Source of the DNA: Chitinophagaceae bacterium
GTDB lineage: Bacteria > Bacteroidota > Bacteroidia > Cytophagales > JASGCU01
Length of the DNA: 41,255 bases
NCBI GenBank assembly: GCA_030053935.1
Contig: JASGCU010000009.1
Span: 6,294-47,548 of the forward strand
Direction of reading: 5' to 3'
Shown here: one piece after another, positions 1 to 41,255 of the stretch
Numbering within the stretch: the first letter of the stretch is position 1
How the letters are laid out: each line of letters begins with the position of its first letter
The notes under the pieces: generated by a model
What the model was told of the DNA's origin: nothing
Databases searched by the model: none
Seen by the model: only the letters and a program-made list of their open reading frames with translations
Translations under genes and position numbers: made by a program

Positions 1-1
1 T

Positions 2-754
2 GAATTAAAAATTGATCAGGATAATAATCTTATTCAGTTTGGAATGGGTGATGTACAGAAAACATTTAGTAGAATCGAAAACAAGATAGAAACACTATTA
101 AAGGAAGGACTTTCAAATTTTCTAAAGGATGTTCTAAAAATAGTTATGAGTAAGAATAGTGAGATTGATCGAAATATTTTCGATAGAATTAACGATGAAG
201 ATTTGGCAATTATTTTTGCTAGGGCTAAAAATCTAGATAAAGAAATTAAAGATGCGGTTTTAGAAAGTGTTGCAAAAAAAGAATTTAATGACCCACTTTC
301 GGGTTTAATTCTCCAAAAACTGGTTGAGTTATATGAAAATCAGAAAGAATTGGATAATTCTGTAAAAGCGTTTAGAGATGCTTGTAACAAATACCTAATA
401 AATAAAAGCGTTTTTTATGATGAAAGTGCTATTAAAATTTACATTAAATCTACACGCACGGATGACAAGATTGACTTAAAGCATCTGTCATCAGGAGAAA
501 AACAGATAGTTTCTATGCTATCAAATGTTTATTTGTCTGAAACGGATAAAAGATTTTTGATTTTGTTTGATGAACCAGAGCTCTCTTTAAGTATGATGTG
601 GCAAAAACAACTACTACCTGATATTCTAAATTCAAAAAAATGTGATTTTCTTTTAGCTGTCACACATTCACCTTTTATTTTTGATAATGAATTAGATTCA
701 TTTGCAGTTGGAATGAATGAATACGTTAAACCTTCAAAAGTAAATGGGAAATAA
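2..754 (+). CDS. AAA/ABC-type ATPase, AriA-like, 5'-truncated
   Basis: C-terminal part of an ATPase of the OLD/RecF-like AAA_15/AAA_21 type. The frame is open from base 2 and an ATG at 44 lies inside it, so the gene almost certainly begins before the window and the Walker A motif is not visible. Visible hallmarks are the ABC signature LSSGEK (485-502), a Walker B run FLILFDEPE (554-580) whose last acidic residues are catalytic, and a switch histidine in THSPF (His codon 665-667). The middle is charged and helical, as expected for the coiled-coil insertion of this family. The stop overlaps the next start (TAATG), so the two are translationally coupled. An ATPase next to a DUF4435 gene is the layout of PARIS (AriA-AriB) defence. 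Family call is firm; the PARIS assignment is inference, and other ATPase plus TOPRIM pairs are possible. Confidence 0.8.
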   Translation, partial: ELKIDQDNNLIQFGMGDVQKTFSRIENKIETLLKEGLSNFLKDVLKIVMSKNSEIDRNIFDRINDEDLAIIFARAKNLDKEIKDAVLESVAKKEFNDPLSGLILQKLVELYENQKELDNSVKAFRDACNKYLINKSVFYDESAIKIYIKSTRTDDKIDLKHLSSGEKQIVSMLSNVYLSETDKRFLILFDEPELSLSMMWQKQLLPDILNSKKCDFLLAVTHSPFIFDNELDSFAVGMNEYVKPSKVNGK

Positions 755-1683
755 TGACGTATGCAGAAGAATTAAGACAAAGTAGGAATAAGCCTCAAGT
801 CGCATTTACTGAATTTGCTAATGCTACAAGAAAGAATCCAGAGCATTTGTTTTGCTTTTTTGAAGGTAAAGATAATGCCTACTACGTTTCTAGAGTCAAA
901 AGATTTACAGAAAACTATTACCCAGTAAAATGTGGTGGCAAACAATCGGTTCTTGACGTTTATACGTTAATTACAGGCAAAGAGGAATATCGAAAATATA
1001 AGTTGGGTTTCTTCATTGATAGAGATTTTAACTCAACTATAGGAGACAAAAATCCTCCAATATTTGAAACACCATGTTACTCAGTAGAAAACTTATATGT
1101 TTCAATAAGTGTTTTCAAAGAGATTTTGACAAATGAATTTCATTTATCCGAAGTCTCAGATTCTAACTTTGAAAAGTTAGTGAAACTATATGAGCAAAGG
1201 CAAAAGGAATTTCACGATTCAGTATTACTTTTTAATAGTTGGTACTCTTGCTTAATCGAGAGACAGGAAAATGAAAATATTAAAACAGGCGTAACGCTTG
1301 ACGATAAGTTGCCAAATAATTTCGTTACCATCAGTCTTGATAAAGTAAATGCTTCGTATGATTTTCAAAAGATAAAAGAAACTTTCCCAAATGCTATAGT
1401 AGTAGATTACTCTTTGGTTGAAAAGAAAATGGAACTCTTTAAAGGTAAGACAATGGATAAAATGTTCCGTGGAAAATACGAATTGGAATTTTTAATTAAA
1501 ATGCTTCGTGAAATACTAAAAGATTCAAGGTCAGAAAAAAGAGTAGTTTCATCTAAAATAGATTTTTCATTTGGAGATGGAAGTAATCTTGGGCAGCTAC
1601 AAGCTTTAAACATTTTTGAAGCATACGCAGAAACTCCTACAAGCTTGTTGGATTATTTAAAGCTTGTAGTAACAAAAGAATAA
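754..1683 (+). CDS. DUF4435 / TOPRIM-like protein, AriB-like effector
   Basis: 309-residue protein of the DUF4435 type. The TOPRIM-like acidic residues are all visible: E37 in FFEGKDN, D89 and D91 in FFIDRDF, and E112 in the motif YSVENLY. These are the positions expected to bind metal in a TOPRIM nuclease. The start overlaps the ATPase stop by one base, so the two proteins are probably made in fixed ratio and act together. In PARIS, the AriA ATPase holds the AriB nuclease inactive until a phage anti-restriction protein triggers release, and AriB then stops translation (tRNA cleavage). Here the acidic set is complete, so an active nuclease is plausible. Length fits AriB. No other gene follows in the operon; the next 133 bases hold only a short G+C-richer stretch just after the stop with a weak GCACC/GGTGC pairing. 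Confidence 0.8.
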   Translation: MTYAEELRQSRNKPQVAFTEFANATRKNPEHLFCFFEGKDNAYYVSRVKRFTENYYPVKCGGKQSVLDVYTLITGKEEYRKYKLGFFIDRDFNSTIGDKNPPIFETPCYSVENLYVSISVFKEILTNEFHLSEVSDSNFEKLVKLYEQRQKEFHDSVLLFNSWYSCLIERQENENIKTGVTLDDKLPNNFVTISLDKVNASYDFQKIKETFPNAIVVDYSLVEKKMELFKGKTMDKMFRGKYELEFLIKMLREILKDSRSEKRVVSSKIDFSFGDGSNLGQLQALNIFEAYAETPTSLLDYLKLVVTKE

Positions 1684-1816
1684 CCCCACTCAACAGCACC
1701 TACCCAAAAGTGGAACAGGGGTGCCTTATCAAAATTTTAGTATTTAAACAAAAAAAATACCGATACTTTCTACTTTATTATCATAATCAATTTTAAAAAC
1801 TTAAAAAAATATTACT

Positions 1817-4771
1817 ATGAAAACAAAATTTTTAATGTGCCTGTTTATATTCTTAACTATTCGTACTTATGCACAGGATAAAGCGGGATACTTTTCTCAA
1901 AAAATATACTTTGATAATGCAAATAAATGGGTGGATTCTGTTCTTGAAAAGATGACCCTCTCTGAAAAAGTAGGTCAACTTTTTTTGATAGCCGCCTACT
2001 CTAATAGAGATTCTTCTCATGAAAAAGAATTACAAAACCTTATTCAGAAATATAATATAGGCGGATTAGTTGTTTTTCAAGGAGGACCAGCTAGACAAGT
2101 AAAGATGCTCAATAGACTTCAAAAGATATCTAAGATTCCTCTCCTCATTTGCATGGACGCAGAATGGGGAGTAGGAATGCGTTTAGACAGCAGTATTTCT
2201 TACCCCTTTCAGATGACACTTGGCGCTATAGAAGACATCTCTTTCATCAAAAAAATGGGAAATGCTATTGCCCAACAATTAAAAAAAACCGGAGTAGACG
2301 TAAATTTTGCCCCCGTCGCAGATATAAATAATAATCCTAATAATCCTGTTATCAGCTACAGATCTTTTGGAGAAAATAAAGAAGAAGTTACAAAACGCTG
2401 CATAGCATACATGAAAGGAATGGAAGAAATAGGAACTCAAGCCACAGCAAAACACTTCCCAGGACATGGGGATACTAATATAGATTCGCACTACGATATC
2501 CCACAAATTCCCCACAATTCTACCCGATTAGATACCATGGAACTATTCCCCTTTAAACAGCTCATTGACGAAGGCATTACAGGAGTAATGATAGCACATC
2601 TCAAACTTCCCTTTATAGATAGTATCAATATTCCTTCCTCAGCATCCCCACTCATTATAACAGATATTTTAAAACAATCCCTGCAATTTAAAGGCATAAT
2701 CTACACAGACGCACTGAATATGAAAGCCATTACAAAATATATATCCCCCGAAGAAGTAGCACTCAAAGCACTCAAAGCAGGAAATGACTTTTTAGAACTC
2801 GTAGAAAACACAGAATCTTCTATTGAAACTATCATTCAAGCAGTAAAAAATAAAAAAATATCTATCCTACAAATTGACTCCAGCTGTCGTAAAATCTTAT
2901 ATGCAAAATATTTTTCTCAAAAAACAAAATGGATCCCCCTACCAGAAAAAAATGTATGTGAAGAAATAAACACCCCTGATTTTCAACTCTTAAACAGAAT
3001 GCTTTTTGAAAAATCTATTACTACTCTCAAAAACGAAAAAAATTGTATCCCCCTCAATGATTTAGAGAATCTTAATCTTATATCTATCTCATTAGGGGTA
3101 GACACATTCTCTTTTTTCCAACAACGACTCAATGACTACACGGAAATGCCTCAGTTTTTTTTAAAAAAAAATGCAACTATTCAAGAAATAACAAATATAA
3201 AAAATCAAATCCCACAAAAAACAAATTGTGTAATCCTTGCAATACACCAAGGCGCAAGAATTGCCAATACAAAAGAACAACTCTCCAAAGAAGTTTTAGA
3301 TTTTGCCCAAGACATAATATCTTCTAAAAAAACAATACTCGTCGCCCTCAGAAACCCATATCTTATACCTAATATACCTAATTTTGAAAAAGCATCTGTT
3401 TTAATAACCACCTACCAAGACCATATACTAGCACAAGATATGGCAGCACAAGCAATCTTCGGAGGAATAAGCACATCAGGAAAACTCCCCGTTACCTTTC
3501 ATAAAAAATATGTAAACGGATTGGGTATAAAAACAAAAGGAAACGTAAGATTCAAATTTACAATACCCGAAGAAATAGGAATAAACAGCAAAAGATTAGA
3601 ATCAAGAATAGATAGTGTTATGCAAAACGCTATTCAAAAAAAAGCATTTCCTGGCGGACAAGTCCTACTTGCTCAGGATCAAAAAATATTTTTTCATAAA
3701 GTATATGGATTTCATAGATACGATAGTATTCAAAAAATAACCCCTACGGATATTTACGACCTCGCATCTATAACAAAAGTAACCGCCGGAATACCAAGTA
3801 TTATGAAACTGTACGACGAAAGAAAAATAGACCTCAACGGCAAACTAAAAACATACTACCCATATTTCAAAAACTCCAATAAAAAAAATATCTCCCTCTT
3901 AAATATGCTTACACATCAAGCAGGATTAAAAGGATGGATACCATTCCATACAGAAGCAAAAAATAAAGACGGCTCTTTTAAAGCCAAAACCCTATCCACT
4001 AAAATTTCCAAAAATTACCCCTATAAAATAACAGATTCCCTCTACCTTTATAAAAATTATAAACCACAACTCCTCAAATTAATAAAAAACTCACCACTTA
4101 ATAAAGAAAAAAAATACCTTTACTCCGACCTCAGCTTCTATTTATACCCCGATATTATAAAAAAAATAACAGGAGAAAATTTTGAACAATACCTTTCTAA
4201 AAACTTTTATACCCCATTAGGAGTAAAAACAATGACTTACAATGCAGGAGAAAAATTCCCAATACAGAGAATTATCCCTACCGAAGTAGATACATTTTTT
4301 AGAATGCAAACACTCCACGGAATAGTCCATGACGAAGGAGCAGCTTTACTCAACGGAATCTCTTCGCATGCAGGATTATTTGCTAAAGCTACTGATTTAG
4401 CAGTTGTATGGCAAATGTACCTCAATGGAGGAAAATACGGAGGAAAAAAATATATAAACCCTCAAACCATTCAAAAATTCTCTACCTGCCAATTTTGCGA
4501 ACTCGGAAATAGAAGAGGAATAGGGTTTGATAAACCTCCCATAGTTTTTGATTCCTGTGACTGTAAAAATTTTGTCGCCCGTCAAACCCCACACAGTAGC
4601 TACGGACATTCCGGATATACGGGAACATTTGTTTGGGCAGACCCCGAAAATAAACTTCTCTACATCTTTTTATCCAATAGAGTACACCCAACACGAAATA
4701 ATTCCCTTATTTCAGATATGAACGTGAGACCCACTATTCATAAAATTATCTACCAAGAATTAGGATTTTAA
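1817..4771 (+). CDS. Secreted GH3 beta-N-acetylhexosaminidase fused to serine hydrolase
   Basis: 984-residue two-enzyme fusion. Residues 1-19 form a signal peptide ending near TYA-Q, so the protein is exported. Residues of about 35-380 are a glycoside hydrolase family 3 domain of the NagZ type: KHFPGHGDT at 212-220 supplies the His of the flexible catalytic loop and YTDALNMK carries the nucleophile D298. About 380-580 is the GH3 C-terminal sandwich. From about 590 to the end is a class C beta-lactamase/PBP-like domain with S651-x-x-K654, a YSD triad (769-771) in place of YxN, and HSG (931-933) in place of KTG. Family knowledge suggests cleavage of GlcNAc-MurNAc or related sugars; the hydrolase partner may cut a peptide or ester. 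Such fusions are common in Bacteroidota. It stands alone, with 276 bases to queA. Confidence 0.9.
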   Translation: MKTKFLMCLFIFLTIRTYAQDKAGYFSQKIYFDNANKWVDSVLEKMTLSEKVGQLFLIAAYSNRDSSHEKELQNLIQKYNIGGLVVFQGGPARQVKMLNRLQKISKIPLLICMDAEWGVGMRLDSSISYPFQMTLGAIEDISFIKKMGNAIAQQLKKTGVDVNFAPVADINNNPNNPVISYRSFGENKEEVTKRCIAYMKGMEEIGTQATAKHFPGHGDTNIDSHYDIPQIPHNSTRLDTMELFPFKQLIDEGITGVMIAHLKLPFIDSINIPSSASPLIITDILKQSLQFKGIIYTDALNMKAITKYISPEEVALKALKAGNDFLELVENTESSIETIIQAVKNKKISILQIDSSCRKILYAKYFSQKTKWIPLPEKNVCEEINTPDFQLLNRMLFEKSITTLKNEKNCIPLNDLENLNLISISLGVDTFSFFQQRLNDYTEMPQFFLKKNATIQEITNIKNQIPQKTNCVILAIHQGARIANTKEQLSKEVLDFAQDIISSKKTILVALRNPYLIPNIPNFEKASVLITTYQDHILAQDMAAQAIFGGISTSGKLPVTFHKKYVNGLGIKTKGNVRFKFTIPEEIGINSKRLESRIDSVMQNAIQKKAFPGGQVLLAQDQKIFFHKVYGFHRYDSIQKITPTDIYDLASITKVTAGIPSIMKLYDERKIDLNGKLKTYYPYFKNSNKKNISLLNMLTHQAGLKGWIPFHTEAKNKDGSFKAKTLSTKISKNYPYKITDSLYLYKNYKPQLLKLIKNSPLNKEKKYLYSDLSFYLYPDIIKKITGENFEQYLSKNFYTPLGVKTMTYNAGEKFPIQRIIPTEVDTFFRMQTLHGIVHDEGAALLNGISSHAGLFAKATDLAVVWQMYLNGGKYGGKKYINPQTIQKFSTCQFCELGNRRGIGFDKPPIVFDSCDCKNFVARQTPHSSYGHSGYTGTFVWADPENKLLYIFLSNRVHPTRNNSLISDMNVRPTIHKIIYQELGF

Positions 4772-5047
4772 ATCTCTCTACCCCACTTTTTTATAATAAA
4801 AACAATAACATAATACCAAATTATATGTATTGTTACCCATGTCGCAAATATCAAAAATACAAAAAAAACTAAAAACCGATCAATAACATCTTTTTTGTGT
4901 TTTTTTTATAACAAAAAATACATTTTTTATATAAGGTTATCAAATAAAAAGAAAAAAATTATATTGCATAAAATACATTTTTTAGTATTTATTTATATTT
5001 ATTTATATATCGAAAATAAAATACTTAATATTATAAAAAAATACAAT

Positions 5048-6091
5048 ATGCGATTATCAGATTTTATACTCAACATCCCAAAAGAGCAAATTGCTCAATA
5101 TCCACTACCTAATAGAGATGAATCACGATTAATGGTAGTAAACAAAAAAACAAATACAATAGAACATAGATTATTTAAAGATATTACTGATTATGTAGAG
5201 GAAGGTGATAGCCTTATACTCAACAATACAAAAGTATTACAATCAAAACTTTTGGGATATAAAGAAAGAACAGACATACTCATAGAAATAATTATTTTAA
5301 GGGTATTAAATCATATAGATTATTTATGTGACGTATTAGTAAATCCCGCTAGAAAACTACGAGTGGGAAATAAAATATGTTTTAAAAATAATCTCGTAGC
5401 AGAAGTAATGGACAATACTACTTCTTGCGGAAGAACGATACGTTTTTTGATGAAAGAAAAAACAAATAATTTTTATCAACTGATAGATGAAATAGGAGAA
5501 ACACAAATTCCTTCTTTTATAGAGCGAGAACCAGACGAAAATGATAAAGAAAATTTTCAAACAGTATTTGCAGAAAAAATAGGTTCTTTTTCCCCACCAA
5601 GTGGATGCCTCAATTTTACAAAACATCTTATCAAAAAAATACAGCTAAAAAACACTCAAGTGGAATATGCAACTCTCCACTTAGGATTGGGAACTGTAAG
5701 AGATATAGCAGTAGAAGATATTCTTAAACACAAAATAGATTCAGAACCATTTTATGTAACAGAAAATACTGTAGATGCCATAAATAATTCTATAAGTAAT
5801 AAAAAAAAAGTTATTGCCGCTGGATTATCTACTCTCAGAGCATTAGAAAGCTCCGTCTCGGTAAGCGGAAAAATAAAACCAAATGAAGGATGGACAAATA
5901 AATTTTTTTATCCTTCATACGAATTTAAAACAGCAAACGCTCTCATTACAAATTTCCACAGTTCTCAATCCCCATCATACCTTGCAACAGCTGCCTTCGG
6001 AGGAAGTGCTCTTATCAAAAAAGCATACGAAATAGCATTAGAAGAAAAATACAGATTCCTCACACTTGGTGATTCTATGCTCATAATTTAG
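5048..6091 (+). CDS. queA: S-adenosylmethionine:tRNA ribosyltransferase-isomerase
   Basis: Transfers and isomerises the ribosyl part of SAM onto preQ1 at the tRNA wobble position to give epoxyqueuosine. The N-terminus MRLSDFILNIP.EQIAQYP is diagnostic of QueA, which is why I start at 5048 and not at the upstream in-frame ATG at 4895, whose extra 51 residues are low-complexity and AT-driven. The resulting 347 residues match the family. Other recognisable blocks are DESRLMV near residue 23, SLILNNTKV near 57, the SPPSGCLNF-type segment about 185 and the C-terminal TNFHSSQSPSYL. It lies two bases upstream of trxB, so the two are co-transcribed. queD, another gene of queuosine synthesis, lies nearby on the opposite strand. 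Confidence 0.95.
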   Translation: MRLSDFILNIPKEQIAQYPLPNRDESRLMVVNKKTNTIEHRLFKDITDYVEEGDSLILNNTKVLQSKLLGYKERTDILIEIIILRVLNHIDYLCDVLVNPARKLRVGNKICFKNNLVAEVMDNTTSCGRTIRFLMKEKTNNFYQLIDEIGETQIPSFIEREPDENDKENFQTVFAEKIGSFSPPSGCLNFTKHLIKKIQLKNTQVEYATLHLGLGTVRDIAVEDILKHKIDSEPFYVTENTVDAINNSISNKKKVIAAGLSTLRALESSVSVSGKIKPNEGWTNKFFYPSYEFKTANALITNFHSSQSPSYLATAAFGGSALIKKAYEIALEEKYRFLTLGDSMLII

Positions 6092-6093
6092 TA

Positions 6094-7038
6094 ATGGAAA
6101 AAATAAAAATAGCTATTATAGGATCCGGACCAGCAGGGTATACTGCTGCTATTTATGCAGCAAGGGCAGGGCTTAACCCCGTTCTTTTTACCGGAAATCA
6201 AATAGGAGGACAACTCATATTCACAAGTGATGTAGAAAACTATCCCGGATTCCCCAACGGTATTTTAGGCCCAGAAATGATGAGTATTTTTCAGAAACAA
6301 GCAGAACGATTTGGCACACAAATACGCTACTCACACATAACAAAAGTAAATTTTTTCAAAAAAGATGCTTCCTCATATCACACATTAACGATAGACAATC
6401 AAATAGATATAGAAACAGAAGCAATAATTATAGCAACAGGAGCCAGTGCTAAATGGCTCGGAATCCCACAAGAAACAAAATTACAAGGAAAAGGAGTATC
6501 CAGCTGTGCTGTCTGTGACGGTTTCTTTTTTAAAAAACAAGATATAGCAGTTATTGGAGGAGGGGATACTGCTTGTGAAGAAGCTACCTATCTCTCTCAC
6601 ATCTGCTCCAAAGTATTTCTTATTGTCAGAAAAAATAAACTCAAAGCATCCCTTTTTATGCAAAAACAAGTAGAATCCATTCAAAATATCCATATTCTTT
6701 ATAATCAAGAAACATTAGACATACTCGGGGAAACAAGTGTTACAGGAATTTTACTCAAAAATAATACAAACAACGAAACCACATCTATTCAACTGAGTGC
6801 GGTTTTTGTAGCTATAGGGCATTACCCCAATACAGACATATTTAAAGATCAACTAGAATTAGATACCGATGGCTATATTATAACAAAACCAGGAACTTCT
6901 AAAACCAATATACCAGGAGTGTTTGCCGTAGGTGATGTTCAAGATAGAATATATAAACAAGCTGTAACCGCAGCGGGAAGTGGATGCATGGGAGCATTAG
7001 ACGCAGAAAAATTTTTATCTCACAAAAATAAATTATGA
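6094..7038 (+). CDS. trxB: Thioredoxin reductase
   Basis: FAD- and NADPH-dependent reductase that recycles cytosolic thioredoxin. The 314 residues match low-molecular-weight TrxB. The FAD-binding GSGPAGYTAA lies at about 10-19, the redox pair C138-A-V-C141 with following DG is the classic active site, the NADPH-binding GGGDTACEEA is near 155-164, and the C-terminal FAVGDVQD motif closes the FAD domain. It sits two bases after queA and its stop overlaps the start of the following thioesterase (ATGA), so the three form one operon. Nothing unusual in the motifs. Confidence 0.95.
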   Translation: MEKIKIAIIGSGPAGYTAAIYAARAGLNPVLFTGNQIGGQLIFTSDVENYPGFPNGILGPEMMSIFQKQAERFGTQIRYSHITKVNFFKKDASSYHTLTIDNQIDIETEAIIIATGASAKWLGIPQETKLQGKGVSSCAVCDGFFFKKQDIAVIGGGDTACEEATYLSHICSKVFLIVRKNKLKASLFMQKQVESIQNIHILYNQETLDILGETSVTGILLKNNTNNETTSIQLSAVFVAIGHYPNTDIFKDQLELDTDGYIITKPGTSKTNIPGVFAVGDVQDRIYKQAVTAAGSGCMGALDAEKFLSHKNKL

Positions 7039-7553
7039 TACAATACCAATCCATCTCTGAATTTTTTCAACAACAAGAAACTGTAACAAAGGTCATTATA
7101 CGCCTTACGGACTGCGATATTCTCCAACACCTAAAAAACTCCAATTACTTTGATTATTTCTTCAATGCAAGAGAAGAAGAATTAGAAACTCTCTATAATA
7201 GAAGTATTCTCAATTTTTTCGTAGAAGATAAAAAAGCATGGGTGGTTTATAATCAACAAATCCATTATTTGAAACCTGCAAAAATGAAAGAATCTGTCAT
7301 AATTACTTCCAATACAATACAATTTGATTCGAAGAACCTTATTATAGAATATCTTATGTTTAACGAAGCAAAAACACAACTCAAAACACTTTTGTGGACA
7401 CATTTTAGATGTGTTAGTATAATAGATGGAACATCCACTACACATCCCCCCGGATTATTAGAAATACTTGAAAAAAGATTTTTAAAATACCCTTTTATAG
7501 AACTGAATATTAATAAAAGGTTAGTACAACTGAAAGAACTTTTTAAAAAATAA
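7035..7553 (+). CDS. Acyl-CoA thioesterase-like hotdog protein
   Basis: 172-residue protein of the 4HBT/YbgC-like hotdog superfamily. The segment DCDILQHLKNSNYFDYF (about residues 24-40) corresponds to the catalytic Asp and the helix-start motif DxDxxGHxNNxxYxxyf of these thioesterases; the usual Gly-His is altered to Gln-His-Leu. Such enzymes hydrolyse acyl-CoA or acyl-ACP thioesters in the cytosol. The substrate cannot be told from sequence. Its ATG overlaps the trxB stop by four bases, so it is translationally coupled to trxB. A weak AT-stem hairpin follows and separates it from the convergent queD gene. Confidence 0.7.
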   Translation: MIQYQSISEFFQQQETVTKVIIRLTDCDILQHLKNSNYFDYFFNAREEELETLYNRSILNFFVEDKKAWVVYNQQIHYLKPAKMKESVIITSNTIQFDSKNLIIEYLMFNEAKTQLKTLLWTHFRCVSIIDGTSTTHPPGLLEILEKRFLKYPFIELNINKRLVQLKELFKK

Positions 7554-7558
7554 AATAC

Positions 7559-7582
7559 CTAAAAAAATAAATATCTTTTTAG
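7559..7582. terminator. Weak bidirectional hairpin between convergent genes
   Basis: A perfect 7-bp inverted repeat, CTAAAAA (7559-7565) and TTTTTAG (7576-7582), lies between the stop of the thioesterase and the stop of queD. The stem is A+T only apart from the closing pair, so it is a weak terminator candidate that would serve both strands. Confidence 0.35.
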
Positions 7583-7608
7583 TGACCCTGTATGAAATAG
7601 AATGCTTA

Positions 7609-8025
7609 CTATCCCATATATTCTACATAATTTTTAGGTGTTTCATAAAGAATAATTTTATAGAGAATAGCTCCTCTACTGAGAGTGGGAATAAGTGGAT
7701 ATAATATTTTCCAAAATTCTTGTATTACTATTTCACAAGTTGGCATCTTTCCTTTTAAAAACCCCACATCTATGTTTAGGTTTTTATGATCCACTTCTTG
7801 AATTATATGTTGCTGTATAAGATTCCCAAGTCGTTTCATATCTACCACAAATCCCGTATGTATGTCGGGTTCTCCGCATACTGTCACTACTAATTCAAAG
7901 TTATGCCCATGCCAATTTTTATTAGCACATAATCCAAACACTTCATCATTCTTTTCTTCTGTCCAATCGGGGTTAAAGAGCATGTGGGCAGCATTAAAAT
8001 GCTCTTTTCTGCTTACATAAACCAT
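7609..8025 (-). CDS. queD: 6-carboxytetrahydropterin synthase / PTPS family
   Basis: 138-residue 6-pyruvoyltetrahydropterin synthase-fold enzyme. Zinc ligands are H14 (in HFNAAH), H39 and H41 (in NWHGHN), and the catalytic Cys is C33 in GLCANKN. DHKNLN near residue 80 and the C-terminal ETPKN substrate-anchoring glutamate are also present. In bacteria this fold usually makes 6-carboxytetrahydropterin from dihydroneopterin triphosphate, the second step to preQ0 and queuosine. Proximity to queA supports the QueD reading over a pterin or folate role. It is the last of a minus-strand series after proS and the SRPBCC gene. Confidence 0.85.
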   Translation of the reverse strand: MVYVSRKEHFNAAHMLFNPDWTEEKNDEVFGLCANKNWHGHNFELVVTVCGEPDIHTGFVVDMKRLGNLIQQHIIQEVDHKNLNIDVGFLKGKMPTCEIVIQEFWKILYPLIPTLSRGAILYKIILYETPKNYVEYMG

Positions 8026-8070
8026 ATATAAAATGAGGATTGTTTGTAATTTTTATATTCTAAAATACCC

Positions 8071-8919
8071 TTAAAACTTATAAGATTCTACATATTTTTT
8101 AAAATTATTGAGAATGGATTGCCATCCATTTTTTTGTAATTCTAAAGAATTTGTGGTTTCAGGGTCAAATATTTCGGTTACCCATGTGGTATTCTCTTTT
8201 ACAGAAAAATGTATTATTACATTTCTTTTATCGGGCATTGTGTAAGCAATGGTTTGATGCTTTTTCACTTCTGTATAAATTCCCTCAAAATCAAAGCCAA
8301 AACTTCCATCTTTTGCTTCCATTCTATAACGAAATGTTCCTTTTACCTCGAGATTATTCATAACTTTAGGAGTATGCCAATCTTCACTTGCATTATTCCA
8401 ATGCATTATATGTTCTGCTCCTGTGAATAGATTCCAAACATTTTCTATATTTACAAACGTAGAAATAGAAACAGTAATTTTCATGTTTTCAGATAACTGC
8501 TTTATGTTTACGAGTGCTTGGGGAATAGTTTTTTCAAAAAAAGAAGTAAATTCATCAATGGTATCTATAAAAACATAAAGGGTAGTAATTCCATTCTTTT
8601 CTTGAAGTGTATATTTTTCAATACATCCACTCCACAATTCTGTATTTTTATCCAAAGGTTGCTCTTGGTAATTTTTTAATTCACCTAAGTGTTTGAAAGA
8701 CATTTCTTGATCCTCTATTTTTTCATCAATAATGCTATACATCCCATTACCATTTGGGTCTAAAAAATGTATTTTACTTCCCTTGTTCCAATTTGATACC
8801 GCATAAGATCCTTCACAAAATGCAATAGTCCATTTTTTATAATTATCGTCATCCCACAAAGCAAACCAAACTGTCTTTGCATTTGCTTTTATTTCTATTT
8901 TAAATGGTAACTGCTTCAC
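8071..8919 (-). CDS. Tandem SRPBCC (AHSA1-like) domain protein
   Basis: 282-residue protein made of two START/Bet v1-like (SRPBCC, activator of Hsp90 ATPase 1-like) domains. The first covers about residues 1-140 (FKIEIKANAKTVWFALWDDDNYKKW at the start, split here by its Trp-rich pocket), the second about 147-282, beginning ITVSISTFVNIENVWNLF and ending in the family's typical GWQSILNNFKKYVE helix. Each has the 'vW..f.....i..W' signature that opens this fold. These proteins bind small hydrophobic ligands; no catalytic residue set is recognised, so I assign no substrate. Cytosolic, no signal peptide. It lies 35 bases after proS on the same strand and may share its transcript. Confidence 0.75.
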   Translation of the reverse strand: MKQLPFKIEIKANAKTVWFALWDDDNYKKWTIAFCEGSYAVSNWNKGSKIHFLDPNGNGMYSIIDEKIEDQEMSFKHLGELKNYQEQPLDKNTELWSGCIEKYTLQEKNGITTLYVFIDTIDEFTSFFEKTIPQALVNIKQLSENMKITVSISTFVNIENVWNLFTGAEHIMHWNNASEDWHTPKVMNNLEVKGTFRYRMEAKDGSFGFDFEGIYTEVKKHQTIAYTMPDKRNVIIHFSVKENTTWVTEIFDPETTNSLELQKNGWQSILNNFKKYVESYKF

Positions 8920-8954
8920 TGTTATATAATTATGTTAATAAATTAGATAATATG

Positions 8955-10430
8955 TTAATACGCTCTTGCAAAAATAACTCTTCTTTCAGATTTTTTTCCG
9001 GATATAATGCATTTCCCTTCTTCTTTTTCGGCTCCCAAAGGAATACATCGTATAGTTGCTTTTGTTTCCTCTTTAATTTTCTCTTCTGTGCTTGCCTCCC
9101 CATCCCAATGAGCAAGTAAAAATCCCCCTTTTTCTTCTAATACTTCCTTAAATTCTGTATAGGTATCTACTTTATAAGTATTTGCGTTTCTAAAATGAAG
9201 TGCCTTTGTATATATAGAACTTTGCATTTCTGTTAATACATTTTGAATATACTTTTCAAAATTATTGTCTAATGGAATAGTCGTTTTGGTAAGAGTATCT
9301 CTGCGGGCTACTTCTACTGTATTATTTTGTATATCTTTTGGTCCTATCGCTATGCGAATGGGAACTCCCTTGAGTTCGTATTCGGCAAACTTCCATCCTG
9401 GTTTTTGGTTATCAGTGCTATCATATTTGACAGATATGTGTATTTTTTTTAAATGAGTGCTTATCCGAGTAACTACCTCAGATATTTTTTGAAATTCTTC
9501 CTGAGTTTTAAATATAGGTATTATTACTACTTGTATAGGAGCGAGATTCGGTGGTAAAACAAGTCCATTATCGTCAGAATGAGCCATAATAAGTGCTCCC
9601 ATCATTCTCGTACTTACGCCCCATGAGGTTCCCCAAACATGTTCTAACTTTCCTTCGGTTGATTGAAAGGTCACATCAAATGCTTTAGCAAAGTTTTGCC
9701 CCAAAAAATGAGAAGTCCCTACTTGTAATGCTTTCCCATCTTGCATCAGTGCTTCTAAACAATACGTTTCCACTGCTCCCGCAAATTTTTCGGCTTCAGA
9801 TTTTACTCCTTTCAGAGCAGGAATTGCTAAAAAATTATTCACAAATTCATAATATACATTGAGCATTTGAATAGTTTCTTTTCTTGCTTCCTCTTCTGTG
9901 GCGTGGGCGGTGTGTCCTTCCTGCCATAAAAACTCCGATGTTCTTAAAAAAAGCCGAGTTCTCATTTCCCAACGAACCACGTTCGCCCATTGATTGATAA
10001 GTATCGGTAAATCCCTATACGATTGTATCCAATTTTTGTAACTATTCCAAATAACCGTCTCTGAAGTAGGACGAACTATCAGTTCTTCCTCTAATTTTGC
10101 ATCGGGGTCTACAATAACTTCACCTTTTTCGTTACTTTTTAATCTATAATGCGTCACCACAGCACATTCTTTGGCAAACCCTTCTATGTGAGATGCTTCT
10201 TTGCTCAAATATGACTTTGGAATAAAGAGGGGAAAATATGCATTTACATGCCCTGTTTCCTTAAACATAGTATCTAATTGCTGTTGCATCTTTTCCCATA
10301 TTGCATATCCGTAGGGTTTTATGACCATACATCCCCGAACAGAAGAATTTTCTGCTAAATCTGCCCTTTTTACCAATTCATTATACCACAGGGAGTAATC
10401 TTCGCTTCGTTTTGGAAGTGGTTTATTCAT
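8955..10430 (-). CDS. proS: Prolyl-tRNA synthetase
   Basis: Class II aminoacyl-tRNA synthetase that charges tRNA-Pro. At 491 residues it is the archaeal/eukaryote-like type without the editing insertion. Class II motif 2 is visible around [20 protein letters not shown] (about residues 150-170), preceded by VRPTSETV and followed by GHTAHAT. The anticodon-binding domain begins near residue 290 ([11 protein letters not shown]), and the chain ends with the type-specific C-terminal domain and a final tyrosine (FARAY). It starts the minus-strand unit proS-SRPBCC-queD; its promoter must lie in the large gap at 10431-11693. Confidence 0.95.
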
Positions 10431-10826
10431 AAATTATAATCTATTTGAGATGGGTTAAATATTTGTTTTTTCAAGATAATATACCTTACCTTGTTTTTGT
10501 ACGTATGTAATAAAATTTTAATATTTCACAAAATATATAAAATAAATCTTTCACAAATAATTTCTCTTTTATTTGTGAAAAATAAATCAAAATCCATTCT
10601 CTTTTTCAAAATTATTCAGAAAACAGAAGAACTCTTATTAAAATCAAACATCCTTAAAAAGAGGGGCTTATATACCTTATAATTATAAATAGCTTTATTA
10701 TGACTTATTTTAGAAATCAATCGAGAATACATTATAAATGGATTAACATTGCCAAAGTTTTATTATACCTTAGTTCTCCTTTTATTCTCTATCCACATAG
10801 TGCAACCTTCCTAATAAGAGCAACAA

Positions 10827-10868
10827 AAAAAACTTCTCTCAAGATGTTCATCTCAAAAGAAGTTTTTT
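10827..10868. terminator. Strong terminator-like hairpin
   Basis: Perfect 11-bp inverted repeat AAAAAACTTCT (10827-10837) and AGAAGTTTTTT (10858-10868). Read on the minus strand it is followed by an unbroken run of eight T residues including those in the stem, as in an intrinsic terminator; on plus the T run ends in GC. It ends no recognised gene, so it may terminate an unannotated minus-strand transcript upstream of proS. Confidence 0.5.
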
Positions 10869-11100
10869 GCTATTGGTGGTGAAAGATGTGTTCTAAAAAA
10901 TGGAACTTTGACTTATGGTGGGTTTTAAATTTTTTTTTAGGTTTTAATCTTTAAAAATATAAGAACACATTTATATATTTAAAAAGTCAAAACAAAAGTA
11001 CATATTTCATTCTTATTAGTTTACATTTTTTCTAATTTTTCTAAAAAAATAGTTTGGATTCATCTTTTTTTATACTCTTTTACTGACTAAGCACACATAT

Positions 11101-11168
11101 CTTGAGACCGTTGCGAATTAAAAACGTAAAAAACGAATATTTTATTTCACGAATATTATGGTCTTGAG
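11101..11168 (+). other. Long-range stem with G-U wobbles
   Basis: CTTGAGACC (11101-11109) can pair with GGTCTTGAG (11160-11168) as nine consecutive pairs, two of them G-U wobbles. Wobbles pair only in the plus-strand RNA, which hints at a plus-strand structured transcript. The enclosed 50 bases contain the direct repeat ACGAATATT twice. Weak evidence on its own. Confidence 0.25.
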
Positions 11169-11378
11169 GTTCATTTTATTTTTATTTGTTTTTAGAAGAG
11201 TTCTAAAAACTGATTGTCTATTATAAATAGTTATCTAAATTCTTATTATTTATCTGATAATTTTTATGTATGCTCGTCTAAAAAGTGAACTTTTAGATCC
11301 TATCAATACTCATTTAGTATATTTTTTTATTTTTCAAATTATTTTCTAATTTTTTAATAGAATGAGTATATAAAAAAT

Positions 11379-11446
11379 CGGTAGAAAAAAGGGCTTTCTC
11401 CCTCTACCGAATAGTGGTATTATTCGCCCCGAACGGTCGTACCATT
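11379..11446. ncRNA. Candidate structured RNA / terminator cluster
   Basis: Three hairpins follow each other: CGGTAG/CTACCG (11379-11384, 11404-11409) with an inner AGGG/CCCT; GAATA/TATTC (11409-11413, 11421-11425); and GAAcGGT/ACCaTTC (11431-11446) with one mismatch. The block is richer in G+C than its surroundings. On the minus strand the first stem is followed by GATTTTTT, as in an intrinsic terminator, so a small minus-strand RNA ending near 11371 is possible. A plus-strand leader of ribBA is the alternative. No known RNA family recognised. Confidence 0.3.
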
Positions 11447-11693
11447 CAAACTTCCATTAACCCCTCATTTAATTCATAATAAAAGAATAACCCACGAAAG
11501 AACTCATTGTCTACGAGGAAAATATATTACTCTCAAATACATATTGATTGTTTGATACCTCTATTATTTCTCAAAAAAATGTCTAAAAATGAAAAAGAAA
11601 TGTATAAAATGAGAAAATATATTGCTTTGTATTATCATTGTGAAAAAGAATAAAATAATTCATAATTCAAAATGTATAGTATAAAAGAAAGAT

Positions 11694-12902
11694 ATGAACA
11701 CTATCGCCGAGGCAATGGAAAGTATAAGAGCGGGAAACATTATTATTGTAGTAGATGATGAAGACAGGGAAAACGAAGGGGACTTTATATGTGCTTCCGA
11801 GAAAGTGACCCCTGAAATAATCAATTTTATGAGTAAGCATGGGCGGGGCCTCATCTGTGTTTCTTTGTTAGCAGATAGATGTGAAGAATTAGGATTGGAA
11901 TTAATGATAGAAAAAAATACAGCTCTCCACAAAACTCCATTTACTATTCCCGTAGATTTGATAGGAAGTGGTGTAACTACGGGAATTTCTGCATCGGACA
12001 GATGTAAGACCATACAAGCATTAGTAAATACCGCTACCAAAAAAGAAGACCTTGCTAAACCCGGACATATATTCCCTCTCAAAGCCCAAAAAGAAGGTGT
12101 TTTGAAAAGAACGGGACATACCGAAGCATCTATGGATTTTGCAAGAATATCGGGATTATATCCTTCTGGTGTTTTAGTGGAAATTATGAGTGAAGATGGT
12201 ACTATGGCAAGGGTTCCCGAGCTTTTAGATATTGCCAAAAAGTATAACATCTGCATTGTATCCATAAAAAACTTGATAGAATACCGATTAAAAACAGAAT
12301 CCTGCATTCAAAGAGGAGTCACTATCAAACTTCCTACGGAATACGGTATGTTTGACCTCGTTATCTATACCCAAACTACCACTCAAGAAAAGCATTTTGC
12401 CCTCGTAAAGGGAACTTTTTCGCATGATGAGCCTGTTTTGGTGCGGGTTCATTCGTCTTGTATGACAGGAGATATATTTGGTTCTATGCGATGTGATTGT
12501 GGATTACAACTGAAAAATGCAATGAAATTAGTAGAAAAAGAAAAAAAAGGACTGATTCTGTATATGAACCAAGAGGGGAGAGGGATAGGTATTGAAAATA
12601 AATTAAAAGCGTACAAACTTCAAGAAGAGGGCATGGATACGGTAGATGCCAATATTCACATGGGATTTAAACCCGATGAAAGGGACTATGGCATTGGGGC
12701 ACAGATAATAAAAAATTTGAATATATCAAAAGTACGACTTATCACAAATAATCCTAAAAAAAGAGCGGGGATGAGAGGCTATGGAATAGAAATAGTAGAA
12801 AATGTTCCTTTAGAGATACCTGCTAATATCCATAATATACAATACCTTACCACCAAAAGAGATAAATTAGGGCATGAAATACTGCAAAAAGAATCAAAAT
12901 AA
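11694..12902 (+). CDS. ribBA: Bifunctional DHBP synthase / GTP cyclohydrolase II
   Basis: 402-residue fusion that provides both precursors of riboflavin. The N-terminal RibB half (about 1-200) converts ribulose 5-phosphate to 3,4-dihydroxy-2-butanone 4-phosphate and carries the acidic DDEDRENEGDF (21-31) and HTEASMD. The C-terminal RibA half opens the GTP ring: RVHSSCMTGDIFGS and MRCDCG hold the zinc cysteines, NQEGRGIG is the catalytic loop, and TNNPKK follows near the end. The 1.26-kb leader raises the question of flavin control, but I found no FMN riboswitch signature. It appears monocistronic, with 110 bases to the SDR gene. Confidence 0.95.
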   Translation: MNTIAEAMESIRAGNIIIVVDDEDRENEGDFICASEKVTPEIINFMSKHGRGLICVSLLADRCEELGLELMIEKNTALHKTPFTIPVDLIGSGVTTGISASDRCKTIQALVNTATKKEDLAKPGHIFPLKAQKEGVLKRTGHTEASMDFARISGLYPSGVLVEIMSEDGTMARVPELLDIAKKYNICIVSIKNLIEYRLKTESCIQRGVTIKLPTEYGMFDLVIYTQTTTQEKHFALVKGTFSHDEPVLVRVHSSCMTGDIFGSMRCDCGLQLKNAMKLVEKEKKGLILYMNQEGRGIGIENKLKAYKLQEEGMDTVDANIHMGFKPDERDYGIGAQIIKNLNISKVRLITNNPKKRAGMRGYGIEIVENVPLEIPANIHNIQYLTTKRDKLGHEILQKESK

Positions 12903-13012
12903 AGGGAGATTTTGTGTTTTTGTATATCATTAATTTCATAAAAGAGAAAATTACAAAAATAGTATAATTTGCAATTACAGTTATTTTTCTATTTATAATA
13001 CTTTACAACAAT

Positions 13013-13834
13013 ATGTCATACTATAAAAATAAAACAGTTATCATCACAGGAGCAAGTAGAGGAATAGGACTTTCTATAGGGGTACGATTAGCGAGGGAAG
13101 GAGCAAATATTGCTATTTTTGCAAAAACAGATTCTGCACATCCCAAATTACCAGGTACCATATATATAGCTGCCGAAGAGATAGAAAGGGCAGGCGGAAA
13201 GGCATTTCCTTATAAAGTAGATATACGAGACGAGGAAACGGTAAAAATAGCAATAGAGAAGACCGTAGAAACCTTCGGTGGAGTTGATATTTTAATAAAT
13301 AACGCAAGTGCTATTTCCCTTACGGACACAATTAATACAGATATGAAAAAATTTGATTTAATGCATCAAATTAATACGAGAGGAACTTTTTTGGTATCCA
13401 AGTATTGTATTCCCTATCTTACAAAATCAAAAAATGCCCATATACTTAACATTTCTCCGCCATTGAGTATGGATCCCAAGTGGTTTAAAAATCATGTAGC
13501 ATATACAATAGCAAAATATGGTATGAGTATGTGTGTTTTAGGAATGTCAGAAGAACTCCGTGCATCTAATATAGCAGTAAATGCTTTATGGCCTAGGACA
13601 CTTATCGCAACTTCAGCAGTAAATAATTTATTAGGAGGGGAAAAGATAATGCAGCATGCAAGAAATTCTGACATAGTAGCAGACGCTGCTTTTTTTATTC
13701 TGCAAAAAAATTCTTCTCTTTTTACAGGTAACTTTTGTATAGATGAAGAGATTCTAAAAGAGAATAGCATAACAGATTTTACTCCGTATGCTATAAATCC
13801 TGCTAAAAATCTTATGACTGACCTGTTTTTATAA
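13013..13834 (+). CDS. Short-chain dehydrogenase, HSDL2-like
   Basis: 273-residue short-chain dehydrogenase/reductase. The Rossmann motif TGASRGIG lies at about 11-18, NNAS near 91-94, a Ser in LNISPP, and the catalytic Tyr-Lys pair in YTIAKYG (about 164-170). The segment PKLPGTIYIAAEEIERAGG after the cofactor site is typical of the subgroup related to human HSDL2, in which the substrate is unknown or lipid-like. No SCP2 domain follows. It ends two bases before the stop of the convergent DedA gene, so there is no room for a separate terminator. Confidence 0.8.
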   Translation: MSYYKNKTVIITGASRGIGLSIGVRLAREGANIAIFAKTDSAHPKLPGTIYIAAEEIERAGGKAFPYKVDIRDEETVKIAIEKTVETFGGVDILINNASAISLTDTINTDMKKFDLMHQINTRGTFLVSKYCIPYLTKSKNAHILNISPPLSMDPKWFKNHVAYTIAKYGMSMCVLGMSEELRASNIAVNALWPRTLIATSAVNNLLGGEKIMQHARNSDIVADAAFFILQKNSSLFTGNFCIDEEILKENSITDFTPYAINPAKNLMTDLFL

Positions 13835-13836
13835 AC

Positions 13837-14499
13837 TTATTTTTCTTGTTTTTTAGATGTAAAAAACTTAAAAAGAACAGGAAAAGTAGTAACAGCAACT
13901 ATTCCAATAACAATAATTTCTAAGTGCTGTGTAAGATCAAATCCAAATTGTTTAAGGAAAATTTTTTGTAAAAAGAAGCCACCTAAAATCATAGAACTTA
14001 CCCAAGTAATAGAACCTATTATGTTAAAAAAAGAGAATTGTTTTTTATCCATATTTACTATTCCCGCTACAATGGGTGCAAAAGTTCTTATAAAAGGTAA
14101 AAATCTTGCTGCAAATATTGCTACTTTCCCATGTTTTTCATAGAATTCACTTGCTTGTATAAGGTACGCTTGTTTAAAAAACAGATTATCTTTCCATTGG
14201 TACATTCGTTTTCCTACTTTATGTCCTGTCCAATATCCTATACTATTTCCTAAAATACCTGCAAAAGATACCATGCTTATTAAAAAAAGTAAGCACAGTA
14301 AGGGATTTTCTATAGGGAAATATACTTTAATAATATCTATTGCATAAATTCCCGTTACAAATAATAAGCTATCACCGGGTAAGAAAAATCCAGCAAATAG
14401 ACCTGTTTCCGCAAATACTATAAAAATGATGAGCCATAATCCACCATTTTCTATATAAAATTGTGGTTGAAGTAAGCTGAGCCAATTAAAATTTTCCAT
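13837..14499 (-). CDS. DedA-family membrane protein
   Basis: 220-residue integral membrane protein of the DedA/VTT family. The diagnostic early segment FAETGLFAGFFLPGDSLLF (about 24-42) is followed by hydrophobic spans near 60-85, 110-135, 150-170 and 185-205, and by the RFLPFIRTFAPIVAG motif with its essential arginines (about 131-145). Members act as undecaprenyl-phosphate or phospholipid flippases in the inner membrane. The basic tail stays cytosolic. It is immediately downstream of the Gfo/Idh/MocA gene on the same strand (21 bases) and may be co-transcribed. Confidence 0.88.
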   Translation of the reverse strand: MENFNWLSLLQPQFYIENGGLWLIIFIVFAETGLFAGFFLPGDSLLFVTGIYAIDIIKVYFPIENPLLCLLFLISMVSFAGILGNSIGYWTGHKVGKRMYQWKDNLFFKQAYLIQASEFYEKHGKVAIFAARFLPFIRTFAPIVAGIVNMDKKQFSFFNIIGSITWVSSMILGGFFLQKIFLKQFGFDLTQHLEIIVIGIVAVTTFPVLFKFFTSKKQEK

Positions 14500-14520
14500 T
14501 TATATCATTGAATTGTTTAA

Positions 14521-15672
14521 TTAATATTGTATCCATTTTTGTTGACTTTGTGAGGATTGAATAACAGCGTCTATAAATTTCATTCCTCTGACTCCATCGT
14601 GAATGTTGGGAAAATCTAAATATTGATTGGGGATTTGTTTATTTTCTAATCTATAAGAGAGAGCGGTTGCTACGTTTTTATAAATATTTCCGAATGCTTC
14701 TAAGTATCCTTCGGGGTGACCTGCTGGAGTCCTTGTGTTCATTTTTGCACTACTTCCTAAATATCCCATACCTGTTCTGTAAATTTCAGTAGGTTTATCT
14801 AACCATTTTACTATGAGAGTATTTGGTTCCATTTGAGCCCATTGGATTCCTCCTTTTTCTCCGTAGACCCTTATATTGAGAGCATTTTCTTCACCTGCAC
14901 TAATTTGACTACAGTGGAGAACTCCTTTTGCACCATTGTTAAAACGTATGAGAATATTTCCGTCATCGTCTAAAAGCCGTCCCGAAACAAAAGTTGTAAT
15001 ATCAGCACAAAGTTCTGTTATTTGTAAGCCCGTAATGTATTCAGCAAGATTTGCTGCATGTGTTCCTATATCGCCGATAGATCCTGCTTTGCCTGATTTT
15101 TTTGGGTCAGTTCTCCATGATGCTTGTTGGTTTCCCGTAGTTTCTATCGCCGTAGAGAGCCATCCCTGAGGATATTCTACTACTATTTTCCTTATATTTC
15201 CAAATATATTAGATGCTATCATTTCTTTTGCTTGTTTTACCATTGGGTACCCGGTATAAGTATGTGTAACGGCAAATAATAAATCTGTTTTTTGCACTAA
15301 TTTTTCTAATTCTATTGCTTCTGATACACTAAAAGAAAGGGGTTTTTCACATACTACATGGAATCCATGTTCTAATGCAAGTTTTGATGGTTCAAAGTGA
15401 ACGTGATTAGGAGTAACAATAGTTACAAAATCTATTTTTTTATCTACGGGCATTTTACTTTCTTTCTCAAAAAATTCGTAGTAGTTTGGATATATTCTAT
15501 CTCTTTCTATAAATAAATCTTGTCCCGAAAGCATAGATATTTCTGGATCCAAGTGAAAAGCTCCTGCACAGATATCTATTTGATTATCTAACCTTATAGC
15601 ATATCTGTGAATTGCACCTATAAAAGCGCCTCTTCCACCGCCTATCATACCCATTCGTATTTTCCTATTCAT
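14521..15672 (-). CDS. Gfo/Idh/MocA-family oxidoreductase
   Basis: 383-residue NAD(P)-dependent sugar oxidoreductase. The N-terminal Rossmann motif is MIGGGRGAFIGAIHR (about 9-23), and the family's CEKPLS motif, whose Lys is catalytic, lies near residue 125. DIGTHAANLAEYITG (about 200-215) supplies the usual catalytic Asp and His. No signal peptide is present, so it acts in the cytosol. The substrate is likely a sugar or cyclitol but cannot be named. It overlaps the preceding 137-codon gene by 8 bases, and a second, Tat-exported member of the family is the next gene upstream, which suggests a shared sugar-conversion pathway. Confidence 0.85.
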   Translation of the reverse strand: MNRKIRMGMIGGGRGAFIGAIHRYAIRLDNQIDICAGAFHLDPEISMLSGQDLFIERDRIYPNYYEFFEKESKMPVDKKIDFVTIVTPNHVHFEPSKLALEHGFHVVCEKPLSFSVSEAIELEKLVQKTDLLFAVTHTYTGYPMVKQAKEMIASNIFGNIRKIVVEYPQGWLSTAIETTGNQQASWRTDPKKSGKAGSIGDIGTHAANLAEYITGLQITELCADITTFVSGRLLDDDGNILIRFNNGAKGVLHCSQISAGEENALNIRVYGEKGGIQWAQMEPNTLIVKWLDKPTEIYRTGMGYLGSSAKMNTRTPAGHPEGYLEAFGNIYKNVATALSYRLENKQIPNQYLDFPNIHDGVRGMKFIDAVIQSSQSQQKWIQY

Positions 15673-16078
15673 CTGTTTGTTTGTTTAGTATTTCATCATC
15701 CATTATTTTTTCTAGTCCATCTAGAATTTCTTCTGCTTTTTTAAAAGCAACAATTGCTACATCCATATCTTGATTACCATCACAATGCATAGACATGTGA
15801 AATGTATCGTAAGCTACGGCAAATGCTTCGGATAGTTTTTTATTAACAACATAGAGTTCTCTTTCGTACCATTCTACTCTTTTTTTACCTTTTTTTTGAA
15901 CACCTCTCATTGCAAAAAATGTATCTAACCCACGTAAGATAGTTACATAGCCGTCATGCCCTACTTGTTTTACATATTTTTTATCTTGGTAATATCTATT
16001 TATAATATCGGGTTTCCCAAGCTCTAATAAACTTTGTTTTATTTCTAATATTTTAGTTTTATATTCTTCTAAATACAT
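15665..16078 (-). CDS. Small helical protein, possibly DUF5618-like
   Basis: 137-residue, strongly helical cytosolic protein without signal or membrane segment. The central YYQDKKYVKQVGHDGYVTIL (about 29-48) and the DTFFAMRG stretch recall the DUF5618 group of Bacteroidota, but I am only moderately sure. The general look, alternating helices with conserved Tyr/His and acidic residues, would suit a HEPN-like fold. It lies between two Gfo/Idh/MocA genes, overlapping the downstream one by 8 bases and 15 bases after the upstream one, so it belongs to their operon. No function assigned. Confidence 0.65.
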   Translation of the reverse strand: MYLEEYKTKILEIKQSLLELGKPDIINRYYQDKKYVKQVGHDGYVTILRGLDTFFAMRGVQKKGKKRVEWYERELYVVNKKLSEAFAVAYDTFHMSMHCDGNQDMDVAIVAFKKAEEILDGLEKIMDDEILNKQTDE

Positions 16079-16093
16079 ATAGTTACGTTTATA

Positions 16094-17506
16094 TTAAATA
16101 CCTTGTAGTTCCCATCCATTTCTATACTTTCTTTTCACGAATTGATTGGCTTCTTCAAAATTTGTTATTTGTAATTTTGATGCATCCCATAATAGTTTTT
16201 TCCTTCCGGGATAAGTATTATCACGTTTTATTTGATATGTTCTGAGGGCTACGTTTCCTAATAATATAGCTTCTGTAAAAGGTCCGCTGAAATCAAAATC
16301 TGAACTTGTTTTGGAATTTCCATATCCTTTTATACAAGCATTTACCCATTGCACATAATGTCCTTCGGGAACTCTTGGTAGTGTTTCGGAGGGGAATGTT
16401 TCGTTTTGCATCCTATAAGAAGGTAGTAATATAGGTTTTTCAGCCCACATTTCTGCTATTATTTTTCCTTTTGTTCCTTCCATTATTATGCCTCCGTCTT
16501 TGCTTCCCATATTTTCATTAGGCAAAAGTTCTACGGGTCTTTGTGGTAATAGTCCTCCATCCATCCATGTAAGTTTTATGTTCCCTTTGCCGTCTGTACG
16601 TGGAAAATTAAAATATATAACAGAAGAAGAGGGGCAACTATCTTTATAGTCCGCTTCCTTAAAAAAATCTTCCCATACTGTAGTTGCACTACATTCTACT
16701 TCATTAGCGTATTTTACGGGTAGTATTCTAAAAAAAGGATCTAAAATATGACAACCCATATCTCCTAAAGCTCCTGTTCCATAGTTCCACCATCCTCGCC
16801 AATTAAATGGATGGTATGCGGGGTTATAATCTATATATTCTGTGCATCCAATCCATAAATCCCATTCTAGTGTATTCGGAATAGGGTATTTTCCAGTTGG
16901 GGTTTTTATACCTTGGGGCCAAACAGGTCTATTTGTCCATGAGATGACAGAAGTAACGTCACCTATTAAACCTGCTTCTATCCACTCTTTCATTTTTCTT
17001 ACATCGTTTCCGGAAGCACCTTGGTTACCCATTTGTGTAACTACTTTATATTTTTTTGATGCTTCTGTTAATATTCTTGCTTCGTAGATATTATGTGTGA
17101 GTGGTTTTTGCACATAAACATGCTTTCCCATTGACATTGCGGTAAGTGTTGGGTGGGTGTGGCTGTGATCCGGGGTTGATACAGAAACAGCATCTAATTT
17201 TTCTTTTTCTAACATAACCCGCCAATCTTTATAATAGGTTGCTTGAGGAAAGTTCTTTCGGGATTCGTAAGCAGAATTATCGTCTACATCACAAAGTGCG
17301 ACTATTTTCGCATTTGGGCTTTTGGAAAATTCTGCTATATCACCTCTTCCTTTCCCTCCGACTCCTATCCCTCCTATGTATAATGTATCACTCGGAGCTA
17401 CATAACCTTTTCCTAATACAAAACGCGGTACTATGGTTATACCAGCCAATGCGATACTTGTGTTTTTTAAAAATTCTCTTCTAGATTTTTGTGTGTGTGT
17501 GTTCAT
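16094..17506 (-). CDS. Tat-exported Gfo/Idh/MocA-family oxidoreductase
   Basis: 470-residue oxidoreductase with an N-terminal twin-arginine signal: KSRREFLKNTSIALAG (about 7-22), a hydrophobic stretch and a small-residue cleavage region. Export in folded form with its NAD(P) cofactor is therefore likely, as in related Bacteroidota enzymes acting on periplasmic sugars. The Rossmann motif GGIGVGGKGRGD follows at about 44-55; the family EKP motif is VQKPLTH here, keeping the Lys. DMGCHILDPFF carries the catalytic Asp and His. It heads a group with a small helical protein and a second, cytosolic family member. The substrate is unknown. Confidence 0.88.
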   Translation of the reverse strand: MNTHTQKSRREFLKNTSIALAGITIVPRFVLGKGYVAPSDTLYIGGIGVGGKGRGDIAEFSKSPNAKIVALCDVDDNSAYESRKNFPQATYYKDWRVMLEKEKLDAVSVSTPDHSHTHPTLTAMSMGKHVYVQKPLTHNIYEARILTEASKKYKVVTQMGNQGASGNDVRKMKEWIEAGLIGDVTSVISWTNRPVWPQGIKTPTGKYPIPNTLEWDLWIGCTEYIDYNPAYHPFNWRGWWNYGTGALGDMGCHILDPFFRILPVKYANEVECSATTVWEDFFKEADYKDSCPSSSVIYFNFPRTDGKGNIKLTWMDGGLLPQRPVELLPNENMGSKDGGIIMEGTKGKIIAEMWAEKPILLPSYRMQNETFPSETLPRVPEGHYVQWVNACIKGYGNSKTSSDFDFSGPFTEAILLGNVALRTYQIKRDNTYPGRKKLLWDASKLQITNFEEANQFVKRKYRNGWELQGI

Positions 17507-17696
17507 AATTTTTTAGGAATATAATGCATTATGATTTAATTTATTTGAGATATGCTAATAAATAAAAATATTGAACCAATTTACTATTTTTTTCTTTTTT
17601 CTATTCTTTTTGTTTCTATAAAGTGTTTTTTTATTTAAAATTATGGGTATATTGTAGAAAAATAATATATCAAAATATTGTTATGGAGAGTATATG

Positions 17697-18026
17697 TTAT
17701 TTTTCATTTCTATTTTTGAGGTAATTTTGAATTTTTGCCAATACTATATCTACTGCTATATTCAGAATCAAAGAAAAAAATCTGTTCAGTACCTTTTCTA
17801 TAATTCCATTCACAATGGGAGGGGGAGAGAATGGGGGATACTCTTTTTTTTTTTTGAAAAATGAATTGATACTATATGCTACAAAAGATATGCATAAAAC
17901 GGTAAGTATTATTTTGAAAAAAGTAAATGCGAATGCTTTAGATTCTTTGTTGACGGATACTTTTGCTTTTTTTTCTAATGCTAATAATATATTTTTTTTA
18001 TTATGGAGTGTGGGATTTCTCATCAT
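17697..18026 (-). CDS. Small membrane protein of unknown function
   Basis: 109-residue protein with a basic N-terminus, one clear membrane span (about residues 30-52, TFFKIILTVLCISFVAYSI), a proline-rich linker (KKKEYPPFSPPP) and a second, amphipathic hydrophobic stretch about 80-98. I do not recognise the family. It overlaps the end of the upstream holin-like gene by 26 bases, which supports expression from the same transcript. Pairs of a DUF1469 protein and a small helical membrane partner are common in envelope-stress operons, and this may be such a partner. Confidence 0.55.
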   Translation of the reverse strand: MMRNPTLHNKKNILLALEKKAKVSVNKESKAFAFTFFKIILTVLCISFVAYSINSFFKKKKEYPPFSPPPIVNGIIEKVLNRFFSLILNIAVDIVLAKIQNYLKNRNEK

Positions 18027-18411
18027 TATTTTTCTTTTGTATTTTTTGAGAAAGGGTTTCTATTTTTTCATCTATTTTAGTGGTTTCTAAAGATCTTTTT
18101 TCTATCATCTCGCTCAATCTCCCTGAAGCAAAAAATCTAAGAGAAATTATAAAGAAGAGAAGGTATATGAGAGAAACAATCAGCCATCCAATTATTGTAT
18201 TTTCCAATGCAAGGTTAATAGATACTGCTAAAAATATGCTGAAAAATAAGAGAAAAAAAAGAAATAAGACAAATACTATTACTATTCCTATTACTTTACT
18301 CAGTATTGCAGCAAAATATTCTGTTATGGTAAGTTTTACGAGCTCTACTTTTATTTCTATGTAATTTTTTATTGCTTCTACAAATCCATTCATTCCTAAA
18401 AATTGAAACAT
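18001..18411 (-). CDS. Phage-holin-family / DUF1469 membrane protein
   Basis: 136-residue protein with an amphipathic N-terminus (VEAIKNYIEIKVELVKLTI), two adjacent membrane spans (about 40-65 and 72-95) and a charged coiled-coil tail (about 100-136). This is the layout of the DUF1469 (Holin-X, YqjE-like) family, whose members are membrane proteins of unclear role and not true phage holins. It lies 10 bases after lipA on the same strand and overlaps the next small membrane gene. There is no phage gene nearby. Confidence 0.7.
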   Translation of the reverse strand: MFQFLGMNGFVEAIKNYIEIKVELVKLTITEYFAAILSKVIGIVIVFVLFLFFLLFFSIFLAVSINLALENTIIGWLIVSLIYLLFFIISLRFFASGRLSEMIEKRSLETTKIDEKIETLSQKIQKKNNDEKSHTP

Positions 18412-18421
18412 TTTTTTTAGT

Positions 18422-19291
18422 TTATACAGGTACGTTCACGTGTTTTTCTGCATGGTAGCTTGATCTGACGAGTGGACCAGATTCTACATATTTGAGGCCT
18501 CGTCTCAGTCCTTCTTCTTTGTAATATGCAAATGTTTCAGGACGTATAAATTCTGCTACTTCTATATGATGTTTTGTGGGTTGGAGATATTGCCCGAGGG
18601 TAAGTATATCTAGTCCGTTTTCTACCAAATCATCCATTGTTTTATATATTTCTGTTTCTTTTTCGCCTAATCCGAGCATTATACCTGACTTTGTTCTTTT
18701 TTTTTGTTGTTTTGTGCGTTTTATTTGTTCTAAACTTCTTTCGTATTTGGCTTGGGGACGGACTATTTTATAGAGTCGCTCTACTGTCTCCATGTTGTGA
18801 GAGACCACTTCTTGTCCTGCTGATATCATTTTATAGAGTGCATCCCAATTTCCTTTTGTGTCGGGGATAAGTGTTTCTATGGTAGTAAGGGGAGAAAGTT
18901 CTTTTATGAGTTGTACTGTTTGAAACCATATCTCTGCTCCTCTATCTTTGAGTTCATCTCTATTAACAGATGTAATAACTGCGTGTTTCACTTTCATGAG
19001 TTTTATGGCTTCTGCCACGCGTCTGGGTTCGTCTATATCATACTCAGTAGGGCGACCTGTTGCTACGGCACAGAAAGTACAGCTTCTGGTACATATATTT
19101 CCTAAAATCATAAATGTAGCTGTTCCTGCCCCCCAGCATTCTCCCATATTCGGACAATTACCACTTTGACAAATAGTGTGTAGTTTATAGTCATCTACTA
19201 GTTTTCGCACTTTCAAGTACTGCTCCCCTATGGGAAGTTTTACTCGGAGCCAATCGGGTTTATTTATTTTTTTTTCTGTTATTTCAAGCAT
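18422..19291 (-). CDS. lipA: Lipoyl synthase
   Basis: 289-residue radical-SAM enzyme that inserts two sulfurs into octanoyl groups on lipoyl-dependent proteins. Both iron-sulfur sites are visible: the auxiliary-cluster cysteines C41, C46 and C52 ([12 protein letters not shown]) and the radical-SAM CxxxCxxC at C67, C71 and C74. The RSSYHAE motif near the C-terminus provides the serine ligand of the auxiliary cluster. Length and motifs match the family. It lies 7 bases after the methyltransferase gene; no lipB is seen in the window. Confidence 0.96.
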
Positions 19292-19298
19292 TCTTTAG

Positions 19299-20015
19299 TT
19301 ACTTTTTTTTACAATACATAATTATTTGAGCACCAAAATATTTTTTAAGTAGATATATTTTTTCCAGCAATGGCTGAAAGAAATAAATTATTTTTGCTAA
19401 AAATGTTGGGAAAAAAAATGGGACAAAACCAATATAGCTTAATTTTATTACTTCGAAGTTTGCATCAGTAAACCATTTAGTTAATGTTGTGCTACTAAAA
19501 GATTGTTCTTCATGCTCAATATGGTATTGAGAATGTTTTTCAATATACTTTAAAATTGGATTATTACCATTAGGTTCCATAATGATTAATGTATCACTTA
19601 TTTTGCTTGCATTCACTATTCCTTCAAAACCACTTGGAAGGTGGTGCAAAACTCCTCTTATGATACCAACGTCATATTTTTTTTGAGGAAGTGTTTTACT
19701 ATCTAATAGGTCTGCAGTAAAAAACTCAATATTATGAAACTTTGTTTTAGCTAAATCAATGGCATTTGAGGCGGGGTCAAAAGCAGAAAAATGTATTGCA
19801 GGTAGTACATTTTTTAGGTCATTTGTATATGTTCCATCACCACATCCTATATCAATTATGTTCTTTGTTTGCTTTGGGATAAATTTAATAATTTCTTTTG
19901 TAATTCTCTTATTTGCTACTATGGATGAAAAAGGGGCATTTGAGGTGTATTTATATCCGTCATTTGATTGAACATCGGAATCAAATTCAGAAACATTTTT
20001 CTTTTGAGTTATCAT
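19299..20015 (-). CDS. Class I SAM-dependent methyltransferase
   Basis: 238-residue cytosolic methyltransferase of the Methyltransf_11/25 type. The SAM-binding motif I is IIDIGCGDGTYT (about 54-65); motif II and the acidic ribose-binding Asp follow in FSAFDPAS. GIIRGVLHHLP (about 118-128) is the motif IV/V region. The C-terminal third is hydrophobic (FVPFFFPTFLAKIIYFF), suggesting membrane contact or a lipid-like acceptor. The acceptor cannot be named. It directly precedes lipA, but no functional link is evident. Confidence 0.75.
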   Translation of the reverse strand: MITQKKNVSEFDSDVQSNDGYKYTSNAPFSSIVANKRITKEIIKFIPKQTKNIIDIGCGDGTYTNDLKNVLPAIHFSAFDPASNAIDLAKTKFHNIEFFTADLLDSKTLPQKKYDVGIIRGVLHHLPSGFEGIVNASKISDTLIIMEPNGNNPILKYIEKHSQYHIEHEEQSFSSTTLTKWFTDANFEVIKLSYIGFVPFFFPTFLAKIIYFFQPLLEKIYLLKKYFGAQIIMYCKKK

Positions 20016-20248
20016 TTTTATTATTTTTTAGATGAGATTAAAAAATTGTTTTATAATTTTAAAAATGCCAGATTCTCTGTTTTTTTTACATGTGTAATAA
20101 CTATTTTTCTCAATATATAATAATAAAGATATTTTCATGTATCCCTTGCTGTTTTTTAATTGTATTGTAATATTTTTAGATACTTTTTTTAGTTATGGGG
20201 AGCAAAAAATGTAACAAAAGGTTTTTTTACAGGTAGTAGTACGCTTTA

Positions 20249-23200
20249 TCATTGTATTTTATTGTTTATAGTTTCTTTATTTTGTTGGATATTGGCTTCT
20301 GTTATGGCATTGTTAGAAACTTGTATTTCATAAATACTTCCGCTGAAGGCAGCGTTTTTTTGAGAATTATTTCCTATATGAAATAAGGATTCGCTGTTGT
20401 AATGGTCGGTATTATAAGGTGAGGAATGGATATTATTTCCATTGAGAATGATATCTATTTTTTTATTTGCAAATCTTATGACAATATAGTTGATTTCTTG
20501 AGGGGTAAGTTCTATGGATGCTACATTGACAAATGTTTGTTTATTTCCATATCCAAAAATATATTGATTTGTTTTTCCTATACTTTGAAGGGTGAATCCT
20601 TCTGCCCAAATGGTGCTTCTTATATTTGAAAAGATGGTGGCTTGTTCATTTTTTTGCTCGGTATCGGGTTTCACAATACATTGAATGGTGAAAGAAGTAT
20701 CTGTTATAAATGGAGGTAAGAAAGGGTCTGTTCTTTGTGTTTGAGAATTTATAAATTGTAAAGAATTGATTTTTTTAGGTTCTTCTAATAGCAAAGTAGG
20801 AGTATTATTTTTGTATACTGTGGTAAAATATCCTTTTTCTGAGTAAGCATTATAATCTAACAGGGGTAAAACTTCGTTCCATGCGATAGCGTTGGATTTA
20901 CTGGATACCATGTAATATCCGCTATCTAAAAAGGGTTGTAGATTAAGAGCAAGGTCTTTTTTTGTCAGAGCAGTTCCCATAGGGCTGTAAAAAGTTGTTG
21001 GTTTATATTTTCCCAAATGTGTTAATAAAAAACCTTCTCCAAAATAATTATATTCCACAAATAGTACTTTCGGGCTGTTATGGGTGATGCTACGAATATC
21101 TATATAGTAGCTTTCTTGACAAGGTTTATTCAAGCAGTGCAAAGCACCATAATAGGTAAAATCTTGTTTCCAATCAAATTGGAGCATATTTTTTATTTGT
21201 ATAGAAATTTTTGTAGTAATCCTTTCACTATAAAAATAACAGACCAATAGAAGAAAACAATAAGGAATGAGTTTATAAAAATAGGGAATGATATGTTCTT
21301 TCTGTAAAAAGAATTTTTGAGAAGAATTTGTTTTTATTTTTTGTTTTTCTATTTTTTTATGTGAGGAAGATACAGTGGTATTTGTTTTTGTAGGCAGGGG
21401 AACTATCAAAGAGATAATATCTATTAAAACAAAGAAAGACAGTAACAAAATAGTGGATACATTTATGATATTATTTTCGTGGCTTCTGCCAAAGAAGTAG
21501 AGAGAATGCCCTATTGCTAAAACAATAATAAAAATTCCTGTTTTAAAATAAGCATCGGATATTTTTTCTTTTATTCTCAGTAAAACAATAAAAAGAACGG
21601 AAAGCATGGGGGGAACGTACCAATAAAAAGAAATTTCTGATATAGCAATCATCCCTATACCATGTTTTGTCATAATAAGAGCTGCTTTTGGCATTATACT
21701 TCCGAAAATAACAAATACAGCCACCAAAGAAATACAGAGTATGAGTATATTCTGATAGGTAAGCAAGAGATATTTATGTATTTGTTGTTTGATATTTTCT
21801 ATAAAGTACTGTTTCTGAGTACTAAAAATATCATATAAAAAAAGAGTTCCTATGTATGCAATATAGCTTACTGTGTAGATAACTCCAAAATTTCTATGAA
21901 ATAAGAGGAGAAAAGCTAAGAATCCAGCAACAGACCAATGATAAGGTCCTTTCCAAAACACGAGCCAAAGTACTATAATCCACATATCTAAACGCCAAGG
22001 GGTTCCTGCAAAGAAAGTAGATATATAGTCCAGATTTCCATATAATCGGATTATAACTACGGTAAATATGAAAAATATTGCGAGGTGCTTGTTTAAAAAT
22101 ATTCGTTTGCTGAATAAAAATAATCCTATAAAAAATATATAAGTAGAAAATTGTCCTAATAGAGGAATCGTATTGATATCCCAATCAAAGACAAGCCATG
22201 GTAAACAAATAGCAGATAATAAAAAATCGTATGCAAAGTTTATATCTGACCAAGGAATGCCATTGAGCAGACGCATTGCGGGATAGAGTTGATATTGATA
22301 ATCTCCTATAGACCAATTTTGGGGAGAAAAGAAAGAGATGGGAACTAATACTATTGCCAATATCCATTCTTTTTTTTTAATTATGAAAAGAAGGGAAGAG
22401 ATACCTACAACAAGAAATAAAAGAGTTGGTATTTTATTGGTAGGACTTGATGAAGGTGGAAAAAAAGAAATATTAAAGATATAGAAACTTCCGATTATAA
22501 TAAGAATGAAAAGAATACTTGTAAAAAAAGAAGTTTTTTTTATTTTTTGAAAGGCAAGACAAAAAAGGAAAGAAAAAAGAATAATACTCAAAGAAAACAC
22601 ATAAAGAGAGTAACTTTCCATCCCATCTCGCTCTAAAACATAATGTGTAAAATAACCGATATATTCATGGAGAAGAAATGCTTCATTCATAGATCTTATG
22701 GTAGGGGACAGCAAAAAAAATAAAGAATAAAAGAGATAAGAGGTAGAAAGAGAAATCCAGATGATGTTCATTATGCTGAGTTTTTTCTCTTTTGTAAATT
22801 CTTGATTTTCTTGGTTATAAGAAAAAAAACTGAGTATACTCAGTACAATAATGAAAAGGATAGAGCAAAAAAGAGATGTTTTTCGGTTTTGGATATTTGT
22901 CTGCGATTCGGAAAGTGTATTTTTATAAGCATTATTTTGTGGGTTTTTTTGGATTGCTTTTTCTATATTTGTATGTGCTTTTTCAAAAAGATTTTGTGAA
23001 GAATATATAGTATAGAGCATGTTATATCCTTCTGCATGGTCGGGATAGAGATTCAAAAATTTATGAATATAGTATTCTGCTTTTTCCCATTTTTTAAATT
23101 GGATGTATATAATAGAAAGATAATAAAAAGCATTAGGATTTTGAGCATCTTTTGATAGTATTTGAAGACAAATTGCCTCTGCTGTTTCTAATTTTGTTTG

Positions 23201-23338
23201 GTTGAGACATTCTACTGCCCAATTTTGATACTGCTCAATAGATAAATCATGGGGAATAGAAATATTGTGTGTCCCCTGAGAAAATAAAAGGGAAGAAAAA
23301 CAAAGAGAAAACACGAAAAAAAGTATAGGAGTACGCAT
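20249..23338 (-). CDS. TPR, multi-TM and LamG-like protein, possible GT-C enzyme
   Basis: 1029-residue envelope protein. A signal peptide (about 1-20, ending LFSQG) is followed by TPR-type helical pairs (about 30-150), then roughly a dozen hydrophobic spans (about 155-700), and a C-terminal beta-rich region (about 850-1020) that resembles a LamG/concanavalin A-like sandwich (DTSFTIQCIVKPD, FANKKIDIILNGN, GSIYEIQVSNNAI). The middle contains GIPWSDINFAYDF in a loop after a span, which could be the acidic motif of a GT-C glycosyltransferase, but this is tentative. It lies 50 bases downstream of the GT39-like gene on the same strand and probably belongs to the glycan block. It could instead be a sugar-binding structural protein. 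Confidence 0.6.
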   Translation of the reverse strand: MRTPILFFVFSLCFSSLLFSQGTHNISIPHDLSIEQYQNWAVECLNQTKLETAEAICLQILSKDAQNPNAFYYLSIIYIQFKKWEKAEYYIHKFLNLYPDHAEGYNMLYTIYSSQNLFEKAHTNIEKAIQKNPQNNAYKNTLSESQTNIQNRKTSLFCSILFIIVLSILSFFSYNQENQEFTKEKKLSIMNIIWISLSTSYLFYSLFFLLSPTIRSMNEAFLLHEYIGYFTHYVLERDGMESYSLYVFSLSIILFSFLFCLAFQKIKKTSFFTSILFILIIIGSFYIFNISFFPPSSSPTNKIPTLLFLVVGISSLLFIIKKKEWILAIVLVPISFFSPQNWSIGDYQYQLYPAMRLLNGIPWSDINFAYDFLLSAICLPWLVFDWDINTIPLLGQFSTYIFFIGLFLFSKRIFLNKHLAIFFIFTVVIIRLYGNLDYISTFFAGTPWRLDMWIIVLWLVFWKGPYHWSVAGFLAFLLLFHRNFGVIYTVSYIAYIGTLFLYDIFSTQKQYFIENIKQQIHKYLLLTYQNILILCISLVAVFVIFGSIMPKAALIMTKHGIGMIAISEISFYWYVPPMLSVLFIVLLRIKEKISDAYFKTGIFIIVLAIGHSLYFFGRSHENNIINVSTILLLSFFVLIDIISLIVPLPTKTNTTVSSSHKKIEKQKIKTNSSQKFFLQKEHIIPYFYKLIPYCFLLLVCYFYSERITTKISIQIKNMLQFDWKQDFTYYGALHCLNKPCQESYYIDIRSITHNSPKVLFVEYNYFGEGFLLTHLGKYKPTTFYSPMGTALTKKDLALNLQPFLDSGYYMVSSKSNAIAWNEVLPLLDYNAYSEKGYFTTVYKNNTPTLLLEEPKKINSLQFINSQTQRTDPFLPPFITDTSFTIQCIVKPDTEQKNEQATIFSNIRSTIWAEGFTLQSIGKTNQYIFGYGNKQTFVNVASIELTPQEINYIVIRFANKKIDIILNGNNIHSSPYNTDHYNSESLFHIGNNSQKNAAFSGSIYEIQVSNNAITEANIQQNKETINNKIQ

Positions 23339-23388
23339 AAATGGGTATAGTTAAGTCATATATTATTTTTTTACTAATAATTGATTTT

Positions 23389-25041
23389 TTATTGAGTATT
23401 TTTATTTTTTTTAAAGTTTGTTTTTTTATGAGATATGGGTTTACTTATTCCTTTTGTGTTTTGTATAGAGTTATTTGGTTTATCATTCTTAACGGATTGT
23501 TGTATAGGACGGTTATTTTTCCAGAGAATCCAACAAAAAATGGGGGCTAAATAGTATGCAAAATGGAGCGGGTAGTTATAACGAATCATATTCATAGTTA
23601 CTACGCTTATGAGGAATGTGCTGAGAAAATTTATCAAGCAGAGTGTAAATAAGATAATGGAATCTATATTTTGAAATTTACTCTTGTATGCAATAACACC
23701 ACTATATACAAAAGCAATACAATAGAAAGCTACCCAAATAAGATTTCTAAATATACTATTATGCCATTCAGAGAGTTTTTGATTCCATCTCATAAGAGGT
23801 TTCGTTTTGAAATACGAAAGCTTCGTAATAGCTACTTGTTCCGATAGTTTTGGAGGAATAAATAACCCGTACTGTCCATTTTTATTTATAGCATCATAGA
23901 AATACGCATAAATCCTTCCGTTTGTAAAGTTTGTTTCATAATCTTTTAAAAATGGATAGGCAGATACTTCTTTGTGGTCAAAGCTCAAATAATAATATAT
24001 ATACTGGGCTATCAGGAATTTTAAGTATTTGAATGGATATTTCTGTATGGTACTCAATGCTACGTCATAACAGTCTTTATAAAATTCGGGAGATGATTTT
24101 TTTCTCCCTACCAAGAGAGAATCTTGAAGGCAAACTATATAGTTTTGATATTTTAAATAAATGCTATTTATGGAAGTAATATCCCATGAGGTATTGACAA
24201 ACTCTATTTCTCTTGGATCTGTATTCTTTAAAACACAATGGTCTATGAGAGCATTCATTCTCTCTGAATATTGTGGGTCTTTCTCAATAAATGTTAAAAC
24301 ATTTCCTATTATATCTGCCTTTCCTTGTGGAGAATAACCAAAGGTATCTATGGTGAGATAGTTAAAAATATTGAGTGATAAGTAAAAAAATAATACGGGA
24401 AAAGCATAGAGTATCTTTGTTTTATGAGGCATTTTCTTAAAAAACATATATGCTAATAACAGAATAAAAATAGGATACAACACTTGTCCCGCCGCTCTTA
24501 TATAAATGATGAGCATCATAATACAAGAACTCAGCATCCAGTAATACCATTTTTCTGTTTTTAATGCCAGCACTAATGAACCGAAGTAGAGTATCATAAA
24601 GTTCGTAAATAAGCCCTCGGTGAGTACTGTTGTTTCAAAATGTAAAAATATAACTGAGGAGCTGAAAACAGTAATTGCTAAACTGCACCATACAGTAAGT
24701 TGGGGGTATGTTTTGTGAATTGCAAAAATGAAAAATATACCTGTTAAAAAACCTATAATGCTTTGTATGTAAGTAACAACTACTACATCAGAACTTACCA
24801 TATATACCAATCCTAAAAATAATATATATCCCGGAGGACGTTTATAAAATTGAGGATTTCCTTCCACCATCTGCTTCATCACAGCCACATAATCAGGTCC
24901 GTCATCGAAAAGATACGGGATGTTTATGTAAATATAGTAGGGTAAACGAGTAAATAAAAAAAAGAAAGTAAAAATACCTATACCAACCCATAAACCATTT
25001 TTATTGGCAGCATTTAAAATATTCTTTATATAAAGGAGCAT
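23389..25041 (-). CDS. GT39/ArnT-like membrane glycosyltransferase
   Basis: 550-residue integral membrane protein with about ten hydrophobic spans in the first 330 residues and again at 420-510. The first periplasmic loop holds YLFDDGPDY (D46, D47, D50), the acidic motif expected of GT-C enzymes that use polyprenyl-phosphate sugar donors, followed by RPPGYILFLG, a typical GT39/ArnT motif. The C-terminus is a basic tail. It would transfer a lipid-linked sugar to an acceptor on the outer face of the inner membrane. It follows the aminotransferase gene by 149 bases. Donor and acceptor are not known; the GT2 gene at 31864-32787 could provide the donor. Confidence 0.7.
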   Translation of the reverse strand: MLLYIKNILNAANKNGLWVGIGIFTFFFLFTRLPYYIYINIPYLFDDGPDYVAVMKQMVEGNPQFYKRPPGYILFLGLVYMVSSDVVVVTYIQSIIGFLTGIFFIFAIHKTYPQLTVWCSLAITVFSSSVIFLHFETTVLTEGLFTNFMILYFGSLVLALKTEKWYYWMLSSCIMMLIIYIRAAGQVLYPIFILLLAYMFFKKMPHKTKILYAFPVLFFYLSLNIFNYLTIDTFGYSPQGKADIIGNVLTFIEKDPQYSERMNALIDHCVLKNTDPREIEFVNTSWDITSINSIYLKYQNYIVCLQDSLLVGRKKSSPEFYKDCYDVALSTIQKYPFKYLKFLIAQYIYYYLSFDHKEVSAYPFLKDYETNFTNGRIYAYFYDAINKNGQYGLFIPPKLSEQVAITKLSYFKTKPLMRWNQKLSEWHNSIFRNLIWVAFYCIAFVYSGVIAYKSKFQNIDSIILFTLCLINFLSTFLISVVTMNMIRYNYPLHFAYYLAPIFCWILWKNNRPIQQSVKNDKPNNSIQNTKGISKPISHKKTNFKKNKNTQ

Positions 25042-25182
25042 ATTATATTGTGTATGTTATAAAACTGTAAGTAATTTGTAAAAATTGATTTTTATTTTGT
25101 GCTGGTAATGGTTCATCATTAAAATATGTGCATCTTCACCAAATAAAAAATAACATGTTTATTTGTAAAAAAAATTAATTTT

Positions 25183-25220
25183 ATGATATATTAATTAACT
25201 GATGATATATTAATTAACTG
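25183..25220. repeat. 19-bp perfect tandem duplication at the aminotransferase 3' end
   Basis: Two perfect adjacent copies of ATGATATATTAATTAACTG (25183-25201 and 25202-25220). The repeat covers the stop codon of the aminotransferase. With a single copy the protein would end ...LINIS; 19 being no multiple of three, the second copy is read in another frame, so the protein now ends ...LINISSVN. This looks like a recent slippage event. Confidence 0.85.
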
Positions 25221-26315
25221 AATAATTTTGTTTTGCTCAAGTTCGGTCAATTCATAAAACAAAGGAAGTCGCACTAAGCAATCAGAATAACGATCACAGT
25301 TTGAAAGCACCCTTCCGTCATGTTTGTTTATATAGAAAGGGCTAGAATGTAATGAGATATAATGAAATACTGCCCATATACTATTTTCTTTTAGGGATTG
25401 AATCAATAAATTTCTTTTTTCAAGGGTTTTGCATACTAAATAAAACATGTGAGCATTATTAGTAGCGAAATCAGGTATATGTGGAATATCAAAATCTCTG
25501 TTTTGAGAAGAAGTAAAAGCATGGTTATATGCTTCCCATAATTTTTTACGCTTATTTTGGATATCATCAAGATTTTCTAATTGTGCATATAAAAATGCAG
25601 AAACCACTTCTGATGGAAGAAATGAAGAACCAATATCTACCCATCCATATTTATCAATTTCACCTCTAAAAAATGCAGAGCGGTTAGTACCTTTTTCCCA
25701 AATGATTTCAGCACGTCTAATAAACTGTTCATCATTAATAATAAGCATACCTCCTTCACCACTAATAATGTTTTTTGTTTCATGAAAAGAAAATGCTGCC
25801 AAATGACCTATACTTCCTAATGGTTTTCCCTTATAAAAACTATCTATAGCTTGGGCGGCATCTTCTACTACAAAAAGATTGTGGCGGTCAGCAATGTCCA
25901 TTATTGCATCCATATCACAGGCAATCCCTGCGTAATGAACTACTACAATTGCTTTTGTTTTAGTGGTTATGAGGGACTCGATCAAGTTTGCATCTATATT
26001 TGGGTTTCTCATATTAGAATCTACAAAAACCAATTTTGCACTACGAAGCACAAATGCATTTGCTGTTGACACAAATGTAAATGAAGGTAATATTATTTCA
26101 TCACCCTCTTGGATATTCAGGAGAATCGCAGACATTTCCAAAGCATCAGTACAGGATGTGGTTAACAGACATTTTTTGAATTTATATTTTGTTTCAAAAT
26201 ATTCATGGCATAATTTAGTATATTTGCCATTGCCAGATATTTTACCGGAATGTACAGCATCGTAAATATAATGTGTTTCTTTACCTGTAAGATAGGGCTT
26301 GTTGAAAGGTGTCAT
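25191..26315 (-). CDS. rffA: dTDP-4-oxo-6-deoxysugar aminotransferase, WecE/RffA-like
   Basis: 374-residue PLP-dependent enzyme of the DegT/DnrJ/EryC1/StrS family. Lys181 in SFHETKNIISGEGG is the PLP Schiff-base lysine; E151-D152 in VVEDAAQA contact the cofactor ring; TTSCTDALEM (52-61) binds the phosphate. The start FNKPYLTGKE and the whole-length pattern resemble WecE/RffA, which aminates C4 of dTDP-4-keto-6-deoxyglucose to make dTDP-Fuc4N. It acts in the cytosol. It lies 6 bases after a methyltransferase and closes a nine-gene minus-strand series with KAS III, ACP, SDR, Rieske, GNAT and GT2 genes. The C-terminus is altered by a 19-bp tandem repeat. The exact sugar is inference; no rmlA/rmlB is in the window. 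Confidence 0.85.
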   Translation of the reverse strand: MTPFNKPYLTGKETHYIYDAVHSGKISGNGKYTKLCHEYFETKYKFKKCLLTTSCTDALEMSAILLNIQEGDEIILPSFTFVSTANAFVLRSAKLVFVDSNMRNPNIDANLIESLITTKTKAIVVVHYAGIACDMDAIMDIADRHNLFVVEDAAQAIDSFYKGKPLGSIGHLAAFSFHETKNIISGEGGMLIINDEQFIRRAEIIWEKGTNRSAFFRGEIDKYGWVDIGSSFLPSEVVSAFLYAQLENLDDIQNKRKKLWEAYNHAFTSSQNRDFDIPHIPDFATNNAHMFYLVCKTLEKRNLLIQSLKENSIWAVFHYISLHSSPFYINKHDGRVLSNCDRYSDCLVRLPLFYELTELEQNKIIQLINISSVN

Positions 26316-26321
26316 GATTGA

Positions 26322-27146
26322 TTATTTTTTTTTAGCTACTACAATTAAAGATCCTCCAAATGGGAGTTTAAAACCAGACGATATTAAAATTTCATCCATT
26401 TTCATTAAAAACAGAAAAATCGTATTAATGAATGGATTTAATTTTAGTTCATTAATATCTCCTGTAATATCAGCTGCTTTTTTCCTTTTTAAAAATCTAG
26501 AAATCACCATAAAAGGAAAAAGTGTAAAAACAAAAGACCCTAAATATTCTACTTGAAAGTTATTATTTTCCAATTTGTTGTTAAGTTCAGATTTAGAATA
26601 TCTTCTTTTGTGGTAAGCTAAATCATCATTGATGCTCCACATCCATTGGTATTGGGGAACAGTAATAAAAAAATAACCTCCTTGTATTAAAGCTTTATTT
26701 ACTTGTTGAATAACTTTTATGTCTTCATCTATATGTTCAATTACATCAAAAGCACAAATACTATCATATTTATTAATAAAAGGCATATGAGTTGCATCTA
26801 ATTGAATAAACTCTACATGGGGCAATCTTTTTTTTGCAAATTTAATACCTTCAAGATGAATCTCCGATCCATAAAGATCATATTGTTCAAATTTTTCACT
26901 TAATCCTTTTAATACAAAGCCAGTTCCACAGCCAATTTCTAATACTTTCATTTTTTTGTTGCCAAGAAATTTACCGAACAAAAATTGTATAACTTTATTA
27001 CGCGAAACAAACCAAAAGTTTTTAGGTTCATATTCATACAAAATACTGAATGCTTCTTTAGGATAATCAGAATTTAATTTAGAAAGTTCAGGCGCATAAC
27101 ATTTAATACCGTCTATTAACTCATATTTATAATCTGTATTATTCAT
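26322..27146 (-). CDS. Class I SAM-dependent methyltransferase in glycan locus
   Basis: 274-residue methyltransferase. Motif I is KVLEIGCGTGFVLK (about 69-82), followed by the acidic YGSEIHLEG and the CAFDVIEHIDED segment (about 131-142), typical of Methyltransf_11/23 enzymes found in polysaccharide clusters. The C-terminal part has hydrophobic stretches (FVFTLFPFMVISRFL) that may touch the membrane. It sits 50 bases after a KAS III gene and 6 bases before the aminotransferase, so it is probably part of the same pathway, perhaps O-methylating the amino sugar or its acyl group. The acceptor is not determined by sequence. Confidence 0.75.
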   Translation of the reverse strand: MNNTDYKYELIDGIKCYAPELSKLNSDYPKEAFSILYEYEPKNFWFVSRNKVIQFLFGKFLGNKKMKVLEIGCGTGFVLKGLSEKFEQYDLYGSEIHLEGIKFAKKRLPHVEFIQLDATHMPFINKYDSICAFDVIEHIDEDIKVIQQVNKALIQGGYFFITVPQYQWMWSINDDLAYHKRRYSKSELNNKLENNNFQVEYLGSFVFTLFPFMVISRFLKRKKAADITGDINELKLNPFINTIFLFLMKMDEILISSGFKLPFGGSLIVVAKKK

Positions 27147-27196
27147 AGTTGAATTTTAATTCCCAAAATAGTGGTCAAATATACTATTAATTATTT

Positions 27197-28201
27197 TTAT
27201 TTTATTTTTAATATTGTACCTCCCCATGAATAGCCGACCCCAAAACCTGCAAGTAAGATGTTATTATTTTTAATGAGTTTTGATTCTTTTTTGGCATGGT
27301 ATAATGCTATAGGAATAGTTGAAGATACAGTATTGCCACAATTTTCTAAGTGTAAATAAAATTTATTCTCATCTATTTTGATTTTTTTTCTTAAACTATC
27401 AAGCATAAATTTATTTGCTTGGTGAAAAATATATAAATCAATTTCGGAACTTTCTAAATGATTTTTTAATAAAGTATTATAAGTGAGTTTAGGAACAGAT
27501 GAAAGGGTAAAAGTGAAAATTTCTGCTCCATTCATATATAAATGATCGTCTGAATGAACGTTTCCAAATTCGTCAATATTTTCCTCTGATTTAAAATGGT
27601 AATTTCTCAATCCGCCGTTTTTTACAATAAGATTCTTTGCTCCTTTTCCATCAGTTCCGTATTCAAAATTGAGAATCTCTGCAAAACCATCTGTTGATAC
27701 TAAAGTAACAGCTGCAGCATCTCCAAAAATAGTTCTATTGCTTTTATCTTTTGGATGAATAAATTTTGAATACGTTTCAGAAGTTATCAATAATACATTT
27801 TTCGCTTGACCAGAAGCAATTAGTCCTTTAGAAATTCCTAAACCATACACAAAACCTGAACAACCTAAATTAAAATCAAACGCTCCCACAGATGTAGGTA
27901 AACCTAATTTTTCCTGGACAATACATGCAGAAGTAGGTAAAAAATAATCAGGACTTTGAGTACATAGAATTATAAAATCGATATCATTTTTATCAATTTG
28001 ATGCTCTATAAATAATTTTTCTGATGCTTTAACAGCCATATCTACAGAAGTTTCATTCATTGCAGATAAATTTCTGCAATGAATGCCTGTTTTAGAAGCA
28101 ATTTTATCTATACTCCATTCGGGAAATTCTTGTTCTATTCTAACATTATCTAGTTCGTATTCAGGAAGATAATAAGAAATTGCTTTAATATATGAATTCA
28201 T
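27197..28201 (-). CDS. Ketoacyl-ACP synthase III, FabH-like (first of two)
   Basis: 334-residue thiolase-fold condensing enzyme. I start at MNSYIKAISYY, because the longer frame (to 28234) would run into the upstream SDR gene and its extra 11 residues lack family resemblance. The catalytic triad is complete: C114 in NLGCSGFVYG, H260 in IFHQAN and N290 in NCGNTVSS. This triad fits decarboxylative condensation of an acyl starter with malonyl-ACP. Family members with this overall pattern often serve specialised pathways. It lies 4 bases after the SDR stop. The presence of a second KAS III gene (30046-31104) and a dedicated ACP argues against a housekeeping FabH. Starter unit unknown. Confidence 0.85.
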   Translation of the reverse strand: MNSYIKAISYYLPEYELDNVRIEQEFPEWSIDKIASKTGIHCRNLSAMNETSVDMAVKASEKLFIEHQIDKNDIDFIILCTQSPDYFLPTSACIVQEKLGLPTSVGAFDFNLGCSGFVYGLGISKGLIASGQAKNVLLITSETYSKFIHPKDKSNRTIFGDAAAVTLVSTDGFAEILNFEYGTDGKGAKNLIVKNGGLRNYHFKSEENIDEFGNVHSDDHLYMNGAEIFTFTLSSVPKLTYNTLLKNHLESSEIDLYIFHQANKFMLDSLRKKIKIDENKFYLHLENCGNTVSSTIPIALYHAKKESKLIKNNNILLAGFGVGYSWGGTILKIK

Positions 28202-28205
28202 ATTT

Positions 28206-28961
28206 TTATAAAATTGAGGTTCTACCGCCATCAATAGGTATATTAGTTCCTGTTACCCATCTACTTTTGTCTGAAAGTAAAAATAAAGTTAAATTAGCTA
28301 CATCTGATGGGATTCCGTACCCTAAAGGATATTTTTTCTTATCAATTTCAAGAGCCTCGTTAGTGATAGTGCTTTGTATTGATTCAGTTAACGGGGTTTC
28401 TACCTGTCCAGGACAAATTGTATTTACTCTTATTTTTAAATTAGATACTTCTGATGCAAGAACTTTAGCAAAAATATCTAATGAAGACTTAGTCGTTGAA
28501 TACATTAAATTTCCTTTCATTCCAAAACTTCCAGCAATAGAACTTATAAAAATAATTGAAGCTTGATTTTTTATTTTTTTTTCTTTCAGTAAAATAGAAA
28601 TAATATTTGCTATTGAATCATAATTCACTTTTCTTATCTTATCTTGAAGTTGCTGATTATAAAATTTTATCGGAAGCAGTTTTACAATACCCGCAGCATG
28701 AACAATACCATTTAAAGGTCTGTCTAATTCTTTATGTAATGATGGATATCCATCAATGTTTTCCAAATCAAAAAGTACTGATTTAAAATTATTTTTATTG
28801 ATGAGTGAGGATGATAATTCTTTTAGTTTTAGACTATCTCTACTTATTGCAATTATTGAACCGTTATAGTGATCTATATTTTTACATATTTCCAAACCAA
28901 TTCCAGAGGTAGCACCCGTTACTAAAATTGTTTTACCTGATAAATCTATAAAATTGTTCAT
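28206..28961 (-). CDS. Short-chain dehydrogenase, FabG-like
   Basis: 251-residue SDR. The cofactor motif GATSGIG is at 16-22, HAAG at 88-91, the catalytic N113, S140/S141, Y154 and K158 (YSTTK) are all present, and the C-terminal GTNIPIDGG is typical of classical FabG-like ketoreductases. It would reduce a beta-ketoacyl-ACP to the 3-hydroxyacyl form, or, less likely, oxidise a sugar. It overlaps the Rieske gene by four bases (ATGA) and precedes a KAS III gene by four bases, which places it in the acyl-building module. Substrate is inferred only from context. Confidence 0.85.
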   Translation of the reverse strand: MNNFIDLSGKTILVTGATSGIGLEICKNIDHYNGSIIAISRDSLKLKELSSSLINKNNFKSVLFDLENIDGYPSLHKELDRPLNGIVHAAGIVKLLPIKFYNQQLQDKIRKVNYDSIANIISILLKEKKIKNQASIIFISSIAGSFGMKGNLMYSTTKSSLDIFAKVLASEVSNLKIRVNTICPGQVETPLTESIQSTITNEALEIDKKKYPLGYGIPSDVANLTLFLLSDKSRWVTGTNIPIDGGRTSIL

Positions 28962-30043
28962 TTAATAAGATTTAAATAATGATTATGAAAATTTACAATT
29001 CTTTGTTCTTGGTTTCCAAGGATATATTTTTCTTTTACAAATTTCATGTTTTTTTGAATTTGTTCTAAAATTACTTTATCTTCTAATAGTATTGAATTTA
29101 TGGAAGTTCTTACCATCTCTAAAAAAGCATTATGAATTGAGATTTTTGGTTCGAAACCCTCTTGAAATTTTACATCGTAAAATCTCTTTCTTAAAATTGA
29201 TTTTTCTGATGAAATTGGTAAAATATTTCCAATATATATACTAGTACCCTCTGTAGATGAAATTAATAAATTTGGAAAAATGAAAAAGTGTTTAAAAGTA
29301 TCATGTTTGTACGTTCTTTTATCTAGGTACTGTAACATTTTGTTGGTTTGATAATCTTCGTTTTTGGGATAATCTGCTACTGAATGACCATTATAATATT
29401 CTTGATTCTTCTCAGGGACTCTACAAAACCCCATATTCATAAGCGTATTTTTGTGTATTGAAGGGCAATGATATGCTTCAATTACATTCTCAATAATTAT
29501 TTTCCAATTTATATTTTGTGAATCTTCTTCAAAATAATGTTTTGTTGTAATTGCATTACTTATTTCAATTAATTTATCATAAAATCCACCTAAATATTCT
29601 TTTATAATAGTTGGATTTTCTGATAGATTTACAAAATAAAATTTACCTACCTTTTCTAAATTGAGTCTTTTAACACATGCTTTTTTAAAACTTTCTTCTT
29701 CTGTGTTGAATAGTGGTATTAAGCTTCTTGTTATTGGCTTACCATCAATATCAAAAGACCAACTATGATATTCACAAACAAATGGTCTTTTACCTGATTT
29801 TTCTTTTTGAATCAAATTAAATCTATGAGGGCATATATTTTTAAATGCCCTAACATCGCCTTTAAAATTTTGTAAAACAATAGGGTAATTAAAAATATTT
29901 ACAGTAATAAATTTATTATTCTCATCTAATTCATCGTCCATTGCAGCAAAAAACCATTCTTTTGAAAAAATATTATTAAACTCAAGTTCTGCTAATTCTG
30001 GATTACAGTAATATTTTGAATAAATTAAATTTTTATTTGACAT
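28958..30043 (-). CDS. Rieske-type non-haem iron oxygenase, alpha subunit
   Basis: 361-residue oxygenase component. The Rieske [2Fe-2S] ligands are C71-P-H73 and C90-E-Y-H93. The mononuclear iron site is visible as E186-N, A190-Y-H192 and H197 (ENVIEAYHCPSIH), with the third carboxylate most likely D322 in LLEDKVILEQIQ. The family includes ring-hydroxylating dioxygenases, choline and carnitine monooxygenases and natural-product oxidases; all need an electron-donating reductase or ferredoxin, and none is encoded here. It is embedded between a KAS III gene (2 bases) and an SDR gene (4-base overlap), so oxidation of an ACP-bound acyl chain or of the sugar is plausible. That role is inference. 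Confidence 0.88.
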   Translation of the reverse strand: MSNKNLIYSKYYCNPELAELEFNNIFSKEWFFAAMDDELDENNKFITVNIFNYPIVLQNFKGDVRAFKNICPHRFNLIQKEKSGKRPFVCEYHSWSFDIDGKPITRSLIPLFNTEEESFKKACVKRLNLEKVGKFYFVNLSENPTIIKEYLGGFYDKLIEISNAITTKHYFEEDSQNINWKIIIENVIEAYHCPSIHKNTLMNMGFCRVPEKNQEYYNGHSVADYPKNEDYQTNKMLQYLDKRTYKHDTFKHFFIFPNLLISSTEGTSIYIGNILPISSEKSILRKRFYDVKFQEGFEPKISIHNAFLEMVRTSINSILLEDKVILEQIQKNMKFVKEKYILGNQEQRIVNFHNHYLNLIK

Positions 30044-30045
30044 AA

Positions 30046-31104
30046 TTATAAATAAGAAAAACTACAAATTATTTCATCTTTATTTTCATTTTTATAATGT
30101 AATGCACCCCAAGATAACCCCACTCCAAATCCACACATTACAAAATTATCTTTCATACTTTTATTATGATAATTATAACAGAATGTTAATGGAATGGATG
30201 CCCCATTGGTATTTCCAAAATCTTTTATAGAATAAATAAATTTTTCTGGATTTATTTTGAGTTTCTTTTTTATAGTTTCATTCATGAAAAAATTGGCTTG
30301 ATGGAGTATAAAAAAATCAACCTCATCAATAGTTAAATTTATTTTTTGTAATAATGTATTGATTGTTTCTGGAACAGTTTTAATGGCAAAATTAAAAATT
30401 TCAATACCATTTAAGGATAAATCTATTTTTTTTCTTTTATTGGTATTATTTGAACCATAATTTTCATAGGTTAAGCAATTTTCATCAAATAAATTTCTTG
30501 CTCCTCCATGACTAATTTTAATTGCATCTTCACCCTTACCATCTGACCCTGTTACAAAACTCATATTAGTATTTATTGCATCGTCATATTCTAATGCAGT
30601 AGCTGTTCCCGCATCTCCAAAGAGGGGATAAATACTTTTGTCATGAACGGATGTAAACTTGGTGATTGTATCACCAACTAGTAAAAGACCTTTTCTAAAA
30701 GCAATATTTTGTAAAAGACTAGATAATAAACTCATTCCGTAAATATATCCCGAACACCCTAAACTTATATCTAAACAAAAGCAATTCTTTGATAAACGTA
30801 ATTTTTCTTGTAAAATATTAGAAGTTGCAGGCAATATGTAATCTGGAGTCTGGGATACAAAAATTAAAACATCAATTTCATCTTTATTCCAATGTAATTT
30901 AGTTATTATATCACTTGCAGCCTTTAAACACAGATCAGATGCACAAATTGATGAATCTGCAATATGTCTTTGTACAATTCCTGTATTTTTAGTAAAATTA
31001 TCAGATTCATTAGGACTAAAAATATCAGAAATTTTTTCTGTTTTTTCTGGCACACACGTTGCTACTCCTTTAATAGTAATATTTTTGAATTGGTAAAAAC
31101 CCAT
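30046..31104 (-). CDS. Ketoacyl-ACP synthase III, FabH-like (second of two)
   Basis: 352-residue condensing enzyme of the KAS III family with the triad C117 (SLGCSGYIYG), H268 (ILHQAN) and N298 (DFGNTNGAS) intact. It is clearly related to the other KAS III in the cluster, sharing for example SQTPDYILPAT versus TQSPDYFLPTS, but is diverged over the whole length, so the two are old paralogues with separate roles rather than a fresh duplication. It lies 3 bases after the ACP gene and 2 bases before the Rieske gene. One enzyme may start and the other extend, or one may act as an acyl transferase; sequence does not decide. Confidence 0.87.
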   Translation of the reverse strand: MGFYQFKNITIKGVATCVPEKTEKISDIFSPNESDNFTKNTGIVQRHIADSSICASDLCLKAASDIITKLHWNKDEIDVLIFVSQTPDYILPATSNILQEKLRLSKNCFCLDISLGCSGYIYGMSLLSSLLQNIAFRKGLLLVGDTITKFTSVHDKSIYPLFGDAGTATALEYDDAINTNMSFVTGSDGKGEDAIKISHGGARNLFDENCLTYENYGSNNTNKRKKIDLSLNGIEIFNFAIKTVPETINTLLQKINLTIDEVDFFILHQANFFMNETIKKKLKINPEKFIYSIKDFGNTNGASIPLTFCYNYHNKSMKDNFVMCGFGVGLSWGALHYKNENKDEIICSFSYL

Positions 31105-31107
31105 CTC

Positions 31108-31338
31108 TTATTGTTTAGATTTTACTATATTATATAAATCTTCAACTGTATTTGATGAGCGAAAATCATCTCCGCTTACACTTATACTATACTCATCATC
31201 AATAAAAGCAATAATAATTAATGCCATCATAGAACTCCATTCATTTAAATCTTTATAAACAGTTTCATAATTTATTAATTCTGGTTCCGTTTCGTCAAAT
31301 TGAAATCTAAATTTTTTTAAAAAATTTTCTTTATCCAT
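31108..31338 (-). CDS. Acyl carrier protein, cluster-specific
   Basis: 76-residue acidic protein with the size and helical pattern of an acyl carrier protein. The motif LNEWSSMMAL aligns with the phosphopantetheine site; S36 is the predicted attachment residue, and the usual DSL triplet reads SSM here. Helix III region AFIDDEYSISVSGDDF and the TVEDLYNIV end are typical. It would carry the growing acyl chain for the neighbouring KAS III, SDR and GNAT enzymes. It overlaps the GNAT gene by 8 bases and lies 3 bases before a KAS III gene. It is not the housekeeping AcpP, whose DSLD motif is strongly conserved. Confidence 0.8.
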   Translation of the reverse strand: MDKENFLKKFRFQFDETEPELINYETVYKDLNEWSSMMALIIIAFIDDEYSISVSGDDFRSSNTVEDLYNIVKSKQ

Positions 31339-31855
31339 TTTGTAATATTTTTTTTATTTTATGTGTTTTTTTTTCATAATTATTAGGAAATAGTTCAAAG
31401 TATACTATTTCTTCAGTGCTTTTAGATTCATTTTTTACACAACCTTGAGAAATACTGGAAGATATTGCCTTTTTATTTGTTGCTTTTACATGCGAATAAA
31501 TACATTCTATTTTTAAATCATAAAATATATAATCGTTAAAACATATAACCATTTTAGCAACAATATCTGTGTTTTCAAATTCTGGACCTATTAAAAAAAT
31601 ACCTCCTTCACCACGGTTATTTTCTATATTTTTGAGATGAATGACACCAAGAGGTGCATCATTTTTAAACCCTATAAAATAAAAATTTTTAGTTTTATCT
31701 AAATTATTATACCAATTTAATTGCATATTTGATGTGATATAATCTTCATAAAGCATCTGACTTCTTACATAATCAGAATTTCTCCATTTTCTCATATCCT
31801 CAATATATTTTTCAGACAATCGTATTAATTTTATATTATACTTCTCAATAGTCAT
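31331..31855 (-). CDS. GNAT N-acyltransferase, PseH-like
   Basis: 174-residue GNAT-fold protein. The WRN motif at about residues 23-25 (MRKWRNSDYVR) and the following GVIHLKNI strand resemble PseH and other acyltransferases acting on nucleotide-linked 4-amino sugars. The acyl-donor loop (usually Q/RxxGxG/A) is degenerate: the region GPEFENTDIVAK replaces it. This could reflect acyl-ACP rather than acetyl-CoA as donor, which would fit the overlapping ACP gene (8 bases). It would N-acylate the amino sugar made by the aminotransferase at 25191-26315. Donor and acceptor are inferred. Confidence 0.7.
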   Translation of the reverse strand: MTIEKYNIKLIRLSEKYIEDMRKWRNSDYVRSQMLYEDYITSNMQLNWYNNLDKTKNFYFIGFKNDAPLGVIHLKNIENNRGEGGIFLIGPEFENTDIVAKMVICFNDYIFYDLKIECIYSHVKATNKKAISSSISQGCVKNESKSTEEIVYFELFPNNYEKKTHKIKKILQNG

Positions 31856-31863
31856 ATTTATAT

Positions 31864-32787
31864 TTAATTAAATTCTTCTTCAATAATAAAAGATGGTCTG
31901 TTTTTTATTTGCTCAAAAACTCGCCCCAAATATACTCCAACTATGCCAATAGCACAAATAATAATCCCCGAAAGAAAAAATAAAGATACTATCAAAGATG
32001 CGTAACCAGGAACAACTACTCCACCACTTATTGCTTGGGTTATATAATACCCTCCGATAATAAATGAGATGAGAGATATTATTACTCCTAACTTGACGAA
32101 TAATTTAAGTGGCTTGTTTGAATAAGCGATAATGGATGTAAATGCCAAATCTAATAACTTTGATAATGTATAGTTTGACTTTCCGCTATCTCGCTCTGCA
32201 TGTTCAATTTCTAAGGCATAACTATTAAAACCTACAAAATATACAAAAAGTGGAAATGACTTTATATAATCACCCATATTAACTACTTCTTTAATTACTT
32301 TTTTATGATAAATTCCAAAATTTGCAATTTCATGATTTACTTTAATATCCGATAAGTAATTAAAAAAAATAGAAAATAATCTTGAACCTAATTTTTTGAA
32401 GAAACTATCTTTTCTATTGACTCTTCTCGCTTGCACAATATCGTATCCTTCTGTTGCTTTGGCAAGTAATTTTTCTATTTCTTTTGGTTGGTCTTGCAAA
32501 TCACAATCCATTACTACAATCCATTCTGCATTTGTTTTAGTTAATCCTGCCATAATCGCAGGATGTTGTCCAAAATTTCTACTGAATCTATAAATTTTTA
32601 AAAATGAATATTTTTCTTTTAATTCTTTCATAACATGCCATGAGTTATCAGGACTTCTATCATCAACTAATACAATTTCAAAAGTTACATCCATTTTTTT
32701 CATAACTTTTTGTATTTCCAGAACAAGTTTTTCTAAAATTTTTTCTGCCCTATATACTGGACTAACAACGGAAATAAAAACACCCAT
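31864..32787 (-). CDS. GT2 polyprenyl-phosphate glycosyltransferase, GtrB/ArnC-like
   Basis: 307-residue family 2 glycosyltransferase. SVVSPVYRAEKI opens the GT-A fold, VLVDDRSPDNSW (about 40-51) binds the nucleotide, and VMDCDLQDQP (about 92-101) holds the DxD metal motif and the family's characteristic DLQDPP-like sequence. Two membrane spans at about 228-252 and 262-290 end the protein. This is the layout of GtrB, ArnC and dolichol-phosphate-mannose-type enzymes, which transfer a sugar from a nucleotide to undecaprenyl phosphate at the cytosolic face. It is the first gene of the nine-gene series and 9 bases upstream of the GNAT gene. Confidence 0.85.
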   Translation of the reverse strand: MGVFISVVSPVYRAEKILEKLVLEIQKVMKKMDVTFEIVLVDDRSPDNSWHVMKELKEKYSFLKIYRFSRNFGQHPAIMAGLTKTNAEWIVVMDCDLQDQPKEIEKLLAKATEGYDIVQARRVNRKDSFFKKLGSRLFSIFFNYLSDIKVNHEIANFGIYHKKVIKEVVNMGDYIKSFPLFVYFVGFNSYALEIEHAERDSGKSNYTLSKLLDLAFTSIIAYSNKPLKLFVKLGVIISLISFIIGGYYITQAISGGVVVPGYASLIVSLFFLSGIIICAIGIVGVYLGRVFEQIKNRPSFIIEEEFN

Positions 32788-33109
32788 ATTATACTTTTAA
32801 GTTACAATTGTTCCAAATCACAATAAATACTCATCCAATTAATGTTTATTATATTAAAAAAGATTTTAATATTTTTATTTTTTTTATTTTTATGAGGACG
32901 AAAAGTATTAAAATAGTTTCATTTTTTGTAACTATTTATCTAAATAATTAGAACAATTTTTTTCATAGGATATTAAATAGTTACTTCTCAAGAATAAAAA
33001 ATAAAAAAAAACATAGGCTAACAACCCAAAATGTGACACAATGGATAAACAAACCATACAAGGACGAAAATGTATCATCACACATAGAGAGCTACATCCT
33101 ATACATAAC
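32788..33109. other. Intergenic region upstream of the glycan operon
   Basis: 322 bases between the DUF2279 gene and the GT2 gene, both minus strand. The promoter of the nine-gene series should lie here. I see an inverted repeat AATAGTT/AACTATT (32912-32918 and 32930-32936) that is not followed by T residues, and no clear -33/-7 promoter. The segment 33000-33109 is less AT-rich than the rest but holds no convincing gene. Confidence 0.45.
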
Positions 33110-34024
33110 TCAATAATACAACCAATAGAACCTGAAATTCCCCAAAGAATTATACTCTAAGGTAGGGAAGGGAAGTTTTACAAAAACCATCACCTGAAAT
33201 AATTTTTTGAGAAAGCGGGAACGAGTGGGAATTTTTATCCAATTTATATCCAAAGAAAATAAGAATTGCCTATACCTTTGAAATTCAGGAAGTTTTTGCC
33301 CACCATATCTGGTATAATTTTCATACTCTCCAACCATTCCATTTGCACTATATCCTATTGCAAAGTTTATCCAAGCAGGTTTTATCTTTGGAGAAAAAAT
33401 ATTAAAAGGAGCAGAAATCCAATATGTTTGAGCATTATAGTCAAAAAAAAACTTCTGAAAAGAATTTTTACCCAAAGCCCCGTTTACCATATTGGCATAC
33501 TCCGATTCATAATAAGAAAGCTTGGGTATAATTTTTTGTTCTTGCCAAATATACTCTTGAAGTATAAAAAAAAGAGTCCCCGAACCATTTGCTATAATAT
33601 CTCCCCAAGAAAACCCTCCGAATTTTTTATACGCACCATCAAATATTTCCACGGGCAAGAGATATAAAAATCCTAATGGAGTCCCATATATCAGAGATTT
33701 TTTTCTGCTCACCCCTACACTTCTTAAACCTGCATATCCTATGTATCCTCCCAGGTAACCACCGAAGGCATGGGCAAATTTATCCATTTGCAAATAAGCA
33801 TTATTATCATTATAAAAATGAAAACCCGAAGTTAATTTTGTGTTTTTATACCAAATATACTCAACAGCAGCTAATTCCACCAAAAATACCCCCGATGCAG
33901 CAGATAGAAAAATTACCTTACCTTTTGTATTGTGTGTAGAATTACTCTGAACAGAATCTATTACCACTTCAGCCCTTCCACAAAAAGAAATGAGATAGAA
34001 AGAGAGAACGAATATCTTAACCAT
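33110..34024 (-). CDS. DUF2279-family envelope protein
   Basis: 304-residue protein with an N-terminal signal (about 1-18, VKIFVLSFYLISFCGRA). A cysteine at position 15 precedes GRAEV, but the surrounding sequence is a poor lipobox. The family motif YLQMDKFAHAFGGYLGGYI (about 78-96) with its Asp, Lys and His is clear, followed by a hydrophobic stretch (IYGTPLGFLYLLPVEIFDG) and by GGFSWGDIIANGSG (about 137-150), also conserved in DUF2279/YfiM-like proteins. The C-terminal third is rich in aromatic residues. The function of the family is unknown; an outer-envelope location is likely. It is transcribed in the same direction as the glycan block but separated from it by 322 bases. Confidence 0.75.
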   Translation of the reverse strand: MVKIFVLSFYLISFCGRAEVVIDSVQSNSTHNTKGKVIFLSAASGVFLVELAAVEYIWYKNTKLTSGFHFYNDNNAYLQMDKFAHAFGGYLGGYIGYAGLRSVGVSRKKSLIYGTPLGFLYLLPVEIFDGAYKKFGGFSWGDIIANGSGTLFFILQEYIWQEQKIIPKLSYYESEYANMVNGALGKNSFQKFFFDYNAQTYWISAPFNIFSPKIKPAWINFAIGYSANGMVGEYENYTRYGGQKLPEFQRYRQFLFSLDINWIKIPTRSRFLKKLFQVMVFVKLPFPTLEYNSLGNFRFYWLYY

Positions 34025-34375
34025 TGTAAAACGATATGATTATATAATGAAAAAAATAAATTGTATTTATCTTGTCTTGGACAGACCCCTGTAAAAATAA
34101 ATAAAATCTAACACCTATTATAAACAAGTAGTTTTTTTAGTATAAATTATATGGAAAATGGAAAGGAAAAAATGTTTATAAAAAATTATGCTTATAATTC
34201 AAGAGGGGTTTCTCCATATACACTTGGTGTTTGCTTAATTAAGAATATGTATATAGAATATATTTACAATATTTCCTAAATTTTGATAACTGCATAGAAA
34301 CATATTTTTTTCTCTGTATCTATGTGGGTAAATGTATATATAAAATAATAATAATTATAATGAACACTACACTGT
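34025..34375. other. Divergent promoter region with a possible 42-codon frame
   Basis: 351 bases between divergent genes (DUF2279 on minus, TIGR01777 on plus), so both promoters should lie here. A 42-codon plus-strand frame runs from ATG at 34151 to TAA at 34279 and has a rather protein-like middle (YNSRGVSPYTLGVCLIKN), but I recognise no family and no ribosome binding site. A small TGTC/GACA hairpin occurs near 34074-34085. Otherwise AT-rich without visible structure. Confidence 0.35.
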
Positions 34376-35314
34376 ATGGAACATACTACATCATCTAAAA
34401 ATATTTTAATAACGGGAGGGAGTGGTTTTATAGGAAGGCGCATTGCGGACTTATGCAGGGGTAATGGGCATGCTCTTTCTTTTCTAACTACAAATATTGA
34501 AAGAGAAACTACAGAACCTCTGTTTTATTGGAATGTAAAAGAAAATTATATAGATACCCATTCCACTGAAAATAAAGATATAGTGATTCATCTACCTGGT
34601 GCGGGAATTGCTGAAAGATATTGGACAGCGGATAGAAAAAAAGAAATATGGGAGAGCAGGGTTCTCACTACTCGAATGCTTTATGATACTCTCAAAAATC
34701 AAAAGTCACTACTTCCCGAGTGCTTGATAGCTGTTTCTGCTATTGGTTATTATGGTGCTAATACAGGAGATACTTGGCTTGAAGAGAATACAAAAAGTGG
34801 AGATGATTTTTTGGCAAAGGTGGTTTTTGAATGGGAAGCGGAGGTACAAAAAATATCTCTTTTGGGAATAAGAACGGTGATTTTACGTCTGGGAGTTGTG
34901 TTGGGCAAGGACGGCGGATTTCTCCAGAAAATGCTTTTTTTGCTACAGAAAGGTATGATTTCCGTTATAGGGAATGGAAATCAATATATAAGTTGGATTG
35001 ACAGAGAGGACTTGGTGCGGTTATTGTATCAAGCCAGTCAAGAAAAGAAATGGAATGGAATTTTTAATGCAGTTTCACCAAATCCTGTAAGTAATAAATA
35101 CTTCACCTACGCTCTTGCAAGGTGTTTTCACAAAAAAATATACTTGCCTGCTGTTCCTTCTTTTGTATTAAAACTTATTTATGGAGAGATGGCACAGATT
35201 ATTACGGGTGGAAATAGGGCTTCTTCTCAAAAAATAGAGAGTATGGGTTTCGTTTTTGATTGTAAAACAATAGAAGAATGCCTTTCTTTGCATTCAAGAA
35301 CTTTACAAAAATGA
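34376..35314 (+). CDS. TIGR01777-family epimerase-like SDR
   Basis: 312-residue extended short-chain dehydrogenase. The cofactor motif is ITGGSGFIGRRIA (about 12-24), VIHLPGAGIAERYW (about 62-75) is the diagnostic TIGR01777/YfcH segment, and SAIGYYG (about 122-128) holds the active-site Tyr region. GDDFLAKVVFEWEAE and RLGVVLGKDGGFL are further family signatures. Members are cytosolic, NAD(P)-binding proteins of unknown substrate, related to cell-division inhibitor SulA homologues by name only. It is a single gene followed by a terminator at 35394-35425. Confidence 0.85.
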   Translation: MEHTTSSKNILITGGSGFIGRRIADLCRGNGHALSFLTTNIERETTEPLFYWNVKENYIDTHSTENKDIVIHLPGAGIAERYWTADRKKEIWESRVLTTRMLYDTLKNQKSLLPECLIAVSAIGYYGANTGDTWLEENTKSGDDFLAKVVFEWEAEVQKISLLGIRTVILRLGVVLGKDGGFLQKMLFLLQKGMISVIGNGNQYISWIDREDLVRLLYQASQEKKWNGIFNAVSPNPVSNKYFTYALARCFHKKIYLPAVPSFVLKLIYGEMAQIITGGNRASSQKIESMGFVFDCKTIEECLSLHSRTLQK

Positions 35315-35393
35315 ACCTGATTGAAAAAGTCACTTTTGTGGCACTTGTAGTGCGACCTATTGAGTAATTGCTCATTATCAATACTATTACACG

Positions 35394-35425
35394 AAAAAAG
35401 GTAAGGATTTTTCCCTGCCTTTTTT
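35394..35425. terminator. Bidirectional intrinsic terminator
   Basis: AAAAAAGG (35394-35401) and CCTTTTTT (35418-35425) form an 8-bp stem with an inner GGA/TCC pairing, and the T/A tracts serve both strands. It lies between the convergent TIGR01777 gene and the decayed Rpn-family gene. Two smaller hairpins precede it on plus: GCACT/AGTGC (35341-35353) and TGAG/CTCA (35361-35374). Confidence 0.65.
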
Positions 35426-35439
35426 ACAAACGTTCTATT

Positions 35440-35988
35440 TCATTTAATAAAATATAACCATTTATCCAAACGGATTGTAAGTTCTGCTTCTGTCTTTTTG
35501 AAATTGAGTACTTCCAAGTATATGAAAGTAAGCTTCTCATAAAAAGCATTACCATGTTGGTTTTTTAATTGAATAGTATGCATTACTTCGTTTTTTTCTG
35601 ATTCTATTTTGTAATCGTTAAAAGTAAAGTCCAAGATACCTATACAGTATACCGCTTTGAATTGAAAATCCCATTCTCCTTTTTCTGCTTGCTCTCTTAT
35701 GGGAAAAATAATAAATAGTTCTTTCTTTGAAATAATCTTTCTTTGCTTTTGTATTTCTACAATAAATTTCTCGCTCTTCTCATTTTCGCAGTAAATATCG
35801 TAAATTGCTTTTCTGTCAACAAATCCCTGCCCAAGATGTTCATTATTCTTGAAAGTCAAATTAACTATTGTGTCTTTTTTGGGCAATAAAGTATTCAAAA
35901 AGCCCATTAACATTGGTTTATTTGCTTATTCACCAAATATTTTTTTAAACCCGAAGTCCGTAAAAAGATCTACATATTTCGCTTTTAT
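35440..35988 (-). pseudogene. Decayed Rpn/PDDEXK_2-family transposase-like nuclease
   Basis: The open frame 35440-35913 encodes the middle of an Rpn/PDDEXK_2 (PD-(D/E)XK family transposase) protein: NEHLGQG, DRKAIYDIYCENE with the nuclease Asp, FIVEIQKQRK with the ExQ motif, FPIREQAEKGEWDF and KLTFIYLEV. Upstream in the same frame, after a TAA at 35926-35928, the reading continues as VDLFTDFGFKKIFGE, the family's N-terminus. So the gene has a nonsense mutation (most simply GAA to TAA), and its expected start codon reads ATA at 35986-35988. It stops after DKWLYFIK, about half the family's usual length, so the C-terminal part is also lost. Re-initiation at the ATG at 35911-35913 could still make a fragment, but the gene is most likely dead. 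Confidence 0.85.
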
Positions 35989-36222
35989 ATTCTTGCTTTT
36001 TATTTATTTAAAGAGATTTTATGATATATTTCTCAAACATTTGCATTGCAAAATTACATTTTTTTGTATTTATTCGAATCCATAGTTTAATATACTTGTT
36101 TTTATGAAACAAAAGACCATAAGTATCTATATTTTTTTATATAAGGGGACTTTATAAGACATTTTTGTAATTTTACTTGAAAAGATTCTTAATAATTAAC
36201 AACACATAATAATACATTAAAA

Positions 36223-37497
36223 ATGCTACCAGATAGAGAAATTTTTACTCTCATACAAAAAGAAAGAGAGAGACAAGAAGGTGGGCTTGAACTTATTGCT
36301 TCTGAGAACTATGTTTCAGAGAATGTTTTAGAAGCAGTGGGAAGTATTCTGACAAATAAATATGCGGAAGGACTTCCCAAGAAGCGATATTACGGAGGAT
36401 GTGAGGTAGTGGATGAAATAGAGCAGCTGGCAATTGATAGGTTGAAAAGTTTGTTTCGTTTAGAATGGGCAAATGTTCAGCCACATAGCGGAGCGCAGGC
36501 AAATGCGGCAGTTCTATTATCATTTTTGAATGCGGGAGATACTATTTTAGGTTTTAACCTTATGCACGGCGGGCATTTGACTCACGGGTCGCCTGTAAAT
36601 TCTTCAGGGAAATTATACAGAGCTGTTTTTTACGAAGTAAAAAAAGAAAGCGGTATTATAGATTATAATTCATTAGAAGCAGTAGCCAAAAAAGAAAAAC
36701 CGAAGTTGATTATTTGCGGTGCATCGGCTTATAGTAGAGATTGGGATTATAAAAGATTTAGACATGTGGCAGACGAAGTAGGAGCTCTTTTATTGGCAGA
36801 TATATCCCATCCTGCGGGCTTAATTGCCCATAATTTACTGAATGACCCTTTTGATTTTTGCCATATTGTAACCTCTACTACTCATAAGACATTGCGAGGA
36901 ACGAGGGGAGGTGTTATTATGATGCGAAGGGACTTTCCCAACCCTTTTGGAATGCAGACCCCCAAAGGAGAAGTGAAAATGATGAGCAATCTTTTGGATA
37001 GTGCTGTATTCCCTGGAACGCAGGGAGGTCCTCTGCAACACGTGATAGCAGGAAAAGCGATAGCTTTTCGAGAAGCACAAACAGAGAATTATAAACAATA
37101 TATCATCCAAGTGCAAAAAAATGCTCGTGCTATGGCAGAAGAATTCAAACGCAGAAAATATACCATTGTTTCCGATGGAACTGATAATCATCTACTACTT
37201 ATAGACCTTCATTCCAAAAATATATCAGGCAAAGATGCTGAAAATCTTCTTATCAAAGCGGATATAACTCTCAATAAAAATATGATTCCTTTTGATGACA
37301 AGTCACCTTTTATAACATCGGGTATAAGAATCGGAACACCCGCTGTCACCACACGAGGACTCAAAGAAGACGATATGCTGAGAATAGTAGATATTATAGA
37401 CAATGTTTTCAAACAGAGAGATAATCCTTCTCAAATACATTCTGTAAAAACAGAAGTAAACAATTGGATGAAACAATATCCCATTTTTTCTTGGTAA
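36223..37497 (+). CDS. glyA: Serine hydroxymethyltransferase
   Basis: 424-residue PLP enzyme that interconverts serine and glycine while loading one-carbon units on tetrahydrofolate. [10 protein letters not shown] (about 22-31), [11 protein letters not shown] (about 84-94), the HGGHLTHG loop and the PLP-lysine motif [13 protein letters not shown] (Lys222) are all standard. PGTQGGP follows at about 265-271. It starts a plus-strand run with obgE 25 bases downstream. Upstream are 234 bases after the decayed Rpn gene, where the promoter should lie; I cannot pick it with confidence. Confidence 0.97.
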
Positions 37498-37522
37498 AAA
37501 AATATTAACAACAGAACATTCA

Positions 37523-38515
37523 ATGGCAGAAAATAATTTTATAGATTCTATAAAAATCTATTGTAAATCAGGTAACGGAGGAGCGGGTTCAAGACATTTT
37601 CTGCGAGAGAAGTTTAAACCAAATGGAGGACCCGATGGAGGAAATGGAGGACGTGGTGGACATATTATCGTAAAAGGAAACTCACAAATGTGGACTCTCC
37701 TGCACTTGAGATATAGAAAGCATATAAACGCAGAAAATGGATATGGAGGAGAAAAAAATAGAGCATCCGGAGCCCAAGGAGAGGATATTATTATAGAAGT
37801 CCCCCTCGGAACGATAGCAAAAGACAGCGAAACAGGAGAAATTCTGTTAGAAATAATGGAAGATAAACAAGAACTCATCCTCTTAGAAGGAGGAAAAGGA
37901 GGATACGGAAACGATTATTTTAAAACTGCTACCAATCAAGCCCCTCAATATGCCCAACCAGGAATTCCTGGACAAGAAAAATGGATACAGTTTGAACTCA
38001 AGATATTGGCAGATGTGGGATTTGTTGGATTTCCTAATGCAGGCAAATCTACTCTTTTATCTGTCATCTCCGCCGCAAAACCTCATATAGCTCCTTATCC
38101 ATTTACTACTATACAACCCAATATAGGCGTAGTGAAATATAAAGAACACAGATCTTTTATTGCCGCCGATATACCCGGTATTATAGAAGGGGCTGCCGAA
38201 GGAAAGGGATTAGGACTGCAATTTATCCGACATATAGAAAGAAATACCCTACTGCTTTTTATAATTCCCATAGATTCCACAGATATTCAAAATGAATATA
38301 GAATTTTACTGCACGAATTAGTGAAGTATAACTCTCATCTCTTAGATAAAAAACGACTTTTAGCCATAAGCAAATGCGATATGGTAGATGAAGAGTTTTT
38401 GAACAGCATCAAACAACAACTGCCTCAAGAAATAGAGCATGTATTTATTTCCAGTATTACCCAACAAGGAATCAATACCCTGAAAGATACTATATGGAAA
38501 TTACTGAACTCTTAA
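37523..38515 (+). CDS. obgE: Obg-family GTPase
   Basis: 330-residue GTPase involved in late 50S ribosome assembly and stress signalling. The glycine-rich Obg domain covers about 1-160 (NGGAGSRHF, GGPDGGNGGRGGH, GGKGGYGN). The G domain follows: G1 GFPNAGKST (169-177), G2/G3 FTTIQPNIG and DIPGIIEGA, and SKCD as G4 (about 290-293). The C-terminal OCT domain of some Obg proteins is absent, as in many Bacteroidota. Downstream by 15 bases begins a DNA methyltransferase gene, which may read through from the glyA-obgE promoter. Confidence 0.96.
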   Translation: MAENNFIDSIKIYCKSGNGGAGSRHFLREKFKPNGGPDGGNGGRGGHIIVKGNSQMWTLLHLRYRKHINAENGYGGEKNRASGAQGEDIIIEVPLGTIAKDSETGEILLEIMEDKQELILLEGGKGGYGNDYFKTATNQAPQYAQPGIPGQEKWIQFELKILADVGFVGFPNAGKSTLLSVISAAKPHIAPYPFTTIQPNIGVVKYKEHRSFIAADIPGIIEGAAEGKGLGLQFIRHIERNTLLLFIIPIDSTDIQNEYRILLHELVKYNSHLLDKKRLLAISKCDMVDEEFLNSIKQQLPQEIEHVFISSITQQGINTLKDTIWKLLNS

Positions 38516-38530
38516 ACATACATACAACAT

Positions 38531-39331
38531 ATGAAAACATTTGATGAAAATATATTAACCGATTCTCTTTGGGTATTAGGGGAAAGGGATAAGCAATTTG
38601 GACACAGTAATGTATATCATGGCAATTTTATTCCACAGATTCCCCGACAATTTATAGAAAGATTTACAGAAGAGGGAGATGTGGTATTAGATGCTTTTTT
38701 AGGAAGCGGAACTACTCTCATAGAATGCAGAGAAAAAAAACGATACGGAATAGGCATAGAACTTCAAGAGAAAGTAGCCGAGATGGCAGGTAATATCATA
38801 TTAGGAAATAATAATGGTTTTTTTGATAAAAAGAGAGAAGAGTTAGAAGCTTTGAATCTCAAAATACTTTGTGGGGACTCTACTTCTTTGGAAATGAAGA
38901 AAACCGTTGGGGAACAATTACAAGAATGGAATAAAAAAATAAAACTTCTTCTTTTACACCCTCCCTATTTTGATATTATTAAATTTAGTGAGGATGCGAA
39001 TGATTTGAGCAATGCCAAAAGTTTGGATATTTTTAACTCTTTATTAGGAAACATAGTAGATAATTACCTTCCGCTGATGGAAAAAAATAGTCATATAGCT
39101 TTAGTTATTGCAGACAAATATGCAGAAAGTCAATGGGTTCCTTTAGGTTTTTATGCAATGCAAGAAATACTCAAAAGAAAAGAACTCATACTCAAAGCAA
39201 CTATCATAAAGAACATGTCGGGTAATAGAGGAAAGATACAACAAGAAGCTTTGTGGAGATACAGAGCATTAAAAGGAGGTTTTTATATATTTAAACACGA
39301 ATACATTTTTTTATTTCAAAAAGTAATGTAA
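38531..39331 (+). CDS. DNA methyltransferase, FxGxG-first arrangement
   Basis: 266-residue amino-DNA methyltransferase (N6-adenine or N4-cytosine). The SAM-binding motif DAFLGSGTT (54-62) comes first and the catalytic motif HPPY (143-146) later, so the order is that of alpha/gamma-class enzymes, opposite to the other methyltransferase of the locus. The usual first residue of the catalytic motif (D/N/S) is His here. No separate target-recognition domain is obvious at this short length. It lies 15 bases after obgE and 6 bases before the putative endonuclease. Two methyltransferases with one endonuclease suggest an asymmetric target with each strand modified by its own enzyme. Confidence 0.82.
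   Translation: MKTFDENILTDSLWVLGERDKQFGHSNVYHGNFIPQIPRQFIERFTEEGDVVLDAFLGSGTTLIECREKKRYGIGIELQEKVAEMAGNIILGNNNGFFDKKREELEALNLKILCGDSTSLEMKKTVGEQLQEWNKKIKLLLLHPPYFDIIKFSEDANDLSNAKSLDIFNSLLGNIVDNYLPLMEKNSHIALVIADKYAESQWVPLGFYAMQEILKRKELILKATIIKNMSGNRGKIQQEALWRYRALKGGFYIFKHEYIFLFQKVM
39271..39306 (+). repeat. Copy 1 of an imperfect direct repeat (methyltransferase 3' end)
   Basis: This 36-base stretch in the last codons of the first methyltransferase recurs at 41220-41255 with one missing base and three substitutions; the longest identical run is 18 bases. Here it encodes the residues GGFYIFKHEY. See copy 2. Confidence 0.7.
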
Positions 39332-39337
39332 AGAAAC

Positions 39338-40327
39338 ATGGGAGCACATACATTTATAGTAAACACTGATACATTTCCACTCTGCAGAGATAGTGGTTTT
39401 GTAGCAATACCAAAAGAGGAAAGAGAAAAGCCATTATGGGAAAAAACACAAGCGGATATTTTAGCAGATATATCTTGTCTAAGAGTGGGTGATTCTGTGT
39501 TTTTTTATGAGATTCAGGTAGGGTTTCATGGAATTTATGAAGTTCATAGTTTACCTTTTGTAGATAATACGGATGAAATATATCCTTATAAAGCACTTAT
39601 AAGACCTAAATATTATTTACCTATACCATTAAAAGAAAGCAGAGCATTTGGGTTAAAAAATTCTGCTACAGACCTTCGTTCTATCTTTTATAAAAAAGTA
39701 TTAGGAAGAGGTAAAGCAAATACACATCTTTTTCCTGAAGAAGAAAAATTATTAACAGAACTTTTATTTAAAGCTAATAACGGAGTAAAAGAGCTTATTA
39801 TAAATCCTTACCAAGCAAAACAATCACAGAGGATATTTTTTAATATTGAACCCAATGAACAAGGGGAGGTGAGGTATGAAAAGATATTAGAAGGATGGAT
39901 TGTTCAGAATATAGATGATTTGAAAGCAAATACCAGCGTCTTTTTAGGGGATATACAAGATATAGAATGCTTTGCAAATTATGTCCCTATAAATATTGCA
40001 GGTGGAAATATAGACATATTAGTATATCATAAAAAGAAAATACAAAATAAAGAAATACGGTATAAGATATCCATTATAGAATTGAAAAAAGGAGATATTA
40101 ACATAGATGCTGTGAAAGAATTAGAGACCTATATAAAGTGGGCTTATGAAAATATTAGCAACGGAGATATGGAAATTATTCAACCAATACTTATTGGAAA
40201 AAGAATAAGAAATGAAGCAATAGAAAGATGTAAACATTATTCCATTAATGAAAGAAAACCTTTATTAATAGAATATAACATTGATACAGCAAATAAATGG
40301 ATTCATTTTTTACAAAAACAATACTAA
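39338..40327 (+). CDS. Putative restriction endonuclease: EVE-like plus PD-(D/E)XK
   Basis: 329-residue protein. Residues of about 1-95 resemble an EVE/PUA-like domain (TFIVNTDTFP at the start, LRVGDSVFFYE, GIYEVHSLPFVD), a fold that reads modified bases. The C-terminal part (about 175-290) has the PD-(D/E)XK pattern: an upstream Glu near 185 (EKILEGWI), D226 in GGNIDILVY and E248-x-K250 in SIIELKKG, similar to the NucS/DUF91 type of nuclease. Its position between two DNA methyltransferase genes (6 bases after one, 2 bases before the other) argues for a restriction endonuclease. Whether it cuts unmodified or modified DNA is open; an EVE-like sensor would allow the latter. No trained family name given. 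Confidence 0.72.
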   Translation: MGAHTFIVNTDTFPLCRDSGFVAIPKEEREKPLWEKTQADILADISCLRVGDSVFFYEIQVGFHGIYEVHSLPFVDNTDEIYPYKALIRPKYYLPIPLKESRAFGLKNSATDLRSIFYKKVLGRGKANTHLFPEEEKLLTELLFKANNGVKELIINPYQAKQSQRIFFNIEPNEQGEVRYEKILEGWIVQNIDDLKANTSVFLGDIQDIECFANYVPINIAGGNIDILVYHKKKIQNKEIRYKISIIELKKGDINIDAVKELETYIKWAYENISNGDMEIIQPILIGKRIRNEAIERCKHYSINERKPLLIEYNIDTANKWIHFLQKQY

Positions 40328-40329
40328 AG

Positions 40330-41163
40330 ATGGAATTAAAAGAACATAAAAATACAATATACTGTGGGGATGCTTTGGAAACATTACAAAAGCTCCCAAA
40401 AGAATCTGTTCACCTTATAATAACCTCCCCACCCTATAATCTTAATATTGCCTATAATAATCATAATGATGAAATGCCCTATAATCAGTATTTAGAATGG
40501 ATGGGCAACATTTGGAAAGAATGTAAAGAAGTGTTAGTAAAAGGAGGAAGATTATGCATTAATATTGGAGAGAATAAGAGACAAAATATTACCTGTCCCA
40601 CTTATTCTGCTTTTATTCAACAGTGTGTAGATAGAGATATGCTTTACAGAGGAACTATTATATGGAATAAAAACAGTGCTGCAAATCATACTGCATGGGG
40701 CAGTTGGAATAGTTGCTCTAATCCTCATCTGGTGCCGAGGCATGAATATATTATTATCTTTTCAAAAGGAGATTATAAATTAGAAGGAGATAAAAAAAAT
40801 TGTGACCTGCAAGAAGACGGAAAAGAATTTATGGAATTTACCCGAAGCGTATGGACTATGGGAACAGAAAGTAAGACAAAAATAGGACATCCCGCACCTT
40901 TTCCTTTGGAACTGCCGAGAAGATTGATAAAATTTTACTCTTATAGAGGAAATACTGTCTTAGATCCTTTTTCGGGAAGCGGCACTACAGGCGTTGCCGC
41001 AGTATCCTTGATGAGAAATTGTATACTTATAGATAATTCTGAGGAGTATTGCTTGCTTGCCAAAACAAGAATAGAGAAAGAAGGAAATAATTTGTTTCAA
41101 AAAAATACAATAGATATACAAAATTCAGTATCTGCTCTCAAATATACTAGTATTGATAAATAA
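40330..41163 (+). CDS. Beta-class DNA methyltransferase (TSPPY)
   Basis: 277-residue DNA methyltransferase with the catalytic TSPPY at 32-36 and the SAM-binding DPFSGSGTT at 212-220, the catalytic-first order of the beta class. SPPY is frequent in N4-cytosine methyltransferases but also occurs in N6-adenine enzymes. The region between (about 110-185, including AWGSWNSCSNPHLVPRHEY) is the target-recognition part. I start at 40330, just after the endonuclease stop, because MELKEHKNTIYCGDAL is the family-like beginning; the longer frame from 40297 overlaps the endonuclease. A strong hairpin terminator follows at 41163-41199. Confidence 0.88.
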   Translation: MELKEHKNTIYCGDALETLQKLPKESVHLIITSPPYNLNIAYNNHNDEMPYNQYLEWMGNIWKECKEVLVKGGRLCINIGENKRQNITCPTYSAFIQQCVDRDMLYRGTIIWNKNSAANHTAWGSWNSCSNPHLVPRHEYIIIFSKGDYKLEGDKKNCDLQEDGKEFMEFTRSVWTMGTESKTKIGHPAPFPLELPRRLIKFYSYRGNTVLDPFSGSGTTGVAAVSLMRNCILIDNSEEYCLLAKTRIEKEGNNLFQKNTIDIQNSVSALKYTSIDK

Positions 41164-41199
41164 AAAGCACTTTGAAACATGCTTTCATTAAGTGCTTTT
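41163..41199 (+). terminator. Intrinsic terminator after the restriction-modification locus
   Basis: AAAAGCACTT (41163-41172) pairs perfectly with AAGTGCTTTT (41190-41199), and an inner TGAAA/TTTCA adds five more pairs after a two-base bulge. The T run closes the stem on plus. It starts at the last base of the methyltransferase stop codon. Confidence 0.8.
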
Positions 41200-41219
41200 C
41201 ACCCAATTACAAAATATTT

Positions 41220-41255
41220 TAAAGGAGTTTTTATATATTTAAACATCAATACATG
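41220..41255 (+). repeat. Copy 2 of the direct repeat; methyltransferase-end remnant
   Basis: Matches 39271-39306 apart from one missing G, the first base and two substitutions. In the frame that would give FYIFKHQYM, a TAA lies just upstream (41219-41221), so it is not part of an intact methyltransferase. It may be the trace of a duplicated or exchanged methyltransferase gene; the window ends here. Confidence 0.6.

Follow-up and report, generated by a model that had tools for sequence, protein, structure and literature searches.

A nine-gene operon in the window, the 41,255-nucleotide stretch of Chitinophagaceae bacterium DNA analyzed here, probably makes an unusual N-acylated 4-amino-4,6-dideoxyhexose with a Rieske-oxidized acyl chain built on the operon's own acyl carrier protein (ACP), and loads this sugar on a lipid carrier. 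The general acylation pathway is already known, and a Rieske oxygenase has no described role in such a pathway. Literature searches on Rieske enzymes with pseudaminic acid, on Rieske enzymes with Flavobacterium lipopolysaccharide, and on trihydroxyhexanoyl polysaccharides returned nothing relevant, and in the literature that could be searched no Rieske enzyme was found to be credited with acyl-tailoring chemistry of this kind.

Gene layout and families

The nine minus-strand genes of the initial annotation (25191-32787) were confirmed as open reading frames with exact coordinates and strand (Table 1). In the order of transcription, GT2, GNAT, ACP, KAS III 'A' (KAS_A), Rieske, SDR, KAS III 'B' (KAS_B), methyltransferase, and DegT aminotransferase, the junction gaps were 8, -8, 3, 2, -4, -29, 50, and 6 bases, and the description of most genes as overlapping or less than 10 bases apart was true for seven of the eight junctions. 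The 29-base overlap of SDR and KAS_B is probably a gap of only 4 bases in reality, because the aligned KAS_B homologues begin at ATG 28201. Searches with Pfam and NCBIfam models and against PDB sequences bore out the families first assigned. Promoter and terminator scans at the locus gave no meaningful excess over shuffled sequences.

Table 1. Features of the locus and its downstream neighbors
Feature	Coordinates	Strand	Size and evidence
GT2, GtrB/ArnC-type undecaprenyl-phosphate glycosyltransferase	31864..32787	-	307 aa, two C-terminal TM helices; PF00535
GNAT, PseH-like amino-sugar N-acyltransferase	31331..31855	-	174 aa; TIGR03585, PDB 4xpk
ACP, predicted dedicated acyl carrier	31108..31338	-	76 aa; phosphopantetheine Ser36, motif EWSSM
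KAS III 'A'	30046..31104	-	352 aa; PF08541/PF08545
Rieske non-haem iron oxygenase alpha subunit	28958..30043	-	361 aa; PF00355 + PF00848
SDR, probable 3-ketoacyl-ACP reductase (FabG-like)	28206..28961	-	251 aa; PF13561/PF00106
KAS III 'B'	27197..28234, likely start ATG 28201	-	345 aa as called; PRK09352
Class I SAM methyltransferase, predicted	26322..27146	-	274 aa; PF13489/PF08241
DegT-family aminotransferase, WecE type	25191..26315	-	374 aa; NF008687, TIGR02379
Polytopic membrane protein, possible downstream GT-C glycosyltransferase, unproven operon member	23389..25041	-	550 aa; 149 bases past DegT
Protein with TPR, ~14 TM helices, and a lectin-like Laminin_G_3 domain at the C-terminus; possible partner of GT-C type, unproven operon member	20249..23338	-	1029 aa

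The DegT aminotransferase scored above the cut-offs of both WecE/FcnA models (NF008687, 563 bits, cut-off 375; TIGR02379, 523 bits, cut-off 435), and in the PDB search it matched E. coli WecE (4piw) with 408 bits, with the next family at 157 bits. Enzymes of the WecE type convert dTDP-4-keto-6-deoxyglucose to dTDP-Fuc4N. For the supply of this substrate, the genome encodes RmlA (465 bits) and RmlB (471 bits) elsewhere, both over their cut-offs, which together with the WecE-type match supports the claim of a 4-amino sugar. The GT2 protein matched the GtrB-like family phrog_841 over its whole length (251 bits), and its PDB matches included the GtrB protein sll0501 (181 bits) and ArnC (159 bits). 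Its assignment to the GtrB/ArnC type was borne out by this full-length similarity and by the C-terminal pair of TM helices at 227-245 and 265-283. Against the ArnC equivalog model it scored 179 bits, under the cut-off of 529. The closest PDB entry to the GNAT protein was PseH (4xpk), and we class it as PseH-like rather than PseH because its 48.8 bits against TIGR03585 fall short of the cut-off of 93.1. The best NCBIfam model for the methyltransferase was BioC (54 bits, far under cut-off). The 550-aa membrane protein downstream has at least five strong hydrophobic segments. Its GT-C role is only a guess, since it had no Pfam, NCBIfam, or PDB match.

The small protein assigned as ACP had no Pfam match at E 0.001 and a sub-threshold PP-binding match of 14.5 bits, while its Ser36 was invariant across 35 relatives. 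The AlphaFold model had a pLDDT of 93.6, and the best 50 Foldseek matches listed (best E 1.7e-3) were all ACPs, some of them present as a chain or domain within a larger complex. A predicted dedicated carrier with the ACP fold and Ser36, feeding a PseH-like GNAT, agrees with the proposal of an acyl chain made on its own carrier. Against PRK09352, KAS_A scored 220 bits and KAS_B 273 bits, the latter over the cut-off. Relatives of KAS_A in modules of the same type were 42-57% identical and those of KAS_B 65-74% identical. Both proteins carry Cys-His-Asn, and the triad is conserved in the KAS_B alignment. FabG subfamily models were among the best matches of the SDR, none over its cut-off. The locus has the parts of a wfp-type module, namely an ACP with the phosphopantetheine serine, two distinct KAS III enzymes with one ketoreductase, and an adjoining N-acyltransferase. 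The chain-length specificity of the GNAT and KAS enzymes is unreadable from sequence.

In the Rieske protein, the cluster ligands C71, H73, C90, and H93 and the iron ligands H192, H197, and D322 were conserved in all 21 proteins compared. Its nearest solved relatives in sequence and fold were CntA-type quaternary ammonium monooxygenases. The score against the GbcA model was 110 bits, under the cut-off of 670, and the nearness to CntA is to be read as one of fold only, with a predicted model of moderate confidence (pLDDT 65.9). That the closest solved relatives oxidize quaternary ammonium compounds, not acyl-ACP, counts against the proposed substrate. In a midpoint-rooted tree with a small outgroup, the module Rieske proteins, including that of Azospirillum and leaving out that of Xanthomonas, formed one clade (100/100) that excluded the five remaining Rieske sequences of the tree, which were catabolic or of other kinds. 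The best plasmid matches of the protein, in Priestia, belonged to catabolic operons of the tartrate or glycine-betaine type and were kept solely as outgroup.

Recurrence of the gene set

A KAS_B profile search of genome contigs yielded 71 loci, and 70 KAS III-matched loci were annotated. The relatives searched included no genome of the same genus or family, and a single-sequence Rieske scan of the genome contigs gave no match. An independent contig (L027) carries the ordered set GT2-GNAT-ACP-KAS_A-Rieske-SDR-KAS_B at 53-74% identity, 61% for GT2, which answers the earlier call for the same gene order elsewhere, and the order ACP-KAS_A-Rieske-SDR-KAS_B recurs in many Flavobacterium species. Because of this recurrence, the gene arrangement is far beyond chance. 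The methyltransferase had no counterpart in L027, up to the contig end, or in L065.

The Rieske gene was present in 28 of the 70 annotated loci, most of them from one genus. In all 28 it was accompanied by an SDR and an adjoining N-acyltransferase; KAS_A was present in 27, the exception being a truncated contig. Among 250 Flavobacterium genomes, KAS_B occurred in 22, including all 14 with such a Rieske gene, and the two genes lay within 1.4 kb in 13 of these 14 (co-occurrence P ~1e-17, phylogeny ignored). The Flavobacterium O-antigen locus L131 has the order KAS_B-ACP-KAS_A-SDR-PglD without Rieske, and L123 and L124 have this order with Rieske inserted between KAS_A and SDR. The WecE/GNAT/two-KAS arrangement occurs without Rieske in L065, L026, and L028, and the Rieske gene is therefore an add-on to it, a point against the proposed role.

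The partner genes are less constant. The aminotransferase is WecE in the window, LegC-like in L123 (361 bits), and DesI-like in L017 (229 bits), and the acyltransferase fold across Rieske loci changes from GNAT to PglD. The initial annotation had expected the acyl and sugar genes to stay together across relatives; this stood for the acyl genes, which stay beside N-acyltransferases, but not for the aminotransferase, which is swapped between loci. It had also held that the Rieske enzyme and the paired KAS III set the locus apart. Neither does so, as the Rieske gene recurs in Flavobacterium, Azospirillum, and, by published annotation, Xanthomonas, and paired KAS III genes also occur as wfpC/wfpE of F. 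psychrophilum and in many further loci; a unique locus is thereby ruled out. Established directly are which genes are present and in what order, their families, the integrity of their catalytic motifs, and the way in which the module is conserved while its partners are swapped.

Proposed pathway and alternatives

We infer the substrates, chain length, oxidation site, step order, and final glycan as follows. The RmlA/RmlB products and the WecE-type aminotransferase would provide dTDP-Fuc4N. On the ACP, one KAS III would join acetyl-CoA to a malonyl unit, and after reduction of the 3-ketone by the SDR, another extension by the second KAS III would give a short hydroxyacyl-ACP comparable to the 3,5-dihydroxyhexanoyl of F. 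psychrophilum. The Rieske enzyme, with electrons from a housekeeping reductase, would then oxygenate the chain, for example to trihydroxyhexanoyl, and the PseH-like GNAT would use the ACP-bound chain to acylate the nucleotide sugar at its 4-amino group. The methyltransferase may O-methylate the sugar or the acyl group, and the GtrB-type GT2 would load the sugar onto undecaprenyl phosphate. Its subsequent transfer, beyond the cytoplasmic membrane, may be the task of the downstream membrane proteins. The locus had originally been described as acylating a lipid-linked sugar, but the precedents of PseH, PglD, and WecD point to acylation of the nucleotide sugar before lipid loading. In our best model, dTDP-Fuc4N would receive a polyhydroxyacyl group of about C6 bearing one extra Rieske-derived oxygen before the GT2 loads it on the lipid.

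Rieske oxygenases hydroxylate varied substrates, and the closest solved relatives of this one work on small polar molecules, so the enzyme could instead oxidize the nucleotide- or lipid-linked sugar, with KAS, ACP, and SDR making a plain 3-hydroxyacyl or 3,5-dihydroxyhexanoyl group. We consider this unlikely. The gene sits inside the acyl gene block, and the acyl chain is the likelier Rieske substrate because the aminotransferase class and acyltransferase fold (GNAT/PglD) switch while Rieske, KAS, ACP, and SDR stay together. Less probable still is an ordinary wfp/vio-type locus that makes a known hydroxyacyl amide, with a Rieske enzyme that contributes nothing to the acyl group because it is short of electrons, is vestigial, or has some unrelated substrate. 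The same genes do occur without Rieske in L065, L026, L028, and L131, and the operon contains no electron-transfer partner gene such as a reductase; against this, the iron-sulfur and iron ligands are all conserved, the gene is retained in many species and across two phyla, and the genome encodes a 356-aa protein whose sequence resembles that of PaaE-type ferredoxin reductases with Fer2 as their C-terminal domain. KAS III, ACP, oxygenase, and methyltransferase genes are also found together in natural-product clusters, but a small secondary-metabolite cluster releasing an amide or glycolipid, rather than modifying a surface glycan, is very improbable here, given the WecE aminotransferase, the GtrB-type GT2 with two TM helices, the location of relatives in O-antigen or flagellin loci, and the lack of an adjoining exporter, thioesterase, or NRPS/PKS gene.

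More broadly, we tentatively propose that a dedicated, horizontally spread Rieske clade may oxidize short acyl chains, either while these are bound to a private carrier protein or right after they reach the sugar, and may thereby furnish the surface amino sugars of bacteria with polyhydroxylated N-acyl groups. If the module Rieske enzymes do hydroxylate the acyl chain, they would represent a new class of glycan-tailoring oxygenase, and the gene would be a genetic marker predicting polyhydroxylated acyl groups. Natural cluster pairs with and without the Rieske gene make its role directly testable.

Comparison with known systems

As in the Arn pathway and Gtr serotype-conversion modules, an aminotransferase is followed by N-modification and ArnC/GtrB-type GT2 loading of undecaprenyl phosphate; unlike in these, a custom acyl replaces formyl, and neither a dedicated flippase nor an ArnT-type transferase was identified in the locus. 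The P. syringae viosamine island, vioA-vioM-vioT-vioS-vioB-vioR-acp (PMC3927599), shares the aminotransferase, methyltransferase, KAS III, ketoreductase, and ACP, together with an acyltransferase whose substrate is a dTDP-4-amino sugar, and the N-acyl group of its modified viosamine alters flagellin glycosylation (PMC3927599). It differs in having one KAS III, no Rieske, a 3-hydroxybutyryl product, and the flagellin glycosyltransferase VioT; no such protein (1,173 aa) is encoded in our operon, where the GT2 is GtrB-type.

In F. psychrophilum, whose wfp genes are deposited as MK214917, wfpC/wfpE encode KAS, wfpD ACP, wfpF KR, and wfpG PglD, and the wfpC-G product was identified by NMR as a 3,5-dihydroxyhexanoyl amide on Qui2NAc4N; differences in the N-acyl R-group alter the O-serotype (PMC6519341). 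Compared by description rather than sequence, both systems have two different 3-ketoacyl-ACP synthases, a dedicated ACP, one ketoreductase, and an amino-sugar N-acyltransferase. The wfp locus, however, has no reported Rieske. Its acyltransferase has the PglD fold and not that of GNAT, its nucleotide sugar is UDP-Qui2NAc4N in place of the inferred dTDP-Fuc4N, and it serves Wzx/Wzy O-antigen assembly, not GtrB-type loading.

In Xanthomonas, the table in PMC3826837 places Rieske, acetyltransferase, two SDRs, 3-oxoacyl-ACP synthase, ACP, and aminotransferase together at XCV2007-XCV2013, adjoining fleQ, and no function assigned to them was found in the part of that source consulted. This flagellar-region cluster, likened by published annotation only, has one KAS III against two in the window. 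The flagellin island on plasmid p3 of Azospirillum brasilense Sp7 shares a same-clade Rieske, encoded there by D9621_RS27120, as well as KAS III, SDR, PseH-like GNAT, and ACP with the window, but couples them to the pseudaminic-acid pathway (pseG, pseI). It also contains a flagellin gene and an additional CoA ligase, and its glycosyltransferases are different ones.

Operon layout and sugar-side enzymes

The nine minus-strand genes that the initial annotation placed at 25191-32787 were recovered at exactly these coordinates, with seven of the eight junctions shorter than 10 bases or overlapping. In the middle of the block the G+C content fell to 25%-28%, compared with 29%-36% in the rest of the window.

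Genes of the operon in transcription order, with the two genes just downstream
Feature	Position	Strand	Order	Remark
GT2	31864-32787	minus	1	
GNAT	31331-31855	minus	2	
ACP	31108-31338	minus	3	
KAS III A (KAS_A)	30046-31104	minus	4	
Rieske	28958-30043	minus	5	
SDR	28206-28961	minus	6	
KAS III B (KAS_B)	27197-28234	minus	7	homologues begin at internal ATG at 28201
Methyltransferase	26322-27146	minus	8	
Aminotransferase	25191-26315	minus	9 (last)	
Large membrane protein	23389-25041			
Large membrane protein	20249-23338			1029 aa

The aminotransferase was of the WecE type: at 563 and 523 bits it passed the two curated cut-offs, and its best solved relative was E. coli WecE (408 bits; next family, 157 bits). 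With RmlA and RmlB also present in the genome, each scoring over its cut-off, dTDP-Fuc4N is the expected product. The GNAT was PseH-like with a score under the PseH cut-off, and the GT2 was related to GtrB over its full length and carried a pair of hydrophobic helices at its C terminus. Very probably, the operon makes an N-acylated 4-amino sugar, which the GT2 is likely to load onto Und-P. A Pfam scan of the ACP at E 0.001 gave no match; some of its relatives exceeded the PP-binding cut-off, Ser36 was invariant among the compared relatives, and the predicted fold (pLDDT 93.6) agreed with ACPs.

Transfer beyond Und-P may involve both downstream membrane proteins, for which a search returned no known-transferase matches. 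In the 1029-aa protein, TPR and some 14 hydrophobic segments are combined with a lectin-like Laminin_G_3 domain at the C terminus, an unusual architecture for what may be a GT-C glycosyltransferase.

An AriA-type ATPase and AriB (DUF4435, 157 bits, PADLOC) form a PARIS-like anti-phage pair at window 44-1683 and at 5546-6301 of L024, the upstream part of the same contig; AriA seemingly lies in two frames (L024 5546-6301, then window 44-754), possibly through a frameshift or assembly error. L024 also encodes a 1194-aa Type IIG/ISP restriction enzyme-methyltransferase (65-3649; 1108 bits, PADLOC). At window 38531-41163, two N6/N4 DNA methyltransferases flank a 329-aa protein without a Pfam match, possibly a type II restriction-modification unit.

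Distribution of the Rieske gene

A KAS_B profile run against 84,980 species genomes yielded 71 loci, 70 of them annotatable around KAS_B. The Rieske gene was present in 28, accompanied by an N-acyltransferase and an SDR (28/28 each) and KAS_A (27/28; the exception, L052, lies on a truncated contig). Among well-flanked loci with KAS_B of at least 50% identity, it occurred in 25 of 30 with KAS_A versus none of 16 without. It was absent from all Bacteroidales, Paludibacter, and Treponema loci found, which would agree with an O2 requirement.

The seven-gene run GT2-GNAT-ACP-KAS_A-Rieske-SDR-KAS_B was found in the closest relative of the operon, on L027 (53%-74% identity). L027 is a 29% GC contig inside a Candidatus Nitrotoga MAG, probably a misbinned Bacteroidota contig. 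Another locus, L065, lacks Rieske and has the order GT2-GNAT-ACP-KAS_A-SDR-KAS_B-(membrane acyltransferase)-WecE. In Seramator thermalis (L060, 7961-11000), three close KAS III genes adjoin one ACP and SDR, also without Rieske.

In 27 Flavobacterium loci, Rieske, SDR, and KAS_B were followed by a PglD-type acyltransferase; ACP and KAS_A were also present in all of these loci except one on a truncated contig. Among 250 sampled Flavobacterium genomes, Rieske was found in 14 and KAS_B in 22, including all 14 Rieske genomes (hypergeometric P ~1e-17, shared ancestry ignored); the two genes were at most 1.4 kb apart in 13 and 7.6 kb apart in one.

Rieske protein and proposed acyl product

The Rieske protein kept every cluster and iron ligand, and its nearest solved relatives, by sequence and by a moderate-confidence model, were CntA-type monooxygenases. 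No reductase was found within the operon; Fer2-domain proteins are encoded elsewhere in the genome, and the sequence of one, 356 aa long, resembles a ferredoxin reductase of the PaaE type.

Across loci, KAS, ACP, and SDR were constant companions of Rieske, whereas the aminotransferase class and acyltransferase fold varied. The simplest reading is therefore that Rieske acts on the acyl chain, which we consider reasonably likely. A set of two KAS III enzymes and one reductase is consistent with two rounds of condensation, the scheme put forward for 3,5-dihydroxyhexanoyl; Rieske, as an extra enzyme, would then add one further oxygen, and a C6 trihydroxy product is a tentative suggestion. The methyltransferase, not common to the nearest relative loci, may act on an acyl hydroxyl or on the sugar 2-OH, the target of the viosamine-island enzyme vioM (PMC3927599).

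Comparison with known systems

The earlier reading of a 4-amino sugar with an oxidised acyl chain made on its own carrier protein stood for the most part; the features thought to set the locus apart did not, since paired KAS III is already known and Rieske recurs in other loci. Two loci from the sampled Flavobacterium genomes (L123, L124) share the order KAS_B-ACP-KAS_A-Rieske-SDR-PglD-DegT within polysaccharide regions that look to hold rml genes. A third, L131, has this order minus Rieske and, judged by wfp gene letters, corresponds to F. psychrophilum wfpC-D-E-F-G, whose product by NMR is 3,5-dihydroxyhexanoyl on Qui2NAc4N (PMC6519341). An expanded version of the module occurs in the Flavobacterium polysaccharide locus L125 (1267-16315), where Rieske is accompanied by two ACPs and by three KAS III, of which two are KAS_A-like and one is KAS_B.

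Outside Bacteroidota, the flagellin island of Azospirillum brasilense Sp7 contains KAS III, Rieske, SDR, a PseH-like GNAT (67 bits), pseG, pseI, ACP, and flagellin. This island (L115, 11294-28001) carries two KAS III/SDR sets and a CoA ligase alongside its pseudaminic-acid genes. In a midpoint-rooted tree with few outgroups, module Rieske proteins from Azospirillum and from Bacteroidota grouped together with full support, separate from the catabolic and other Rieske sequences. No functional description of this recurrent clade was found in the literature searched, and the remaining interest lies in its association with surface amino-sugar acyl modules, with Sp7 as a cultured model for probing the Rieske role. 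For the Xanthomonas flagellar region, a published table (PMC3826837) gives Rieske, an acetyltransferase, two SDRs, a 3-oxoacyl-ACP synthase, an ACP, and an aminotransferase as neighbouring genes.
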